This document shows positions 1 through 64,000 of a stretch of DNA of 64,000 nucleotides, piece by piece. The notes beneath the pieces were generated by a model. The model was not told where the DNA came from. It made no database searches and saw only the letters and a list, made by a program, of their open reading frames with translations. Origin of the DNA: Haloplanus aerogenes (GTDB lineage: Archaea; Halobacteriota; Halobacteria; Halobacteriales; Haloferacaceae); the NCBI RefSeq assembly GCF_003856835.1, contig NZ_CP034145.1, positions 868,001-932,000 on the forward strand, given 5' to 3'. The position numbers were made by a program, and so were the translations under genes. Each line of letters opens with the position of its first letter. The first letter of the stretch is position 1.

Positions 1-2
1 TA

Positions 3-305
3 GTGCAAGTGTTCGAGAACCTCTTGCGGAACAGCGTCGAACACAGCGGTGACAACGTCATCGTCCGGGTAGGGCCGCTCCGCGACGGCTTCTACGTCGA
101 AGACGATGGCCCCGGTATCCCCGACGGTGACCGTGAGCGGGTGTTCGACCACGGGTACACGACCCGCGAAGACGGCAATGGCTACGGTCTCTCGGTCGTT
201 CGTTCCATCGTTGGCGCTCACGGCTGGGACGTTTCAGTAGTTGCCGCGGACCACGGCGGTGCCCGGTTCGAGATCACGGGCATCGAGTTCGTCGACGGCG
301 AGTAG
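3..305 (+). CDS. Histidine kinase, C-terminal ATPase part (5' end outside window)
   Basis: This is the catalytic ATP-binding (HATPase_c) end of a sensor histidine kinase. The ATPase boxes appear in order: N box FENLLRNSVEHS near the start, G1 box EDDGPGIP, F box VFDHGYTT and G2 box GNGYGLSVVRSI, then a C-terminal strand ending ARFEITGIEFVDGE. The reading frame is open at the window edge, so the GTG at base 3 is probably not the true start and the sensor and His-phosphoacceptor parts lie upstream. An R2 repeat begins 67 bases after the stop, the same spacing as for the kinase fragment ending at 8205. The ligand and partner regulator are unknown. Confidence 0.85.
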   Translation: MQVFENLLRNSVEHSGDNVIVRVGPLRDGFYVEDDGPGIPDGDRERVFDHGYTTREDGNGYGLSVVRSIVGAHGWDVSVVAADHGGARFEITGIEFVDGE

Positions 306-371
306 AACGGACTTCGGCCGTTATCTGCGGAGTCTGTAATGATCGGTCTTGCTCAGAAATTCTCTTTTACT

Positions 372-436
372 GAATATGCGCCCTGTATGCAGCACGACTC
401 CGGAAACCTATCGCCGGTTGAGGGTTTCAACAAGCC
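372..436 (-). repeat. Dispersed repeat R2, copy a
   Basis: R2 copies start with a tip like GGCTTGTTGAAACCCTC, pass through GATAGG and end GTGCTGAATACAGxGCGCGTATC. This copy runs on the minus strand with its tip at 436. It follows the histidine kinase end at 305. Other copies are near 3173, 3452, 5458, 7592, 8043, 11759 and 13850. Confidence 0.7.
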
Positions 437-480
437 CTCATCTGTAGAAGTCAGGCTGGCGGCGTATCGGAGGTCTCCAG

Positions 481-949
481 TCAGGATTCGACGGGTTCGG
501 GCTCTTGGGCGGCGTACTCGACCTCGATGAGTTCCTTCATCGTCATCAGAGAGTTCCGGTACTGGCGGTTCATGTAGCGAGTGACAACGGGTCGAAGCGC
601 TCGCTCGAACAGCGAGGTGCCGATTTCGATGTCGCCGTGCAGGCGGACGTGCGTCCCGGCCTCGGTTTCGGTGTGGTCGAAGAACAGTTCGCCGCTAAAG
701 TCCTCGTCGTCGTACACTGAAGTAGTGCGGTAGTTCTCTTCGTCGGCCGTGTACAGTTCGTCGCTGGTAGTGGTACGCCCGAGTATCTTGAGCGTGTTCC
801 GGTAGTGAGTCCCCTCGTCGGTCTCATCGATGACTTCGACGTTGATGAGGGCAGGGGGCGAACGCATCCAGTTCTCGGGGGTGGTCCCCCATTCGAAAAC
901 ATACCTCGATAGGCGCTTCGATCCCGATTTCGTGGTCGAGGGACGTCAT
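481..949 (-). pseudogene. SRPBCC-family protein, frameshifted near 901-905
   Basis: The C-terminal 128 residues (from base 867) read as an SRPBCC / polyketide-cyclase-like domain, about 150 residues in the family, with a helical end LMTMKELIEVEY. The missing N-terminal strand is present upstream in another frame: MTSLDHEIGIEAPIE starts at 949. Removing one base near 901-905 joins it as EDVFEWGTTPENWM to the long frame. I infer a one-base insertion, either real decay or a sequence error. The function is probably small-ligand binding and nothing more specific can be said. It lies next to, and in the same direction as, two small stress-type enzymes. Confidence 0.65.
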
Positions 950-986
950 GTGTGTGTATCTCCATCGCTACATTCTCGTCGGTCGT

Positions 987-1424
987 TCAGGCACCCATGT
1001 TCGCAATCATCTCGGCGAACTCGGTGTGGAGATCGGCGTGGTGGTGGACGACTTTCCACTCGCCGTTCTCCTTCCGGTAGACGTTGGTCGCCCGGCCCTC
1101 CAGGGAGAGCTGCTCACCCGCAAGGGTCATCGACGCCGACTCGGTGCAGAGTTCGTATGCAAGGTCGCCGGTGACGCGGACGAGCTGGTCCGTGCGGGTG
1201 ACCTCCCCACCCTCACTCATCGATGCGACTCCCTCCCAGGACCCTTTGACGGCGTCCCAGCCCTCCTCCCGTCCACCGATCGGGTGCATGGTCGTCACGT
1301 CGTCCTCGTGTGACCAGACGTCCGCCATGGAACTGGCATCGCCCTTCGCCATCTCGTCCAGTGCACTGTAGAACTGGTCGGATGCGTCTCGGACAGCGTC
1401 TGCTTCGGGATGTGATTGGCTCAT
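987..1424 (-). CDS. SnoaL/DUF4440-like (NTF2 fold) protein
   Basis: A 145-residue single-domain protein with the NTF2-like pattern: an N-terminal helix (AVRDASDQFYSALDEMAKGD), MADVWSHEDDVTTMHPIGG, a long central sheet, and an ending with GEWKVVHHHAD. YybH/SnoaL-type members bind small molecules or act as isomerases or hydrolases, and the substrate here is unknown. Its ATG overlaps the stop of the upstream monooxygenase-like gene (ATGA), so the two are probably co-transcribed and translationally coupled. Confidence 0.75.
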   Translation of the reverse strand: MSQSHPEADAVRDASDQFYSALDEMAKGDASSMADVWSHEDDVTTMHPIGGREEGWDAVKGSWEGVASMSEGGEVTRTDQLVRVTGDLAYELCTESASMTLAGEQLSLEGRATNVYRKENGEWKVVHHHADLHTEFAEMIANMGA

Positions 1425-1723
1425 GTGCTGGTCGCTCCAGAGGTCTCCGCCTCGGTCTCCTCGAGGATGTACACTTCCGGTTCGCTGATGACACCGAGTT
1501 CGCCCATCTTCTCCTTGACGTCAGATTCTTCCATGAACCGCTGGAATGCCTCCGCACTCTCCCACTCACCTACCATCACGATCTCGTTCGGGCTTCCAGT
1601 CTCGTGGAACAGGCGGTAGTCCTCGTGGGAGCCGTACTCTTCACGGGTGTTCGCGTGGTCGTCGAATCCTGCTTTCCACGAGTCGTAGTCCTCGACGGTG
1701 TGCTTGAGGAAGATTGTCGTCAT
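1421..1723 (-). CDS. ABM-like dimeric alpha/beta-barrel protein
   Basis: A 100-residue protein of the antibiotic-biosynthesis-monooxygenase fold. It has a first strand MTTIFLKHTVEDYDSWKAGF, a mid strand NEIVMVGEWES and the helix AEAFQRFMEESDVKEKMGEL. Family members act as small dimeric oxygenases, haem-degrading enzymes or stress proteins; no catalytic assignment is possible here. It is the first gene of a two-gene unit with the NTF2-like protein. The next 398 bases upstream hold only repeats. Confidence 0.65.
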   Translation of the reverse strand: MTTIFLKHTVEDYDSWKAGFDDHANTREEYGSHEDYRLFHETGSPNEIVMVGEWESAEAFQRFMEESDVKEKMGELGVISEPEVYILEETEAETSGATST

Positions 1724-1819
1724 TCATACTACTCACTATAATTATGGTTCTGAATCTACATATACTAGCAGTGACAGATGTTAACACTGTGATTATTTGA
1801 CGATGCTCACACAGTAGCC

Positions 1820-1899
1820 GATACGCGCCCTGGATTCCAGCAGTGCCTTCGGCAACTACTCGATATCTGTCAATAGCGACGTGGCCGATACAGAGCGCG
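1820..1899 (+). repeat. Dispersed repeat R1, copy A
   Basis: R1 copies have a left arm GATACGCGCCCTGTATTCAGCA, about 24 variable bases, and a right arm CTGTCAGTATCGGCGTGACC followed by GATACAGAG. Copy A shares its variable middle (GTGCCTTCGGCAACTACTCG and following bases) with the inverted copy B at 4169-4246. A MITE starts directly after it at 1901. The 1724-2121 gap holds only these elements. Confidence 0.75.
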
Positions 1900-1900
1900 A

Positions 1901-2039
1901 GCCTTGTTTAGACGCGGTGCGGATCACTCTTCCCGATCGTTGTCTGAACAACGAAATTGGAAAGAGAGGCATTCACAGGCTAATTCTGTTCACCCGACAT
2001 AGCCACTAACCTACGTCTTCAGGAGCGTCTAAACAAGGC
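1901..2039. mobile_element. 139-base MITE with perfect 15-base terminal inverted repeats
   Basis: The element begins GCCTTGTTTAGACGC (1901-1915) and ends GCGTCTAAACAAGGC (2025-2039), an exact inverted pair. It is too short to encode a transposase, so it is a non-autonomous element that would need a helper IS. No matching direct repeat flanks it, so either the target duplication has decayed or the ends have been misjudged by a base or two. It sits at the right edge of repeat R1 copy A. Confidence 0.8.
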
Positions 2040-2121
2040 CCAGGGGCGGATTCAGGAACTCAGCACATGCTTCAGTGAGACCGTGGGTAGCCAGTGCACG
2101 AGCTCGAATGGCGAAAGACGG

Positions 2122-3087
2122 TCACAGTTCCGCCTCGATGTACACCAGCTTTACTCGATTGTCGATGTCGATCAGTGTCTGCTCGATCTGCTGGACATCT
2201 TCGTCAATGTCGCCGGTCACGAGTTCCGGGTCGAAGCTCACGTCCGCGGTGACGAGTACCTTGCCAGTCCCCATGAACATTGTCCGGAAGTCATCGAGAT
2301 GGACGACGCCGTCATGGGACTCGATGGCCGTGCGCAGTTTGCGCTCGACGTCTGCGGAGAGACTTTCTCCAATGATGAGCCGCTTGTTTTCGATCGCTAG
2401 TGCCACCGCAAACACCATCAGGAGAATCCCGATCACGACTGCGGCGGCGGCGTCGTAGGCGGGGTTACCGGTGATGCGTGTCGCAGCGATTCCGACAAGC
2501 GCGGCGAGGAGTCCCAGCAGTGCGACTGCATCCTCCGTGAAGGCAGTCAGCGTGGTGATGTCGCTCGTCTTGCTAAACGCCTGGCGATAGCCTGTCCAGT
2601 CGTAGACCTCCATCTGGTGTCGCAGTTCGGCGTTTGCCTTCGAGAAGGCGTACGTCTCGAAGACAACCGCTCCGAGCAGGATGGCGACCACGATGTAGAA
2701 TGGGTCGACCGGTGCCTGCAGATCGATCGTGATTCCGAGAAACTCCGCGGGCCCCGCTTCGACTTCGTGCCCGCCGGCGCGCAGTTCGGAGATTCCGTGT
2801 GTGAGGCTTTTCCATCCTGCGGCTCCGAAGAGCAGCACCGAAACGAGAAACGCGTAGAAGAACTGGGACTTCCCGTGCCCGAAGGGGTGGGCCCTGGACG
2901 CCTGCTGTTTGCTGTTTCTGATTCCGATCAGAAGCAGCACCTGATTGCCCGTGTCGGAAATCGAGTGGTAGGTTTCGGCAAGCATCGCTGGACTCCCGGT
3001 CAGCAAGAACCCACCAAATTTCAACACCGTGATACCGGCGTTAGCGATTAATGCGGCGATAACGACGCCGGTACTCCCAGCAGCCAT
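2122..3087 (-). CDS. Cation diffusion facilitator (CDF) metal exporter
   Basis: A 321-residue membrane protein that would export divalent metals (Zn, Co, Fe or Mn type) by proton antiport. Membrane spans are visible from residue 5 onward. The TM2 metal motif is SISDTGNQ (HxxxD-like: H41, D45), and the loop HPFGHGKSQFFY is diagnostic of the family. A second acidic metal site occurs in TM5 (TAFTEDAVALLG), and a C-terminal cytoplasmic ferredoxin-like domain ends DIDNRVKLVYIEAEL. Length is normal. It stands alone between repeat-filled gaps, and metal specificity cannot be read from the sequence. Confidence 0.9.
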   Translation of the reverse strand: MAAGSTGVVIAALIANAGITVLKFGGFLLTGSPAMLAETYHSISDTGNQVLLLIGIRNSKQQASRAHPFGHGKSQFFYAFLVSVLLFGAAGWKSLTHGISELRAGGHEVEAGPAEFLGITIDLQAPVDPFYIVVAILLGAVVFETYAFSKANAELRHQMEVYDWTGYRQAFSKTSDITTLTAFTEDAVALLGLLAALVGIAATRITGNPAYDAAAAVVIGILLMVFAVALAIENKRLIIGESLSADVERKLRTAIESHDGVVHLDDFRTMFMGTGKVLVTADVSFDPELVTGDIDEDVQQIEQTLIDIDNRVKLVYIEAEL

Positions 3088-3172
3088 CTTCCAAAAGATG
3101 GGGCACGCTAACGTTTCAAGTCTTCACTTTTCACAGTGGATTTGGTTGTGATTATGTGAGACACGAATCCGC

Positions 3173-3242
3173 GGCCTTGGTGAAATTTTCGGTTACTGAT
3201 AGGTTTCGGCGGCCGTGTTGCATACAGCGCGCGGGTCTTGCA
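3173..3242 (+). repeat. Dispersed repeat R2, copy b
   Basis: A plus-strand R2 copy with tip GGCCTTGGTGAAATTTTCGG, then GATAGGTTTCGGCGGCCGTG and a tail TGCATACAGCGCGCGGGTCT. It abuts the 5' truncation point of the histidine kinase fragment that begins at 3243. Confidence 0.7.
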
Positions 3243-3443
3243 ACTGACCTCCTACCAGATGCAGATGATGCCGAGTTCGCGGCGTATCCGAGCCAACTCA
3301 GACGGGTATTCGAGAACTTGTATTGGAATGCTCTCGATCACGGGGATGCGACGTTGATCCGTGTCGGGACGCTGGACAGAGGCGGATTCTACGTCGAAGA
3401 CGACGGCTCTGGCGTTCCTGCTGCCGAGCGGGACATCATTTTC
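3243..3443 (+). pseudogene. Histidine kinase ATPase domain, first half (interrupted)
   Basis: About 67 codons of a HATPase_c domain. They include an N box FENLYWNALDHG, the G1 box EDDGSGVP and the beginning of the F box ERDIIFEA, where the frame runs into repeat R2. The domain resumes in frame at 8044 (EAGYSTSENGTGYALHIV), so the two pieces are halves of one gene separated by 4.6 kb. The sensor half is missing: an R2 copy replaces it upstream. Together the two fragments closely parallel the kinase end at 3-305. Confidence 0.85.
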
Positions 3444-3451
3444 GAAGCGTG

Positions 3452-3521
3452 GGCTCTGTTGAAGTCCTCAACCGGTGATATGTTCTTGGAGCCGTGCTGA
3501 ATACAGCGCGCGTATCTCGCA
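3452..3521 (+). repeat. Dispersed repeat R2, copy c (left end of composite element)
   Basis: The tip GGCTCTGTTGAAGTCCTCAA lies at 3452 and the tail GTGCTGAATACAGCGCGCGT with CTCGCAA follows. It forms the left inverted end of the 4.6-kb insertion and is flanked on the left by the 8-base target copy 3444-3451. Confidence 0.75.
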
Positions 3522-3608
3522 AGGGATTTTTCCGGGAGCACTGGTATTCAGGGGATTCGTGTTTCGCTCGCATTCGTCGTTTATGGCCGCCGAGCTTATA
3601 TACATGAG

Positions 3609-4142
3609 ATGACAAATCCTGTTGTGAACAGGCGGCATCTCCTCTCTGCGTTGGCAGCACTTCCCGTCTGGGCGCCTGGGTGTCTCGGCCAACCGGATAC
3701 GTCGGCCGACGGTGGCGCAGGGCAAAGCGGCTCGGGAGCGACGATTGACGATGCGAAGCTCCAGTTGGAGGGCTACCGGAACCACGAGAAGGCGATCGAC
3801 GATGGCTATCGAAATACCGGAACCTGTATCGAGGGGCTGGGTACTCCGTTCGTGAGAGACGATATCACCCAGGTATCCTACGACGTTCCGGACGTGCTCC
3901 TGTATGAACGAACAGACACCGATCAGTACGAACTAATGGGGGCCGAGTGGTTCGTCCCTGCGAGCGAGGTCGAGGAGCCTCCTGTACTCTTTGCTGGTGA
4001 TGACCGGCACATGTTTCGTGGACCGATGGAGGACCATTATTCAGGACAGCCTACGCACTATGGACTCCACGTCTGGTTGTTCACCGAGAACCCGAGCGGA
4101 CGGTTCTCGGATTCCAATCCGAATCTGACTTGCTCGGACTGA
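3609..4142 (+). CDS. Putative secreted Tat lipoprotein, function unknown
   Basis: A 177-residue protein with a twin-arginine signal (NRRHLLSALAALPVWAPGC) ending in a lipobox-like APGC. It is probably exported folded and lipid-anchored on the outer face. A low-complexity Ser/Gly/Asp linker follows, then a roughly 110-residue acidic domain with two or three Trp/Tyr-rich strands (MGAEWFVP, HYGLHVWLF). No family is recognised. A TATA-like CTTATATA at 3595-3602 is too close to the ATG at 3609. The GTG at 3624 (MNRRHLL...) fits a leaderless start better. Confidence 0.7.
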   Translation: MTNPVVNRRHLLSALAALPVWAPGCLGQPDTSADGGAGQSGSGATIDDAKLQLEGYRNHEKAIDDGYRNTGTCIEGLGTPFVRDDITQVSYDVPDVLLYERTDTDQYELMGAEWFVPASEVEEPPVLFAGDDRHMFRGPMEDHYSGQPTHYGLHVWLFTENPSGRFSDSNPNLTCSD

Positions 4143-4168
4143 AAGCGGTAGCGCCCCAGTGAACATGG

Positions 4169-4246
4169 CCTCTGTATCGGTCACGCCGTTACTGACAGAT
4201 ATCGAGTAGTTGCCGAAGGCACTGCTGGATACACAGCGCGTATCCA
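4169..4246 (-). repeat. Dispersed repeat R1, copy B
   Basis: An R1 copy on the minus strand. Its middle is the same as copy A (1820-1899) over more than 30 bases, including AGTGCCTTCGGCAACTACTC, so A and B form a long inverted pair around the CDF and lipoprotein genes. The rest of 4143-4464 shows nothing coding apart from a promoter at 4431-4440. Confidence 0.75.
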
Positions 4247-4430
4247 TCATCCCGGCCCAAGAATCTCCCGTCCATCGGAGTTCGTAGCCGACCGATCCGT
4301 ATCATGCAGTCGCATTTCACAGCATCGGCGCTCTCTCAACAGCAGTGCCTGTTGGGACATGAATTACTGTACATCAGAAATTCCAACCATAGAAAACCAT
4401 CTGATGGTATTGAATGGTATTCAGGGGTAG

Positions 4431-4440
4431 AGTTATACGT
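4431..4440 (+). promoter_or_regulatory. TATA box for the helical HhH protein
   Basis: AGTTATACGT lies about 27-30 bases before the ATG at 4465, the spacing expected for an archaeal leaderless transcript. It supports choosing 4465 over the upstream ATG at 4414. Confidence 0.45.
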
Positions 4441-4464
4441 GTGCGTCCCCTCTGTTCAACTACA

Positions 4465-5238
4465 ATGAGCGAACCCAACTCTCCCGTCAGTGCCGTATTC
4501 GCCCTCCAGCGAAACGCGATCGAGCAGACACACGAAGCCGTCAAACGCGGTGTCGAAACCCAGCAGGAATTCGGCGAGGCATTCGTCGACTTCGGCCCCG
4601 CAAAGCAGGCAAACGAGCGCGGCTACGACGCCGTCCGTACGGTCGTCGATGTGTACTTCGACGCCGTCGAGTCCACGACGCCCGGTCAAGAGGACCTACT
4701 CGATGACTTCCGCACTACCGTCGACGAACAACTCGACGCTCTCGAAGCCAACCAGGTCGAAGCCATCGAGGCCATCGAGGCGAACGCGCAGGAAGGCAGC
4801 GAGTCCGTCGACGAACTCTTCGAGAGGGTCATCGAGGTTCTCAACGAGCAGTTCGAGGCGGTTCTGGACGCCCACGCGGATGTCCAAGGGCAGACCGTCG
4901 AGGCCGTCGAAGACCTCGAAGGCAACCTTGAGGAGCTTCAGGCCGAGTTCGAGACCCAGTTCGCGCAGTTCGAAGAGCAGGCCACCGAACTCCAACAGCA
5001 CGTCGAGGACATGCACGACGATATCGCCGAGATAGCGGACCAACAGGTAGAGGTACAAGTCGAATCGCTCGACACCATCAAAGGCATCGGCTCGACGTAC
5101 GTCGACCGACTCCAGGACCAGGGCATCGAGTCCTTCGAAGCCCTTGCCGAGGCCAGCACCGACACGGTCGCCGAGACGGCGGAAGTATCCCGAGAGCAGG
5201 CCAACGAGTGGATCGAAGCGGCGCAGCTCCAGGCGTGA
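4465..5238 (+). CDS. Helical (phasin-like) protein with C-terminal helix-hairpin-helix
   Basis: 257 very acidic residues. Residues 1-195 are almost entirely helix and coiled coil (repeats of VEAIEAIEANAQEG and AEFETQFAQFEEQATELQQH type) with no signal or membrane span. The last 50 residues form a DNA-polymerase-beta-like helix-hairpin-helix (TIKGIGSTYVDRLQDQGIES then VSREQANEWIEAA). The same HhH type ends the PASTA protein at 27157-28296. Phasins of haloarchaeal polyhydroxyalkanoate granules have similar amphipathic helices, but no pha genes are nearby. It could equally be a scaffold or DNA-associated protein. The leaderless start at 4465 is supported by a TATA box. Confidence 0.75.
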   Translation: MSEPNSPVSAVFALQRNAIEQTHEAVKRGVETQQEFGEAFVDFGPAKQANERGYDAVRTVVDVYFDAVESTTPGQEDLLDDFRTTVDEQLDALEANQVEAIEAIEANAQEGSESVDELFERVIEVLNEQFEAVLDAHADVQGQTVEAVEDLEGNLEELQAEFETQFAQFEEQATELQQHVEDMHDDIAEIADQQVEVQVESLDTIKGIGSTYVDRLQDQGIESFEALAEASTDTVAETAEVSREQANEWIEAAQLQA

Positions 5239-5402
5239 TTTTTGCCGACCTAGTGTTTTGCTTTGCATCACACGGTCGACCGGATAGCCCGTCGGATACG
5301 TAGTCGGCAGAACCATGTGGTCGAAACGGGTCAAGAGTGTGTACGGCCGACCCTGTCTCGCTTCCTTATTTTGCCAGAGAGCAGCCAGCATGCTGGATGC
5401 AA

Positions 5403-5458
5403 CCTCTGTATTCAGCACGACCGCTGAAACCTATCACCGTTTGAGTTTCAACAAGGCC
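5403..5458 (-). repeat. Dispersed repeat R2, copy d
   Basis: Minus-strand copy with tip GGCCTTGTTGAAACTCAAAC at 5458 and tail GTGCTGAATACAGAGG at 5403. It is the only recognisable element in the 5239-5629 gap; the other bases show no credible gene. Confidence 0.7.
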
Positions 5459-5629
5459 GTTCTTTTATAATTGCCCGAACACGGGCTACGCTTTTTCTGG
5501 AGGTGGTGTCCGCCGAAGGGTTCCCCGCCACGTCCGAAGTCATATTTTGAGGGTGCTGTCGAGGTGGAACTTCCAGGGACCGTTTTGTGTTGACGACAAC
5601 AGCGTGCAGTCGCGCACAGCACCGACCCC

Positions 5630-6415
5630 TCAGTCCCGGAGTTCTGCGATTCGCCCACCGAGCGTCGATCGGATCGCCGAGAGGTCGCCCCCGATGCGGA
5701 CGATTTGGTAGCCGGCGTCGACCGCGGCCTGCGCTTCCGCGACGCTGTTGCGAATCCGCCCGACGGGCACACCAGCGTCGAGACAGGCCTCGAGCGTTCG
5801 GTCGATTGCCGCCGTCACCTGATCGGGGCTCTTCTCCAGGGGATCGCCACCGGACATCGACATCGCCATGTCCGCGGGTCCGATGAAGGCAAAGCCCAGT
5901 CGCGGTACTGCGAGGATATCCTCGATATTCTGAACGGCTCGCTCGTTCTCTATCATGGTCCCGACGAGCACCTGGCTGTCCTCGCCGCCGACGAAACTAT
6001 CGACGTACCCCTCCCAGTTGCCCGACCGGCCGACGCCGACCCCCCTGTCGCCGACGTCGCCGTCGTAGGCAAAGTACGCTGCCTCGACGCCACGCTGGAG
6101 TTCCGCGGCCGTCTCGATGCGCGGGAGCAGAATCGTCCGCACACCGGCGTCGATGACCTTCCGCACGAGTGGCGGTTCTGGTTTGGGCAGTCGGACCAGC
6201 AGTTCGATGTCGGCGACCTCGGCGGCCCGTGTCAGCTCCTCGAAGACGGTGCTGTCGTAGGGGCTTGGCCCACTGTGTTCGAAGTCCAGCCAGACGAAGT
6301 CCAGACCGATAGTGCCCAACGTCTCGACTACCGTGGGCGAGAACGTCGCTGCGCTGGCCCCGAACACCGTTTCGCCGTTCTCTATCGCGCGGCGGAGCCC
6401 GTTTTGGGTCCTCAT
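5630..6415 (-). CDS. HpcH/HpaI-family class II aldolase
   Basis: 261 residues, the usual length for 2-keto-3-deoxy-sugar-acid or 4-hydroxy-2-oxo-acid aldolases, which split a hydroxy-oxo acid into pyruvate and an aldehyde with a divalent metal. Diagnostic segments are FVWLDFEHS, the substrate arginine in LLVRLPKPEPP, ILLPRIETAAEL, the metal-ligand Glu in GTMIENERAV and the Asp in FIGPADMAMSMSG. Its ATG overlaps the stop of the upstream dehydrogenase (ATGA), so the two form one operon, likely for breakdown of a sugar acid or hydroxy acid. The exact substrate is unknown. Confidence 0.88.
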   Translation of the reverse strand: MRTQNGLRRAIENGETVFGASAATFSPTVVETLGTIGLDFVWLDFEHSGPSPYDSTVFEELTRAAEVADIELLVRLPKPEPPLVRKVIDAGVRTILLPRIETAAELQRGVEAAYFAYDGDVGDRGVGVGRSGNWEGYVDSFVGGEDSQVLVGTMIENERAVQNIEDILAVPRLGFAFIGPADMAMSMSGGDPLEKSPDQVTAAIDRTLEACLDAGVPVGRIRNSVAEAQAAVDAGYQIVRIGGDLSAIRSTLGGRIAELRD

Positions 6416-7382
6416 ACGTCACCCTCCGTCAACTCGGCACGGTTCACTGTGGACGGGGGTAGCTCCCCCTCGTAGACGGTGCGGACGTTCGCCGCCGCCC
6501 GCTGGCTCATCCGGGCGAGTGCCTCGTCGGTCACTCCCCCAACGTGGGGCGTCAGAAGAACCTCGTCTCGATCGTAGAGCGGGTGGTCCTCGCTAGGCGG
6601 CTCCGCCGCGAACGTGTCGAGACCCGCACCCGCCACGGTGCCTGTCTCCAGTGCCTCGACTAGCGCCTCTCCGTCGACGATCGCCCCCCGCGACGTATTG
6701 ATGAGGATGCCACGCTCACCGAGTGCAGCCAGTTCCTCCGTCGAAACGGCGCCACGTGTCTCCGAGGTCAACGGCGCGTGGATACTCACCGCATCCGAGC
6801 CGGCGAACAGTTCCGAAAGCTTCCTCACTCGCCTGAACCGGGATGGCACGTCGTCGTCCACGACGTACGGGTCGTAGACGAGGACTGTCTGTCCCATCCC
6901 GTCTGCGAGGTCCGCCGTTTCCCTTGCGATGGCCCCGAAGCCGAGCAGTCCGAGCGTATCGCCGGTGAGTTCGTGGCCGGTGAACGCACCCCGATCCCCC
7001 CCGACCGGACGTGTCTATCGGCAGTCCGGAGGTTGCGACGGACGGCAAGCAGCAATGCGACCGCGTGTTCCGCGACGGACCGTGCGTTCGCACCCGGGGT
7101 GTTGCAGACCACGATACCACGGTTCGACTTCGCCTCAGTGTCGACGTTATCGAGTCCGGCCCCGTGTTTGGCGATGACTTTCAGGCGATCGCCCCGGGCG
7201 ATAACGTCCGCATCGAGGGATGCAACCCTGACAATGACGGCGTCGTACCGGTCGATCTCGCCGAGTGCCGCTTCGGTGCTGTCGTACTCGTCCATTCCGG
7301 TACACGTTGCGAAATCCGCGATGGATTCCGGCCCCGACTGATCGATTTCGTTCGGAAGTAGAACGTTCCACGTACTGGACAC
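6412..7382 (-). pseudogene. D-2-hydroxyacid dehydrogenase (SerA-like), frameshifted in a C7 run
   Basis: An NAD-dependent dehydrogenase of the phosphoglycerate/glyoxylate reductase family in two frames. The N-terminal part (from 7382) includes VIAKHGAGLDNVD and NTPGANARSVAEHAVALL. The second frame has the Arg, Glu and His active-site segments NTSRGAIVDG, DTFAAEPP and LLTPHVGG. The frame breaks at a run of seven C (6996-7002). One extra base there restores RSGGDRGAFTGHE and the Rossmann segment LLGFGAIARE. It is therefore either a real one-base deletion, a slippage site or a sequence error. It overlaps the aldolase gene by ATGA. Confidence 0.8.
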
Positions 7383-7523
7383 AGCTAGACCTCACACGAC
7401 GACGTGAAAAGTGTATATCAAACGAACACTTTCTACGGCGGATCAGAGAAAAATAGATTTCGCCGGGATCTCCCGGCCCAGGTTAGCTGTAACGTCCGCA
7501 GCGACCAACTTTGTCACTGTGGT

Positions 7524-7592
7524 GATACGCTCGCCCTCTGTCTTCAGCACGACCGCCGGAATATATTATCTCTTGCGGGGTTCGACAGGGCC
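7524..7592 (-). repeat. Dispersed repeat R2, copy e (diverged)
   Basis: Minus-strand copy with a degenerate tip (GGCCCTGTCGAACCCCGC) at 7592 and tail GTGCTGAAGACAGAGGGCGA. The remaining bases of 7383-7627 hold no clear gene. Confidence 0.55.
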
Positions 7593-7627
7593 AACTCAAC
7601 AGAACAAGCGATCAATAGTGGAGTAGT

Positions 7628-7828
7628 TCACACGTCGAATCCGTTCCGCCTGAGTGCCTCTGCCAACTCACCGTCGGGATCAGCCGAAAACTCAACCAAT
7701 GATGACTCTGGTCTCGTTGTCGTATATAGTTCAGAGTCAATATTGTCAGGGATTTCGTTCGTGTGTGACTTGTCTACAACTGCAACTGAGATTTTTGGCC
7801 TCGTGGCCGTGTCTTCTGACTCGCTCAT
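7628..7828 (-). CDS. Small hypothetical acidic protein
   Basis: A 66-residue ORF beginning MSESEDTATRPKISVAVVDK and ending GELAEALRRNGFDV. The C-terminal half (SSLVEFSADPDGELAEAL) could be one strand and one helix. No family is recognised. Acidic composition and a well-placed ATG favour a real gene, but there is no promoter or operon support. Confidence 0.35.
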   Translation of the reverse strand: MSESEDTATRPKISVAVVDKSHTNEIPDNIDSELYTTTRPESSLVEFSADPDGELAEALRRNGFDV

Positions 7829-7990
7829 TAACTGATGGTACGGGAGATCGACGGTTGGCCTTTGGCATTCGAGTATACACTGCTCTTTACGACAAGAGCA
7901 TTTGAGGGGGGAACGTATCACAACCGCACAATACACGCATAATCTGTAGTGAGTGATCTCAATCGGGACACATCGTCGTGCTGAATTCAT

Positions 7991-8043
7991 CCTCTGTATT
8001 CAGCAACTAGTTCCTGTCAGAATCTGAGAATTTCAACAGAGCC
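7991..8043 (-). repeat. Dispersed repeat R2, copy f (right end of composite element)
   Basis: The tip, read on the minus strand, is GGCTCTGTTGAAATTCTCAG at 8043, forming the right inverted end of the 4.6-kb insertion. Its outer part makes a near-perfect palindrome TGCTGAATTCA-TCCTC-TGTATTCAGCA (7979-8005), the same structure as at 11797-11823. The target copy GAAGCGGG follows at 8044. Confidence 0.75.
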
Positions 8044-8205
8044 GAAGCGGGGTATTCGACGAGCGAGAACGGCACAGGATACGCGCTGCACATCGTCAAG
8101 AGTCTCGTCGAGATGCACGACCGGACCATCTCGGTTACCGAGAGCGACGATGGCGGTTCCCGTTTCGAGATCAGCGGTGTCACGCTCACCGAGCGCGATC
8201 CCTGA
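8044..8205 (+). pseudogene. Histidine kinase ATPase domain, second half (interrupted)
   Basis: 54 codons that continue the kinase frame broken at 3443. They give F box EAGYSTSENG, G2 box GTGYALHIVKSLVEMH, and a final strand GGSRFEISGVTLTERDP with its own stop. It has no start of its own, and an R2 copy abuts its 5' edge. An R1 copy starts 66 bases after the stop, much as R2 copy a follows the kinase end at 305. Confidence 0.85.
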
Positions 8206-8270
8206 CTGAATCGGCCCAAATATTAGTTTGTTGTACTCTCCGATCTAGTCGAATATGGCGATGATTCTGT

Positions 8271-8362
8271 GCGAGATACGCGCCCTGTATTCAGCACTAA
8301 CTAAACCGATCCCTTGGGTTCTGTCAGTATCAACGTGCCCGATACAGAGGGTGGGTTCAGCA
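8271..8362 (+). repeat. Dispersed repeat R1, copy C
   Basis: Left arm GCGAGATACGCGCCCTGTAT and TCAGCA, 24 unique bases, right arm CTGTCAGTATCAACGTGCCC and GATACAGAG, then a GGTTCAGCA tail. It lies between a kinase fragment and the gene at 8463. Confidence 0.75.
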
Positions 8363-8462
8363 ATCAGTCTCGGAATTGCCGTCATCATCGCCAGCGAACA
8401 TAATCCTCCTCGTGATCACTGCCTTTGGGGAATGACGGAAAGGTTATCTCTAACCGCGTTGT

Positions 8463-8852
8463 ATGGTAGCCATTGGCATGGAGTTCGCCTGGCAGTCCTT
8501 CAACGAACCTGACCCGGAATCCGAACTCCGGGGTGTCGTCGGATATCTGCACCCTTCGGGGTATCTGACCGTGTCAAAAGTTCTCTGGCACACCCGGAAG
8601 ATAGAAGCGCAACTTTCCGAATCGACCGGGCTGGTCGGCTATGCTCTGCGCGCCAAATTAGCCCAGAGGAAGTTCTGGGCGGTTGCTGCTTGGGAGAGTG
8701 ACGAGTCGCTCCAAAACTTCGTGGAGAGCGATCCACACGCGGGGATCAGAGCGGCGCTCAAACGAGAGATGGAGGAGAGTTGGTTCAAAAGGTTCGACGT
8801 GAACGGTGAGGAAGTCCCGCTGGACATTGACGGGGCTCTCGACCGAGTCTGA
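8463..8852 (+). CDS. DUF3291/ABM-like hypothetical protein
   Basis: A 129-residue single-domain protein that looks like a dimeric alpha/beta barrel of the DUF3291 or spheroidene-monooxygenase-like type. It has strand GYLTVSKVLWHTRKIEAQL, strand KFWAVAAWESDESLQNFV and a helix GIRAALKREMEESWFKRF. The second ATG (8478, MEFAWQSF) is an equally good start. It stands alone between R1 copies, and its role is unknown. Confidence 0.65.
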   Translation: MVAIGMEFAWQSFNEPDPESELRGVVGYLHPSGYLTVSKVLWHTRKIEAQLSESTGLVGYALRAKLAQRKFWAVAAWESDESLQNFVESDPHAGIRAALKREMEESWFKRFDVNGEEVPLDIDGALDRV

Positions 8853-9016
8853 AAGCGCTTCGTAGGACTGTTTGGCGGGATAGCAGAGAAATAGCCGAGC
8901 TGAGTCAGTTTCGGCGGCCGCCCGGAGATATGAAATGCTGTCGTCCGATATCCGGGCAACACAGAGAAGGATTCATTGAGGAGCTTTCGAGGTGCTGGCT
9001 CCACATCATTGAACCG

Positions 9017-9110
9017 CTGAATACGCGCGGTGTATACAGCAACACCTGCGTCACCTACTTGATCCCTGTCAGTAACACCGTGACCGATACAGAGGATAGG
9101 TTCAGCACGA
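9017..9110 (+). repeat. Dispersed repeat R1, copy D
   Basis: Left arm ATACGCGCGGTGTATACAGC, 24 unique bases, right arm CTGTCAGTAACACCGTGACC with GATACAGAG and GGTTCAGCACGA. It is the only element in the 8853-9174 gap. ORFs called across this stretch are repeat read-through. Confidence 0.75.
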
Positions 9111-9174
9111 GCATTGCGCATGCGGTTCAGGTTGGAGGTATGCATTGACCAAATTTTAGTAAGAGAGCGACTGT

Positions 9175-9900
9175 ATGTGTAATGATAACATGACTTGGAG
9201 AGCAAGCATAGACGGAAATCACGAGGACTTGAAACTCTTAGAGAGAACGTTTAACGACGACCCTCGGGTTGTCTCTGATCCAGAGTATGGCAAGTTCTTT
9301 CTCGAATCCAGTAGGTTTGATCAACTAAGTGGAGGTGATTCTGATGAGGTCTGGCGACAAGCTCAGGAGATACTTCAGACACTTAGTGGTGTGATTGAAA
9401 TGAATCACGGTTTATTTGAGGAACTCAGAGTGGCTGGGCTCTACAAGGAAGATGGTGAGACTCATGTTTTTGATCGTCCAGATCCCGTACGGGTGCATGC
9501 AACATCGGAGGCGCGTGACGCGTTAGGATTGACCAATAGAGACATATTCGATGACCAGGAGTTCTTTCAGTTGGTCGAACGTAATGGGGCTGTATTTGAG
9601 TTGGCGATGTTATGGCAAAGAGGTGATGGATGGATGAACTTGTGCAAGATTCTTGAGCATATTGAAGCACAACTGGGGGAAAAGGTCCATGAGATAGGAT
9701 GGATTTCGAAGGATGAACGGAAGAATTTTCGGCGGACAGCGAACGACAAAAAAGCCCTTGGGCTTGATGCACGACATGCTAACCCGGAAATATCAAGTTC
9801 ACCACCGCAACCGATGGCCCATTCTGATGCGAGAAAGTTGATTCGCACCGTCTCAATAAAATGGTTGAAACAGGAACGAGATGATCACAGAGAAGAGTGA
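9175..9900 (+). CDS. Hypothetical protein, AT-richer than neighbours
   Basis: A 241-residue soluble protein of unknown family. It is mostly helical with acidic patches, contains VWRQAQEILQTLSGVIEMN and WMNLCKILEHIEAQLGEKVH, and ends in a basic helix SDARKLIRTVSIKWLKQERD. ATG at 9190 (MTWRASIDGN) is an alternative start. Codon use is clearly less GC-rich than the rest of the window, which suggests acquisition by transfer. R1 copies D and E bracket it in the same orientation, so it could have travelled between repeats. Confidence 0.65.
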   Translation: MCNDNMTWRASIDGNHEDLKLLERTFNDDPRVVSDPEYGKFFLESSRFDQLSGGDSDEVWRQAQEILQTLSGVIEMNHGLFEELRVAGLYKEDGETHVFDRPDPVRVHATSEARDALGLTNRDIFDDQEFFQLVERNGAVFELAMLWQRGDGWMNLCKILEHIEAQLGEKVHEIGWISKDERKNFRRTANDKKALGLDARHANPEISSSPPQPMAHSDARKLIRTVSIKWLKQERDDHREE

Positions 9901-9905
9901 GTTGC

Positions 9906-9999
9906 CGAGATACGCGCGGTGTATCATCGCAGCACCTTCTCGAGTTACCGGGCAACTGTCAGTATCGGCGTGACCGATACAGAGCGTGTAGTCAGTACG
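9906..9999 (+). repeat. Dispersed repeat R1, copy E
   Basis: Left arm GAGATACGCGCGGTGTAT, a slightly altered CATCGCAGCA, 21 unique bases, then CTGTCAGTATCGGCGTGACC and GATACAGAG. It starts six bases after the stop of the 9175 gene. No gene is seen in the rest of 9901-10199. Confidence 0.75.
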
Positions 10000-10199
10000 A
10001 CGGATGTATTTATTTCACGGTGAGACTGCTGAACCAGCCGCTCAGCAAGACTGCGTATTGCATATTCTCCTGTCCTCCGTCTGCGTATCGTTCACTCATT
10101 TAACGAAAACAAATCATGGAGTTAAAAAGCGACCAATTAATGTCAATAATACAAGAATAAGGGTATGGGGGAAGCCAATCGCGCTTCCCAGAGGAAACC

Positions 10200-10439
10200 A
10201 TGCGAAAACAGGAACTCGTACACCTTCACGGCTTACTCGTCGAAGTTACGCAGTCTCTGGTCGATGAGGGCACAATCTCAGCCGAGATCAAGAACGAATA
10301 CGTAGCGCTCGATACAAACGCATACTCTATTCACGAATCAAAAAGCGATCACGAGGAGGCGGTCCTATTCCTCGCTGCCACCCTCAGTGCGACACTCGAA
10401 GAGCTGACAGAAGAGCAGTCTGCGATATCGGCTCCGTAA
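10200..10439 (+). CDS. UPF0058 family protein
   Basis: A 79-residue protein matching the haloarchaeal UPF0058 family: MRKQELVHLHGLLVEVTQSL at the start and the conserved IHESKSDHEEAVLFLAATL helix. Members are small helical proteins with conserved His residues thought to bind metal; the cellular role is unknown. It is probably transcribed alone, with the HalOD1 protein gene in the same direction 83 bases later. Confidence 0.85.
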   Translation: MRKQELVHLHGLLVEVTQSLVDEGTISAEIKNEYVALDTNAYSIHESKSDHEEAVLFLAATLSATLEELTEEQSAISAP

Positions 10440-10522
10440 TCCACAGCGTTGAATATACGTTCTGTAGTGATTATCTGAGTAAAAATTGCTCACAGTTTCC
10501 GACAGGAGCCCCACAGACAAGT

Positions 10523-10774
10523 ATGGAACGTACAGTGAAAGCGGGCCAATCGACGAGTTCTACCCTCTTGTGTGCTGTCGCTGAGGTTGAAAGATGTGCA
10601 CCCACTGATCTTCCTCCACTTCATGACACGTTGGATGTGGATGCATTTGATGCGTTGTTTTCCTCAGAGGCAGACAAATCTCCGCAATTTGCAGGCAATC
10701 TCGTGTTCGAATACAGTGATTCCTTTGTTTCGGTCTGGAGTGATCGGTCAGTCACTATCTCGATTCCCTCGTGA
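10523..10774 (+). CDS. HalOD1 (halobacterial output domain 1) protein
   Basis: An 83-residue stand-alone HalOD1 domain: STLLCAVAEVERCAPTDLPP, then LHDTLDVDAFDALFSSE, then a final strand pair NLVFEYSDSFVSVWSDRSVT. In haloarchaea the domain occurs alone or fused to response regulators and kinases and is taken to be a signalling output module. The many kinase remnants nearby fit a two-component context, but a direct partner cannot be named. Confidence 0.85.
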   Translation: MERTVKAGQSTSSTLLCAVAEVERCAPTDLPPLHDTLDVDAFDALFSSEADKSPQFAGNLVFEYSDSFVSVWSDRSVTISIPS

Positions 10775-10866
10775 CATAGCGACCGAATCAAAGCGGGGTC
10801 TCATCACGCTTAGTAGGTCTGGTGCACTGATCGATCTGCTCACTCGAAAACTGGAGGTGCCGCCGT

Positions 10867-10950
10867 GAAAGATACGCGCGCTCTATACAGCACGGCCACT
10901 GGAACGTGTCCGGATTCTGATAGAACCGCTGTGCGAGATACAGAGTATAG
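10867..10950 (+). repeat. Dispersed repeat R1, copy F (diverged)
   Basis: Left arm AGATACGCGCGCTCTATACAGCA (as two runs), 24 unique bases, then CTGATAGAACCGCTGTGCG and AGATACAGAG. The rest of 10775-11144 holds no gene I can support. Confidence 0.6.
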
Positions 10951-11144
10951 ATCTCGCAAAACAAACCGATTGGAGAACCGACGAAAGAGAGTGTGTTCGT
11001 TAACCAGTGCTCGGGAATGGATACGCCAAAAGCTCCGCTGCCCGGATCACGATCACGGTGTTTTTCGCCATGGGCGGCCACGCGGGGATTCCACGAGAGG
11101 AGCCTGGCCAGGGTGATGGGTAGCGTGTATCGAATCAGTCGGTG

Positions 11145-11591
11145 TTACTTGACGACAGTGACCGGAACGGTAGTACGCTCAACTACGTCTCGTGCCACGC
11201 TGCCCAGGAACTCGATAGTTCGTTCCGACCGGCCCCGGTGACCAACGTAGAGCGTTTCGAACTCCCCTTTCTCGGCGTATTCGGATATCACCTTCGCCGG
11301 TTGGCCGTAGAGTAGTTCTCCAGACACGGTTTGCCCCCGCTCCGATGCAAACTCGATCGCCTCGTCTACAATCGCTCGACCCTGCTCCTCTGCGGCGTCA
11401 AGACTATCGATGACTAGCCGGTCCCTGCGGTCGGACGGGGATATCGGCTCCCCACCACCAGCGTCATAGACATCCGGTTCGATCACGTGGATCAGCGTGA
11501 TCGATCCGTCGGTCGCGTTAGCGATGTCCGTTGCGTACGCAAGCGCTCGATCGCTCTCTTCTGAGCCATCAACTGCGACAAGTAATTCCAT
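11145..11591 (-). CDS. Universal stress protein (UspA family)
   Basis: A 148-residue single Usp domain: N-terminal strand and Asp in MELLVAVDGSEESDRAL, strand SITLIHVIEPDV, and the ATP-binding-type end TLYVGHRGRSERTIEFLGSV and TVPVTVVK. The loop G-x2-G-x9-G(S) is present as GHRGRSERTIEFLGS, so nucleotide binding is likely. It is a cytoplasmic stress/regulatory protein. A second Usp lies at 11898, divergently oriented, and both are near the PiT transporter. Confidence 0.92.
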   Translation of the reverse strand: MELLVAVDGSEESDRALAYATDIANATDGSITLIHVIEPDVYDAGGGEPISPSDRRDRLVIDSLDAAEEQGRAIVDEAIEFASERGQTVSGELLYGQPAKVISEYAEKGEFETLYVGHRGRSERTIEFLGSVARDVVERTTVPVTVVK

Positions 11592-11758
11592 ACCAAACCT
11601 TCGGCGCCGGACCGGTTAAATCGACCGTCCCGTCCGACAACCCGAGAAGCAATTGTTTCAACCGACACGCCCGTGTTTCTTCGATATGTCTCCCGGAGTC
11701 TCACTTACCGAAAAGTGCGAGAACAAGTACGAACAGGTCGCCCTTGATACCCCGTATC

Positions 11759-11823
11759 GGCTCTGTTGAAACCCTCAACAGCTGATAGGAGCCGCGTGCT
11801 GAATACAGAGGGTGTATTCAGCA
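11759..11823 (+). repeat. Dispersed repeat R2, copy g, with perfect palindrome
   Basis: The tip GGCTCTGTTGAAACCCTCAA lies at 11759. Its tail forms a perfect 11-base inverted repeat with a 5-base centre, TGCTGAATACA-GAGGG-TGTATTCAGCA (11797-11823), which could fold as a hairpin. It lies in the spacer between the two divergent Usp genes. Confidence 0.75.
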
Positions 11824-11897
11824 GATAGAGATACGAAACCCTCATGATCCGAACGAGCGGCCGACCGTTTTATTCACTTCACTCCCGTAGCTGTCTC

Positions 11898-12317
11898 ATG
11901 ATCTCACGAATTCTCGTGCCGATGGACAACTCGGAAATGGCCCTGCAGGCGCTCGAGTACGCTCTCGAGAACCATCCTGACGCGGATATTACCGTCTTGC
12001 ACGTCGTGGGCGGACCGTCACCGTGGGGGGGAACAGCCACGTCACTTGCTCTCGAGGAGAATCTCGAAGAGGCCGCCGAGGAGCGCGCGGAGGAGGTATT
12101 CGATGACGCCCGGAAACTCGCCGCCGAGTTCGACATCGAAATCACCACTGAGGTTCAGCTGGGGCATCCGGCTCGGGCGATTTTGAACAGCGCCGATAAC
12201 TTCGATGCGGTCGTCATCGGAACTCACGGCGGCTCGTTGGTCGATCGACTGGTCATCGGGAACGTCGCCCAGAAAGTGTTCCGCAACTCGCCCGTCCCTG
12301 TAATTGTTGCTCGGTGA
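11898..12317 (+). CDS. Universal stress protein (UspA family)
   Basis: A 139-residue Usp domain: MISRILVPMDNSEMALQALE, strand DITVLHVVGGPS, acidic central helices, then VVIGTHGGSLVDRLVIGNVA and PVPVIVAR. The nucleotide-binding loop G-x2-G-x9-G is present (GTHGGSLVDRLVIGN). The ATG at 11898 is preferred to 11844 because family members begin at this Met. It converges on the PiT phosphate transporter gene, a pairing of Usp with transporters that is common in haloarchaea. Confidence 0.92.
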   Translation: MISRILVPMDNSEMALQALEYALENHPDADITVLHVVGGPSPWGGTATSLALEENLEEAAEERAEEVFDDARKLAAEFDIEITTEVQLGHPARAILNSADNFDAVVIGTHGGSLVDRLVIGNVAQKVFRNSPVPVIVAR

Positions 12318-12440
12318 GTGGCTTCCACGAAGATCGCTGGAAAGACGGGCTCGGGCACAGTTAACGGTGTACGACTGATCAGTCCGACTACTATTTGTAC
12401 CACCGAGATCCAGTTCCGTCCCAGCGGTTGGGATGCTCTC

Positions 12441-13700
12441 TTAGATGAGAAGTGAAAACAGGAGGTACGCACCCACGACCGAAATCGTCGGCGTAATCAC
12501 CCAGAGCGCCACGATGCGAGCCGTCGCCGCGGGATCGAACAGGCTTTCGGCGGACAGTTCCTCGGGCTCTTCTTCGCCGACCCGTGGTACGCGGTTCAGA
12601 GACGCCTGCTGTGTGTCTGGATCAGGCGTCTCACCCTCAGCGAGGTCGCCGACCGTCGGGCTCGCGGCGACATCCGGAGCGCTCTCAGCCGGCGGCGCCT
12701 TGAGTGCGCCGGTCGTGAGTACCGGACCGGACTCGCCACCAGGAGACGGTGTGGCTATTTCTGCGAGCGTTCGTGCCCGGCTCGCTCGGCCCCATCCGAG
12801 CCCGATAATACAACTGGTCGTACTCACCGCGAGACTGGCTGGAATCCCGAGCCACGACAGGACCGTGATGATCGTCGCTCCCACGGTTGAGACGATGAGC
12901 GCAGCCAGAATCGGTAAGTCAGTGATGTCATCGCCAACGGTCGCCAGCGTCCGTCGGGCGATCGTGAACCCGCCGAGGCTGATCGCCCCGACCGCCAGAA
13001 GAATCGCCGGGCTGGGATCGATAGCTCCGTTGCCGACGAGGGGGGCGACTGCGTTCGCGGCGTTCGAGGCTCCAGCGCTGAACCCCATATAGCAGGCAAT
13101 CACCACCACGAGTGCCGAGCCGCCTATATCCCGGGGAGACACGTTCTCGTTGACCGAGAGCCGCGGAATCGTCTTCCGGGTATCGATGGCAATCAACGGG
13201 TTCGTGAGGCGACCGAACGCGAAGGTGGCGTCGAGGTAGGGATACAGGTACCGGCCGATGAGCGCGCCCGTAGAGAGGGCAATCAGCGGAGCGACGATCC
13301 ACGCCGACAGGATGGTAAACATCAGCGCGGCGTTGAGTGTCCCCGTTGCTAACCCCAGTCCGACGATTGCCCCGACGGCCGTCATCGAGGTCGACGCCGG
13401 GACGCCATAGAGGTTCGATATCAGGAGCGCGAGACCGGTGAAAAAGAGGACGCCGACGCTCGCCGCGGGCGTGAAGGCTGCTGCATCGACGATTTGACTA
13501 CTCATCGTCGTGATGACGTTGCGACCGATCGTCCACGCGCCGAGGAACGCGAACACGGTAAACAGCGCTCCGGCAGTGACCTTCCTGACGATCCGGCTGC
13601 CGACCGCCGGGCCGAACGCAACGCCGGTCGATGATCCCCCGATATTGAAGCCGACGAACACCGCCACTATCACTCCCACGAGAATCAGTAGTTCCGCCAC
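12441..13700 (-). CDS. PiT-family inorganic phosphate permease
   Basis: A 419-residue low-affinity phosphate (metal-phosphate) symporter. The two inverted PiT repeats are seen: GFNIGGSSTGVAFGPAVG near the N-terminus and GFSAGASNAANAVAPLVGNG near residue 215. Each is followed by a PASTSMTAVGAIVGLG or PASLAVSTTSCIIGLGWG segment. About ten membrane spans are predicted by eye. A cytoplasmic Pro/Glu-rich loop of about 90 residues precedes the last span. The first signature reads GGSSTGVA rather than the usual GANDxANA, an altered N-terminal motif. Confidence 0.9.
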   Translation of the reverse strand: MAELLILVGVIVAVFVGFNIGGSSTGVAFGPAVGSRIVRKVTAGALFTVFAFLGAWTIGRNVITTMSSQIVDAAAFTPAASVGVLFFTGLALLISNLYGVPASTSMTAVGAIVGLGLATGTLNAALMFTILSAWIVAPLIALSTGALIGRYLYPYLDATFAFGRLTNPLIAIDTRKTIPRLSVNENVSPRDIGGSALVVVIACYMGFSAGASNAANAVAPLVGNGAIDPSPAILLAVGAISLGGFTIARRTLATVGDDITDLPILAALIVSTVGATIITVLSWLGIPASLAVSTTSCIIGLGWGRASRARTLAEIATPSPGGESGPVLTTGALKAPPAESAPDVAASPTVGDLAEGETPDPDTQQASLNRVPRVGEEEPEELSAESLFDPAATARIVALWVITPTISVVGAYLLFSLLI

Positions 13701-13803
13701 GGGGCTCTTTCAGGCCGCCTGCGACGAAATTGTTGTGTTTTTGTATCGTCTCCCGGCGCCATCATCCGCATTGACGGTCAATTCGATCGGGAAGATCTTT
13801 CGA

Positions 13804-13850
13804 TGCGGAATCTGCGCCCTGTATTCAGCACGACTGTCGGAACGTATCAG
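13804..13850 (-). repeat. Dispersed repeat R2, copy h (partial)
   Basis: Only the tail half remains: TGCGCCCTGTATTCAGCACG and ACTGTCGGAACGTATCAG, without the GGCTTGTTGAAA tip. It is the last copy seen; none was found by eye after 13.9 kb, which marks the edge of the repeat-rich region. Confidence 0.6.
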
Positions 13851-13973
13851 TAGCCAAGCACCCCGCGTCCAACCGGGGGGCCTTCGCTTCGCTCGGCCGC
13901 TGGCTCGACTCCGGTTGAGTCGCTTCGACCCGGAGTCGAACGCCTGAAATACTCGGTTCCCGTACCCGCAATC

Positions 13974-16025
13974 GTGTCACGGCAGGTCGGACGGATCGAG
14001 ACGCTCTTCCTCCACGAACGCGACGGCGACTACCTCGTCGCCGTCACCCGCGACGGTGACCGGGTGTTTCGGGCCGTCCTCGAACTCAAGGAGACGGACG
14101 CCGGCCCCCGCCCCGCCCGATTTCGGGTCCTCAGGGGATCGAGCGAGGAGCCACGCGACCCGAGCCAGTTCGTCGAACTCGCGCGCCGCGCCGAGCGCAT
14201 CCGCATCTCCCAGCAGACCTCTCCCGAGGGCCGCGAACGGGTGCAGGAGATGCTCGACGGCTACCAACTCGACGCCCTGACGGTCCGCACCTGCCGCTAC
14301 TGCGCCTCCGAGGGGCGCTACTCGCCCATCACGGAGGACACCGCGATCAAGGCCGACCGGGATTACATCTGCCCCGACTGCGCGAAACGCGAACTCGACA
14401 CGGAACTCGCGTACGCGGGGGGGTTGACCGGCGCCGCGGAGGACCGACTGGAAGACCTCCTGCTCGAAGTGCAGGACCTCGACCGGATCACCAACCTCCT
14501 GCAGGGGGAACTCGACCCTGACCTCACGAAGTTCGACGAAATCGGGGCGACCGTCGAGGACGTGGACCCCGTCCAGACGGCCGACCTCGACCTCCACCCA
14601 GACCTGAAGAACCAGCTCACGAACCGCTTCGACTCTCTCCTGCCGGTCCAGAGTCTTTCCGTCCGGAACGGTCTCCTCGATGGCGACGACCAACTGGTCG
14701 TCAGCGCGACGGCGACGGGCAAGACGCTCGTGGGCGAACTCGCCGGTATCGACCGCGCGCTGAAGGGGAAGGGGAAGCTGCTCTTTCTCGTCCCTCTCGT
14801 CGCCCTCGCCAACCAGAAAGAGGAGAATTTCAAGGATCGGTACGGCGACCTCGTCGACGTGACGATCCGGGTCGGCGGCAGTCGCGTCACCGACGACGGC
14901 GCGCGGTTCGACCCCTCCGCCGACGTGGTCGTCGGTACCTACGAGGGCATCGACCACGCCCTGCGGACGGGGAAGGATCTCGGCGACGTGGGGACCGTCG
15001 TCATCGACGAGATTCACACCCTGAAAGAGGGGGAGCGCGGCCATCGCCTCGACGGGATGATCTCGCGGCTGAAACACTACTGCGAGCGCCGCGAGGGGTC
15101 GAACGGCTATTCGGGCGCCCAGTGGATCTACCTCTCCGCGACGGTGGGTAATCCCGAGTGGCTGGCGAAGAACTTGCGCGCGACACTCATCGAGTTCGAG
15201 GAGCGCCCCGTCCCCATCGAGCGCCACCTCACCTTCGCGGACGCACAGGAGAAGACGCGCATCGAGAACCGCCTCGTGCGCCGGGAGTTCGACAGCAAGT
15301 CCTCGAAGGGGTATCGCGGTCAGACCATCATCTTCACCAACTCCCGGCGGCGCTGTCACGAGATTTCCCGAAAGCTAGAGTACGACTCCGCGCCGTATCA
15401 CGCCGGCCTCGATTACGGTCGGCGCAAGCAGGTCGAACGCCAGTTCGGGAATCAGGACCTCGCTGCGGTGGTGACGACGGCGGCACTCGCCGCTGGCGTC
15501 GACTTTCCCGCCTCGCAGGTCGTCTTCGACACGCTGGCGATGGGTATCGAGTGGCTGTCGGTGCAGGAGTTCGAGCAGATGCTCGGCCGCGCCGGTCGTC
15601 CCGACTACCACGATCAGGGGACCGTCTACCTGCTGGTCGAACCCGACTGCACCTACCACAATAGCATGGAGATGACGGAAGACGAGGTGGCCTTCAAGCT
15701 GTTGAAAGGGGAGATGGAGGACGTGCGCACGGTCTACGACCTTTCGGCGGCCGCGGAGGAGACGCTGGCGAACATCACCGTCGCGGGTAAGGCGGCCAAG
15801 CGCCTCAACGACCGGATGCTCGGTGACGTGCCGACGACGCAGGCGGTCGGCAAACTGCTGGAGTGGGAGTTCATCGACGGCCTCGAACCGACGCCGCTCG
15901 GCCGCGCGGTCACCCGACATTTCCTCTCGCCGGACGACGCCTTCGCCATCCTCGACTGCATCCGGAAGGGGATGGACCCTTACGATCTGGTGGCGGAACT
16001 CGAACTGCGCGAAGACGACGGTTAG
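13974..16025 (+). CDS. Superfamily II (Ski2-like) helicase with N-terminal zinc ribbon
   Basis: A 683-residue ATP-dependent helicase. Residues 1-100 form an unfamiliar N-terminal domain. A Cys4 zinc ribbon follows (CRYCASEG ... CPDCAK, near 105-140). The helicase core begins near 225 with Walker A SATATGKT, DEIH box in VVIDEIHTLKEG, motif III LSATVG, then the second RecA domain with IIFTNSRRR, TTAALAAGVDFPA and the motif VI arginine finger QMLGRAGRP. A C-terminal Ski2/Hel308-like helical region ends it. The substrate could be DNA or RNA. GTG start, transcribed alone. Confidence 0.88.
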   Translation: MSRQVGRIETLFLHERDGDYLVAVTRDGDRVFRAVLELKETDAGPRPARFRVLRGSSEEPRDPSQFVELARRAERIRISQQTSPEGRERVQEMLDGYQLDALTVRTCRYCASEGRYSPITEDTAIKADRDYICPDCAKRELDTELAYAGGLTGAAEDRLEDLLLEVQDLDRITNLLQGELDPDLTKFDEIGATVEDVDPVQTADLDLHPDLKNQLTNRFDSLLPVQSLSVRNGLLDGDDQLVVSATATGKTLVGELAGIDRALKGKGKLLFLVPLVALANQKEENFKDRYGDLVDVTIRVGGSRVTDDGARFDPSADVVVGTYEGIDHALRTGKDLGDVGTVVIDEIHTLKEGERGHRLDGMISRLKHYCERREGSNGYSGAQWIYLSATVGNPEWLAKNLRATLIEFEERPVPIERHLTFADAQEKTRIENRLVRREFDSKSSKGYRGQTIIFTNSRRRCHEISRKLEYDSAPYHAGLDYGRRKQVERQFGNQDLAAVVTTAALAAGVDFPASQVVFDTLAMGIEWLSVQEFEQMLGRAGRPDYHDQGTVYLLVEPDCTYHNSMEMTEDEVAFKLLKGEMEDVRTVYDLSAAAEETLANITVAGKAAKRLNDRMLGDVPTTQAVGKLLEWEFIDGLEPTPLGRAVTRHFLSPDDAFAILDCIRKGMDPYDLVAELELREDDG

Positions 16026-16423
16026 GACCGGAGCGACTCCATCTTCTCGACCCACGCCTCGGGGAGCGGCCGCGACCCACCCTCCTCGGGATCGACGTAG
16101 ACCTGCGTCGTCTCCGCGGTGGCGGCCACCTGCCCCCCGGCCCGCATCTCGTACGCGACGGTGACGCTCGACCGACCGATATCGCGGACGCCCATCGCAA
16201 TCGTCACCGTCTCGTCGTCGAGTTTCACTTCGTGGCGGTAGTCGATCTGGAGGTTCACGAGGACGGTGTCGATGTCGTCGAGGCCGACGCCCAGTATCTC
16301 GTCGTAGTAGTCGACGCGCGCCTGTTCGAGGTAGGTGGCGTAGACGGCGTTGTTGACGTGGCCCATCGCGTCCAGGTCGCGGAAGCGGACCTGCAACTCG
16401 GTTTCGTACTCGAAGTCGGTCAT
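16022..16423 (-). CDS. Acyl-CoA thioesterase, 4HBT/YbgC hotdog fold
   Basis: A 133-residue hotdog-fold thioesterase that would hydrolyse short or medium acyl-CoA esters. The catalytic motif is VRFRDLDAMGHVNNAVYATY, with the Asp of DxxGHVNN typical of YbgC/4HBT enzymes. The LNYRHEV-type strand is IDYRHEVKLDDE. Its stop overlaps the helicase stop tail-to-tail by four bases. It fits the acyl-CoA metabolism genes that follow, but substrate choice is not visible. Confidence 0.9.
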   Translation of the reverse strand: MTDFEYETELQVRFRDLDAMGHVNNAVYATYLEQARVDYYDEILGVGLDDIDTVLVNLQIDYRHEVKLDDETVTIAMGVRDIGRSSVTVAYEMRAGGQVAATAETTQVYVDPEEGGSRPLPEAWVEKMESLRS

Positions 16424-16503
16424 ACCGGTGGGTGAACGACCGGACAGTTGTGCCTACCGGAGGGGGCAACCCTCGGTGGACGGTCCGCTGGTGTGACCGC
16501 CGG

Positions 16504-16740
16504 TCACCGGTCGCCCAGATAGAGGGGCGAGTCCTCGGCCGTACACTCCGGGCGGCCACAGACGCCCGCCTCACGCCCGGCGCGTTCGACGCCGGCGTCG
16601 AGACGGTGGAGGTCCCACGTCGCTTCGTGACCAGTTTCGTCGCGGTGTGTCTCGATGAACGAGCGTGCCGTCGCGAGTTTGTCGAACGTCTCGCGCCGGT
16701 CGCAGTCCGGACAGGTTACCGTCGCTCGCTTCTCGGCCAT
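16504..16740 (-). CDS. Small zinc-finger protein (haloarchaeal)
   Basis: 78 residues with two cysteine pairs, CPDC near residue 10 and CGRPEC near 61, plus His residues in FIETHRDETGHEATWDLHRL. This suggests one structural zinc site. It resembles a widespread uncharacterised haloarchaeal family of small zinc-ribbon proteins; the DUF number is not certain. It is divergent from the dehydrogenase at 16840. Confidence 0.7.
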   Translation of the reverse strand: MAEKRATVTCPDCDRRETFDKLATARSFIETHRDETGHEATWDLHRLDAGVERAGREAGVCGRPECTAEDSPLYLGDR

Positions 16741-16839
16741 CGTCCGAATCGACGCCCGGAGCGTATTTAACCTCGCGGGTTACCCCGTCGCCGCACACCG
16801 GAGCGGAGATTTATGCGCCCCACCGCCGACTGTGTGGCC

Positions 16840-17787
16840 ATGTCTTCGACCACGCCATCGACGCCGTCGGCCGTCGCCGTCGTCGGCGCCGGCACGATGG
16901 GCCACGGCCTCGCGCTCCAGTTCGCCCGCCACGGTGCGGGCGTGACGCTCGTCGACCACCGCGAGTCGAACCTCGACGACGCCCGTCGCGGCATCGACGA
17001 CGCCCTCGACTTCCTCGATTCGGAGGGATGGCTCGACGCCGACCCCGACGCCGTCCGCACCCGCATCGACTACACGCTCGACACCGCGGCCGCCGTCGCC
17101 GACGTGGACCTCGTGATCGAAACCGTCTCCGAGGACCTCGCGGTGAAAGAAGACGTGTTCGGGACGCTGGCGGCGGCCGCGCCGGACGACGCCGTCCTCG
17201 CGACCAACACCTCGGGCATCCCGATCACGGATATCGCGGCGACGGTGCCGGAGGCGGCCGACCGGGTCGTCGGCTGTCACTGGTGGAATCCGCCCTACCT
17301 GCTGCCGACTGTCGAGGTGGTGCGGGGCACGGAGACGAGCGACGAGACGGTCGACCGCACGGCGGCGTTCGTCGAGGCGGTCGACCGCCAGCCGATCCGG
17401 GTCGAACGCGACGTGCCCGGCTTCGTCTGGAACCGCATCCAGTTCGCCGTGCTCCGGGAGTGTACGCATCTGGTGGCGGAGGGTGTCGCCTCGTTAGAAG
17501 ACGTCGAGCGGGCGGTCCGCGATGGCTACGCCCTGCGGACGGCGGTCGTCGGGCCGTTCGAGACGGCGGATCTCGCCGGTCTCGAACTCTTTCGGGACAT
17601 CGCAGCGAACCTCTATCCACACCTGAGCGACGCGGACGAACCGGGACCGGTGTTCGAGGAGCGACTGGACGCGGGGCGGGGCGGCGTCGACGACGGCGCG
17701 GGTTTCCACGAGTACGACGAATCGCCGTCGGACGTGATCCGGCGGCGCAACGAGCGGGTGGTGGCGATTATGCGGGCGCTGGACTAG
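16840..17787 (+). CDS. 3-hydroxyacyl-CoA dehydrogenase
   Basis: A 315-residue NAD-dependent enzyme oxidising L-3-hydroxyacyl-CoA to 3-oxoacyl-CoA in beta-oxidation. The N-terminal Rossmann motif is VAVVGAGTMGHGLALQFARHG. The family segments ATNTSGIPITDIA, the catalytic His in GCHWWNPPYLLPTVEVV and the C-terminal dimer domain from VPGFVWNRIQFAVLRE are all present. The start at 16840 is favoured because a TATA-like AGATTTATG lies about 30 bases upstream; ATG at 16813 is in frame. It stands near MaoC, acyl-CoA dehydrogenase and carboxyltransferase genes. Confidence 0.9.
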   Translation: MSSTTPSTPSAVAVVGAGTMGHGLALQFARHGAGVTLVDHRESNLDDARRGIDDALDFLDSEGWLDADPDAVRTRIDYTLDTAAAVADVDLVIETVSEDLAVKEDVFGTLAAAAPDDAVLATNTSGIPITDIAATVPEAADRVVGCHWWNPPYLLPTVEVVRGTETSDETVDRTAAFVEAVDRQPIRVERDVPGFVWNRIQFAVLRECTHLVAEGVASLEDVERAVRDGYALRTAVVGPFETADLAGLELFRDIAANLYPHLSDADEPGPVFEERLDAGRGGVDDGAGFHEYDESPSDVIRRRNERVVAIMRALD

Positions 17788-17987
17788 CGCATCTCGTCGA
17801 GGTGGTGGAACGCGTCGGCGTCGGCGGTCAACCAGTGGGTGAGGCGTTCCGTCTCCGTCGCCTCGGGCGGGTAGAGCGTCTGCCGGTCGGGCGTCCCCTC
17901 GTAAGTGACGACGACGGAGCGGAGGCGGCCGTCGTCGTTCGTGTCGTGGACGGCCGGGACGTCGTCGGGCGTTGAGGTGTTCGACAT
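17784..17987 (-). CDS. Small haloarchaeal domain protein (DUF7511-like)
   Basis: 67 residues: a disordered acidic start, then a strand SVVVTYEGTPDRQTLYPPEA and an amphipathic helix TERLTHWLTADADAFHHLDE. It resembles a small haloarchaeal family of unknown function (DUF7511, from memory). Its stop overlaps that of the convergent hydroxyacyl-CoA dehydrogenase by four bases. Confidence 0.65.
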   Translation of the reverse strand: MSNTSTPDDVPAVHDTNDDGRLRSVVVTYEGTPDRQTLYPPEATETERLTHWLTADADAFHHLDEMR

Positions 17988-18118
17988 GACCCACCAGTCG
18001 CTCGTTCACGGAGACGTTTAGTGCCTGCTATGTTGAGTACGGCGCCGTCGATATCTCCGGTGTCGCTCCCTGCGACAACTGTTCACAATGTAGACTACCC
18101 AATCATTTCGACTGGAGA

Positions 18119-18574
18119 TTACGGCCGCTTGCGCGCGAGGACGGTGCGGTCGAACTCGCAGACCAGCCGATCCTCGACGAACGCCTCGACGTGCATGGTG
18201 ACGACACCGCGTTCGCCGTCGCTCGTCTCGCGTTTGTCGGTGACGGTCGTCCGCGCGCGGAGGGTGTCGCCGTGGTAGACGGGTGCGGGGTGTTCCACGT
18301 CGTCGTACGCGAGGTTGGCGACGATGGTGCCGTCGGTGGTGTCCGGGACGGACAGCCCCACCGCGAGGCTCATGGTGTAGAGGCCGTTGACGATCCGCTC
18401 CCCAAACTCCGTCTCCGCGGCGAATTCGGCGTCGAGGTGGAGTGGCTGTTGGTTCATCGTCATGTCGCAGAAGCGCTGGTTGTCGCTCTCGGTGATCGTC
18501 CGGCGCTTGTCGTGGTCGTACGTCTCCCCCACCTCGAATTCCTCGTAGTAGAGCCCGGTCATCGGTGTATCCAT
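18119..18574 (-). CDS. MaoC-like acyl-CoA dehydratase/hydratase
   Basis: A 151-residue hotdog-fold (R)-specific enoyl-CoA hydratase-type enzyme. It has the family start GLYYEEFEVGETYDHDKRRT, the TESDNQRFCDMTMNQQPLHL segment with the active-site Asp/Asn-His region, and EFGERIVNGLYTMSLAVGL. ATG at 18574 or 18562 (MTGLYYEEF) could be the start; longer upstream extensions are not conserved-looking. A palindromic AT-rich promoter lies at 18646-18666 between it and the divergent OsmC gene. Likely works in the local acyl-CoA pathway. Confidence 0.88.
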   Translation of the reverse strand: MDTPMTGLYYEEFEVGETYDHDKRRTITESDNQRFCDMTMNQQPLHLDAEFAAETEFGERIVNGLYTMSLAVGLSVPDTTDGTIVANLAYDDVEHPAPVYHGDTLRARTTVTDKRETSDGERGVVTMHVEAFVEDRLVCEFDRTVLARKRP

Positions 18575-18645
18575 TCGGCGGAACGACAAGACCGTTCCCC
18601 CGTTCTTCGCCGCGTGGCCGATGGAGTCGCCGGAGCGTCGGCCGA

Positions 18646-18666
18646 CGCCGATATATAATTCGGCCG
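18646..18666. promoter_or_regulatory. TATA-containing palindrome between MaoC and OsmC genes
   Basis: CCGATATATAATTCGG, extending to GCCGATATATAATTCGGC, is a near-palindrome carrying a TATA box. It lies upstream of the MaoC gene on the minus strand, so a regulator could compete there with TBP. This is inferred from symmetry alone. Confidence 0.35.
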
Positions 18667-18755
18667 AAAAGAATGTTCGATTTTCATATGTATTGGTGAA
18701 ATGATCGGATGGACTTAAGTGATCGTGGCTAATCCCGAAATTACGGTGGTTAATA

Positions 18756-19280
18756 GTGATAAACAACGTGGACGTGGACCGGCTGGGGTCGCTGGCTGAG
18801 AAGGTGCAGACTGACCCCGAGACGGGGAAGTTGACGTTCGAGGCGGAGACGGAACTGGTGAGTGGGCTCGAATGCCGGACGGCGATAGACAACGCCAGCG
18901 GGGAGAGTCCGGAGTTCCTGGTCACCTCGGACGAACCGGAGCAGTTGCTGGGAGAGCGGAAGGGGCCGAATCCGGTAGAGTACGTTCTCGCCGCGCTCGG
19001 CTCGTGTCTGGCTATCGGTTACTCCGCGCACGGAGCCGCGATGGGCGTCGAAATCAACGAAATGCGGTTCGAACTCGAGGGTGATCTCGACCTCCGGGGC
19101 TTCCTGGGTGTCGACGAGGACGTACGCGGTGGCTACGACGAAATCCGGTGTACGATGCATCTCGACGCCGACGGTCCCGAGGAGAAAATCGAGGAACTCC
19201 GTGATGTCGGCGAAGCGATTTCGCCCGTGCTTGACATCATCCGAAACGAGGTGGACGTCAAGACGGAGATCGAGACGTAG
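18756..19280 (+). CDS. OsmC family peroxiredoxin-like protein
   Basis: 174 residues, OsmC/Ohr fold, which uses a pair of cysteines to reduce organic hydroperoxides. The conserved helix VEYVLAALGSCLAIGY carries the resolving-type Cys near residue 90; a second Cys (GLECRTAIDN) sits near 43 and one in IRCTMHLD near 130. The central pattern SDEPEQLLGERKGPNPVEY is typical. GTG start. It is divergent from MaoC across an AT-rich spacer. Confidence 0.85.
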   Translation: MINNVDVDRLGSLAEKVQTDPETGKLTFEAETELVSGLECRTAIDNASGESPEFLVTSDEPEQLLGERKGPNPVEYVLAALGSCLAIGYSAHGAAMGVEINEMRFELEGDLDLRGFLGVDEDVRGGYDEIRCTMHLDADGPEEKIEELRDVGEAISPVLDIIRNEVDVKTEIET

Positions 19281-19289
19281 CCATAGCGA

Positions 19290-21047
19290 CTAGAGGATCG
19301 TCCCGTGTTTCTTGTCGGGCAGATCCTTCTCCATCGTCTCGTAGAAGTCGAACCGCGAGACGAGTTCGTCGCGGAGCGTGCTGGGTGGCACGATTTCGTC
19401 GATGACCACCTCGCTCGCCATGCGATGCACGTCGATGTCGCGACGGTACTCCTCGCGGAGGCGGTCTTCCTCCCGTGCCCGCTCCTCGGGGTCGTCGATG
19501 GCAGCGAGTTTTCGGGCGTAGACGGCGTTGATCGCCGCCTCCGGGCCCATGATCGCGATTTCACCGCCCGGGAGCGCGAGCGTCGAATCGGGTTCGTACG
19601 CCGGTCCCGACATGGCGTAGATGCCCGCGCCGTAGGCCTTCCGCACGACGACGCACTGTTTGGGTACCGTCGCCGACGCCGCCGCGTAGATCATCTTTTT
19701 CCCCTTCTCCAGAATCCCCTCCGTCTCGACCTGTGAGCCAGCCATGAATCCGGGCGTATCACAGAGATAGAGCAGGGGAATCCCGTAGGCGTCACAGGTC
19801 CAGACGAACTCCGCCGCCTTCTCGGCCGAGTCGGGGAAGATAGCGCCCGCGCGGGTCGCGGGCTGATTGGCGACGATGCCCACCGGCCGGCCGTCGAGGC
19901 GAGCGAACGCCGTGACGATCTCCGCGCCGTACTCCGGTTTCAGTTCGAACAGGGAGCCGGCGTCGACGATCCGTTCGATCAGGTCGCGCACGTCGTACCC
20001 CTTTCGCGGGGATTCGGGGACGACCGAGTCGATGCCGTCCGGCGACTTCGCGGGTGCCACCCCCTCGGTCCGTGGCGGGTCGGCGTCGGCGTTGTCGGGC
20101 AGGTACGAGAGCAGGCGCGCGACGAGTTCGCGGGCGTGTTCCTCGTCGCGGGCGACGAGGTCGGCGCTCCCCGATTCGGCGGCGTGGACGGCGGGGCCGC
20201 CCAACTCGTCCAGCGTGATGTCCTCGCCCGTCACCATCTCGACCATCCGGGGCGAGGCGATAGCCATGGCCGACCCCTCGACCATGATCGTGAAGTCGGC
20301 GAAGATGGGGGTGTAGGCCGCGCCGGCGATACACGGGCCGTAGAGGACGCAGATCTGCGGGACGCGTCCGGAGAGCATCGAGTGGTTGTAGTACACCTTC
20401 CCGATCCCCTCGCGGTTGGCGAAGAAGCCGGTCTGCTGGTCGATCCGGCCGCCAGAGGAGTCCATCAGGTAGAGTGCCGGTTTGCCGTTCTTGAGCGCGC
20501 GTTGCTGGAGGCGGAGCAGTTTCTCGACGCCCCGTCGGGCCATCGACCCCGCCTTGACCGTGTAGTCGTTGGCCATGACGTGGACCGCGCGCCCCTCGAA
20601 CGTCGCCGCACCGGTGATCAGGCCGTCGGCAGGGAGGCGGTCCGACTTGTCGGCGTCCGGTGCGTTCGGATGCCACGCGTCGAAGTTCGCGAACTTGCCG
20701 TCCTCGAAGGTTAGCCCCTCGAACCACAGATCGAGGCGGTCGCGGACGAACAGTTTGCTCGCCTCCTCCTGTCGCTCGCGGTACTTCTCCGGGCCGCCCT
20801 GCAGGATGTCCTCGATTTCGTCCCAGAGGCGGTCTTCGCGGTCGGTCGGCCCGGCGTCGGTATCGGCGGTGTCGTCCTCGCTCGGCCGCCCGCTCACGCC
20901 GCCCTCGGGCGGGTCGCCCTCGGCAATCGGGTCGTCGCCGTCCTCGTCGAACACCCGGACCCGCTCCCCGAACCGGACGGCGAGGGCGCGGGCGATGGCC
21001 TCCGCCTCCTCCGCCGTGGGATCGGGGACGCGTACGTCCCGCGTCAT
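19290..21047 (-). CDS. Acyl-CoA carboxylase, carboxyltransferase (beta) subunit
   Basis: A 585-residue biotin-dependent carboxyltransferase moving CO2 from carboxybiotin to an acyl-CoA (propionyl-, acetyl- or 3-methylcrotonyl-type). Two crotonase-fold halves are present: VMANDYTVKAGSMARRG, FANREGIGKVYYNHS and GPCIAGAAYTPIFADF in the first, then VGIVANQPATRAG, YLCDTPGFMAG and PGGEIAIMGPEAAINAVY in the second. The first roughly 75 residues are a variable acidic extension not needed for the fold. Its ATG overlaps the acyl-CoA dehydrogenase stop by one base. No biotin carboxylase or BCCP gene is in the window. Confidence 0.9.
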   Translation of the reverse strand: MTRDVRVPDPTAEEAEAIARALAVRFGERVRVFDEDGDDPIAEGDPPEGGVSGRPSEDDTADTDAGPTDREDRLWDEIEDILQGGPEKYRERQEEASKLFVRDRLDLWFEGLTFEDGKFANFDAWHPNAPDADKSDRLPADGLITGAATFEGRAVHVMANDYTVKAGSMARRGVEKLLRLQQRALKNGKPALYLMDSSGGRIDQQTGFFANREGIGKVYYNHSMLSGRVPQICVLYGPCIAGAAYTPIFADFTIMVEGSAMAIASPRMVEMVTGEDITLDELGGPAVHAAESGSADLVARDEEHARELVARLLSYLPDNADADPPRTEGVAPAKSPDGIDSVVPESPRKGYDVRDLIERIVDAGSLFELKPEYGAEIVTAFARLDGRPVGIVANQPATRAGAIFPDSAEKAAEFVWTCDAYGIPLLYLCDTPGFMAGSQVETEGILEKGKKMIYAAASATVPKQCVVVRKAYGAGIYAMSGPAYEPDSTLALPGGEIAIMGPEAAINAVYARKLAAIDDPEERAREEDRLREEYRRDIDVHRMASEVVIDEIVPPSTLRDELVSRFDFYETMEKDLPDKKHGTIL

Positions 21048-22213
21048 CAGTAGGACCTCGGGAACCCCATCGACTGGGCGATGTGGTTGTACGCCATCTG
21101 CTGGGTGACGGGTGCGAGACGGGTGAGGTTGATCTCGCGCCACCAGCGCTCCACGTCGTACTCCTTCGCGTACCCCCACCCGCCGAACGCCTGCATGGCG
21201 TGGTAGACGGCGTCGATGCCCGCCTCCACCGCGGCGGCCTTCGCGACGTTCGTCTCGTAGCCACACTCGCGCCCCTCGTCGAACAGCCACGCCGCCTTCT
21301 GGCGCATCAGGCGCGCCGTCTCGACGTTCGTGTACGCCTGCGTGATGGGGAACGAGACGGCCTGATGCGTGCCGATGGGGGCGTCGAACACCTCGCGGTC
21401 GTTGGTGTAGGCGACGGCTTTCGACACCGCGAGTTCCGCGATGCCCGTCGCCGCGGCGGCGAACCCGACGCGTTCGGGGTTGAGCGTCTCGACGAGGTGC
21501 CACCAGCCCTCGCCCTCCTCGCCGAGGAGGGCGGATTCGGGGACGCGCACGTCCTCGATGAACACCTCACACGACTTGGAGTAGTTCATCGCGTGTTTCG
21601 GGATGGGCGATACCTCGATGCCGGGGCCGTCCATGTCGACGACGAAGAGGCTCAGGCCGTTGGTCGGCTTCTCCACTTCGTCCCGGGGCGTCGTGCGCGT
21701 GACGAGGATCATGTCGTCGGCGCGGTCCGCGAACGTGATCCACGCCTTCTTGCCGTTCAGGACGTACTCGTCGCCGTCGCGTTCGGCGCGAGTGCCGACG
21801 TTCAGCGTGTTCGTGCCCGCCTCGGGTTCCGTGATGGCAAAGGAGAAGACGCGGTCGCCGGTGGCGATGTCGCGCAGGTACTCCTCCTTTTGCTCCTCCG
21901 TGCCCGATTCGCGGAGGGCGATGGCGGCCATGCCCGCGGTGACGACGAGATACCACGTCCCGGCCATGCCACACCCCTCGGCACACAGCGTCTCCATCGC
22001 GAGACCCATCTCCTGCAGGCCCATGCCGGCGCCGTCGTACTCCTCGGGAATCAACAGGCCGTGAAAGCCGGCCTCGCCGAGTTCGTCCCAGAAGTCGCCT
22101 GCGAACTCGCCCGCTTCTTCCCGTTCGCGCCAGTACTCGGGACCGTACTCGGACGCGATGTCCTCGGCCGTCGACCGGATCAGCGCGTGTTCGGGTGGCG
22201 CGTCGAACTCCAT
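21047..22213 (-). CDS. Acyl-CoA dehydrogenase
   Basis: A 388-residue FAD enzyme making the alpha,beta double bond in acyl-CoA. Segments: GFHGLLIPEEYDGAGMGLQE, the flavin-binding FSFAITEPEAGTNTLNVGTR and WITFADRADD, then ALLGEEGEGWWHLVETLNPER. The C-terminal QAFGGWGYAKEYDVERWWRE is where family members carry the base or flavin contacts. The start at 22213 is chosen because MEFDAPPEHALIRST matches the family N-terminus. Translational coupling to the carboxyltransferase suggests leucine/isovalerate-type or propionate-linked acyl breakdown. Confidence 0.9.
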   Translation of the reverse strand: MEFDAPPEHALIRSTAEDIASEYGPEYWREREEAGEFAGDFWDELGEAGFHGLLIPEEYDGAGMGLQEMGLAMETLCAEGCGMAGTWYLVVTAGMAAIALRESGTEEQKEEYLRDIATGDRVFSFAITEPEAGTNTLNVGTRAERDGDEYVLNGKKAWITFADRADDMILVTRTTPRDEVEKPTNGLSLFVVDMDGPGIEVSPIPKHAMNYSKSCEVFIEDVRVPESALLGEEGEGWWHLVETLNPERVGFAAAATGIAELAVSKAVAYTNDREVFDAPIGTHQAVSFPITQAYTNVETARLMRQKAAWLFDEGRECGYETNVAKAAAVEAGIDAVYHAMQAFGGWGYAKEYDVERWWREINLTRLAPVTQQMAYNHIAQSMGFPRSY

Positions 22214-22305
22214 ACTCCCTCTCCGTGGCGCGGGCACGTATATGTGCGGCTCGTTCACACACCAATCGGCCGGGGCTTTTTGCGCCGGCCGCTCCCAGCA
22301 AGCCC

Positions 22306-23334
22306 ATGGCCGACGGTGACGCTACCGACGACCGGCCGAGCGACCAGTTGCGCGCTCGCGCCGCCGAGAGCCGAACGAAGCTCTGGCTCTATCTGGAGGC
22401 CGACCGCCGTCTCGTCGTCACTGGCCTCGTCGTCGCGGTGTTTCTGGTCCTGCTGGCGGCCGGGCTCTCGCTCCCGGCCGCGGCGGCGAAACTCCGGGGC
22501 GGTGACTCTATCGGCACGCTGTTTCAGGGGTTCCTCACCGCCACCATCACCGGCGTGACGCTGGTGTTGACGCTCAACCAGCTCGTCCTCTCGCAGGAAC
22601 TCGGTGCCGTCGGGGACCAGCGCGAGCGGATGAGCGGCGCGCTCGAATTTCGGGAGGATGCCGCGGACCTGCTCGACGTGCCCGTCAGCCCCGCGCGCCC
22701 CTCGCAGTTCCTCCGGGCGCTCGTCCAGATCGCCAGCCGGCACGCACAGGACTTGCGCGACGCCGTCGGCGCGGACCACGAGGAGGTGGCGGAGCTAACC
22801 GAGAGCCTGATCGGCAACGCCGACCGTGTGGCCGGCGACCTCGACGGCGCGCAGTTCGGCGAGTTCGACGTGCTCTCCGCGGCGCTGAACTTCAACTACT
22901 CGTGGAAGATTTTCGCGGCGAAGCGCATCCGCGAGACGGACTCGCTCGGCGAGGACGCCGAGGCGGCGCTCGACCGACTCATCGACACGCTCGAACTCTT
23001 CGGCCCTGCACGAGAACACTTCAAGACGCTCTACTTCCAGTGGGAGCTCATCAACCTCTCGCGGGGCATCCTCGCGGCGGCGTTCCCGGCCCTCTTCGTC
23101 GCGATCTGCATGATCGCTTTCTTCGATCCCGCGGGGCCGATCAGCCGGACGTTCGGCGTCGTCCCCGTCGTCGCGCTCACCTCCACGGTGTCGGTGCTGC
23201 CCTTCCTCGTCCTCCTCGTCTACGTCCTGCGGATCGCGACGGTGACGAAACACACCCTCTCCATCGGACCCTTCATCCTCCGGGAGACGGAGCAGGTGGA
23301 GGAAGTGACGTGGGACGACGGCGAGTCCCGTTAG
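22306..23334 (+). CDS. Haloarchaeal membrane protein, function unknown
   Basis: 342 residues with about four membrane spans: two near 40-100 (LVVTGLVVAVFLVLLAAG and FLTATITGVTLVLTLNQLVL) and two near 265-320 (ILAAAFPALFVAICMIAFF and VVPVVALTSTVSVLPFLVLL). A roughly 150-residue acidic helical soluble region lies between them, rich in ALVQIASRHAQDLRD-type helices. No family function is known. ATG at 22306 is chosen over upstream Mets because it follows the divergent start of the acyl-CoA dehydrogenase. Confidence 0.75.
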   Translation: MADGDATDDRPSDQLRARAAESRTKLWLYLEADRRLVVTGLVVAVFLVLLAAGLSLPAAAAKLRGGDSIGTLFQGFLTATITGVTLVLTLNQLVLSQELGAVGDQRERMSGALEFREDAADLLDVPVSPARPSQFLRALVQIASRHAQDLRDAVGADHEEVAELTESLIGNADRVAGDLDGAQFGEFDVLSAALNFNYSWKIFAAKRIRETDSLGEDAEAALDRLIDTLELFGPAREHFKTLYFQWELINLSRGILAAAFPALFVAICMIAFFDPAGPISRTFGVVPVVALTSTVSVLPFLVLLVYVLRIATVTKHTLSIGPFILRETEQVEEVTWDDGESR

Positions 23335-23365
23335 CCTTTAGCCATCGGCCGTATAAGCCCGCGCA

Positions 23366-24856
23366 ATGACTGCGCAGGCGCTCCAGCAACGTGATCTCGC
23401 GGTCGTCATCGGGCTGGAGGTTCACGTCCAGCTCGAGACCGACACGAAGATCTTCTGTGGCTGTTCGACCGAGGCGGCCGACGACGAGGAGCCGAACACC
23501 CGGACCTGTCCCGTCTGTCTGGGACTGCCGGGGGCGCTCCCCGTCCTCAACGAGGCCGCCGTCGAAGCGGCGGTGAAGGTTGGGAAGGCCCTCGACGCCG
23601 ACATCGCGGAGGACACCCGCTTCCACCGGAAGAATTACTACTACCCCGACCTGCCGAAGAACTTCCAGATCACGCAGTACGACGCCCCGATCTGTGCCGA
23701 CGGCTCGCTCGAAGTGAGCGTCGAGGACGAACGCCGCGAGATCGGTATCGGGCGCGCGCATCTGGAGGAAGACCCCGGGAGCCTCCAGCACGAGGGCGGC
23801 AACATCGAGACGGCGGACTACTCGCTCGTCGACTACAACCGCGCGGGCACGCCCCTGATGGAGATCGTCACCGACCCCGACTTCCGCGGGCCGGGCGAAG
23901 TGCGCACCTTCCTCGCCAAACTGGAGGAGGTACTGGAGTATCTCGGCGTCTTCGACGCCTCCCGGGACGGCAGCCTCCGCATCGACGCCAACATCTCGCT
24001 CGTCCCCGCCGACGAGGTGGGTGAGGACGGCGCCATCGACGACGAGGCCCTCGCCGAGGCCAACCGGACCGAGGTGAAGAACATCTCCAGCCACAAGGGC
24101 GCCGAGAAGGCGCTGGCCTACGAGGTGACCCGCCAGAAGAACGCGGTGAAGCGCGGCCGCGAAGTCGAACAGGAGACGCGCCACTGGGACGAGAGCCGGG
24201 GAATCACCGTCTCCATGCGCTCGAAAGAGGAGGAGAAGGACTACCGCTACTTCCGCGAGGCGGACCTCCCGCCCCTGCAGGTGGCGGACTGGAAGGAGCG
24301 CATCCCGATCCCCGAACTCCCCGACGCCCGCCGCGAGCGCTTCCGCGAGGAGTACGGCCTCGACGCCGAGGCGGCGTCGAAACTCACCTCCACCAAGGAA
24401 GTCGCGGACTTCTTCGAGGACGTGGCTGATCGGTTCGACGCCGACCTCGCCGCGACGTGGGTGGCCGACGACCTGCTCGGCGAACTCAACTACCGCGACA
24501 TGACGATCACGGACGTATCGGACCGCCTCGACGAGTTCGCCCGGCTGATCGAACTCGTCGACGGCGACGAGATCACCGAGAAAAACGCCCGCGAGGTCGT
24601 CCTGCGGACGATGCTCGACGAGGGGCTGACCCCCGACGAGGTGGTCGAACGCGAAGGCCTCGGGAAGGCCGGTGACGACGCCGTCGCCGCCGCCGTCGAG
24701 GAAGCCATCGAGGAGAACCCCGACGCGGTGGAGGATTACCACGCCGGCGAGGGCGGCGCCCTCAACTTCCTCGTCGGACAGGTGATGAGCAAGACCGGCG
24801 GGAGCGCCGATCCGGGAACCGTCAACGGACTGCTTCGGGAACGGCTCGACGAGTAG
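23366..24856 (+). CDS. gatB: Asp-tRNA(Asn)/Glu-tRNA(Gln) amidotransferase subunit B
   Basis: 496 residues. GatB binds the mischarged tRNA and phosphorylates and amidates it, using ammonia from GatA. The N-terminal signature is VVIGLEVHVQLETDTKIFCG, with the zinc pair FCGCS and CPVCLGLPGALP. Then come KNYYYPDLPKNFQITQYD and the catalytic cradle HLEEDPGSLQHEGG and VDYNRAGTPLMEIVT. The C-terminal YqeY-like tail domain ends NFLVGQVMSKTGGSADP, for tRNA recognition. It is full length; GatA and GatC are elsewhere. The start lies about 16 bases after GTATAAG. Confidence 0.97.
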   Translation: MTAQALQQRDLAVVIGLEVHVQLETDTKIFCGCSTEAADDEEPNTRTCPVCLGLPGALPVLNEAAVEAAVKVGKALDADIAEDTRFHRKNYYYPDLPKNFQITQYDAPICADGSLEVSVEDERREIGIGRAHLEEDPGSLQHEGGNIETADYSLVDYNRAGTPLMEIVTDPDFRGPGEVRTFLAKLEEVLEYLGVFDASRDGSLRIDANISLVPADEVGEDGAIDDEALAEANRTEVKNISSHKGAEKALAYEVTRQKNAVKRGREVEQETRHWDESRGITVSMRSKEEEKDYRYFREADLPPLQVADWKERIPIPELPDARRERFREEYGLDAEAASKLTSTKEVADFFEDVADRFDADLAATWVADDLLGELNYRDMTITDVSDRLDEFARLIELVDGDEITEKNAREVVLRTMLDEGLTPDEVVEREGLGKAGDDAVAAAVEEAIEENPDAVEDYHAGEGGALNFLVGQVMSKTGGSADPGTVNGLLRERLDE

Positions 24857-24911
24857 GAGGGGGATCGTCCCCGTCGACGGATTCTCGTCGGGACGGTCCG
24901 GTGAGAACGTC

Positions 24912-25271
24912 TTAGCGGTTCAGAATAGGCGCTTTGAGCGCGGCCACCTCGCCCATGATCGTCTCGACGTGTTCTTCCGGGACGCCGTTCTCCTCCAGCG
25001 CTTCTTCGAGGTAGCGCCCGACGAGGTCGAAGTCCGCTTCCTCGATACCGAGGTGGTCGTGTGCCTCGCGCATGTCGCCGCCGCTGTACTCGACGGGACC
25101 GCCGGCGACGGCGCTGATGAACTGGATCTGGTGCGTGCGGAGATCCGCCATATCCGTGTCCTCGAAGTACGGCGTCAGTTGGTCGTCGTCGAGTACGCGC
25201 TCGTAGAAGTCGTCGACGACTGCTTCGACTGCGTCTCGGCCACCGATATCCTGATAGATAGTCTGCGACAT
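24912..25271 (-). CDS. Group I truncated haemoglobin (trHbN-like)
   Basis: A 119-residue 2-over-2 globin that would bind O2 or NO. The N-terminal YQDIGGRDAVEAVVDDFYER carries the B10 Tyr region, THQIQFISAVAGGP the distal E-helix Gln, and REAHDHLGI the proximal His. The ending HVETIMGEVAALKAPIL is the H helix. Roles in NO detoxification or oxygen sensing are known in the family. A redox-type bat regulator gene is immediately upstream in the same direction. Confidence 0.92.
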   Translation of the reverse strand: MSQTIYQDIGGRDAVEAVVDDFYERVLDDDQLTPYFEDTDMADLRTHQIQFISAVAGGPVEYSGGDMREAHDHLGIEEADFDLVGRYLEEALEENGVPEEHVETIMGEVAALKAPILNR

Positions 25272-25326
25272 TGCGACACGAGATGATCGGCGCGGCGTGG
25301 GGATACGACCACCGACTAGGATGCTC

Positions 25327-25342
25327 GGGCTTTTTTAAGCCC
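25327..25342 (-). terminator. GGGCTT-TTTT-AAGCCC hairpin between regulator and haemoglobin
   Basis: A perfect 6-base inverted repeat around a T run lies between the stop of the HTH gene and the start of the haemoglobin gene. On the minus strand it reads GGGCTTAAAAAAGCCC, so it may also supply a TATA-like box for the haemoglobin. Terminator or promoter cannot be decided from sequence. Confidence 0.35.
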
Positions 25343-25361
25343 CCGTGGCGGCGACACCGGG

Positions 25362-25997
25362 TCAGTTCGAGATGATCTGATCGAACAGTTTCGTCTGCGC
25401 CACCGACAGGTGTTCGACGAACGTGGAGACGGAGACGCCGAGTTCGTCCGCCACGGCGCCCGATTTCGCGCTCTTGGGCGAGTCGAAGTAGCCCATCTCG
25501 TGAGCCGTCTTGAGCACCTCGTACTGGCGGTCGGTGAACGCGTTCCGGTCCGCGACGAGCAAGGCGGGTCCGTCTTCGCCTGCTCCCGTGCGGACGAGTC
25601 GCCGGACCGTCACGTCGGCACAGCAGGATTCGAGGTCGGACGCGATGGCACGCAGGGTGTCGAGGTCGGGTGTGATGAACGTGAGACGGAGACAGCCACC
25701 GTCCGCCCGGAGGCCGCGGATCGGACAGCCGTGACTCGGCACGCGCGAACACGGACAGTCCTCGTCGTGGGTGTACCGGTACACCGACTGTGAGCCGTCC
25801 TCGAATACGGCCTCGGCAGCGTCGACGTTCACGCGTTCCCCGTCGTGCTCTACCGTCACCTCGCCGACGACGGCCGATTCCGCCGTCCCACCCTGGTCGA
25901 CGGTCACCGACTCGACGGCGACATCCTTGCTCAGCGACGACGCGGGACACCCAGTCACGCCGCGGAGTTCGAACTGGACGTGGATTCCGGACGCCAT
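25362..25997 (-). CDS. Bat-type HTH transcriptional regulator with cysteine cluster
   Basis: A 211-residue haloarchaeal regulator. The N-terminal half is a beta-rich sensor. A Cys cluster (DEDCPCSRVPSHGCPIRG plus CLRL and ESCCADV) sits near 85-140 and suggests metal or redox sensing. The C-terminal HTH of the bacterio-opsin-activator type is NAFTDRQYEVLKTAHEMGYF with DELGVSVSTFVEHL. The start at 25997 is supported by a TATA box about 24 bases upstream, so it is leaderless. It may control the downstream truncated haemoglobin. Confidence 0.88.
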   Translation of the reverse strand: MASGIHVQFELRGVTGCPASSLSKDVAVESVTVDQGGTAESAVVGEVTVEHDGERVNVDAAEAVFEDGSQSVYRYTHDEDCPCSRVPSHGCPIRGLRADGGCLRLTFITPDLDTLRAIASDLESCCADVTVRRLVRTGAGEDGPALLVADRNAFTDRQYEVLKTAHEMGYFDSPKSAKSGAVADELGVSVSTFVEHLSVAQTKLFDQIISN

Positions 25998-26017
25998 ACC
26001 GTCGGGAACCACGCGTC

Positions 26018-26027
26018 GAATATAAGC
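26018..26027 (-). promoter_or_regulatory. TATA box of the bat-type regulator
   Basis: On the minus strand CGCTTATATTCG lies about 24 bases before the ATG at 25997, the usual spacing for a leaderless haloarchaeal mRNA. It decides the start at 25997 against the longer frame. Confidence 0.5.
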
Positions 26028-26115
26028 GGCGTCGTTCCCGCCAGTCGTGCCGAGGTCCTGTTGTTCTACTAAACAGTTAAGACGGTTCCTCGCGTCCCGG
26101 TCCCCGGAGATTCTA

Positions 26116-26772
26116 ATGGCAGATCCCGTCAACAACATCGTCAAGGAGATACCGTTCGCCGAACTCGTCCGCAAGGCTGCGCTGGCGGTGGCCGACGGGC
26201 AGACGGCACTCGACCTCAACTCCGTCCAGACGGCACAGACGCTCGCGGATATGGAACTCGACGCCGGCGCCGTCATTCTCGGCATCGTCGAGGAGACGGA
26301 CGCCGACGGCAACGTCACGAACGTCTCGACGCTGACGAACGATCAGCCGCTCTCACTCTTGGCCTACGGCGTCACGCCCACGTTCTACGAGTTCAGCGAG
26401 ACGGAGATCGACCTCAAATTCTGGGTGCGGTGGCACACCCGAAGCACGCACGTCGAGAGCGACTCGACGTTCTCGCGGGATCTGCGCACGTCCTACGAGC
26501 AGTCGCGCAAGAAGTACGGTGGCGGCGGCGGCGTCGGCCTCAACCTCGGCTTCTTCTCCATCGGGGGCAAGGGCGGCTACCAGAAACAGGAGGTCAAGGG
26601 TGAACGCGAGGTGGAACTCGACGTGCGGGCACACAGCGAGTACGACAGCAAGGTGTACGGGCTGGACGCGAGCGCGGCCTGCCGGCTGAAGACGACGCTG
26701 GTGCCCAAGCCCGCCCCGGACCGCTCGGTGCCCGAAATCATCACGCGCCCGGCCGAGGGTGGATCGCCGTGA
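26116..26772 (+). CDS. Unknown protein, first gene of the four-gene PASTA operon
   Basis: 218 residues, no signal peptide or membrane span. Residues 1-40 form helices with FAELVRKAALAVADGQTALD, a motif repeated in the next gene (LGELVSGVARAVAEGQTELD). Near 95-110 is VTPTFYEFSETEIDLKFWVR, a hydrophobic strand pair ending in an E-[IV]-[DK]-L motif also seen in the next two genes. Then comes a glycine-rich hairpin YGGGGGVGLNLGFFSIGGKG, a charged strand region and a Pro-rich tail. The pattern recalls DUF2589-like proteins (from memory, not searched). The function is unknown. Confidence 0.8.
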   Translation: MADPVNNIVKEIPFAELVRKAALAVADGQTALDLNSVQTAQTLADMELDAGAVILGIVEETDADGNVTNVSTLTNDQPLSLLAYGVTPTFYEFSETEIDLKFWVRWHTRSTHVESDSTFSRDLRTSYEQSRKKYGGGGGVGLNLGFFSIGGKGGYQKQEVKGEREVELDVRAHSEYDSKVYGLDASAACRLKTTLVPKPAPDRSVPEIITRPAEGGSP

Positions 26773-27155
26773 GCCAGTCGCTCGATTCCTGGACTGCGCG
26801 GCCGCTGGGCGAACTGGTCTCCGGCGTCGCCCGGGCGGTGGCGGAGGGGCAGACGGAACTCGACCGCGCGTCGCTCTCGACGCGACGGGACATCCAGCGA
26901 GCGGTCGAAGACGGAGATCTGGAGATGCCCATCGAGACGCCGTGGTTCCGCTTCGCGGGCGTCGAGGCCGACCTGAACGTGTCGCTGTCGATGCGCGGCC
27001 GGCCGGAGCGCGACGCCGACGGCGAGATTCGCGCGTATCGGCCGACGCTCGTCGCCGCACCCACCGATCCCGCGTTCACGACCCGCACCGACTACGACGT
27101 GGCGGCGTCGAGTCGCGTCCGCCTCGACATCGTCCCCGTCCCCGGCACCGAGTGA
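26769..27155 (+). CDS. Unknown protein, second gene of the PASTA operon (paralogous N-terminus)
   Basis: 128 residues, GTG start overlapping the previous stop by four bases (GTGA). The N-terminal helix LGELVSGVARAVAEGQTELD is plainly related to the first gene's. It is followed by IETPWFRFAGVEADLNVSLS, matching the hydrophobic strand plus V-E-x-D-L motif, and a C-terminal strand RVRLDIVPVPGTE. It lacks the glycine-rich segment. It is probably a small partner or subunit of the same particle or complex as gene 1. Confidence 0.75.
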   Translation: MSQSLDSWTARPLGELVSGVARAVAEGQTELDRASLSTRRDIQRAVEDGDLEMPIETPWFRFAGVEADLNVSLSMRGRPERDADGEIRAYRPTLVAAPTDPAFTTRTDYDVAASSRVRLDIVPVPGTE

Positions 27156-27156
27156 G

Positions 27157-28296
27157 ATGCCGGGCGACGACTTCCAATTCACGACGGCACTCGCCACCCT
27201 CGACGCCTCGAAACTCGATCGGGCGGAGAAACGCGAGGTCGAGGGGCTCTACCGGGCCAAGGAATATCTCACCACCGCGTTGCGCGAGCAACTGATCGAG
27301 GTGGAGAGCGAGCGCGACCTCCTCCGGACGAAAGTCGACCGCTTGCAGGCGGAGCGCGACGCGATCCGTGACCGGCTGGACGGCCTCGAAGCCGACCGCG
27401 GCACCGTCGCCCCCGACCGACTGGTCGCGTCGCTGGGTGACGCCCTCGCCACCGCCCGCGACGACCTCTCCGAGGCCGACTACGCCATCGGTCGGATCGA
27501 GGTCGACCTGAAGGCGAACGTCGTGGGCGGCGCGGACGGCCCGCAGTTCCAGCTTCCCGACCTCGCCGAGTCGGTGAACCGCGAGGCGCTGAGCACGCTC
27601 CGATTCGACCTTCGGCCGGCCACGCGGGACGAGACGGTTACCTACGACCCGATTCCCGACGTGCGCGACCGGTCGCTCGACGAGGCACGGGAGGCGATCC
27701 GGCGCGCGGGCTTCGCCGTGGGCGAGGTGGCGACCGAACCCGGCGACGCCGACGACGTGGTCCTCGACCAGTTCCCGTCGCCTCGATCCGTCGCGGAACC
27801 GGGGACGGCAGTGGATCTCACCGTCTCCGAACGCCGCGAAATCGACGTACCGGCCGTGATCGGCCACGATCTGACGGACGCGACGGCGGCGCTCTCGGCG
27901 GCCGACCTCGCGGTCGGGGAAATCGACGCCGAGACGCGCGACGAACCGCCGGACGTGGTGGTCGGCCAGACGCCGCCGGCGGGGGACGCAGTGCCCGTCG
28001 GAACGGCGGTCGATCTGACCGTCTCGGCCGGTCCGCCCGACGAGGGAACCGAGAGCGCGGATGAACAGGACGGGAACGTGAACGAACGGGCGAGCGAGTC
28101 GGACGCTGGGCCCGCCCTCGAAGCCGTCGACGGCATCGGCCCGACCTACGCCGACCGCCTGCGCGAGGCGGGCATCACCGACCTGTCGGCGCTTCTCGAC
28201 CGGGAGCCGGCAGCGGTGGCCGACATCACCCGCGCCTCGACGAGTCGCGTCGAGGACTGGTTCGGCCACGCGAAACGCCTGCTGGAGGGCGAATGA
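27157..28296 (+). CDS. Coiled coil - two PASTA repeats - helix-hairpin-helix protein
   Basis: 379 residues, cytosolic by sequence. Residues 10-85 form a long coiled coil (KEYLTTALREQLIEVESERD and following). Residues 95-120 hold ADYAIGRIEVDLKANVV, again the shared E-V-D-L motif. Two PASTA repeats span about 165-225 (IPDVRDRSLDEAREAIRRAG ... VVLDQFPSPRSVAEPGTAVD) and 226-295 (VPAVIGHDLTDATAALSAAD ... VVVGQTPPAGDAVPVGTAVD). An acidic linker leads to a HhH (VDGIGPTYADRLREAGITDL). PASTA usually binds cell-wall muropeptides outside bacteria; here it is in a soluble archaeal protein. Starts one base after the previous stop. Confidence 0.85.
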   Translation: MPGDDFQFTTALATLDASKLDRAEKREVEGLYRAKEYLTTALREQLIEVESERDLLRTKVDRLQAERDAIRDRLDGLEADRGTVAPDRLVASLGDALATARDDLSEADYAIGRIEVDLKANVVGGADGPQFQLPDLAESVNREALSTLRFDLRPATRDETVTYDPIPDVRDRSLDEAREAIRRAGFAVGEVATEPGDADDVVLDQFPSPRSVAEPGTAVDLTVSERREIDVPAVIGHDLTDATAALSAADLAVGEIDAETRDEPPDVVVGQTPPAGDAVPVGTAVDLTVSAGPPDEGTESADEQDGNVNERASESDAGPALEAVDGIGPTYADRLREAGITDLSALLDREPAAVADITRASTSRVEDWFGHAKRLLEGE

Positions 28297-28535
28297 CCGG
28301 CACCCATCTGGTCGCGTTCGACCCGTCGAGCGACGAGGCGACGATCCAGCGGGTGCTCGGCCGCGTCGTCGCCGGCGGTGGCGAACTGGTCTTCGTCGCT
28401 GGCGGCGGGGTGATCGTCCGCGCGCCCGAGGTGGTCGTGGAGGCGCTTGGTGCCGACCCCGCGGTGCGCCACGTTGGCGGGGTGACGCTGCCCGACAGGG
28501 CACCTGCGCGCATCCGTCGACCGGCGTCGGAGTGA
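28293..28535 (+). CDS. Small I9-propeptide-like protein, last gene of the PASTA operon
   Basis: 80 residues, ATGA overlap with the PASTA gene. The order of elements, THLVAFDPSSDEATIQRVLG, GGGELVFVAGGGVIVRAP and VVEALGADPAVRHVGGVTLP, is like the peptidase-inhibitor I9 / subtilisin propeptide fold (strand-helix-strand, then a helix with LxADPxVxxV). No protease gene is adjacent. It could be a free-standing inhibitor or assembly chaperone. The fold call is by eye. Confidence 0.65.
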   Translation: MTGTHLVAFDPSSDEATIQRVLGRVVAGGGELVFVAGGGVIVRAPEVVVEALGADPAVRHVGGVTLPDRAPARIRRPASE

Positions 28536-28641
28536 GCCGCCGCGGCGCCGTCTGGCGGCGCGTGTGCCCCGTTCACACCCGCCACGTCCGTCGATTACGG
28601 CCACGAAAGCTTTAGGCGGGTGGTCGGCCTACGAGTCGGCG

Positions 28642-31158
28642 ATGAAACGCGGCCCCGAACTGATCATCACGGAGAAGGACAACGCCGCCCGCCGGATCGC
28701 TGACATTCTGAGCGGCGGGAGCGCGGAGAGTGACCGCGTCAACGGCGTCAACGTCTACAAGTGGGGCGGCAAGCGGTGTATCGGGCTCTCGGGCCACGTC
28801 GTCGGTGTGGACTTCCCGCCGGAGTACAGCGACTGGCGCGACGTGGAGCCGGTCGAACTCATCTCCGCGGACATCGAGAAGCGGCCGACCCAGGAGAACA
28901 TCGTCGCCGCCCTCCGCCGTCTGGCGCGCAACGCCTCGCACATCCACATCGCCACCGACTACGACCGCGAGGGTGAACTCATCGGCAAGGAGGCGTACGA
29001 ACTCGTCCGCGAGGTGAACGAGGAGGCACCGGTCGACCGCGTCCGCTTCTCCTCTATCACCGACCGCGAAGTGACCGAGGCGTTCGCGGACCCCGACGAC
29101 CTCGACTTCGACCTCGCGGCGGCCGGCGAGGCCCGTCAGATCGTCGATCTGATGTGGGGCGCGTCGCTCACCCGATTCCTCTCGCTCTCCGCCCGCCAAC
29201 TCGGCGACGACTTCATCTCCGTCGGCCGGGTGCAGGGACCGACGCTGAAACTCATCGTCGACCGCGAGCGCGAAATCGACGCGTTCGACCCCGAGGACTA
29301 CTGGGAACTGTTCGCCGACCTCGTCAAAGACGACGAGGCGTTCGAGGCGCAGTACTTCTACCTCGACGAGGACGATACGGAGGCGGACCGCGTCTGGGAC
29401 GAGGAGATGGCGGAAGCCGTCTACGCCGTCCTCGCCGACGCGTCGGCGGCGACGGTCGAGGAGGTGCGCCGGCGCACCCGGACCGACGACCCGCCGGCGC
29501 CGTTCAACACGACGCAGTTCATCCGCGCCGCCAGCGGCATCGGCTACTCCGCCCAGCGCGCCATGAGCATCGCGGAGGACCTCTACACCGCGGGCTACAT
29601 CACGTACCCGCGGACGGACAACACGGTCTACCCCGAGGATCTGGAGCCGCGGGAGTTGCTGGACGCCCTCTCGTCCGGTCGGCGCTTCGGCGACGACGCC
29701 GCCTCCCTCCTCGACGCCGACGATATCGAACCCACCGCTGGCGACGAGGAGACGACCGACCACCCGCCGATTCACCCGACGGACGAACTCCCCTCGCCGT
29801 CCGACCTCTCGGAGGACGAGTGGGAGGTGTACGAACTCGTCGTGCGGCGGTTCCTCGCCACCGTCGCCGACGCGGCGACGTGGGAACATCTGCGCGTGGT
29901 GGCGACGGTCAGCGGCGACGAGATGGACCCCTCGCTGAAGGCGAACGGGAAACGGCTGGTCGACCCCGGCTACCACGCCGTCTACCCCTACCGCTCGACG
30001 AGCGAGAACTTCGTTCCCGACGTGGAAGAGGGCGAGGAACTCGCGGTGACGGACGCACGGCTGGAGGACAAGCAGACCCAGCCACCCCGCCGGTACGGCC
30101 AGTCCCGCCTCATCGAGACGATGGAGGACATGGGCATCGGAACGAAGGCGACCCGGCACGACGTGATCCAGAAACTCTACGACCGGGGGTACATCGAGGG
30201 CGACCCGCCCCGTCCCACGCGTCTCGCCCGCGGTGTCGTCGAGGCGTCCGAGGAGTTCGCCGACCTGATCGTCAGCGAAGAGATGACGGCGCAGTTGGAG
30301 GCGGACATGCAGGCCATCGCGCGCGGCGAGGCGACACTGGAGGACGTGACCGACGAGTCCCGCGAGATGCTCGAACGCGTCTTCGACCGTCTGACCGAGT
30401 CGCGGGAGGAACTCGGCGACCACCTCCGCGACTCGCTGAAGGCCGACAAGACCGTCGGCCCGTGCCCCGAGTGTGGTGAGGACCTCGTCATCCGCCGGAG
30501 TCGCCGCGGTTCCTACTTCGTCGGCTGCGACGGCTACCCCGACTGCGAGTACACCCTGCCGCTCCCGTCGACGGGCAAACCGATCCTGCTTGACGAGACG
30601 TGTCCGGATCACGGCCTCCACGACGTGAAGATGCTGGCCGGCCGCAAGACGTTCGTCCACGGTTGCCCGCTGTGTGCGGCGGAGGCAGCCGACGAGGAGC
30701 CCGACCTGATCGTCGGGCCGTGTCCCGAGTGTGGGGAGGAGGAGGGTGGCGAACTCGCCATCAAGCGCCTCCGGTCGGGTGGTCGGCTGGTCGGCTGTAC
30801 GCGCTACCCCGACTGCGACTACTCCCTGCCGATGCCCCGCCGTGGCGAGGCCGAACTCACGGACGAGACGTGTGACGAACACGGCCTGCCGGGCATCCGC
30901 ATCACCTACGAGGACGAGGACCGCGAACCCTGGGATCTGGGCTGTCCCATCTGCAACTACCGGGAGTATCAGGCCCGACAGGAGGGGACGGAACTGGAGA
31001 CCATCGACGGCATCGGCGAGAAGACGGCGGAGAAACTGAAAGACGCAGGCGTGGAGGACGTGGCTGGGTTGAAGGCCGCCGAACCGGACGCGCTCGCGGA
31101 CGAGATCGACGGCGTCGGGCCGGACACGGTACGGAACTGGCAGGCGGACGCGGATTGA
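28642..31158 (+). CDS. topA: DNA topoisomerase I (type IA)
   Basis: An 838-residue enzyme relaxing negatively supercoiled DNA by single-strand passage. It has a Toprim domain with LIITEKDNAARRIADIL and HIATDYDREGELIGKEAY, and the active-site Tyr in the TAGYITYPRTDNTVYP segment. After residue 600 there are four cysteine modules (CPECGEDLVI...CDGYPDC, CPDHGLHDV...CPLC, CPECGEEEGG...CTRYPDC, CDEHGLPG...CPIC). A C-terminal helix-hairpin-helix follows (IDGIGEKTAEKLKDAGVEDV). ATG at 28642 follows CTTTAGG by about 30 bases. Upstream of GGGP synthase, a common haloarchaeal order. Confidence 0.97.
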   Translation: MKRGPELIITEKDNAARRIADILSGGSAESDRVNGVNVYKWGGKRCIGLSGHVVGVDFPPEYSDWRDVEPVELISADIEKRPTQENIVAALRRLARNASHIHIATDYDREGELIGKEAYELVREVNEEAPVDRVRFSSITDREVTEAFADPDDLDFDLAAAGEARQIVDLMWGASLTRFLSLSARQLGDDFISVGRVQGPTLKLIVDREREIDAFDPEDYWELFADLVKDDEAFEAQYFYLDEDDTEADRVWDEEMAEAVYAVLADASAATVEEVRRRTRTDDPPAPFNTTQFIRAASGIGYSAQRAMSIAEDLYTAGYITYPRTDNTVYPEDLEPRELLDALSSGRRFGDDAASLLDADDIEPTAGDEETTDHPPIHPTDELPSPSDLSEDEWEVYELVVRRFLATVADAATWEHLRVVATVSGDEMDPSLKANGKRLVDPGYHAVYPYRSTSENFVPDVEEGEELAVTDARLEDKQTQPPRRYGQSRLIETMEDMGIGTKATRHDVIQKLYDRGYIEGDPPRPTRLARGVVEASEEFADLIVSEEMTAQLEADMQAIARGEATLEDVTDESREMLERVFDRLTESREELGDHLRDSLKADKTVGPCPECGEDLVIRRSRRGSYFVGCDGYPDCEYTLPLPSTGKPILLDETCPDHGLHDVKMLAGRKTFVHGCPLCAAEAADEEPDLIVGPCPECGEEEGGELAIKRLRSGGRLVGCTRYPDCDYSLPMPRRGEAELTDETCDEHGLPGIRITYEDEDREPWDLGCPICNYREYQARQEGTELETIDGIGEKTAEKLKDAGVEDVAGLKAAEPDALADEIDGVGPDTVRNWQADAD

Positions 31159-31195
31159 TAGGTTGTTGATAGACGCTCCCGACAGAACGGCGTGT

Positions 31196-31220
31196 GGCTG
31201 CATCGACGAACGATGCAGCC
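31196..31220 (+). terminator. Hairpin GGCTGCATCG-ACGAA-CGATGCAGCC
   Basis: A perfect 10-base stem with 5-base loop lies between the topA stop and the GGGP synthase start. It is followed 17 bases later by a T run that also contains the TATA-like TTTTTATC of the next gene. It may act as a terminator or attenuator. Confidence 0.4.
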
Positions 31221-31268
31221 GAGATGAGTCGGACCCTTTTTATCAGATCCACGAAGTAGAGTGTCTCA

Positions 31269-31982
31269 ATGACTACGCCGTGGGACGACTGGGATCACGT
31301 CCTCAAGGTTGATCCCGACAAGGAACTCGTGGACGGTGAGACGTTCGAGGACGTCTGTGCCACCGGTACCGACGCCATCGAGATCGGTGGCACGACCGGG
31401 ATGACCAAAGAGAAGATGGAGACGGTGGTGGAGGCCTGTTCCAAGTACGGCGTCCCGCTGTATCAGGAGCCGTCGAACCCGGCGGTCGTCATCGAGGACG
31501 ACGCGCTGGACGGCTACCTGATTCCGACGGTGTTCAACGCCGGCGACAGTTTCTGGGTCACCGGCGCTCACAAGGAGTGGGTGCGCATCGAGAACGGTCT
31601 CGACTGGAGTCGCACGCACACCGAGGCGTACATCGTCCTCAATCCGGACTCGTCGGTCGCGGAGTACACCGACGCCAACTGCGACCAGTCGGCGGACGAC
31701 GTGGCCGCCTACGCCGCCGTCGCGGAGAAACTGTTCGGGCAGGAGATCGTCTACATCGAATATTCGGGGACGTTCGGCGATCCCGAGGTCGTGCAGACGG
31801 CGGCCGACGCCCTCGAAGAGACGACCCTGTTCTACGGCGGCGGCATCGGTGACTACGACTCCGCCTACGAGATGGGTCAGCACGCCGACGTGGTCGTGGT
31901 CGGTGACCTCCTTCACGACGAGGGCTGTGACGCCGTCCGTGAGACGGTGGAGGGCGTCAAAGACGCCCACGCGGCCGACTGA
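31269..31982 (+). CDS. Geranylgeranylglyceryl phosphate synthase
   Basis: A 237-residue TIM-barrel enzyme joining geranylgeranyl diphosphate to glycerol 1-phosphate, the first ether bond of archaeal membrane lipids. Family segments are [27 protein letters not shown], the phosphate and G1P-site residues in [11 protein letters not shown] and [14 protein letters not shown], and [15 protein letters not shown]. The TATA-like TTTTTATC about 30 bases upstream suggests a leaderless transcript. Confidence 0.95.
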
Positions 31983-31986
31983 TACA

Positions 31987-32328
31987 CTACGGCCAGTTCT
32001 GCGGAATCTCGTCCCTGTTGTCGTTCATCAACGTGAGGAACGGTTCGATCTCTCCGAAGCGTGGACCACGTGTGAGCGTCTCCGCCTCCGGGTCCCAGTC
32101 GACGAGTCCGTGGTCGTCCAGTTTCGGAAAGTGGTTGTGGGACAGTGCGAGCTGGAGGACATCCGGTTCGCCGTCGAATTCGGTGAATCGGGCCGTCCTG
32201 ATCGTCGCGTCGGCACACGCGTCGGGGTGGGCGAGTCCCCAGAGGATCTGACGGCGGTACTCGTGGCTGAGTATCTCGAACAGCTCGCTCAATGAGGCAT
32301 CTCTGACGCCGCTGGATTTTTGTGTCAT
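31987..32328 (-). CDS. Winged-helix regulator (haloarchaeal DUF7344-type)
   Basis: A 113-residue protein dominated by a winged helix: SLSELFEILSHEYRRQILWG is helix 1-2, LALSHNHFPKLDDHGLVDWD the recognition helix and wing, and IEPFLTLMNDN the C-terminal helix. This is the common haloarchaeal stand-alone ArsR/DUF7344-like architecture. ATG at 32328 is preferred to 32358. An inverted repeat GCGGAACGCA/TGCGTTCCGC lies just upstream and could be its own operator. It converges on GGGP synthase. Confidence 0.8.
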   Translation of the reverse strand: MTQKSSGVRDASLSELFEILSHEYRRQILWGLAHPDACADATIRTARFTEFDGEPDVLQLALSHNHFPKLDDHGLVDWDPEAETLTRGPRFGEIEPFLTLMNDNRDEIPQNWP

Positions 32329-32344
32329 GTTCGGGATCGAAGTT

Positions 32345-32375
32345 GCGGAACGCAACACCCTGTGATGCGTTCCGC
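32345..32375. promoter_or_regulatory. Inverted repeat GCGGAACGCA...TGCGTTCCGC
   Basis: A perfect 10-base inverted repeat with an 11-base centre, 17 bases upstream of the winged-helix gene start. The position and symmetry suit an operator, possibly autoregulatory. A second short palindrome CACCCAC-CT-GTGGGTG lies at 32510-32525 before the enolase-family gene. The rest of 32329-32603 shows no gene. Confidence 0.4.
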
Positions 32376-32603
32376 GCGGTCGTCGCGCGAAGAGAATCGG
32401 GTGACTCGGATAGCTTGGTTCACGTGTGCCCCACGTCGGAGCCTGAACGCACAGTGTATGCGGTGTTCCGTAGTGTTCACTAGCGGCCGACCGGATGTAA
32501 CGATATTTTCACCCACCTGTGGGTGACACTCCTCGCCTCCGTGAGAGTGCCCGATCACCGTTTGGCACCGGGCTTTTTCCTCCCGCCTTCCGAAGCGGAG
32601 ACG

Positions 32604-33707
32604 ATGGAGATTACCGACGTACGCGTCGAACGGATCGAGGTGCCGCTGGATCGACCGCTTGGCGTCTCCCGCGACCGCTCGATGAGCGCCCGCGGTGCGG
32701 CCTTCGTCGTCGTCGAGACGGACGCGGGCATCACCGGTATCGGCGAGGGCGTGGGGCCGGAGTCCTACATCGTCGAACGCATCGTCGAGGAGAAGTACGC
32801 CCCGAAACTGATCGGCGAGGATCCGCTGGACATCGAGCGCCACTGGCAGTCGATGGTGACCGACACGGTGTATCAGGACCGGAAGGGGCAGGGCCTCTCG
32901 GCGGCCAGCGGCGTCGACATCGCGCTCTGGGATATCGCGGGCAAACACCACGGCGTGCCCGTCTACCGCCTCCTCGGCGGTCCGGTCGAAGGCTCGCTCA
33001 AGCCGTACGCGAGCGACCTGTTCTGGCAGGACCCGGAGACGATGGCCGAGCGCGCGGCGTCGTACGTCGACCGCGGGTTCGAGGGCGTGAAGACCCACCT
33101 CGGCCGGGGCCTCGACGCCGACGAGGAGCGCGTGGCGGCGATGCGCGACGCCATCGGCCCCGACACGGCGCTGATGGTCGACATGAACTGCGGCTACGAC
33201 CGCCCCGAAGCCCGGCGCGTCGGGCGGATGCTGGAGGAGTACGACGTGTACTGGTACGAGGAACCGCTCACGCCGTACGACGTGGACGGACTCGCCGCCC
33301 TGCGCCGGGAACTCGACGTACCCATCGCGTCCGGCGAGAACGAGTTCACGAAGTGGGGCTTTCACGACCTGTTCGAGGCGGACGCGGTGGACTACGCGAT
33401 GCCCGACGTGATGCGCTGTGGCGGCATCACGGAGGCGACGAAAATCTGTGCGCTCGCGGAGACGTACAACACCGTCTGCTCCCCCCACTGTTTCACCACC
33501 GGCGTCGGCCTCGCGGCGACGATGCACGTGATGGCGGCGTCGCCAGCCTGCGAGTGGCTGGAGTTCGACCCGACCGACTTCGAGGTGTACGAGCCGCTGT
33601 TCAAGACACCGCCGACGCTTTCGGATGGGCGGATCGCGCTCCCCGAGGAGCCCGGACTGGGCGTCCATCTCGACGAGGACGTGATCGGCGAGTTCCGCGT
33701 GGACTGA
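32604..33707 (+). CDS. Enolase-superfamily enzyme (mandelate racemase/muconate lactonizing type)
   Basis: A 367-residue enzyme that abstracts a proton next to a carboxylate with an enediolate intermediate. The N-terminal capping domain starts MEITDVRVERIEVPLD. In the barrel are the general-base motif GVKTHLGRG (K-x-H in place of K-x-K), metal ligands in LMVDMNCGYD, YWYEEPLT and ASGENEF, and the His base in CSPHCFTTG. These fit a sugar-acid dehydratase, but the substrate is not assignable. ATG at 32604 is used since the upstream frame is not conserved-looking. Confidence 0.88.
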   Translation: MEITDVRVERIEVPLDRPLGVSRDRSMSARGAAFVVVETDAGITGIGEGVGPESYIVERIVEEKYAPKLIGEDPLDIERHWQSMVTDTVYQDRKGQGLSAASGVDIALWDIAGKHHGVPVYRLLGGPVEGSLKPYASDLFWQDPETMAERAASYVDRGFEGVKTHLGRGLDADEERVAAMRDAIGPDTALMVDMNCGYDRPEARRVGRMLEEYDVYWYEEPLTPYDVDGLAALRRELDVPIASGENEFTKWGFHDLFEADAVDYAMPDVMRCGGITEATKICALAETYNTVCSPHCFTTGVGLAATMHVMAASPACEWLEFDPTDFEVYEPLFKTPPTLSDGRIALPEEPGLGVHLDEDVIGEFRVD

Positions 33708-33746
33708 AACGGTCGCGTTTAAGGCGCGGGATACACACGAACGGAT

Positions 33747-35048
33747 ATGGAAAACCGAACCCACGCGGCCGACGTCGCGGCCGGCGAGACGGCCACGGTC
33801 GCCGGCTGGGTCCACGAGATTCGGGACCTCGGCGGCATCGCCTTCCTGATCCTTCGGGACAAGACGGGTAAGCTCCAGATCAAGTTCGAGAAAGACGAGA
33901 TGGACGACGACCTCGTCGAGACGGGACTCGGCGTCCACCGCGAGAGCGTCGTCGCCGTCACCGGCGCCGTCGAGGAGGAACCGCGCGCACCGACGGGGCT
34001 GGAGATGGTGCCCGACTCCGTCGACGTGTTGGCCGAGGCCGACCCCGAACTCCCGCTCGACCCGTCGGGGAAAGTCGACGCCGAACTGCCGACGCGGCTG
34101 AACAACCGGACGCTCGACCTCCGCAAGCCCGAAGTGAAGGCCATCTTCGAGATTCGAGCCGAGATTCTGCGCTCGGTTCGCGAGTACTTCCGTTCGGTCG
34201 GCTCCACGGAGATCAACACGCCGAAAATCGTCGCCACAGGGACGGAGGGCGGCACGGAGCTCTTCCCGATCACCTACTTCGGCAAGGAGGCGTTCATGAA
34301 CCAGTCGCCACAGCTGTTCAAACAGCTGATGGTCGGCTCCGGGCTGGAGCGGGTGTTCGAGATCGGCCCCATCTTCCGCGCGGAGGAGCACAACACGCCC
34401 CGCCACCTCAACGAGGCGACGATGATCGACTTCGAGTCGGCCTTCGTCGACCACCACGAGGCGATGGACGTGTGCGAGGGGACGCTCAAAGCCGCCTACG
34501 AGGGTGTCGCCGAGAACTGTCAGGAACAGTTGGAACTCCTCGGCTACGACGACTTCGAGGCGCCGAGCGACGACTTCCCGCGGCTCACCTACGAGGAGGC
34601 CATCGAGCGGATCAACGCGACGGGCGAACTCGACACGCAGTTGGTGTGGGGAGACGACCTCTCGACCGAGGCCGAGAAGGCCCTCGGCGACGACGTGGGC
34701 GGCCACTACTTCATCACCGACTGGCCCTCCGAGATCAAGCCGTTCTACATCCAGGACTACGACGACGATCCGCAGTTGTCGAAGGGCTTCGACCTGATGC
34801 ACCCGCGGATGGAACTCGTCTCGGGCGGGCAGCGTGAACACCGCTACGACGAACTCGTCGCCGGGTTCGAACAGCAGGGGCTCGACCCCGAGCAGTTCGA
34901 CTACTACACCCGGATGTTCAAGTACGGGATGCCGCCCCACGCCGGGTGGGCCTACGGCGTCGAACGCCTCGTGATGACGATGCTGGATCTGGACAACATC
35001 CGCGAGGCCGTCCTCTTCCCGCGGGACCGGCAGCGGCTGAGCCCGTGA
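33747..35048 (+). CDS. aspS: Aspartyl-tRNA synthetase (archaeal type)
   Basis: A 433-residue class IIb synthetase charging tRNA-Asp, possibly also tRNA-Asn in archaea that use GatCAB (gatB is in this window). The N-terminal OB-fold anticodon domain includes [20 protein letters not shown]. Motif 2 is [20 protein letters not shown] and motif 3 is [20 protein letters not shown], with the flipping loop [28 protein letters not shown] box lies about 30 bases before the ATG. Confidence 0.97.
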
Positions 35049-35076
35049 CGCCGTCGGGCACGGCTCCAGCGCACCG

Positions 35077-35925
35077 ATGACCGACCCGTCGACCGCGTTC
35101 GTCCCCGGCCACGTCACCGGCTTCTTCAGCCCCTGCCCCGCCGACGATCCGGCGCGGGCGGGGTCGCGCGGCGCCGGCCTCACCCTCACCGACGGCGTTC
35201 GGGTGACGGTCCGCGAGGCGGCGGACGCCGACGACGGGCCACTCATCACACTCGACGGCGATCCCCTCTCGATGCCGCCGGTCGAGGCGGTTCTGGGGGG
35301 GTTGGACGTGAGCGACCGCGCGCGCGTCGTCGCCGAGAGCGACCTACCGCTGGGGACGGGGTTCGGCGTCTCGGGCGCGATGGCGCTCGGGACGGCGCTG
35401 GCCGCCAACGACCGATTCGGCTGTGAGCGCTCCGTGAACGACCTCGTGACGCTCGCTCACTGCGCGGAGGTGGAGGCGGGGACCGGTCTCGGCGACGTGG
35501 TGGCGCAGGCCCGCGGCGGCGTCCCGATTCGGCTCGATCCCGGTGCGCCGGGCCACGGCCGCCTCGATGGGGTGCCCGCGGCCCGGCGCGTCGAGTACCT
35601 CACTTTCGGTGACCTCTCGACGGCGGAGGTGCTCGCGGGCGACACCGACCCGCTCGTCTCGGCCGGTGCCGAGGCGCTCGACCGACTGGTCGACCGCCCG
35701 ACGCTCCCGACGCTGGTCGCGGCGTCGCGTCGATTCGCCCGCGACGCGGGCCTGCTCACCGACCGGGTGTGCGAGGTGGTCGATGCCGTCACCGCGGCGG
35801 ACGGCGAGGCGTCGATGGTCATGCTCGGGGAGACGGTGTTCGCACTCGACTTGGGGCTCTCGGACGCCGGGTTCGACGCCGACGCGTGTCGGACGTGTGA
35901 CGCCGGGGCGCACCTCGTGGACTGA
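35077..35925 (+). CDS. Pantoate kinase (GHMP family)
   Basis: A 282-residue archaeal enzyme phosphorylating pantoate to 4-phosphopantoate for CoA synthesis, replacing the bacterial pantothenate kinase step. GHMP features: VPGHVTGFFSPCPADDPARA, the phosphate loop LPLGTGFGVSGAMALGTALA, AEVEAGTGLGDVVAQARGG and the C-terminal glycine motif SMVMLGETVFAL. It stands with the next pathway enzyme (36044) 118 bases downstream, with a strong hairpin in the gap. Length is normal. Confidence 0.9.
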   Translation: MTDPSTAFVPGHVTGFFSPCPADDPARAGSRGAGLTLTDGVRVTVREAADADDGPLITLDGDPLSMPPVEAVLGGLDVSDRARVVAESDLPLGTGFGVSGAMALGTALAANDRFGCERSVNDLVTLAHCAEVEAGTGLGDVVAQARGGVPIRLDPGAPGHGRLDGVPAARRVEYLTFGDLSTAEVLAGDTDPLVSAGAEALDRLVDRPTLPTLVAASRRFARDAGLLTDRVCEVVDAVTAADGEASMVMLGETVFALDLGLSDAGFDADACRTCDAGAHLVD

Positions 35926-35961
35926 TCGGCGCGCTTTTTTAGGGATTATCGGAAGTCATCG

Positions 35962-35995
35962 TAGATTCTCGCCGTGACGGTTCGGCGAGAATCTA
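35962..35995. other. Perfect 13-base inverted repeat in the CoA-gene spacer
   Basis: TAGATTCTCGCCG, an 8-base loop, then CGGCGAGAATCTA. It follows a T run (GCGCTTTTTTAGG) after the pantoate kinase stop and precedes the 4-phosphopantoate ligase. It may be an RNA hairpin, terminator or operator. The T run before it is itself a plausible archaeal termination signal. Confidence 0.5.
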
Positions 35996-36043
35996 TGGAC
36001 AGTTACGATAAGCCCTATTAGCCGCCACCGCCACCGATCCGGC

Positions 36044-36790
36044 ATGGTTGAGGGCGACATTCCCGCGGACCACCCCCGCCACGACTCGCTGGTGACGCGC
36101 CACCGCATCGAGGACGGCGTCGACGCCGGCATCACCAGCAAGCAGGGCCTCATCGCGGAGGGCCGTGGCGAGGCGTTCGACTACCTGCTCGGCGAGCGCA
36201 CGCTCCCGTCGGCGGACGAGGCGGCGCGGGCGGCAGCCGCGCACCTCCTCCTCGCCCGGCATCCCGTCATCTCCGTCAACGGGAACGCGGCGGCGCTGGT
36301 GCCCGACGAACTCGTCGCCCTCGCGGACGCCGTCGGCGCGGATCTGGAAGTGAACCTGTTCAATCGCACCGACGAGCGGATGCAGGCTATCGCCGACCAC
36401 CTCCGCGACCACGGCGCGCACGAGGTGAAGGGGCTGAACGCCGACGCGCGCATCCCCGGCCTCGATCACGAGCGTGCGAAAGTCGACGCGGACGGCATCG
36501 CCGACGCCGACGTGGTGCTGGTTCCGCTGGAGGACGGCGACCGCGCCGCGGCGCTCTCCGACCTCGGCAAGGTCGAACTCGTCGTCGACCTCAATCCCCT
36601 CTCGCGGTCGGCGCAGGTGGCCGACGTGCCCATCGTCGACAACATCCTCCGAGCGATTCCGAACATTACTGCCCACGCCCGCGAGTTGGCGGACGCGGAC
36701 CGCGCCACCCTCGTCCGGATCGTGCAGGCGTTCGATCCCGAGGCGGCACTGGAGGACGCCGAACGCGCCATCCGGTCGGGCGACCTCTAG
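36044..36790 (+). CDS. 4-phosphopantoate--beta-alanine ligase
   Basis: A 248-residue archaeal phosphopantothenate synthetase, ATP-dependent joining of 4-phosphopantoate and beta-alanine. Family segments: IPADHPRHDSLVTRHRIEDG, ITSKQGLIAEGRGEAFDYLL, PVISVNGNAAALVP, NLFNRTDERMQAIADHLRDH and VVDLNPLSRSAQVADVPIVD. With the pantoate kinase upstream it makes the two-step archaeal route to 4-phosphopantothenate. Confidence 0.93.
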   Translation: MVEGDIPADHPRHDSLVTRHRIEDGVDAGITSKQGLIAEGRGEAFDYLLGERTLPSADEAARAAAAHLLLARHPVISVNGNAAALVPDELVALADAVGADLEVNLFNRTDERMQAIADHLRDHGAHEVKGLNADARIPGLDHERAKVDADGIADADVVLVPLEDGDRAAALSDLGKVELVVDLNPLSRSAQVADVPIVDNILRAIPNITAHARELADADRATLVRIVQAFDPEAALEDAERAIRSGDL

Positions 36791-36823
36791 CGCCTCACCG
36801 CGTGGACGCCGCTGTCGGCGCGC

Positions 36824-37984
36824 CTACCGTGCGTCGTCGATGGCGCGTTCGATGCGGTCGAAGCCGGCGTCGAGGCGATCCAGCCCGTTGGCGAAGCTGA
36901 GACGGAGCCAGCCAGCCCCGGCCTCGCCGAAGCCGTCGCCCGGCGCGAGGACGACGCCGTACTCGCGGAGCAGGCGTTCGGCCATCTCGAGGCTCGACCC
37001 CGGCAGGTCGGGGTCGAGGAAGGCGTAGAACGCGCCCTCCGGCCGGGGACAGGTCAGGCCGTCGATGTCGGCGACGCGGTCGACCACGTAGTCGCGGCGC
37101 TCGCGGAAGGCGTCGTACATCTCGGCGGCCGCGTCGTCGGCGCCGGTCAGCGCCGCGAGCGCGGCGTGTTGACTCACGCTCGGCGCACAGGAGGTGGTCG
37201 ACTCCCGAATCTTCGTCGCCTGATCGACGATGTCGGCCGTGCCGGCGAGCCATCCGACGCGCCAGCCCGTCATCGCGTACCGCTTGGAACAGGAGTTGAC
37301 GGTGAGGACGTGTTCGGGGTGGCCGGTGATAGCGGCGACACCCTCGGGGTCGCGGTCGTAGGCGAGGCCGAGATACACCTCGTCGGCGACGACGTAGGCG
37401 TCGTGGTCGGCGGCGGCGTCGACGACGGCGCGGATGGCGTCGGGGTCGAACGTCCGGCCCGTCGGGTTGTTGGGCGAGCAGAGGAGCACCAGCGCGGTGT
37501 CGGGACCGATGGCGTCGACGAGGCGGTCGGCGTCGAGGGCGAAGCCGTCTTCGGCGGGCATGGGGACGGGCGTGGGCATGCCCTCCGCCATCCGCGCCTG
37601 CACCCAGTAGTTGGGGAAGGCGGGGGTGGGGAACACGACGTCGTCGCCGGGGTCGACGGTACAGAGGGCGGCGAGGTGGAGCGCCTCCATTCCGCCGGTG
37701 GTGACGAGGATTTCGTCGGCGTCGACCCGGACGCCGTAGTCGCGGGCCATGTGATCGCCGATGGCCTCGCGGAGCGCCGGGAGGCCGGCGTTCGAGGTGT
37801 AGCCGGTGTGGCCGGAGCGCGCGGCGTCGCAGGCCGCCTCGGTGACGTGCGCGGGCGTGTCGAAGTCGGGTTCGCCCACCTCCAGTCGGACGAGGTCACC
37901 TCCGACCTCCTCCGCGAGGTCGAACATGTAGCGGATGCTGGAGCGCTCGACGGCACGGACGCGGTCGGTCGGACCGAGGGTCAT
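36824..37984 (-). CDS. PLP-dependent aminotransferase (class I/II)
   Basis: A 386-residue fold-type I aminotransferase, aspartate/aromatic-like. LEVGEPDFDTPAHVTEA, YTSNAGLPALREAIGDHMAR, LLCSPNNPTGRTFDPDAIR, DEVYLGLAYD, the PLP-binding Lys in TVNSCSKRYAMTGWRVGW, and the carboxylate-binding Arg in GWLRLSFANGLDRLDAGFDR are all present. Substrate specificity cannot be read. It is convergent with the CoA ligase gene. Confidence 0.92.
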   Translation of the reverse strand: MTLGPTDRVRAVERSSIRYMFDLAEEVGGDLVRLEVGEPDFDTPAHVTEAACDAARSGHTGYTSNAGLPALREAIGDHMARDYGVRVDADEILVTTGGMEALHLAALCTVDPGDDVVFPTPAFPNYWVQARMAEGMPTPVPMPAEDGFALDADRLVDAIGPDTALVLLCSPNNPTGRTFDPDAIRAVVDAAADHDAYVVADEVYLGLAYDRDPEGVAAITGHPEHVLTVNSCSKRYAMTGWRVGWLAGTADIVDQATKIRESTTSCAPSVSQHAALAALTGADDAAAEMYDAFRERRDYVVDRVADIDGLTCPRPEGAFYAFLDPDLPGSSLEMAERLLREYGVVLAPGDGFGEAGAGWLRLSFANGLDRLDAGFDRIERAIDDAR

Positions 37985-38105
37985 ATCCGCCGGTCGCGCG
38001 GCGGGACGAAAAGGGGTTCGGTCCCGTCAGCTACATGGCCCACGGCGACGACGATATGGCCGTGACGCGCACGTGGCCCACGATAGTAGCCTTTGTAAGT
38101 CATCG

Positions 38106-38141
38106 CACACCTGATCGCATGTCGTCTGGCGATCAGGTGTG
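38106..38141. promoter_or_regulatory. 13-base inverted repeat spanning the methyltransferase start
   Basis: CACACCTGATCGC (38106-38118), then ATGTCGTCTG, then GCGATCAGGTGTG (38129-38141). The loop contains the likely start codon at 38119. Outer bases TAGTAG...CTACTA extend the symmetry. In RNA it would hide the start. In DNA it could be an operator. Confidence 0.5.
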
Positions 38142-38901
38142 CAAACAGTTCCAAACGCTACTATACTGCTTCGGCGTCTACCACTGGCGCGAGCGACTGC
38201 GGCGGATCGTCGTCTCGACGCTCCTGTTCGCGGCGTCCGTCGTGACGTTCCGCCGTGGTCGGCGCTGGCTCCGACTCGCCGCCGTCGCCGTCGCAGGCGG
38301 CGCACTCTATCGCGGCGCCGACGCGGCCCGTCGCCTCGTGTCGCCGGCCCCGTGGGCACTCGACCGTGCGAAGTACGACGGACTGGCGTCGATTCTGCCG
38401 CTCGACGACGTGGACCGCGCGCTCGACGTGGGGTGTGGCTCCGGGCGGTCGCTGGTGGGGTTGGCGCCGCACTTGCCCGACGGCTGTGACGTGATCGGCC
38501 TCGACGTGTTCGACGACCGCGTCATCCTCGGCAACGGCCCGCAGTTGGCGAAGCGGAACGGTTCCCGCGCGGGTATCGACGTGTCGCCGGTCGCGGGCGA
38601 CGCCTCGCGGCTCCCCTTCGCGGACGGCAGTTTCGGCCTCGTGACGGCCTGCCGGGTCGCCCACGACATCCCCGAGGATCGGCGGGCGGCGGCCTTCGAC
38701 GAACTCCGGCGGGTGTGTGCCGACGACGGAACGGTGGGGTTGCTGGAACTCCCGATCACACCCGACGGCGTCGGCGATTACGAGGCGTACTGGCGGCGGT
38801 GTCTGGCGGACGCCGGGCTGGAAGTCGAGCGAGTGACGACGATCGAACGGACACGGCGACCGGGGGAGCCGTACGTCGCCATCGCGGCGACGCCGGAGTG
38901 A
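38119..38901 (+). CDS. SAM-dependent methyltransferase with N-terminal membrane segment
   Basis: About 260 residues. The N-terminal 70 residues carry one or two hydrophobic stretches (IVVSTLLFAASVVTF, LAAVAVAGGALYRG), probably a membrane anchor. A class I Rossmann methyltransferase follows with motif I ALDVGCGSGRSLVGLAPHL, motif II VIGLDVFDD and the post-motif SRLPFADGSFGLVTACRVAHD. The substrate is unknown, possibly lipid or quinone because of the anchor. The start at 38119 is uncertain; ATG 38035 is in frame. Confidence 0.8.
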   Translation: MSSGDQVCKQFQTLLYCFGVYHWRERLRRIVVSTLLFAASVVTFRRGRRWLRLAAVAVAGGALYRGADAARRLVSPAPWALDRAKYDGLASILPLDDVDRALDVGCGSGRSLVGLAPHLPDGCDVIGLDVFDDRVILGNGPQLAKRNGSRAGIDVSPVAGDASRLPFADGSFGLVTACRVAHDIPEDRRAAAFDELRRVCADDGTVGLLELPITPDGVGDYEAYWRRCLADAGLEVERVTTIERTRRPGEPYVAIAATPE

Positions 38902-38954
38902 TCGGCGCACGCCGAATCGGCGGGCTTTAGGGTCGCATCCTCCAGTGAACACGT

Positions 38955-41024
38955 ATGAGCCACGAGGAGTTCCCCACGGAGCGGCCAGCGGTGGTGACCT
39001 GTGGGTTGCCCTACGCCAACGGCAACCTCCACATCGGTCACCTGCGAACGTACGTCGGCGGCGACGTGTACGCCCGCGCCCTGCGCAAACTCGGACAGGA
39101 GACGGCCTTCGTCTCCGGGTCGGACATGCACGGAACGCCCGTCGCGGTCAACGCCGAACAGGAGGGCGTCTCGCCCGAGGCGTTCGCCCTCGATTGGCAC
39201 GAGATCTACGAATCGACGTTCCCGAAATTCGACGTCGATTTCGACAACTACGGCCACACCCACGACGCGACGAACGTCGAGATAACGACCGAGATCGTGC
39301 AGGCGCTGGAGGACAACGGCCACGTCTACGAGAAGGAGATCATGGTGGCCTACGACCCCGAGGAGGAGCAGTCGCTCCCGGACCGCTACGTCGAGGGGAC
39401 CTGTCCCTACTGCGGCGAACGCGCCCGCGGTGACGAGTGTGACGAGGGCTGTGGCCGCCATCTCGAACCCGGCGAGATCGAAGATCCCGTGAGTACGATC
39501 ACGGGCAACCCCGCCGAATATCGGGAACAGACCCACAAGTTCTTCCGCGTCTCGGCGTTCCAGGACTACCTCTCGGAGTTCATCGACCGGTTGGAGGGGA
39601 CGCCCAACGCCCGCAACCAGCCCCGGGAGTGGATCGAGGGGGAACTCCGCGACTGGTGTATCACCCGCGACATGGACTGGGGCATCGACTACCCCGAGGG
39701 CGAGGGCGCGGACGACCTCGTCCTCTACGTCTGGGTGGACGCCCCGATCGAGTATATCTCCTCGACGAAACAGTACAGCGAGCGGGTCGGCGCCGACGCG
39801 TACGATTGGGAGGAGACGTGGCGTGAGGACGGTGAAATCGTCCACGTCATCGGTCGCGACATCATCCAGCACCACACGGTGTTCTGGCCCGCCATGTTGC
39901 GGGGTGCCGACTACAGCGAACCCCGCGCCGTGATGGCGAGCGGGTTCATCACGCTGAACGGCAAGGGGTTCTCCACCTCCCGCAACCGCGCGGTGTGGGC
40001 TGACGAGTATCTCGACGAGGGGTTCGATCCCGACCTCCTGCGCTACTACCTCGCCACCAACGGCGGCTTCCAGCAGGACGTGGACTTCTCGTGGGAGCGC
40101 TTCCGCGAACGCGTCAACAACGAACTCGTGGGGACGGTCGGCAACTTCGCGTACCGCGCGCTCCTCTTTGCCCACCGGGAGTTCGAGGGGACGCCGGACG
40201 CGGACCTCTCGGACGAGGTTCGGGAGCGCATCGAGACGGCAATCGACGACTTCGCGGCCGCCGTCAACGACTACTCGATCCGGGACGCAGGCGACGCCGC
40301 CGTCGCCCTCGCGGGATTCGGCAACGAGTACATCCAGCGCAACGAGCCGTGGAACCTCGTCGACGACGACCCGGAGCGCGCCGCACAGGTGATCCGCGAC
40401 TGCATTCAGATCGCGAAGGCGGTCGCCGTCCTCTTCGCCCCCGTCGCGCCCGGCACCTGCGAGCGCCTGTGGTCGCAGGTGGGCGGCGAGGGTTCGGTCC
40501 ACGACGTGACGGTCGACGCCGCGCTCGAACCCCCCGCGGCGGACCTCGACGAACCGGACGAACTCTACGAGAAGATCCCCGAGGAGCGAGTGGAAGAACT
40601 GAACGCGAAGCTAGAGGAGCGGGTAGCGGACGCGGAAGCAGAGACGGAATCCGACGACGAGAGTGATTCAGCAATGACCGACACCGACTTCGACCCCATC
40701 GAATCCGACCGTATCGACTTCGACACGTTCCAGGACCTCGACATCCGTGTCGGGGAGATTCTGGAGGCAGAAGGCATCGAGGGCGCGGACAAACTCGCGC
40801 GCCTCGTCGTCGACATCGGCGTCGAGGAGCGCCAGATCGTCGCGGGCATCAAACAGCTTCACGACCTCGACGAACTGCCGGGGACGCGCGTGATCGTCCT
40901 CGCCAATCTGGAGAAGGCCGAACTGTTCGGCATGGAGTCGAACGGGATGGTGCTGGCCGCGGGTGAGGAGGCCGACCTGCTGACGACGGTCGGAGACGCG
41001 GTGCCGGGCGAGCGGGTTCGATAA
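38955..41024 (+). CDS. metG: Methionyl-tRNA synthetase
   Basis: 689 residues. Class I signature HIGHL in LPYANGNLHIGHLRTYVGGD, the zinc knuckle CPYCGERARGDECDEGCGRH, the KMSKS-equivalent KGFSTSRNRAVW, and the anticodon helical domain near 390-540. After an acidic linker (residues 575-600) comes a C-terminal tRNA-binding EMAPII/Trbp111-like domain, DLDIRVGEILEAEGIEGADK to FGMESNGMVLAAG. This places the full-length fused form here. Transcribed with pyruvate kinase in the same direction 72 bases on. Confidence 0.97.
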   Translation: MSHEEFPTERPAVVTCGLPYANGNLHIGHLRTYVGGDVYARALRKLGQETAFVSGSDMHGTPVAVNAEQEGVSPEAFALDWHEIYESTFPKFDVDFDNYGHTHDATNVEITTEIVQALEDNGHVYEKEIMVAYDPEEEQSLPDRYVEGTCPYCGERARGDECDEGCGRHLEPGEIEDPVSTITGNPAEYREQTHKFFRVSAFQDYLSEFIDRLEGTPNARNQPREWIEGELRDWCITRDMDWGIDYPEGEGADDLVLYVWVDAPIEYISSTKQYSERVGADAYDWEETWREDGEIVHVIGRDIIQHHTVFWPAMLRGADYSEPRAVMASGFITLNGKGFSTSRNRAVWADEYLDEGFDPDLLRYYLATNGGFQQDVDFSWERFRERVNNELVGTVGNFAYRALLFAHREFEGTPDADLSDEVRERIETAIDDFAAAVNDYSIRDAGDAAVALAGFGNEYIQRNEPWNLVDDDPERAAQVIRDCIQIAKAVAVLFAPVAPGTCERLWSQVGGEGSVHDVTVDAALEPPAADLDEPDELYEKIPEERVEELNAKLEERVADAEAETESDDESDSAMTDTDFDPIESDRIDFDTFQDLDIRVGEILEAEGIEGADKLARLVVDIGVEERQIVAGIKQLHDLDELPGTRVIVLANLEKAELFGMESNGMVLAAGEEADLLTTVGDAVPGERVR

Positions 41025-41096
41025 CGCCCCGCTGGTCCTTCATCAACGTTTCTCGCCGCCGACCGCTTTTTTACTGCCTCCCGTCGAAGGGGCGGT

Positions 41097-42851
41097 ATGC
41101 GACGAGCGAAGATCGTCTGTACGTTGGGCCCCGCCTCCGACGACCGGCAGACCATCCGCGAACTCGCGGACGCCGGCATGGCCGTGGCCCGACTCAACGC
41201 GAGTCACGGCACCCACGAGGACCGCGCAGAGTTGATCGACCGCATTCAGGACGTGGACGCGGCCATTGACGACCCGCTCTCCGCGATGCTCGACCTGCAG
41301 GGGCCGGAGGTGCGGACGGCCGCAATCGACGACCCTATCGATCTGCCGACCGACTCCACGGTCCGGTTCGTCGAGGGCGATACGGTGACGACGGAGGAGG
41401 TCGGCCTCTCCTACGCTATCTCCGCCGTCGATCCCGGCGACACCGTTCTCCTCGACGACGGTCGGATCGAGACGACCGTCGAGTCGGTCGAGGGCGAGAC
41501 CGTCACCGCCCGCGTCGTCTCCGGCGGCGAGTTGGGGAGTCGCAAGGGCGTGAACATCCCCGGCGTCGATCTGGATCTCGACGTGGTAACCGACCGCGAC
41601 CGCCGCGACATCGAGGTGGCGGTCGAGCACGACGCGGATTTCGTCGCGGCGAGTTTCGTCCGCGACGCCGACGACGTGTACGAGGTCACCGACGCCATCG
41701 AGAACGCGGGCGGGGACATCCCGGTCATCTCGAAGATCGAGCGGGCAGGCGCGGTCGATCACATCGACGAAATCGTCGAGGCGTCCTACGGCGTGATGGT
41801 CGCGCGCGGCGATCTCGGGGTGGAGTGCCCGCTCGAACACGTTCCGATGGTACAAAAGCAGATCATCCACAGCGCGCAGGACGCGGGCGTGCCCGTCATC
41901 ACGGCGACGGAGATGCTGGACTCGATGGTCCACTCCCGGCGGCCGACACGGGCGGAGGCCTCGGACGTGGCCAACGCCGTGTTGGACGGGACGGACGCGG
42001 TGATGCTCTCTGGCGAGACAGCTATCGGTGACCACCCGGTGCGTGTCGTCGAGACGATGGATCGCATCGTCCGCGAGGTGGAGGGGAGCGACGAGTACGA
42101 CGAGACGCGGGAGGGACGGGTGCCGCCAGCCGCGGAGGGCTCCCAGACCGAGGCGCTGGCACGGGCGGCCCGGTATCTCGCCCGTGACCTCGGCGCCGCG
42201 GCCATCGTCGCCGTCTCCGAATCGGGGTACACGGCGCGAGCGACGGCGAAGTTCCGGCCGGGTGTCCCCGTCGTGGCGACGACGCCCCGGGATCGGGTCC
42301 GCCGCCAACTCGCCCTCTCGTGGGGCGTCGACGCCCAGTACGCCGCCTACCGCGAGGACATCGATCAGATGATCGACGCCGCGGTCGACGCCGCCATCGA
42401 CGCCGGTGCGGCCGAGAGCGGCGACACCGTCGTCGTCCTCTCGGGGATGATGACCGAGTTGGAGGGGACCAACACGACGAACATGCTGAAAGTCCACATC
42501 GCGTCGGAGACGGTGGCGACGGGGCGGAGCGTCGCACGCGGTCGGGTCACCGGTCCAGTGTTCCGGTGTTCGGACGGCGACCTCTCGGACGCGCCGGCGG
42601 GCGCTATCGTCGTCCTCCCGGCGACGTTCGACGGGGAGTTCGCCGGCGACACGGGGAAGATCGCGGGCATCGTCGACGCCCGGCCGGGGATGACGAGTTA
42701 CGCGGCGCTGGTCGCGCGGGAGCGTGGCGTGCCGATGATCAGCGGCGCGCCCCTGCCGGACGAGGTGGCAGACGGGACGACGGTGACGCTGCACGCCGAC
42801 CGCGGCGTCGTCTACGAGGGCGACGTGACGCCGCGCGAACATCAGCGGTAG
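41097..42851 (+). CDS. pyk: Pyruvate kinase with extra C-terminal PEP-utiliser-like domain
   Basis: A 584-residue glycolytic enzyme transferring phosphate from PEP to ADP. The core has KIVCTLGPASDDRQTIRELA, the catalytic Lys in VISKIERAGAVDHIDEIV, GVMVARGDLGVECPLEHVP and TATEMLDSMVHSRRPTRAE. The PK C-domain runs from about 345 to 470. The last roughly 110 residues (GRSVARGRVTGPVF onward) resemble the PEP-utiliser mobile domain, but the usual His of GG-x-TSHAA is Tyr in PGMTSYAALVARERGVPMI. That domain is probably regulatory rather than phosphocarrying. Confidence 0.95.
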   Translation: MRRAKIVCTLGPASDDRQTIRELADAGMAVARLNASHGTHEDRAELIDRIQDVDAAIDDPLSAMLDLQGPEVRTAAIDDPIDLPTDSTVRFVEGDTVTTEEVGLSYAISAVDPGDTVLLDDGRIETTVESVEGETVTARVVSGGELGSRKGVNIPGVDLDLDVVTDRDRRDIEVAVEHDADFVAASFVRDADDVYEVTDAIENAGGDIPVISKIERAGAVDHIDEIVEASYGVMVARGDLGVECPLEHVPMVQKQIIHSAQDAGVPVITATEMLDSMVHSRRPTRAEASDVANAVLDGTDAVMLSGETAIGDHPVRVVETMDRIVREVEGSDEYDETREGRVPPAAEGSQTEALARAARYLARDLGAAAIVAVSESGYTARATAKFRPGVPVVATTPRDRVRRQLALSWGVDAQYAAYREDIDQMIDAAVDAAIDAGAAESGDTVVVLSGMMTELEGTNTTNMLKVHIASETVATGRSVARGRVTGPVFRCSDGDLSDAPAGAIVVLPATFDGEFAGDTGKIAGIVDARPGMTSYAALVARERGVPMISGAPLPDEVADGTTVTLHADRGVVYEGDVTPREHQR

Positions 42852-42890
42852 GCCGGTACCCCTTTCCGTCACTACCTGCTACTCCTCCCT

Positions 42891-43085
42891 ATGAGTGCGC
42901 TGTCCGACGACGACCGCGACGACGACGAGTCGCCGTGGCGGTTCGCTGTCGACGAAGTCGGCGAAGACGCTCCCGAGCCGGAGACCATCGAACCCGAATC
43001 GCCCGAACTGGAGAACGTCGTGTTCGTTCTGCTCGGCGTGGCGCTCTCCGGATTCATCTTCTACGCCGCCCTCGGCAGTTTGTAG
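42891..43085 (+). CDS. Small acidic single-span membrane protein (DUF7312-like)
   Basis: 64 residues: a very acidic cytoplasmic N-terminal 40 residues (SALSDDDRDDDESPWRFAVD) followed by one membrane span NVVFVLLGVALSGFIFYAAL at the C-terminus. It matches a small haloarchaeal family of unknown role (DUF7312, from memory), often beside pyruvate kinase. No function can be given. Confidence 0.75.
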   Translation: MSALSDDDRDDDESPWRFAVDEVGEDAPEPETIEPESPELENVVFVLLGVALSGFIFYAALGSL

Positions 43086-43208
43086 GGTCGCTGATGCCCC
43101 GAGTGGTCGAACTGATTGCGGGCGAGCCGACGACCGCCCAGACCTAAAACACATCTAGAGGAATATGTACGACACTACTATACGCGCGGAGGCAGAGCGT
43201 ACTGTAGC

Positions 43209-43673
43209 ATGTTAGCACGTGACGTAACGTACGTCGAGAAAGCGTGTGCCTACATCACCAGAGACGGATCGGAGGTGCTGGTGTTCAGGGGACCGGGCCA
43301 CGACGGGTTCCAGATTCCGAAAGGGACCGTTGAACCGGGTGAAACACCGCGAGACGCCGTGTACCGCGAGGCAATCGAGGAGAGCGGGCTGGCGACCTTC
43401 GAGCGGGTCGACCACCTCGTCACCGACGTGTGGACGCGGCGGGAGTCGCCGCCGAAGCGGTACGTGCGCCACTTCTACCACGCCCCGGTCCACGAACCCC
43501 GAGATTCGTGGACCCACACCGTCACGGGCACCGGCGACGAACGTGGTGCGGAGTTCGAGTTCTCGTGGCTCGACCTGTCGGCCGACGCGCCCTTCGCCCT
43601 CGATCTCGACGACTATCTGCACACGCTGACGGGGGTCGACGGCCCAGTCGTGTCGGAAGTAGTCGCCGATTGA
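43209..43673 (+). CDS. NUDIX hydrolase
   Basis: A 154-residue nucleotide-diphosphate-linked hydrolase. The Nudix box GTVEPGETPRDAVYREAIEESGL matches G-x5-E-x7-REUxEExGU fully. It begins MLARDVTYVEKACAYITRDG, with strands flanking the box. The substrate is unknown. ATG at 43209 is used; the in-frame extension to 43116 reads through promoter-like sequence. It converges on the MFS transporter gene. Confidence 0.9.
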   Translation: MLARDVTYVEKACAYITRDGSEVLVFRGPGHDGFQIPKGTVEPGETPRDAVYREAIEESGLATFERVDHLVTDVWTRRESPPKRYVRHFYHAPVHEPRDSWTHTVTGTGDERGAEFEFSWLDLSADAPFALDLDDYLHTLTGVDGPVVSEVVAD

Positions 43674-43951
43674 TCGCGTCACACCGATCCACGCGCACGA
43701 CGGGACCGACTGAAACGCTTCGGTCACTGCCGAAGACGGCGTCGACACGTTATCAGTACTGATGTGGAGAGACGAATCCGATGGCAGGCAGACGACGGCG
43801 CTCCATCGGGAACGCGAATCAGCCCCATCGAAACGCCATTAGACGGCTATTCTCTCCACGTATCCGCTCGTCATCGGGACTCGAAGTGCCGCGACTGCCG
43901 AGTGACCTGGTGGGGCTTGGGATCGGCATCGAGAGTCCGGATCGGGGACCG

Positions 43952-45211
43952 CTATGGCTCGCGCCCGACCCGAACGAGCGACAGGGCGAGAACCGTTCCG
44001 ATCGTCGAGAACGCCGCGAGTACGACGAACATCAGCGACACGGACGCGTAGGTGAGGACCGTCCCGGCGACCGCCGCCCCGAGGGCACCGACGCCGAAGA
44101 TGGCGAGGTAGGTGTAGCCGAACGAGAGTCCCCTCGATTCGGGAAGCGAGTACTTCGCGATGGTCGCCTGCGTGAGCGGTTGCGTGGCGAACAGAGCGAA
44201 TCCGAGCGCGAAGCTCGCGACCAACAGCCCCGTGAGACCTAGCTGTGCCGCGGGGACGAACGCCAGTGCGATGACCGTGAGGACCGTCAGCACCAAGATC
44301 AAGGCGCGGTCCGGTTCGATCAGTTCCGTGAGTCGCCCGCTCAGATACTGGCCGCCGATGCCGACGGTCAACAGACCCGTGTAGAGATACTGGGCGAGGT
44401 CGAACTCCTCGGCGACCGGACTGTCGGGGTCGAATATGCCGGGGCGAACGTCGCCGACAGCTGCCATCAGGAAGTCCCCGAGCAGATCCGGAAGGAACGT
44501 GAGGACGCCACGATAGTAGAGGCCGTTGAATGCGACGATCACGCAGATCAGCAGGAAGCCGAGGGTGAACAGGCGACGCGTCTCGCCGACGAACTCGGCG
44601 AGTGAGGTTGGCGAGTGCTCCCGGGATCCACCGTCGGTCGCCTCCACGGCGGCCACGGGATCGAACCGGATGGTCAGGCCGACGAGCGTGGCCACCAGCG
44701 CCGGAACAGCGAGGATCACCACGGCGATCCGCCAGTCGAAGGCGAGCAACAGGAGCGCGGTCACCAGCGGCCCGCCCGCGATACCGACGTTCCCCGCCAT
44801 CCCGTGGTAGGCGAAGCCTCGTCCGCGCTCCTCGATGCCGTTGCTGATGAGTGTCAGCCCGGCGGGGTGGTAGACACTGGCGGCGATCCCCCAGACCGCC
44901 AGTGCGAGCGTCACGCCCACGACACCGGGGGCGAGACTCAACAGCAAAAACGAGAGTCCCATGCCGGCCAGACAGGCACTGATCAGCACGCGCGAGCCGA
45001 ATCTATCGACCAGCAACCCGCCCGGCAGTGCCCCGATACCGAACAGTCCGTAGCCGACCGCGGCCGCGACCCCAAGCACCGCCGCAGTGGTCGAGAACTC
45101 CAACAGCCACACCGTCATCAGGATCGGTATCGACAGTTCGTAGGTGTGCACCATCGCGTGCCCGACCATGACGAACCCGACGATAGATCGATCGTTGTCG
45201 TCCACAGCCAC
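43952..45211 (-). CDS. Major facilitator superfamily transporter
   Basis: 419 residues with about 12 membrane spans. The motif A-like loop GGLLVDRFGSRVLISACLAG lies after span 2, with a related GGQYLSGRLTELIEPDRALI in the second half. GVVGVTLALAVWGIAASVYH and SNGIEERGRGFAYHGMAG are also present. The substrate is not predictable; it may export drugs or metabolites. The N-terminus (MAVDDNDRSIVGFVMVGHAM) is full length. Confidence 0.9.
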   Translation of the reverse strand: MAVDDNDRSIVGFVMVGHAMVHTYELSIPILMTVWLLEFSTTAAVLGVAAAVGYGLFGIGALPGGLLVDRFGSRVLISACLAGMGLSFLLLSLAPGVVGVTLALAVWGIAASVYHPAGLTLISNGIEERGRGFAYHGMAGNVGIAGGPLVTALLLLAFDWRIAVVILAVPALVATLVGLTIRFDPVAAVEATDGGSREHSPTSLAEFVGETRRLFTLGFLLICVIVAFNGLYYRGVLTFLPDLLGDFLMAAVGDVRPGIFDPDSPVAEEFDLAQYLYTGLLTVGIGGQYLSGRLTELIEPDRALILVLTVLTVIALAFVPAAQLGLTGLLVASFALGFALFATQPLTQATIAKYSLPESRGLSFGYTYLAIFGVGALGAAVAGTVLTYASVSLMFVVLAAFSTIGTVLALSLVRVGREP

Positions 45212-45456
45212 CGATACGTGGACCGTTCAGTTACTTGTTCTCGTCGACCAGCGCTACTCGCGCGGCGCTTTCGCTACGCCATCACGAATATATGAACTCA
45301 GATATAGCTACGTCGGACGGTCCTTGGATCGGACAGTCGAACAGTGCCACCTGCCGACACACCGACCGACAGCGACGTTCGTGCAACGCCAGAGTGGACT
45401 GGGGAGACGGCCGTCCGAGACGTTTATCACTCCGCGCCCACTCGTTTTCTGGGGAT

Positions 45457-46560
45457 ATGGACGACTTACGCACGGGATTGAGCTACGGGGACGTGTTGCT
45501 GGTCCCGAAGCGGTCGCCGGTCGACAGCCGCGACGAGGTCGACCTCTCGACGGTACTCACACCCTCGATCCGGCTGGACACGCCGCTGGTCTCCGCGGCG
45601 ATGGACACCGTAACCGAGGCCGAGATGGCGATCGAACTCGGACGAGCCGGTGGGTTCGGCGTCGTCCACCGCTTTCTGACGCCTGTGGAACAGGCTGTGC
45701 AGGTCGAACGGGTGACGGCCGCGGGCGAGCAGGTGGGTGCGGCCGTCGGGATCAACGAGGACTACGTCGCCCGGAGCGCCGCCCTCGTCGAGGCCGGCGT
45801 CGACGCCCTCGTCGTCGACGTGGCGCACGGGCACCTCGAACGGACGCTCGACGCCGTCGCGGCGCTCGCGGCGGAGTTTCCCGACACTGACCTCGTCGCC
45901 GGCAACGTCGCGACCCCCGCGGGCGTCGAGGATCTCGCCGCCGCGGGGGCGGACTGCGTGAAAGTCGGGATCGGGCCGGGGTCTCACTGCACCACCCGGA
46001 AGGTCGCCGGCGCGGGTGTGCCACAACTGACCGCCGTCGACGACTGCGCGGCGGTGGCCGAGGAGGTCGGCGTGACCATCTGTGCCGACGGTGGCATCCG
46101 TACCTCCGGCGACGCAGTGAAGGCGCTGATGGCCGGCGCGGACACCGTCATGCTCGGCAGTCTCTTCGCCGGCACCGACGAGGCCCCCGGCGCAGTCGTC
46201 GACGTCGACGGCACGCAGTACAAGCGCTCGCGGGGGATGGCGACGACGGCCGCGGCCGAGGACCGCGACGACAAGGGCGGCGACGTGACCGCCGACGAGG
46301 GCGTCGAAGCGCTGACGCCCTACAAGGGGTCGGTGCGGAGCGTGGCCGAGGAGTTCTGTGCCGGCATCCGGTCGGGCCTGTCCTACTGTGGCGGCCACAC
46401 CATCCCGGCCGCCCGCGACCGGGCCGAGTTCATCCGCGTCGCCGACAGCGCGCGCGAACGCGAGGGCTTCCACGCGGACCACGACTGGGAGGGCGTGAGC
46501 GTGGACAGCAAGACCGAGGGGGCGTCGGGCGCCGAGCCGGCCGCCGAGAGCGACGATTGA
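45457..46560 (+). CDS. IMP dehydrogenase / GMP reductase family enzyme without CBS domains
   Basis: A 367-residue TIM-barrel NAD(P) enzyme of purine metabolism. [37 protein letters not shown], the catalytic Cys loop [40 protein letters not shown] and the flap [12 protein letters not shown] are visible. The CBS pair that normally interrupts IMPDH is absent, so the length is closer to GMP reductase. The GPGSHCTTR loop and C-terminal [20 protein letters not shown] keep IMPDH-like character. Which direction it works cannot be settled here. Confidence 0.85.
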
Positions 46561-46597
46561 CGGTGGAATAAAACGGTTCGCGTGTCCATCGACGCGT

Positions 46598-47452
46598 ATG
46601 CCCTCCCAACGCGCCGCGGCGAGTCTCCTCGTCGGCTGCTGTCACGCCGTGGGCCTCCTGTTCGTCGCCCACCACCTCGGCTACGCCGTCGGACCGGCGG
46701 CGTACACCGTCGTCGGCGCCGGCTGGCGGTACGCCGGCCTCGTCGTCGTGGCTGCGGTGCCGGTCTGGCTCGCACTCCGCTACCGATTCGTCGCGCCACT
46801 CGCCGCCCTCCTCGTGACCACCGGCTACGTTCTCGGGATGGAACTCACACCCCCCGGGCCGACGTTCCACGACGTGGCCGAGTTCGAACGCCTGTCCGAA
46901 CCAACCGGCCTCACCGTCGTCGAGAACGGCCTCTACATCGTCCGATACATGGTGAACGCGTCCGTCTGGACGCTCGGCTTCGGCCTCCTCGGCGTCGTCG
47001 AGGACGCGATGCGGACCGACTGGCACTGGCTCCCGTCGGTGTCGCCCTCACCGCTGTCGCGGCCGGCCGCGCAGCGACAGGCCGCCGAATTCGCCGCCGT
47101 CGGCGGCGTCGTCCACGCCGTCGTGATGACGTGGTTCGCGGTCCGTCTCGGCCTGACGGTCACTGGTGGTCTCGGGTGGGTGCTGTATCCTCTCAGCGTG
47201 GTCGGGATGTGGCTTCTCGCCGCCGTGCCGCTGTATCTCCTCGTCCGTCGGCGGCTGATCGCGCCGGCAACACTCCTGACGGCGTTCGTCCTCCTCGATG
47301 CACGCGCCGAGTTCGCCGCGAGCGTCGACGACCCGCACGCGCTGTACTTCGGCGGCTGGTTTCTCTCTCTGGCCCTCCTCCTCGTCGCCGGTGGCGTCGA
47401 GTACGGGGGTCGGCAGCTCGCCCTGGGACGACGGCTGGCGTCGTTGCGGTGA
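46598..47452 (+). CDS. Polytopic membrane protein, function unknown
   Basis: 284 residues with seven or eight hydrophobic spans (LLVGCCHAVGLLFVAHHLGY, YAGLVVVAAVPVWLALRYRF, FVAPLAALLVTTGYVLGM, VWTLGFGLLGVVEDAM, AVGGVVHAVVMTWFAVRLGL and later ones). No conserved catalytic motif or transporter signature was recognised. It lies 37 bases after the IMPDH/GMPR gene in the same direction and may be co-transcribed with it. Confidence 0.7.
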   Translation: MPSQRAAASLLVGCCHAVGLLFVAHHLGYAVGPAAYTVVGAGWRYAGLVVVAAVPVWLALRYRFVAPLAALLVTTGYVLGMELTPPGPTFHDVAEFERLSEPTGLTVVENGLYIVRYMVNASVWTLGFGLLGVVEDAMRTDWHWLPSVSPSPLSRPAAQRQAAEFAAVGGVVHAVVMTWFAVRLGLTVTGGLGWVLYPLSVVGMWLLAAVPLYLLVRRRLIAPATLLTAFVLLDARAEFAASVDDPHALYFGGWFLSLALLLVAGGVEYGGRQLALGRRLASLR

Positions 47453-47502
47453 CCGCGCGGTCGCTCGAACGGGACCGCACCGAGTACGTGGACGGCAGCG
47501 CT

Positions 47503-49113
47503 TCAGTCGAACGTGTACCGCCGATACCGCCGGAGTGCGTACCGATACGAGCCGTACGACACGCCCCCGGTCAGCGCGAGATAGACGCCGAGCCCCGCGA
47601 GCAGGAGGGGCGTGAGGACGAGATGGCCGGTGAGGACGTACCACGTGACGACCAACCCGATTACCGTCCCGCCGCCCACGACGAAGATGTACCCCATCAT
47701 CACGAGCGTCGACGGAACGACCGTTTCGGTCCCCCAGAACTCCCGCTCCTCGTAGATGGGGTAGGCGGCGCCGAGGCCGACGGCGAAGGCCGCGGCTGCG
47801 AGGCACATGAGACTCCCCGCCGCCGCGAAGCCGACAGCGTGGGCCGGAGCCGTCCCGACGAGAACCGACGCGAGGGGCACGAGGACGGCGACCGGAACGC
47901 CGACGGCGAGGCCCGCCAGCGACCGCCCCCGGACGAGGGTGCGAGTGTCAGTCGCGGTCAGCAAGAGGAGCGGCATCTGCGGCCGGTCGTCGCCGAGCGG
48001 GTTCAACCCGAAGGTTGCGCCGGCGAGATACGTCCCGAAGCCGGCGCCGGCGGCGGCGACGAGCGGGCCGAGCGCGTCGCTCGACGACTGGGCGACTGTC
48101 GTGCCCAGCGGACCGAGGAAGAAGAGGATCATCACGAGGTGGGCGAGTTCCTGCGGGTGGCGCCGTGCGCGGAGGAGAAACGCCCACGCGACGCGGCCGG
48201 TCTTCCGCCACGCGAACGGTGCGGGGGCCGCGAGCCAGCCCGACGACGTGCGGGGCTGGCGGGTGCCGGCCCGTCCCGGTGCGTCGGTGAACCAGAGCCG
48301 GGACGCCTGCCGTGTCGCGACGACGAGGCCGACGGGCGTGAGCGCGAGTAGCCCGACGAGGACGATCACGGCGCGGAGCGATAGCGGCCGGGCCAGCGGC
48401 GTCCCGACGAACGCGAGCGCGACGTAGTCGACGACCGGCGCGACCGTGAGCGCCGAGACGAATTCGTCGACCGAGGTGCCCTCCCGGACGAGATACTGAC
48501 CGACGAACTGTGACGCCACGACGACGACGGCCACCGTGAGGAGGCCGCCGATCTTCAGGGCGCGGCGGGCGCTCGGGAGACGACGGAAGAGGCGCAGGGT
48601 ACCTATCCCGAGGGCGTACCCCCAGATGGCGGCCCAGCAGACGAGCGGGACGGCGACGAGCGCCGCCGAGAGGAGGAGCGACGGGGCACCGAGGCCCAGC
48701 GTGAACGCCGTCGCAAAGGCTGTCACGGGGATACCGAACCACAGCGCCAGACGCCCGATTTCGGCACTGACGAGGCCGAGGACGACGGCACGGGGATGGA
48801 CGGTCGTCAGCACGAGGTCCGCGGCGTCGATCTGCCCGATCCGTTCGAGCGTCCGGAGGGTCGCGAGCGCCACGAGGAGGACCGGACCCGCCGTCGCGGC
48901 GGGGGCGAAGTACGGAATCGCGTCGGCCGACCGCGCCGACAGGCCGAGGACGTACGCCGTCGGGAGTGCGAAGAGGAAGTTACCGCCGAAAAAGAGGAGG
49001 GCGACGGCGAGGCCGGCGAGGCGGCGCTTGTTCCGGAGGTAGCCGCGGACGCTCCGAACGAACTCGGCGCGGGCGATTCGGCGGCCGTGACGCAGGTCGT
49101 GGCGGAGACTCAT
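47503..49113 (-). CDS. ABC-2 type exporter, permease subunit
   Basis: 536 residues with around twelve hydrophobic segments in two halves, and a cytoplasmic N-terminal RRIARAEFVRSVRGYLRNKR typical of haloarchaeal ABC-2 permeases. Starts overlapping the stop of the ATPase gene by one base, so the two make one export unit. The substrate is unknown. Confidence 0.82.
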   Translation of the reverse strand: MSLRHDLRHGRRIARAEFVRSVRGYLRNKRRLAGLAVALLFFGGNFLFALPTAYVLGLSARSADAIPYFAPAATAGPVLLVALATLRTLERIGQIDAADLVLTTVHPRAVVLGLVSAEIGRLALWFGIPVTAFATAFTLGLGAPSLLLSAALVAVPLVCWAAIWGYALGIGTLRLFRRLPSARRALKIGGLLTVAVVVVASQFVGQYLVREGTSVDEFVSALTVAPVVDYVALAFVGTPLARPLSLRAVIVLVGLLALTPVGLVVATRQASRLWFTDAPGRAGTRQPRTSSGWLAAPAPFAWRKTGRVAWAFLLRARRHPQELAHLVMILFFLGPLGTTVAQSSSDALGPLVAAAGAGFGTYLAGATFGLNPLGDDRPQMPLLLLTATDTRTLVRGRSLAGLAVGVPVAVLVPLASVLVGTAPAHAVGFAAAGSLMCLAAAAFAVGLGAAYPIYEEREFWGTETVVPSTLVMMGYIFVVGGGTVIGLVVTWYVLTGHLVLTPLLLAGLGVYLALTGGVSYGSYRYALRRYRRYTFD

Positions 49114-49913
49114 CAGCCGTCGGCCGCCGTGACATCGTCTGCATGCTCGCTCTCGCCGTCGCCCGCACCTGCCCCCTCACTCGTGACCGCGAGGAAGGCG
49201 TCTTCGAGCGAGCTGTGTTCGTCCATCTCGGCCCGGGCTTTCACCTCCGAGGGCGTCCCCTCGGCCACGAGGCGCCCCTCGAACAGGACGCCGATCTCGT
49301 CGGCGACGGCGTCGACGACCGGGAGGATGTGTGTCGAGAGGAAGATGGTCGTGCCGGTGTCTGCGAACTCGGTGACGAACTCGCGGATGCGGCGGGCCGC
49401 ACGCGGGTCCAACCCCGACGTGGGTTCGTCCAGAAAGAGGACGTCGGGGTCGTGCAGAACGCTCTGAACGAACGCCGTCTTCTGGCGCATTCCTTTCGAG
49501 TACGACTCGATCCGCCTGTCGGCGTCGTCGGCGAGGTCGAAGCGGTCGAGGTAGTCGTCGATGCGCTCGCGGGCCCGATTCGGCGGAATGTCGCGGAGGT
49601 CGGCGACGTAGTCGAGTTGCTCGCGCGCGCTGAACTCGTCGTACAGCGGCGGCGTCTCGGGCAGGTAGCCGACGTGGGCGGCGAGGGCGCGCCGGTCGTC
49701 GACGGGGGTGCCACTGACGCGGACGGCACCCGACGTGGGCTGGGAGAGCCCGGTCAGGAGGCGCATCGTCGTCGTCTTCCCCGCGCCGTTCGGCCCGAGG
49801 AAGCCGTAGACGGTGCCGGCGGAGATGGAAAACGAGACGCCGTCGAGGGCGACTTCCGACCCGTAGGTCTTCCGGAGGTCGGTCGCCTCGATGGCGATGT
49901 CGGTGGAGGGCAT
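49113..49913 (-). CDS. ABC transporter ATP-binding subunit
   Basis: A 266-residue ATPase: Walker A GPNGAGKTTTMRLLTGL, Q-loop GYLPETPPLYDEF, signature YSKGMRQKTAF (a KGMRQK variant), Walker B VLFLDEPTSGLDP and the H-loop STHILP. This is the CcmA/DrrA-type export subgroup. The C-terminal 40 residues are acidic. It works with the permease at 47503-49113. Confidence 0.93.
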   Translation of the reverse strand: MPSTDIAIEATDLRKTYGSEVALDGVSFSISAGTVYGFLGPNGAGKTTTMRLLTGLSQPTSGAVRVSGTPVDDRRALAAHVGYLPETPPLYDEFSAREQLDYVADLRDIPPNRARERIDDYLDRFDLADDADRRIESYSKGMRQKTAFVQSVLHDPDVLFLDEPTSGLDPRAARRIREFVTEFADTGTTIFLSTHILPVVDAVADEIGVLFEGRLVAEGTPSEVKARAEMDEHSSLEDAFLAVTSEGAGAGDGESEHADDVTAADG

Positions 49914-49939
49914 CGCCCGGCCGTTCCGGCCGACGCTCC

Positions 49940-50110
49940 CTAATCGTTGCGGAGGCGTCAGTGACTCACGACTGAAGTCGTGGCTTGTCAGTGGACTCCC
50001 CTTCTGCCGTCGTGTTGACGGAGGCGTGGAACTCGCCGTTCAGGTTCAGCGTCCCTGACGATAGCGCACACTGACAGGGTGCGCCTCCACCCGAAGACTT
50101 CTGCCCCGAA
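49940..50110 (-). ncRNA. Candidate omega (guide) RNA of TnpB
   Basis: In known TnpB elements the guide RNA overlaps the end of tnpB and runs past the right end, its last bases acting as guide. Here the stretch from about 50110 through the terminal hairpin (49967-49983) is in the right place; the guide would be bases after about 49960. Position is inferred by analogy and limits are approximate. Confidence 0.4.
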
Positions 50111-51300
50111 TGGAGACTTTTGAGCAATTTGCGAGCTATATTCTTGCTCGCGTTGTAATCGGCGTTCAGTTGGTATGCACACTTCTGACACACGAACTGG
50201 TGTTTCGACCGCCGATTGTTCTCGTGAGTAAACCCACACGACGAACACCGCTGGCTCGTGTACGCCGGACTCACCTGTGCAACCTCGATACCGGACATCT
50301 CGGCCTTGTATTCGACGTACTGGCAGAGGCGACGGAAGGCCCATGCGTGGAATCGCTTTGCACCAGCCATTCGATTACGAATATCGGTCAGGTTCTCGAA
50401 CGCGACGTGCGTGCAGTCGTGGTCGCGTGCTTCGTCAAGAATCCGATTCGAGGCGCGGTGGAGTTCGTCCTGCATCCAGCGATGTTCACGGTCATTCATC
50501 GACTGTATCGACAGATGCGCCGAGCGCGTGCCTGTCTGTTGCATCGATCCGCGAGTCTTCTCGAATTCACGGCGTCGATGATTCATCTCGTCGGCGTTTC
50601 CGATGAACGCACCGGTCGAAGTTACGGCGAGCGAGCCGTCCACGTTCAGGTCAATGCCAAGGACTGTTCTGTGCTTGGCATCGGAAGAATCAGTCGTGGA
50701 CTGCTCTTGCTCGTCACGTTCGACTCGACGCATTCGAGCGTGAAGGTAAAACGACTCTGTTGGCCGGTCGTACTGTACCGTTGACATACGGAACTCGTAG
50801 TCCTCGTTCAGCAGGTACTCACCAATCGGCGTTCCCGCAGTATCGTCGGGTATTATGTAGTCACACTCGACGCGACCGTTCACGGTCGACAGCGATACGT
50901 GGTCCCGGTGGAACGTCGCAGAACGTTTGTCGTAGACGATGCTCCAGGCATCGAAGTGCGGTTGACTCGTGTTCTCGCCGTTTTTGAGTCGAGCGACCCC
51001 ACTTTTCGTGGCCTCGATAGCACGTCGAATCCCTTTCTGAACAAGGTTCGCCGTTAACTCTGTCTCGCCACGGAGTTGATCGTACAGGGCGCTCTCGGCT
51101 TTCTGTTTCGAGGTTATGGAGTAGACATTCTGACATCCCCATGCCCATTCCGCAGTAGTATTGGCACAGTAGAGGAACTGGTCTTTCGTCCGATGGAGGT
51201 CATCGCACCGCTCGTCGGGTACGTTGAGTTTGACTTGGACAGTGCGAATCATATCCCCCATCCGTGTTTTATATATCGACGTATTCCTTCATAATCATTG
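49960..51300 (-). mobile_element. Solo TnpB element (IS1341-like), no TnpA
   Basis: The unit contains only tnpB. At its 3' edge the minus strand carries the hairpin CCACGACT-TC-AGTCGTG (49967-49983) around the tnpB stop, as at the right ends of IS200/IS605 elements. The 5' limit is not visible, so the right coordinate is approximate. It would need a TnpA supplied in trans. It sits directly downstream of the ABC operon. Confidence 0.6.
49966..51261 (-). CDS. tnpB: TnpB, RNA-guided nuclease of IS200/IS605 type
   Basis: 431 residues. The split RuvC nuclease is intact: Asp in VLGIDLNVDGSLAVTS, Glu in HVAFENLTDIRNRM, and Asp in LNADYNASKNIARKLL. A zinc ribbon RCSSCGFTHENN ... FVCQKCAY lies between the last two. 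The N-terminal WED/REC-like part includes QFLYCANTTAEWAWG. The family cuts DNA next to a TAM using a guide RNA read from the element's right end. All catalytic residues are present, so it may be active. Start may be the third codon on (MIRTVQVKL, 51252). Confidence 0.93.
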   Translation of the reverse strand: MGDMIRTVQVKLNVPDERCDDLHRTKDQFLYCANTTAEWAWGCQNVYSITSKQKAESALYDQLRGETELTANLVQKGIRRAIEATKSGVARLKNGENTSQPHFDAWSIVYDKRSATFHRDHVSLSTVNGRVECDYIIPDDTAGTPIGEYLLNEDYEFRMSTVQYDRPTESFYLHARMRRVERDEQEQSTTDSSDAKHRTVLGIDLNVDGSLAVTSTGAFIGNADEMNHRRREFEKTRGSMQQTGTRSAHLSIQSMNDREHRWMQDELHRASNRILDEARDHDCTHVAFENLTDIRNRMAGAKRFHAWAFRRLCQYVEYKAEMSGIEVAQVSPAYTSQRCSSCGFTHENNRRSKHQFVCQKCAYQLNADYNASKNIARKLLKSLHSGQKSSGGGAPCQCALSSGTLNLNGEFHASVNTTAEGESTDKPRLQS

Positions 51301-51560
51301 AGGTTAGCAAGGGGAAGAAGTCGCCCAGCGTGGATCAACTGCATCACAGGCTCGAAATTGGCGTCAACTGCCGTTCAAAGCACCTTTCGACCAGAACGAG
51401 CAGAACGTTCTCAGCTCACCCTGTGAGGGAAATCCCCTCATTCTAGCGTTCATGGTTGCACATTCAACAGCCTCACCGAGTATGCTGAATTTAGCACTTC
51501 GAGATTGTAAAATCATGATTAATGAAATCAGGATTTAGATAATTGCCAGAATCCCTCAAG
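51262..51560. other. AT-richer spacer upstream of tnpB, no clear gene
   Basis: About 300 bases between tnpB and the truncated gene fragment. A TATA-like TTTTATATATCG near 51268-51280 (opposite strand) may drive tnpB. An in-frame plus-strand stretch ending HPVREIPSF (up to 51446) may be a transposase relic, but no family could be assigned. Confidence 0.4.
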
Positions 51561-51851
51561 TGAATCCGGAAACAGGAAATAGGCAAGCGATGGGTTGTCC
51601 GCGACGAGTACGATTACGGCTCGCTCAAACACAACATGACCGCCAAACTCACCAGCGTCGAGGCGACGCTTCCCATCGGACCCCTCGAACTACAGATTAC
51701 CTACAAACTCTATCTGGGTGCGCCGAAGGACTTCGAAGATGCAGTACATCTCTATGCGATGTTCAAGGAAACGCTTAGCACCCCAGAACTCGAACGGTGG
51801 GTGACGAAACTCAACGTCGAGGACGACTATGACCGACTCGAACGCGCGTGA
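51561..51851 (+). pseudogene. 5'-truncated nucleotidyltransferase-like (AbiEii-type) fragment
   Basis: An open frame from just after a TGA near 51560 reads RWVVRDEYDYGSLKHNMTAK, VEATLPIGPLELQITYKLYL and APKDFEDAVHLYAMFKETLS. This resembles the C-terminal half of haloarchaeal nucleotidyltransferase-fold proteins of abortive-infection or toxin type (from memory). The N-terminal catalytic part is missing, perhaps lost with the TnpB or other insertion upstream. The next gene overlaps it by 23 bases, as in a coupled pair. Confidence 0.55.
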
Positions 51852-52062
51852 TTCACTCGAGGCGACGCACGAACGGAACCGCGAGCAACGCCTCACTGGC
51901 ATCAAACGCTGGGTTGACTACATCAAATCCCACGAGCCAGACGACTGGGGCGCACAGCAGAACCGTCTCGTCGACTCACAGCTCGAATCGGCCCGTCAGT
52001 CCGACATCGATATCGAACACCGCCAGCGCGTAGACCGGGCCGGTCGTGAACGTTCCCGCTAG
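51829..52062 (+). CDS. Small helical partner protein of the nucleotidyltransferase-like gene
   Basis: 77 charged residues, helical: RDSLEATHERNREQRLTGIK, RWVDYIKSHEPDDWGAQQNR and VDSQLESARQSDIDIEHRQR. Its ATG lies inside the preceding truncated gene (23-base overlap). Such small partners commonly sit beside nucleotidyltransferase-like genes in haloarchaea, perhaps as antitoxin. With its partner truncated it may be an orphan. Confidence 0.6.
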   Translation: MTDSNARDSLEATHERNREQRLTGIKRWVDYIKSHEPDDWGAQQNRLVDSQLESARQSDIDIEHRQRVDRAGRERSR

Positions 52063-52231
52063 CTGGTCGTCCGTGGGGCCCTCTCTGCCGAACGAAGCCG
52101 TCGATTCCGCCACTGTTCCACTGCTCGTTCTCCGGTGGAGCATCGCGATGATCGTCCCCGTCAGCAAGCGTCCGTCTCCGAATACATCCTCCGTCGCTAG
52201 CTGACGCTCGGCCGTCGTGGTGACGGTGCCA

Positions 52232-52408
52232 TCATCCCGACCAGCCGCCGCGGATGTCGTCGGCGATTCGCTGGCGCCAGACGCTATACCCCCCGTCACA
52301 CGCCTCACTCTCGTCGAGGTGGCGCACGAAGCCCTCGCCGGGCGACGGGAGTTCCTGACCGCAGAACGGGCACTGGTTTGGGTCTGTCCACGTTTCGCTC
52401 GCTGCCAT
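52232..52408 (-). CDS. Small zinc-finger protein (DUF7501-like), 58 residues
   Basis: A short ORF starting MAASETWTDPNQCPFCGQEL and ending WRQRIADDIRGGWSG. It has a zinc-binding pattern C-x2-C-x14-H-x6-C (CPFCGQELPSPGEGFVRHLD then SEAC), characteristic of a widespread haloarchaeal small zinc-finger family. It is intact despite its small size. The function is unknown; possibly nucleic-acid or protein binding. Confidence 0.75.
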   Translation of the reverse strand: MAASETWTDPNQCPFCGQELPSPGEGFVRHLDESEACDGGYSVWRQRIADDIRGGWSG

Positions 52409-52674
52409 ACACGCACGGTCGCGTTGTAGGACTAAAAATGTATGTTCTAGCTGTTTTTGTGTGATATTAGTCCGATTATAACAGCTAATATGGCCAATAT
52501 TCTTGTTGTCTCGTTTGTCTATTCCCCATTTCAGTGGAATTACTCAAATTCCCGTAGGTTGGGACGATGCGTTTCCGACTGTCGAGCGGCTGCGTCGGAG
52601 CCGCACGTGCAAGTTCATAATCGAGCCCCGCAAGGAACCGTCGGATTCCACCCACGGCTTTCGCCGTAAATAAC
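52409..52674. other. Non-coding spacer with AT-rich core
   Basis: The first half is AT-rich and likely holds the promoter of the zinc-finger gene. The second half holds a short inverted stretch CCCACGGCTTTCGCCGT near the vapC stop that could terminate the vapBC transcript. No gene is seen. Confidence 0.4.
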
Positions 52675-53151
52675 TCACTCTGGGTGGACAGTCAGCGAGG
52701 GAAAATACGTCTCGTAAAAGTCACTATCGAAGCTGATCAGTGACTCAGCGTCGACGACAGCATGACCGCCGATGAGGAAGTCAGCGGCAATATGCTGGCC
52801 TGGCGCTAAGTCTTCCCCGCACTCCTCGCACACAACCTGTTGTTTGCGCCCGCAGGTCGGGCATTGAAGTCCGTCTGGTCGGTGTGACGTGTAGCGTTGA
52901 AACTGTTGGCCGGCCCGAAACAGTGCGTCGCAAGATGGCTCTCCCAGCTGGATACTGAAATCGGCGAGGAACTCGTTCAATTCGGATTCGGTGTTGAAAT
53001 GGCCGTCAGCGGCAAGTTCGGCATAGACGATCGGCGCGATCACGAGTTTGCCCTCCTGATAGGCCTGCCGGAGGGTTGTCTCGCTCGCGTCAGTATGCGT
53101 ATCTTCGTACAGGATCGCGAGCAGCGTGTTCGTATCGACTGCCGTGATCAC
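52675..53151 (-). CDS. vapC: VapC-type PIN toxin with an inserted zinc ribbon
   Basis: 158 residues. PIN ribonuclease acidic residues are seen in ITAVDTNTLLAIL (D), APIVYAELAADG (E), HIAADFLIGGHAVV (D) and LISFDSDFYETYF (D). Between the third and second acidic motifs a Cys4 ribbon is inserted (LQCPTCGRKQQVVCEECGED, about residues 97-118), which ordinary VapC lack. It would cleave RNA unless bound by VapB. Its ATG overlaps vapB by ATGA. Confidence 0.9.
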   Translation of the reverse strand: MITAVDTNTLLAILYEDTHTDASETTLRQAYQEGKLVIAPIVYAELAADGHFNTESELNEFLADFSIQLGEPSCDALFRAGQQFQRYTSHRPDGLQCPTCGRKQQVVCEECGEDLAPGQHIAADFLIGGHAVVDAESLISFDSDFYETYFPSLTVHPE

Positions 53152-53435
53152 GCGTCAGTCTCCCCCTCGACGTCGCTCTCTGCCTCCGAACCGATGTCAC
53201 GGGGGTACTCCCCTCGAAGTCGCCGCATCCGCTCGGGCATCGTCTCGTCACTCTCAGCGCTCCCCCGGTACTTTTCGAAAGGGTCCCCACCCTCTGCCGT
53301 TGTCGGTTCGTGCTTCCGGATCGTATAGCCGGTGTCGGTCTCTTCGAACACGATCTCGTCGCCGGGCTCGATGCCGAGTGTCTCGCGGATTTCCTTCGGG
53401 ATCGTAACCTGGCCCTTGGTCGTAACGCGTGGCAT
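53148..53435 (-). CDS. vapB: VapB-type antitoxin, AbrB/SpoVT fold
   Basis: A 95-residue antitoxin: the swapped-hairpin DNA-binding domain MPRVTTKGQVTIPKEIRETL and IEPGDEIVFEETDTGYTIRK, then a disordered acidic tail that would wrap the toxin (PFEKYRGSAESDETMPERMR). It binds VapC and represses its own operon in the family. The next 254 bases upstream include a CATAATAGGTATTACG stretch that may be the promoter/operator. Confidence 0.92.
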   Translation of the reverse strand: MPRVTTKGQVTIPKEIRETLGIEPGDEIVFEETDTGYTIRKHEPTTAEGGDPFEKYRGSAESDETMPERMRRLRGEYPRDIGSEAESDVEGETDA

Positions 53436-53689
53436 CCTCCGCCCAGCATATGAAGTAATACATAATAGGTATTACGGGTATTTTCGAACTTCGATACGTC
53501 GACACGCTCAGTCTCTCCAGAACGCACGCTGGCGGTCTTCAATCCCGTCCCCAGAACGCAAAGCGTTCTGGTGGGTGAACGAGACGATTCGCGTCTCGTC
53601 AACACCGTAAACAGCGAGATTCTCTCCTTGTAGGAAGATGGCTACGCTTCGAAACGCTGGAGCAATTGCGTGACGTAGGGGCTGTTCTC
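53436..53689. other. Spacer with two small palindromes, likely mobile-element relic
   Basis: CCAGAACGC-AAA-GCGTTCTGG near 53551-53572 and GAGACG-ATTCG-CGTCTC near 53580-53598 lie close together. A minus-strand 61-residue frame covers them but shows no family. The pattern suggests the end of a lost IS element; nothing coding is supported. Confidence 0.35.
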
Positions 53690-54186
53690 TCAACTACGGT
53701 GCAGGCTGATCGTCGTGATCAGTGTGCTCGCTTCCGCCCGGGTCATATGCCCGTTGCGGGCGTAATTGATGATCAGCCGTGGCGTCGGGACGATCCGCAG
53801 CCCCTGAAGCACAGCATGGATGAATGGAAAGTTCGTCCCGCCGAACTCGTCGGTCAGAAAGCCGTCAACATCGAGCGTGTTCGCGAGGACGATCCCGTCG
53901 GTTTCACCGTCATCGAGGCCGAACGTCGGCCGGGTGTCTGGGGTGTCGTCGCGCTCGCAGGGATCGTCGACCGTGTAGTGGCTGCGGGCTCGAGGACGTT
54001 GCTCGCAACGGCGGCGTGGATGTCCTGATACTGCGTAATGTCGCGGAGCTCCGCAACAACTTCCGGTGGCAGGAACACGTCACACGACGTGAGAAGATAC
54101 TGAAACAGGGCCGGAACGTCGGTATTGACGGCCGCGTCGGCACGGGGAACAGCGAGGCTGACGAGCGCGCTGGTGTCGGCGACGAC
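53690..54186 (-). pseudogene. PIN-domain nuclease, frameshifted and fused behind AglB remnant
   Basis: Begins within the AglB frame as PVVADTSALVSLAVPRADAA (first PIN Asp), continues FLPPEVVAELRDITQYQDIH (Glu), then shifts frame near 53978-53988. The second frame reads HYTVDDPCERDDTPDTRPTF, DGETDGIVLANTLDVDGFLT (two acidic sites) and LRIVPTPRLIINYARNG, with stop at 53690. One base restores a complete PIN protein. It lacks its own start, so it is probably not expressed as a normal toxin. Confidence 0.7.
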
Positions 54187-54906
54187 CGGCGCGAGCCGTT
54201 CCGGTCCCGGCCGACGAATCTCGACCAGGGCCACGAGGCCGAGCGCGGGGGCGAGCGGAACGAGCAGGAGCGGCGCAGCCTCCCACGCGAGCGCTTGGGC
54301 CGCGACCGCGACGGCGAGCGCACCCGACGCGAGCCACGTCCGGCGGTCACGCTCACTTCGTGCGAGCAGTTCGATGACTGCCAGCGCCGTGAGCGCGAGC
54401 CACACGTAGTCGAAGGCGTGGTGGTCGGCCACCCCGGGGGCAGTCCGGTAGGCGTGAGCCGGCGTGACGGCCAGGAGTCCAGCCGCCGCGAGGCCGACGC
54501 GCACGTCGCCGGTGAGTCGCGCGGCGGCGCCGTAGACGAAGGCGGCCGTCAGCACCGCCGCGACCACGGGATACCACGCGACGACAAATCCCGATCCCCA
54601 CGTCCCCGCGCCGAACGGCCACGCCGCCACGGAAAGCGCCGCGACGAGGAGCGGTTCGCCCTGGACCGCCCGGTCGGGGAGCGACGGAAGCGGTCCGTTC
54701 AACAGCGCCTGATCGACCAGGTAGCGGTAGAGATAGGGGTCGTTCGAAGCGAGGACGATCCAATCGTCGCGGAACACTTCCTGAATCGTCGGGAGGCGAA
54801 CGAGGACAACGAGCGCGAGGGCGAGCAAGAGGGCCGTCCGGACGGGGATGCGACGTTGTCGGTCTGCCCGATCCGCTGGCTCGTCGGACCACTTGGCTTC
54901 GCTCAT
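54187..54906 (-). pseudogene. aglB: AglB (Stt3) oligosaccharyltransferase, N-terminal fragment
   Basis: About 240 residues of the roughly 900 expected. The N-terminal membrane region is present with LASNDPYLYRYLVDQALLNG and APGVADHHAFDYVWLALTAL, the DHH/D-containing loops of STT3 enzymes that move lipid-linked glycan onto protein Asn. It then runs straight into a PIN gene at 54187. The catalytic C-terminal WWDYG region is missing, so it cannot work. ATG at 54906 overlaps the sugar transferase stop (ATGA). Confidence 0.8.
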
Positions 54907-55830
54907 CTCTTCCTCCACTCAAAATAGTCTGGTTCCTTCACCGCCATTCGACCGGACAGTGGGGATGCAGATACATATAGCCGCTCGTCTACCGAGATAT
55001 GCCCGCGCACGATCACGTATCGCATAAGACGGAGCGCGTCAACGAATACCATCCAGAGCTGCCGGATGTACGCCACGTCGTACCGAAGTTTCCCGTCGGG
55101 CTCGGTACTCGTCACGTTGTTTATCTGTGCGAGGCCAGTCAGCCCGGGTTTGACGAACCACCGCTGACACCACGAGCTAACTTCGGATTCGATTTCGACC
55201 ACCTCGTCGACCCACACTGCACGCGGGCCAACGACGCTCATCCGGCCGCTAAGGATCGTCAGCAACTGCGGGATTTCGTCGAGATGCGTCTTGCGGAGGA
55301 TCCGCCCGACTCGAGTGATGCGGTCGTTTTGCTTGTCGTCGATAGGTGTCACGGACTCGCCTTCGGGAATCATCGTCCGGAACTTATAGACGGTGAACGT
55401 GTAGCCGAACTCAGCCGTCCGCTACTCCGCGTAGAAGACCGGCCCGCCATCGTCGAGTTTGATCGCGATAGCAATGAGGAACATGACCGGCACGAGGAGG
55501 AGGCCGACGAATGCGAACGCGATGTCGAACGCGCGCTTGAGAACGTGGCTCTGCCAGTCCCACAGTTCGACGTCAATGTCGACCAGTTCACCCGTTTCGA
55601 GGCCCGTCGTGAGGACCGTATCGGCGTGGCAGTGGTGGACTTTGGCGTTGACCCTCATGCGATGACACGTATCAAGCGACCCGAAACTCCTCCTGGTCCG
55701 GGTACTCGAAGGCGAAGACGACGGTGTCGATATCGCGGTCGATGAGTACGTCCTCGAGGCGAGCGAGACCGCCGAGACACTTCGACAGCACAATCAAAAT
55801 CTTACTGGTCTGTTTGCTTTTCAATTAGTC
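54903..55830 (-). pseudogene. Polyprenyl/dolichyl-phosphate sugar transferase, stop and frameshift
   Basis: Bacterial-sugar-transferase family, which starts glycan assembly on a lipid phosphate. Intact C-terminal segments: RVGRILRKTHLDEIPQLLTI, LSGRMSVVGPRAVWVDEVVE and FVKPGLTGLAQINN. Upstream in the same frame is a TAG at 55422 between FYAE and RTAEFGYTFTVYKFRTM. Before it HVLKRAFDIAFAFVGLLLVP gives the membrane hairpin. Near 55680 the frame shifts (ARLEDVLIDRDIDTVVFAFE is in the other frame). Two separate lesions make a pseudogene likely. Confidence 0.75.
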
Positions 55831-55883
55831 GAAGGCAACCGGATGTGAGTATAGGGCAAAGAGTCCCCACCAAATCCACTGCT

Positions 55884-56423
55884 TCAGCGACGATTCGCTG
55901 ATGACTTGAGGATGGTTTCGCCGGGCGCGGTCGTGGTACCGCCTGCAAGAACCACACCAGCGTTCAGACTCGTGTTGATACCGGTTTTCACGCCATCACC
56001 ACACACAACACCGAACTTGCGTCGGCCCGTGGAAACACGTTCGCCTTTTACAGTACAGGTGACTGGTTCCTCGTCGTGTCGCAGATTGGCGACCGTCGTA
56101 CCTGCACCGAAATTTACGTCACGACCGAGGATGCTATCCCCGACATACGAGAGATGACCAACGGTTGCGCCACGCATGAGTACGCTATTTTTCATCTCAA
56201 CGGAATGGCCAACTGTTGTGTCGGGACCGAGTAGCGTTGTCCCCCGAACATACGCGTTTGGCCCGACAGTTTCCCCCTCTTGCAGGACTGCTGGACCCTC
56301 AATAACGACCCCCGAATCGACAGTGGCTCCTGATTCAAACAATGGGACCCCGAAGATCTGCATCTGCATGGACCTCTCCATGGATCTGTCGCTGACATTC
56401 TTCGAGTTTCCACTCATTCGCAC
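55884..56423 (-). pseudogene. Sugar-1-phosphate nucleotidylyltransferase, C-terminal beta-helix only
   Basis: About 165 residues of left-handed beta-helix hexapeptide repeats: SGVVIEGPAVLQEGETVGPN, RGTTLLGPDTTVGHSVEMKN, VGHLSYVGDSILGRDVNFGA, then TGRRKFGVVCGDGVKTGINT. This matches the acyltransferase-like tail of archaeal glucose-1-phosphate thymidylyl/GlmU-type enzymes. The N-terminal nucleotidyltransferase domain is missing and replaced at about 56412 by an IS630 relic on the other strand. Confidence 0.75.
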
Positions 56424-56720
56424 AAATCCTACGCATTCTATGAGTTTCTTCCACCGAAAGAAACACGGCGTCTCCTTGAGAAGCTAGAGTTCTATTTCAC
56501 GCCCAAGCACGGCAGCTGGCTCAATATGGTCGAAATTGAGTCCAGCGCACTCACTACTGAATGTCTCGATCGTCGTATTCCCGACGCAGCGACCCTCCGT
56601 GCGGAGGTCGCTGCGTGGGAGCGCACTCGAAATGAGGATGAGTCAGCTATCGACTGGCAGTTCACTGCCGAGGATGCACGTATCAAACTCCGTCAGTTAT
56701 ATCCCACAAATCACGCTTGA
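56412..56720 (+). pseudogene. IS630-family transposase, C-terminal fragment
   Basis: An open frame reads THSHKSYAFYEFLPPKETRR, KLEFYFTPKHGSWLNMVEIE (with the final catalytic Glu in LNMVEIE) and ECLDRRIPDAATLRAEVAAW, ending LRQLYPTNHA. The N-terminal half and left end of the IS are gone. It probably caused the truncation of the nucleotidylyltransferase next to it. Confidence 0.8.
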
Positions 56721-57020
56721 AGCGGCACTAGCGCTCGGTCAGCACACTATCCAGAGTATCGGGGTACGGTTCTCACGTTAGAGTGAAGACTACCTGTGCC
56801 GTGTCTCGAAAGTCATAGTGCAGAAAGTCCACTGTCACAACTGTTCGTAGGTCTTTTTGTCACACCGTTGGCTGCCACTCATACGATGGAAATCACCTCC
56901 TCATTGTGCGTGTAGTGAGGGTTGTCGTACTCCAAGGCACGCACTGGTGCATCGGTCAAGGTCAGTATAATTTTCACTCTATCGTATTTCTTTTATAATA
57001 CGGGACTGAATCACTGAGTA
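56721..57020. other. Spacer: IS630 right-end relic and flippase promoter
   Basis: The first roughly 70 bases continue the IS630 right end (to GTACGGTTCTCACGTTAGAG). The last 50 bases are AT-rich with CTTTTATAATACGGG near 56990-57005, about 25 bases before the flippase ATG, a good leaderless promoter. No gene is seen. Confidence 0.45.
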
Positions 57021-58850
57021 ATGAATGAAACCGACCATACGTCGGTAGGCCGGCGCGATCAACTTCATGCACTTCTACGGGTTGCCAGATACCGGCCGCA
57101 ATTCACTATAGGGATTATTTTCGGAGGCGTCTTTGCGGCACTCTTAGAGGGTATCGGAATCGGATTCATTCTGCCCATCGTCGAAATCGTGCAATCATCG
57201 GGTGACCCGGCACAGCAGGCAGACGGGATCATACGAGTGTTCGTGTCCGTGTATCAGTTTTTTGGACTCCCGTTCAGTTTAGGATTCGTCGTTGCTGGCG
57301 TGAGTGCTGTCCTAATTGTTCGGTGGACGTTGACATTCTTCGTCCGATGGATGTGGAGCGCGCTAGCTATTGATTACACGCGATATCTTCAGCGTGAATC
57401 GTTCGACAATGCACTTGACGCACGTATCGAGTACTTCGATCAAGAAGGTTCAGACGACATTTTAAACGCAATTGTCACGCAGTCAGAGTACGCGGGCCGG
57501 ACGATTCGATTCGTTATTAATTTCATCGAACAGGGATTCCTGACGCTGATGTATCTCGTGGTCGCATTTGCTATTGCACCGGTACTTGCGCTCGTTACTC
57601 TAATATTCCTCGGCGGCATTGCGGTGCTGTTTCGATATGTTATCGAACCAGGATACGAACTCGGAGATAAGGTCGCCGACGCGAACGAGCGGGTCCAGCA
57701 AGCCGCTCAAGCAGGGACACAAGGGATTCGCGATACGAAACTGTTCGGTCTGAAAAATGAACTCTTTGACGACTTCCGCGATAGTGTCAACCAGTACGCT
57801 GAGTCAAAGATCAGGCTACGACGAAACGAACAGGCGATACAAAACTTCTACAACCTCTTGACCGCAGTCTCCGTATTTATTCTTATTTACCTCGCACTCA
57901 CGTTCGCGAACCTCTCACTTGGTGCATTGGGGGTATTCCTGTTTGCAATGTTCCGACTCGGACCAAAGGCAAGCGGCTTGAATTCAAGACTCTACCGGAT
58001 TGAGAATAACCTCCCGCATCTCGTCCGAACGCAGAAATTCATTGACGAACTCGAACAAAATGCTGAACCAATGATTAATTCAGAGCCTGTACCAAACGAG
58101 ATTCAAACTGTTGATTTCGATGATGTGTACTTCTCCTATGAGGGGCAGGAAGACGAAGCACTCGCAGGAGTATCCTTCAAGTTCCAAAAAAGTGAGTTTA
58201 TTGGACTCATCGGACGTTCTGGAGCCGGAAAGTCCACAATCATCTCATTGCTTGTCCGTATGTACGAACCAGACTCCGGCGAGATTCGGGCGAACAATCG
58301 ACCGATTCACGAGATGGACATTGACGAGTGGCGCTCACAAATTGCCGTAGTGCGACAAGATCCGTTCATCTTCAACCATACGTTGCGATACAACCTCACC
58401 ATCGGAAATAGGAGCGTTTCCGAGAAGGAACTTGACCGCGTCGCCCAGATCGCTAGGATCGATGAGTTTTTCGACGACCTACCGAACGGGTATGAGACGC
58501 AACTCGGGGACGACGGCGTTAGGTTATCAGGTGGACAGCGACAGCGCGTCGCACTGGCTCGAGCACTGTTGAAAGACGCGGACATATTAGTGCTCGATGA
58601 GGCAACGAGCAACCTTGATTCGAATCTGGAAGAAGAAGTACAGACCGCTATTGAGAACATGAATCGCGATTACGCCATAGTAGGGATCGCGCATCGACTC
58701 TCGACCGTGAGGAACGCTGACCGAATTTATTCAGTGGATGATGGGAAGATCGTCGAGATGGGACAGCATGAGGAGTTGATCGACAACGACGGACAGTATG
58801 CTGAACTATACGGTATTCAGTCACAGGATGGTGGTACAAGAGATCAGTGA
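57021..58850 (+). CDS. PglK-like lipid-linked oligosaccharide ABC flippase
   Basis: A 609-residue half-transporter: six-span ABC membrane domain (ALLEGIGIGFILPIVEIVQS, VVAGVSAVLIVRWTLTFFVR and others), then the ATPase with Walker A GRSGAGKSTIISLLVRMY, Q-loop VVRQDPFIFNHTLRYN, signature RLSGGQRQRVALARALLKDA, Walker B ILVLDEATSNLDS and H-loop GIAHRLSTVRNAD. Homodimers flip glycan lipids across the membrane. All motifs are intact. Codon use is AT-richer than the core region. It is the one clearly complete machine left in this glycan locus. Confidence 0.9.
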   Translation: MNETDHTSVGRRDQLHALLRVARYRPQFTIGIIFGGVFAALLEGIGIGFILPIVEIVQSSGDPAQQADGIIRVFVSVYQFFGLPFSLGFVVAGVSAVLIVRWTLTFFVRWMWSALAIDYTRYLQRESFDNALDARIEYFDQEGSDDILNAIVTQSEYAGRTIRFVINFIEQGFLTLMYLVVAFAIAPVLALVTLIFLGGIAVLFRYVIEPGYELGDKVADANERVQQAAQAGTQGIRDTKLFGLKNELFDDFRDSVNQYAESKIRLRRNEQAIQNFYNLLTAVSVFILIYLALTFANLSLGALGVFLFAMFRLGPKASGLNSRLYRIENNLPHLVRTQKFIDELEQNAEPMINSEPVPNEIQTVDFDDVYFSYEGQEDEALAGVSFKFQKSEFIGLIGRSGAGKSTIISLLVRMYEPDSGEIRANNRPIHEMDIDEWRSQIAVVRQDPFIFNHTLRYNLTIGNRSVSEKELDRVAQIARIDEFFDDLPNGYETQLGDDGVRLSGGQRQRVALARALLKDADILVLDEATSNLDSNLEEEVQTAIENMNRDYAIVGIAHRLSTVRNADRIYSVDDGKIVEMGQHEELIDNDGQYAELYGIQSQDGGTRDQ

Positions 58851-58924
58851 TCCAGAGCAAGAGATGCTTTGAGGAGGATTCTCCACCTAAATACCAACAT
58901 TGTCACCAGTCTATTCGGAAAATC

Positions 58925-60151
58925 TCAATTCGGCTCGATACAATCGAATAATTGTGTGATATTATCTATTTCTTTTTTGATATTATATTTTTGTTCAACA
59001 GCACGACGGCCATTTTTGCCCATTAGACAACGCTGAGACGGTTCATTGTACAATCGAACTACTGTTTCCGCAAATGACTCTGGTGAATGTTCAAATGTGA
59101 TTCCGGCTTCTGTTTCGTTCAAAATACGCTTCATAGTCATGAGGTTAGATGATAGAACGGGAGTTTCAAACGCCATAGATTGAAATAGTTTGTTAGGAAG
59201 AGCTCGTTGCGACTCAGGATCATCAACAAAAGGAACAATTGTTAAATCGGATACATTGTAAAAGGAAGCAACCCGTTCGAAATCAACCCACCCAACAAAT
59301 TCGACTGTATCCACAACTCCCTCCTTTAGTGCGGTCTGATGTAAGGATTGGACGTATTCATCTTGGCCGTCTCCAACCAAGACTAGCTTAACCTGTGGTA
59401 TCTTTTCCTTAATCAAAGACATTGCTTTGATTGGGATTTCAAGTCCTTTCTGTGGGGAGAATCCCCCGATATACGAGATAATAAATTCATCCTCATACCC
59501 TAATGGTTCTACTGGCATATTGTCAAGACGATCTAGATCTGGAACATTCCTAACTACTTTTGCCGGCAAATCTCGCTTATTATATTTATTTAAATAATAG
59601 TCTAAAATTTCCTCACTCACAGTCACTAAACCATCCGTATAAGTGACTACATATTCCTCCATTCGTCTGAAACGCCACGCGGGCCGGAGAAAAATACCTG
59701 GCTTCAACTTCTGCTTATACGAATAATCCTCTTGCCAGACATCAACGGCGAAAGAATATATTTCATGTAGATCAGCAATAGTTCTAAGATTGTGCCACTT
59801 CGCCAATCTTATTGCAAGTTTCGCATGATGAACATCATGAAAATATATGAAGTCGTAATCATCATCATGTAATAGGTTATGCAGTTCACGGAGCCAGATG
59901 GGATCATACCATGTTGTTAAATACACGCCTTTAGATAGATACCAAGTTAGTTTTGAATCTGTACCTATTCGAGTTATTTGAACAGAATTCAAGGATTCAT
60001 GCTGTTGTGATTGGCTCCCGCGACTACAGACCACGTGAACACTATGGCCCTTAGAGACTAGTCCCTCTGCTTCACGCCGAACACGGATATCATCCTTATA
60101 CTCCCCCTCAAGAATCATCAAGATATGCATACCACAGACCCGAAACAACAA
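58925..60151 (-). CDS. Glycosyltransferase family 4
   Basis: A 408-residue GT-B enzyme. The N-terminal domain starts MHILMILEGEYKDDIRVRRE. The acceptor-side DFIYFHDVHHAKLAIRLAKW, the linker VVRNVPDLDRLDNM, the donor domain FIISYIGGFSPQKGLEIPIK, VKLVLVGDGQDEYVQSLHQT and the E-x7-E region RALPNKLFQSMAFETPVLSS are complete. It would add a sugar from an NDP-sugar to a lipid-linked glycan. The true start is probably Met8 (60130). AT-rich, like the flippase. Confidence 0.88.
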   Translation of the reverse strand: MLFRVCGMHILMILEGEYKDDIRVRREAEGLVSKGHSVHVVCSRGSQSQQHESLNSVQITRIGTDSKLTWYLSKGVYLTTWYDPIWLRELHNLLHDDDYDFIYFHDVHHAKLAIRLAKWHNLRTIADLHEIYSFAVDVWQEDYSYKQKLKPGIFLRPAWRFRRMEEYVVTYTDGLVTVSEEILDYYLNKYNKRDLPAKVVRNVPDLDRLDNMPVEPLGYEDEFIISYIGGFSPQKGLEIPIKAMSLIKEKIPQVKLVLVGDGQDEYVQSLHQTALKEGVVDTVEFVGWVDFERVASFYNVSDLTIVPFVDDPESQRALPNKLFQSMAFETPVLSSNLMTMKRILNETEAGITFEHSPESFAETVVRLYNEPSQRCLMGKNGRRAVEQKYNIKKEIDNITQLFDCIEPN

Positions 60152-60211
60152 AGAATAAATCTTGCGGATATTATAATAACGTGTTCGCTCAGGGGAAGCA
60201 CATTGACTCTA

Positions 60212-60268
60212 TGAAAATCCTGCTACTAAGCCCCTGGCGCGTGAATCACCAAACAGGGGCTGAGTGAG
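60212..60268 (+). pseudogene. Stub of a glycosyltransferase-like gene cut by IS110
   Basis: An 18-codon reading MKILLLSPWRVNHQTGAE then stop. The sequence is like the first strand and loop of GT4 enzymes, and a TATA-like ATATTATAAT lies upstream, divergent from the 58925 gene. The IS110 element starts within or just after it. The rest of the gene was not found after the IS, so it is a relic. Confidence 0.4.
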
Positions 60269-60405
60269 ATCGTGCACCAACAAGTGCAGTAAGCACGTTA
60301 GATTGACCGATCCAAGCACCGTGAAAGGATGAAGAAAATTGTGCCATAGAGCACGCATAGGTGTCTCTCTGATTCACGCGCAAGCAGCCCCAACGGAGGC
60401 GTTGT
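60249..60405 (+). ncRNA. Candidate IS110 bridge RNA region
   Basis: IS110-group elements encode a bridge RNA with target- and donor-binding loops in the non-coding left part before the transposase. Here about 155 bases lie between the inverted repeat and the ATG, with several self-complementary stretches (for example GTGCACCAACAAGTGCA). This is inferred by analogy to the family. Confidence 0.4.
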
Positions 60406-61398
60406 ATGTACCTCGGAATCGACACCCACAAACGGTACTCGCAGGTTGCCGTCGTCGACGGCGACGGCAACCTGCAAGACGAGATTCGCTTGCCAAACGA
60501 CCGCCTTGACGAACTCGCCGAGCAGTACACCGGTGCTGAAGCTGCTATCGAAGCATCCGGTCACTACCGCCCGATCTACGAGATGCTCGACGAGCATCTC
60601 GATGTTACCCTCGTTAACCCATCAAAGAATCGGATCATTGCTGATGCGGCAGTCAAAACCGATCGCGTCGATGCGAAACGACTCGCACAGATGCTTCGGG
60701 CGGGTATGCTCGCTGAGAGCTACGTGCCACCGGACGAGATCCGCGTTCTGCGGGATCTCGTCCGGACTCGGAAGTCCCTCGTCGAAGCGCGGACAGCTGA
60801 GAAAAACCGCGTCAGAGCTGTCCTTACACGCACCGACAACACCTACGACAGCGAGTTGTTCGGGCCGACTGGTCGAGAGTTCCTAGCGGAACTCTCTCTC
60901 AGCGACGTGGATCGAGCAATTCTCGAGGCTCACCTCTCCATCATTGATGAGTACGACCAGCAAATCGAGAGGCTGGAAGAGAAGGTCGAACGGAGAGTAC
61001 TGGAATCGCCAGCAGCCCAGCGGCTGCTGACGATTCCTGGCGTTGGGCAGTATACAGCCGCCGTAATCGCCGCTGAAGTCGGTGAAATAGAGCGATTTGA
61101 CGAAGACAAGCAACTCGTGAGTTACGCTGGGCTTGATCCAGTCATCCACCAGTCTGGTGACAAAGAGATACGTGGAAGCATCAGCAAAGAGGGCTCAGCG
61201 CCGTTGCGCTGGGCCCTCGTCCAGTGTGCCAACATAGCTGTTCGATGTGACGAGTATCTCGGGAATTTCTACACACGGTTGAAACAGCGGAAGAACCACC
61301 AAATCGCAATCGTCGCAACGGCTCGGAAGATGCTGGTCTCGATCTTCCATATGCTCACGCGGAAAGAACCATACGATCCACCGGGGGTGAGTGCCTGA
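60406..61398 (+). CDS. IS110-family transposase (DEDD type)
   Basis: 330 residues. The N-terminal RuvC-like DEDD domain begins MYLGIDTHKRYSQVAVVDGD (first Asp), with Glu in GAEAAIEASGHY and Asp pair region VKTDRVDAKRLAQMLRAG. A long helical linker precedes the C-terminal transposase_20 domain LLTIPGVGQYTAAVIAAEVG (HhH-like), with the catalytic Ser region RGSISKEGSAPLRWALVQCA. Full length and apparently intact. It recombines DNA without the usual cut-and-paste target duplication. Confidence 0.92.
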   Translation: MYLGIDTHKRYSQVAVVDGDGNLQDEIRLPNDRLDELAEQYTGAEAAIEASGHYRPIYEMLDEHLDVTLVNPSKNRIIADAAVKTDRVDAKRLAQMLRAGMLAESYVPPDEIRVLRDLVRTRKSLVEARTAEKNRVRAVLTRTDNTYDSELFGPTGREFLAELSLSDVDRAILEAHLSIIDEYDQQIERLEEKVERRVLESPAAQRLLTIPGVGQYTAAVIAAEVGEIERFDEDKQLVSYAGLDPVIHQSGDKEIRGSISKEGSAPLRWALVQCANIAVRCDEYLGNFYTRLKQRKNHQIAIVATARKMLVSIFHMLTRKEPYDPPGVSA

Positions 61399-61422
61399 GC
61401 GATCGGTCCGATCGCTCAGGCA
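61392..61422 (+). terminator. 15-base hairpin overlapping the IS110 transposase stop
   Basis: TGCCTGAGCGATCGG-T-CCGATCGCTCAGGCA, perfect, with a one-base centre; the TGA stop is inside the first arm. It may end the transcript or form part of the element's right end. A second palindrome GGGTGAGCC-AA-GGCTCACCC sits at 61537-61556 in the spacer. The remaining 61423-61613 shows no gene. Confidence 0.6.
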
Positions 61423-61556
61423 CAGGCTCACTTTCCGTCCGCACAGCGACCGCTACAGCACTCACGTGTCCCCGCCCTACCAGGTGACGAACCCGTCGCA
61501 GATCACCGTAATCTGGTGATTTGCAGCAATGTATTCGGGTGAGCCAAGGCTCACCC

Positions 61557-62577
61557 AAATAATTATCAACAGTCACCCGCTATTTCTCGGTGCAGGATTT
61601 TCATAGGTGGTAATTAGAGCGCAGTTTCGAGGATGGTTTTGAGCGCTTCTTTCCCCGGTTTTCGGTAGACACGACGACGAAGTTGAAGCGCTCTGAGATA
61701 CGGCGTAATCTTGTCCTTGGAGACGCCTCGATGGGGCGAGAGCCAGGATCGCGCCAGCGATCCGTGGCTCTCGCAGGTATCGACGTGAACGTCTCCATCG
61801 GCGTATTCGCCGTCGCCGTGGACGACGTATTCGCGGTCGAATGCGTCGTCCTCATCAAGCGGTTCGTACGCTCGAAAGCCGTCGGTGTAAACGGTCAGCG
61901 ACTCCTCTTTGCGGTTCGCAAGCAGGAGTCGAATCGTCGATTCGTCGGCGGCTTTCGCTGGCAGAACGTAGCGGTCGCCAGTGCCGCGATCAGCCAGAAT
62001 GAACACGGGTAGCTTGTCCTGTTCGTACGATCCTCGTCCACGCGTGGAGAGCCCACGCGAGCGCGACGGTCGGTCGCGCTCGCGGCCTTTGAGCCCGGCT
62101 TTCACGTACAGTTCGTCGATCTCAACTGGCCCTTCGAGTTGTGGTCGAGGCGCGTCCAGCGCTTCCTCCGGGCGCTGGACGCGCCGGTACACCGTTTTGT
62201 AGGAGACATCGATTTCCACGTCTAACTGCCGAAGACTGGTGTTGAAGCGGATGTACGTGTAGACCGCGAGAAACCACTTCCTGAGTTCGACCGCTGAGTG
62301 TTCGAAGACGGTGCCAGTTTGATCGTTGAATGTGCGGTCACAATTCTTACAGCAGTATCGCTGGAACACTCGATAGCTGCCGTACCGAATCACGGATTCG
62401 GCACGGCAGCGTGGGCAATAGACGCCGTCACGCCAGCGAACCTGTGCCAGCAGGTTCGCGGCGCGACGCTCCGAGACGAACGTCTTGAGTGGAATCATGC
62501 TTTCGTCGGGTGGCGCGGACGCGCCACCCTTGCCCGCTACGACTTTCAGCTACAGCTGCGGCCTGACCAACAATCCT
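61557..62577 (-). mobile_element. IS1595-like insertion element
   Basis: Built round one transposase gene. Upstream of its start is a hairpin GGGTGGCGC-GGAC-GCGCCACCC (62508-62529). Clear terminal inverted repeats could not be fixed by eye, so the limits are those of the non-coding flanks. The right flank directly precedes the O-antigen-ligase-like gene's stop at 62578. Confidence 0.5.
61614..62498 (-). CDS. IS1595-family transposase with N-terminal zinc ribbon
   Basis: 294 residues. The N-terminal zinc ribbon is YCPRCRAESVIRYGSYRVFQ ... RYCCKNCDRTFNDQTGT. A helix-turn-helix TSLRQLDVEIDVSYKTVYRR follows, then a DDE domain with Asp in GPVEIDELYVKAG, Asp in VYTDGFRAYEPL and the last site region in LSPHRGVSKDKITPYLRALQ. 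This is the ISXO2/IS1595 architecture common in haloarchaea. Apparently intact. Confidence 0.88.
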   Translation of the reverse strand: MIPLKTFVSERRAANLLAQVRWRDGVYCPRCRAESVIRYGSYRVFQRYCCKNCDRTFNDQTGTVFEHSAVELRKWFLAVYTYIRFNTSLRQLDVEIDVSYKTVYRRVQRPEEALDAPRPQLEGPVEIDELYVKAGLKGRERDRPSRSRGLSTRGRGSYEQDKLPVFILADRGTGDRYVLPAKAADESTIRLLLANRKEESLTVYTDGFRAYEPLDEDDAFDREYVVHGDGEYADGDVHVDTCESHGSLARSWLSPHRGVSKDKITPYLRALQLRRRVYRKPGKEALKTILETAL

Positions 62578-63807
62578 CTACCCATGAGCGATAGTATTAG
62601 ACTGACTCGGGATTGCTTGACAACTTATAGCGAATCCTAGAGCTATCCATATAATATGCATACCCCAAAATGCATTACTCGGTGCGAAGCCTGCAATTAA
62701 AAACGAAACCAACGTCAAAAATAATGGCAAAGCAATTTCATTTTTGCCAGAAAACCAGTGATAGGCGAGGACATCAATCGATTTCCCGATCACGATAATC
62801 GCAAATAAAGCGCCAACAATGCCAAGCTCGGCAAGGAGTTGGAAGGCCCAATTATGTGGCGAGAAAACACCAGAAGTAGCAATAGGAATCTTCGCCACAG
62901 TTGGTGGGATATTGCCGATCCCCACACCCATTGGCCATGACATCAACAGAGTGGGGGTTAACGTCAATAGTTGCCACCGAATCCATAGACTTGAACCGTA
63001 TAAAAAAGGATTCTCCAACAGAGGCACACAAATCACACCGAAGAGAATCGCAATTACGCTTAGAGTGCCGAATCGATAAACACGAAATGTGTGTCGAGTT
63101 GAAGAGCGCTGCTTGATAGCCGCAACGTAGAGGAGGCAAGACAAGACAAGAGCAAGAAATGCGCTTCTCGTTCCATTATATGCTATAATTGTTGCTACAA
63201 TTAGTACTACCAGTGCGCTTAATAAGTGATCAAATATGTTCGCATGTCTGACTTTGTAAATGACAATTGGAGTCGAAAGTGCAAGAAAATAACTGAAGTC
63301 ATTCCTATTATGCCATAGCGCCGTTGTTCCCCGAACTGTCGAGAAGTTATCCAACGCCAGTCGACTAAAGCCAAAATGTGTCCCCGTAGCTAATTCCCAA
63401 GTTGCCACCAATAGCGTGATCGCAACAGTCAATGGAATTATCCAGAGAGTTCGTTCCAGTTCAAGACGGGTGCGTAACATAAGAACAATCACAGCAAATT
63501 CGACTAGATGCTGCCCCATCTCAACAAGTACCGGGGTTTGCAATCCCGCTGGGGAAGCTATTACTGAAACAGACGAAGAATAAAGAAAGATTCCAATCGG
63601 TGCGAAAGATAACAATGACAAGCGAATACGAGGATTGCGAGATAGATGGACGCAAATGATGAGCGCCGCACCCACATAATTCCAAAATCCGAACAATTTG
63701 AATCCGATTAGGACCCAATCAGGAATTATAGGTTCAACTAACGCAGAGAGAAGAAATGCACTGACGAAAAGTGGGACGATCAGTGTCCGATTTTTGTGTT
63801 CGTTCAT
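62578..63807 (-). CDS. O-antigen ligase/polymerase-like membrane protein
   Basis: 409 residues, about eleven membrane spans. A large external loop near residues 300-325 carries SWPMGVGIGNIPPTVAKIPI and PHNWAFQLLAELGIVGALFA, with the HN-x-F-x2-L-ELG pattern of Wzy/WaaL-type (O-antigen ligase) proteins. It would join or polymerise lipid-linked glycan on the outer face. The last residues (SQSNTIAHG) run up to the IS1595 edge, so the natural C-terminus may be altered. It overlaps the stop of the upstream glycosyltransferase by one base. Confidence 0.8.
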   Translation of the reverse strand: MNEHKNRTLIVPLFVSAFLLSALVEPIIPDWVLIGFKLFGFWNYVGAALIICVHLSRNPRIRLSLLSFAPIGIFLYSSSVSVIASPAGLQTPVLVEMGQHLVEFAVIVLMLRTRLELERTLWIIPLTVAITLLVATWELATGTHFGFSRLALDNFSTVRGTTALWHNRNDFSYFLALSTPIVIYKVRHANIFDHLLSALVVLIVATIIAYNGTRSAFLALVLSCLLYVAAIKQRSSTRHTFRVYRFGTLSVIAILFGVICVPLLENPFLYGSSLWIRWQLLTLTPTLLMSWPMGVGIGNIPPTVAKIPIATSGVFSPHNWAFQLLAELGIVGALFAIIVIGKSIDVLAYHWFSGKNEIALPLFLTLVSFLIAGFAPSNAFWGMHIIWIALGFAISCQAIPSQSNTIAHG

Positions 63808-64000
63808 TAGAGCTGGTCGCGATAGATGTTGATCAGTTGTTTTGCGACTTGCGCCTGATCGTGATGTTGTTCCACATAGTCACGACTTTGGCGTCCAATT
63901 TCGTTACGGAGATCTGGATCACCAATCAACGTAAGCAAATCCTCTTTAAGTGAATCTAAATTTGTGTTGACGATCGGGATGTTATCGGGATACCGACTCA
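63807..64000 (-). CDS. Glycosyltransferase, C-terminal end (start outside window)
   Basis: An open frame from the window edge reads SRYPDNIPIVNTNLDSLKED, LLTLIGDPDLRNEIGRQSRD and YVEQHHDQAQVAKQLINIYR, then DQL and stop. The LRNEIGRQSRDYVEQHHD and LINIYRDQL pattern is the last helix pair of GT4-type glycosyltransferases. It is translationally coupled to the O-antigen-ligase-like gene (TAATG). Confidence 0.75.
   Translation of the reverse strand, partial: SRYPDNIPIVNTNLDSLKEDLLTLIGDPDLRNEIGRQSRDYVEQHHDQAQVAKQLINIYRDQL

Follow-up and report, generated by a model that had tools for sequence, protein, structure and literature searches.

In bacteria, PASTA domains classically lie outside the cell and are known as wall sensors, as in the PknB/PrkC-type kinases and the penicillin-binding proteins (PBPs). 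Trypco domains have been described in PMC7159879 and PMC10907252. Within NTP-dependent conflict systems, Trypco2 is found next to trypsin-like peptidases. For the domain of unknown function DUF2589, PMC3949148 reports that the Archaeoglobus fulgidus region AF0414-AF0417, which includes DUF2589, is up-regulated with lactate; beyond this statement, the open-access literature gave nothing relevant on DUF2589 or on archaeal PASTA proteins. The set of four genes presented here, g1 to g4 of Haloplanus aerogenes, combines PASTA repeats with distant relatives of DUF2589. No described system of the same composition was found in open-access papers, a coverage in which a description may be missed. With caution, the system appears to be new; each of its domains is either already known or a distant relative of a known domain.

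The window, a DNA stretch of 64,000 nucleotides, corresponds to positions 868,001-932,000 of contig NZ_CP034145.1 in the 3.5 Mb genome of this haloarchaeon. The whole set spans window positions 26116-28535 (Table 1). The intergenic spacings g1/g2, g2/g3 and g3/g4 are -4, +1 and -4 bp, which bears out the overlapping or touching four-gene arrangement proposed in the earlier note, and it is near certain that g1 to g4 form a real operon. Upstream of g1, and divergent from it, lies a probable bacterio-opsin activator-type helix-turn-helix (HTH) regulator (25362-25997, reverse strand), adjoined by a truncated-haemoglobin-like gene (24912-25271, reverse strand). A chemoreceptor-like gene occupies the site upstream of g1 instead in the sister genome L019.

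Table 1. Genes of the four-gene set and features of g3 (window coordinates)
Feature	Position	Strand	Description
g1 (family A)	26116..26772	+	218 aa, ATG start; distant DUF2589 relative by profile comparison
g2 (family B)	26769..27155	+	128 aa, GTG start; g1-like but shorter
g3 (family C)	27157..28296	+	379 aa, ATG start; long helix, small core domain, PASTA, HhH
g4 (family D)	28293..28535	+	80 aa, ATG start; small soluble protein without Pfam family
g3 long helix, probable coiled coil	27220..27396	+	residues 22-80, AlphaFold2
g3 core domain	27394..27636	+	residues 80-160, helix plus strands; model confidence 54-67
g3 PASTA repeat 1	27646..27834	+	Pfam, model, structure match
g3 PASTA repeat 2	27844..28026	+	Pfam, structure match
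g3 helix-hairpin-helix (HhH)	28117..28260	+	residues 321-368

None of the four families has a membrane segment (maximum 19-residue hydropathy 1.26, 1.75, 1.66 and 1.98). Inspection of hydropathy and of twin Arg motifs gave no convincing signal peptide in any of them, a twin Arg within the first 15 residues being present in just 2 of 21 g3 relatives. These analyses support the earlier description of the products as soluble and devoid of signal peptides. Pfam, NCBIfam and other domain scans of the subunits found no catalytic or enzyme domain. An exported or surface structure, with PASTA placed outside the cell by a non-classical route, would agree with the classical location of this domain in bacteria, and one Vibrio-plasmid DUF2589 pair is preceded by genes for HlyD and for a peptidase-containing ABC transporter. 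The lack of signal peptide and membrane segment in the four families speaks against this explanation, as does the finding that no secretion gene is conserved beside the set, and we consider it quite improbable.

The g1 protein has a helix at approximately residues 14-45 followed by a beta-rich domain with long strands at approximately residues 90-107 and 182-198, in a model whose pLDDT is only 55. The same helix-plus-strands plan is found, in shorter form, in g2. The two are homologous along their length (hhalign probability 98 to 99.4; 0 of 59 shuffles), in agreement with the N-terminal helix that had been noted as common to genes 1 and 2. A core motif had been proposed for genes 1 to 3 and reads ETEIDLK in g1, VEADLN in g2 and IEVDLK in g3. 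The homology of g1 and g2 sustains this proposal for the first two genes, and its extension to g3 is weaker: profile comparison of g2 with the g3 core gives a probability of 28 (0 of 60 shuffles), and neither g1 nor g2 matches full-length g3 in such a comparison, the weak signal coming from the core domain only. For g1, g2 and g4 there is no credible match in Pfam, NCBIfam, PHROGs or PADLOC, and nothing credible among the sequences of solved structures. A fold search with the g1 model gave a best Foldseek E of 0.24 and a best VIA Z of 4.7. Hot-dog thioesterase, SecB-like and capsid proteins came up for g1 at non-significant structure-match scores and were set aside.

The Pfam family DUF2589 (PF11655, cut-off 23 bits) matches neither g1 nor g2 at E 1, and no member of it was found in the genome of H. 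aerogenes. The link comes by profile-profile comparison only, a check that the earlier note had put forward. The g1 family aligns over 164 columns with the first gene of the DUF2589 clusters (probability 95.7, E 9.6e-9, profile-profile E-values being those of single comparisons). None of 60 column shuffles reaches the score, the best shuffle giving 2.1 and the reversed profile 0.7. By sequence profiles, g1 and DUF2589 are distantly related. DUF2589 proper is found in 13 of 197 genomes of the phylum. In most of these, two DUF2589 genes lie side by side, and a third protein usually comes next, with a weaker resemblance to g2 (55 %) and to the g3 core (82 %), 0 of 60 shuffles in each case. Like g1 and g2, the clusters encode adjacent paralogous short proteins with an N-terminal helix and then strands. 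Unlike g1 to g4, the clusters that were read have no g4 and no long coiled coil combined with PASTA and HhH. The two cluster types occur together in 0 genomes, an overlap of only about one being expected by chance.

DUF2589 pairs are also found on plasmids of Vibrio and other bacteria. Two Vibrio plasmids and one deltaproteobacterial plasmid carry, after the DUF2589 pair, a conserved protein of approximately 91-94 aa (L191, 6926-7201; L194, 6833-7108; L192, 6930-7214), a candidate third member of the DUF2589 cluster in bacteria. The reported lactate response of the A. fulgidus region and the presence of SecB-fold proteins among the structure matches of g1 could point to a stress or metabolic-state set (storage, chaperone-like or protective) with no fixed structure. 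This explanation is unlikely, since the expression datum comes from a distant relative and the g1 structure matches are far from significant.

In the g3 model, the pLDDT of the long helix is mostly 80-94 across residues 21-70 and lower beyond; this single helix is a probable coiled coil. PF03793 hits two stretches of g3 over its cut-off (E 7.4e-23), and the model matches solved PASTA structures with Z 13.6 (3py9) and Z 13.5 (5e10). PF14520 (HHH_5) hits the HhH with E 1.4e-5 and 25.9 bits, just below the 27-bit Pfam cut-off, which relatives of g3 exceed; the fold of residues 317-379 matches 1y88 with Z 9.4. Model confidence is mostly 85-97 in the PASTA and HhH segments. The PF03793 hits, the fold matches and the predicted helix confirm the composition read earlier for gene 3, namely a coiled coil, two PASTA repeats and a HhH. 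As in the PASTA kinases and PBPs, these are true PASTA domains by sequence and fold. Unlike those proteins, g3 has no kinase, transpeptidase or membrane anchor, and its PASTA copies range from 0 to 12 across the set.

The number of PASTA copies is one in several haloarchaea, two in the window, four both in L155 and in the smaller L152 g3, and 12 in a second, large g3-like protein of L152. The latter, 1324 aa long (L152, 9550-13524, reverse strand), is encoded directly upstream of g1-g2-g3-g4. Among ten haloarchaea, PASTA repeat 2 is aligned only in the window and in a close sister genome. The Sphaerotilus g3-like protein, the only bacterial one to be scanned in full, has no Pfam match and lacks PASTA, which is also absent from the C-termini and the other parts read of three further bacterial g3-like proteins. 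PASTA is an accessory because its copy number varies to this extent, and a central place for it is not supported. The core common to the sets consists of the DUF2589-like domains, the coiled coil and g4. The sequence pattern of g4 suggests a beta-alpha-beta-beta-alpha-beta fold. A likeness to I9-type propeptides was perceived by eye; no search backs this identity and it was rejected.

Within the class, g1 is encoded in 10 of 194 genomes, and all four families are present in one cluster in each of these ten haloarchaea. A search of 295 genomes of the phylum reported g1 in 27, from which the four weakest were excluded to leave 23 with true g1. On reading, the hits in G239 and G401 proved to be RNase PH-like exosome proteins; those in G282 and G416 were discarded too because they have the same match pattern. 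All 21 genomes with g3 also have g1 (hypergeometric p ~4e-30, uncorrected for relatedness), contrary to what would be expected if the genes occurred separately in most genomes. Two true-g1 genomes, G345 and G352, lack a g3 match at E 1e-20. A short g3 is present in G352 at 4e-20; the stretch of G345 that was read yielded none.

The methanogen-type genomes among the 14 phylum loci read have the order g1-g2-g3-g4, as in the window. The order is g4-g1-g2-g3 in L157 and g2-g3-g4-g1-g1' in L026 and L027. In the loci read, g4 was not called in L150, L153, L156, L158, L159 and L160, and g3 was not found in L158; L160 begins at a contig end, within g1. In the archaeal loci, as in three complete bacterial operons, the order is a rotation of a single cycle, g1(-g1')-g2-g3-g4. 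Conservation of gene order, another check proposed earlier, holds in cyclic form, and the linear order differs by rotation, with g3 or g4 not found at some loci. In seven methanogen-type loci (L149, L150, L152, L153, L154, L160 and L161) the set keeps a stable position next to the ribosomal protein L3 operon. Save for this syntenic ribosomal-protein region of methanogens, no neighbour is conserved beside the set, which argues that the four genes are self-contained. Their patchy presence, in about 8 % of the phylum sample, argues against a housekeeping structure.

Such a patchy spread over distant groups would also fit a biological-conflict (defence) module in which g1 and g2 are Trypco2-like adaptors and g3 and g4 sense or recruit. 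The Trypco2 HMM (PF19631) weakly matches two relatives of g1 (E 0.013) and one of g2 (0.062), and the two Trypco2 proteins that were read have, like g1 and g2, a short helix and then strands. However, comparison with a Trypco2 profile built from few sequences does not bring g1 or g2 above shuffles. The trypsin-like peptidase or MoxR-vWA gene of Trypco2 systems is not conserved beside g1 to g4, nor is any peptidase, NTPase or effector, and the PADLOC match covers only the PASTA portion of a kinase model. A role in defence is, in our opinion, distinctly unlikely. In L196 (contig G703:C91) a Trypco2 gene adjoins a subtilisin-like open frame with the motif GTSFAAPK, indicating that the pairing of Trypco2 with peptidases may extend beyond trypsin.

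The earlier note had also put forward a comparison with phage-tail-like families. A phage-tail-like or otherwise virus-derived origin would be consistent with modular soluble subunits that combine a coiled coil with beta domains, a picture drawn from the sequences and the g3 model only. A search of phage records and of 2.9 million viral contigs gave no viral copy, and there is no PHROG match below E 0.013, which makes this origin highly improbable.

The set is found also in bacteria, on a plasmid of Sphaerotilus sulfidivorans and in Bacteroidota-group genomes (3 of 395), in the order g4-g1-g1'-g2-like-g3-like. The bacterial matches have E-values of 1.4e-60 to 6.2e-57 for g1 and of 1.7e-6 to 2.1e-8 for g4, whose comparison with its bacterial relatives reaches 96.2 in hhalign. 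Family-level comparison gives 28 for the bacterial g2-like proteins and 8.7 for the g3-like proteins (0 of 50 shuffles each), values that are marginal and weaker than that of g4. The bacterial g1 relatives match the DUF2589 profile built here with E 8.5e-7 to 3.1e-5. In the g1 tree, type I groups the window, SHRA6 and the methanogen-type genomes, which have a single g1, and type II groups Halorubrum, other haloarchaea, G211 and the bacteria, which have g1 plus g1'. The split has a support of 99/96 in a tree with midpoint root only and a long-branch warning. A single clade unites the g1' proteins of bacteria with those of haloarchaea, which places the duplication before their separation. The presence of two separate subtypes in haloarchaea suggests horizontal transfer or an old duplication with loss.

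Since the genes stay together as a unit in archaea and in some bacteria, their products very probably work together. We favour the hypothesis, to which we give an even chance, that they build one soluble hetero-oligomeric assembly in which g3 serves as scaffold and stalk. The g1 and g2 proteins, together with g1' in one subtype, would be DUF2589-superfamily paralogues that pack with each other, each made of a helix and then a long-stranded sheet. The organiser would be g3, its coiled coil driving oligomerisation and its core probably resembling or binding the g1/g2 subunits; in archaea it would bear a variable PASTA stalk, ended by HhH in some lineages. The g4 protein could be a small adaptor. 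PASTA might act inside the cell as a rod or as a ligand-binding module. Alternatively, the operon mates can share a pathway without binding each other. We would guess that the hetero-oligomeric assembly works as a structural or sensing scaffold and not as an enzyme. More tentatively, it may represent a previously undescribed intracellular DUF2589-superfamily assembly of archaea and bacteria, built on a coiled-coil scaffold with a PASTA stalk tuned from 0 to 12 copies.

Genes that were unannotated or labelled 'DUF' become one testable unit of fixed composition in two domains of life, linked to a second, parallel type of DUF2589 cluster. PASTA would probably act inside the cell, in contrast to its known role as wall sensor. 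To our knowledge, the archaeal hosts of g3 have no bacterial peptidoglycan, and if this reading is true PASTA would have a cytoplasmic use in such cells. Confirmation of the assembly would provide a first function for the DUF2589 superfamily.

A contig search with only the HhH motif of g3 as query gave 80 matches, most of which share HhH only because of the query used. In the window, the reading frame at 4465-5238 (forward strand), a phasin-like protein by eye, matches the g3 profile with 1.5e-12, probably through a g3-like HhH. Confident genes are scarce at approximately 51000-64000 of the window, a region with transposase-like genes at 60406-61398 and 61614-62498 that is probably rich in insertions.
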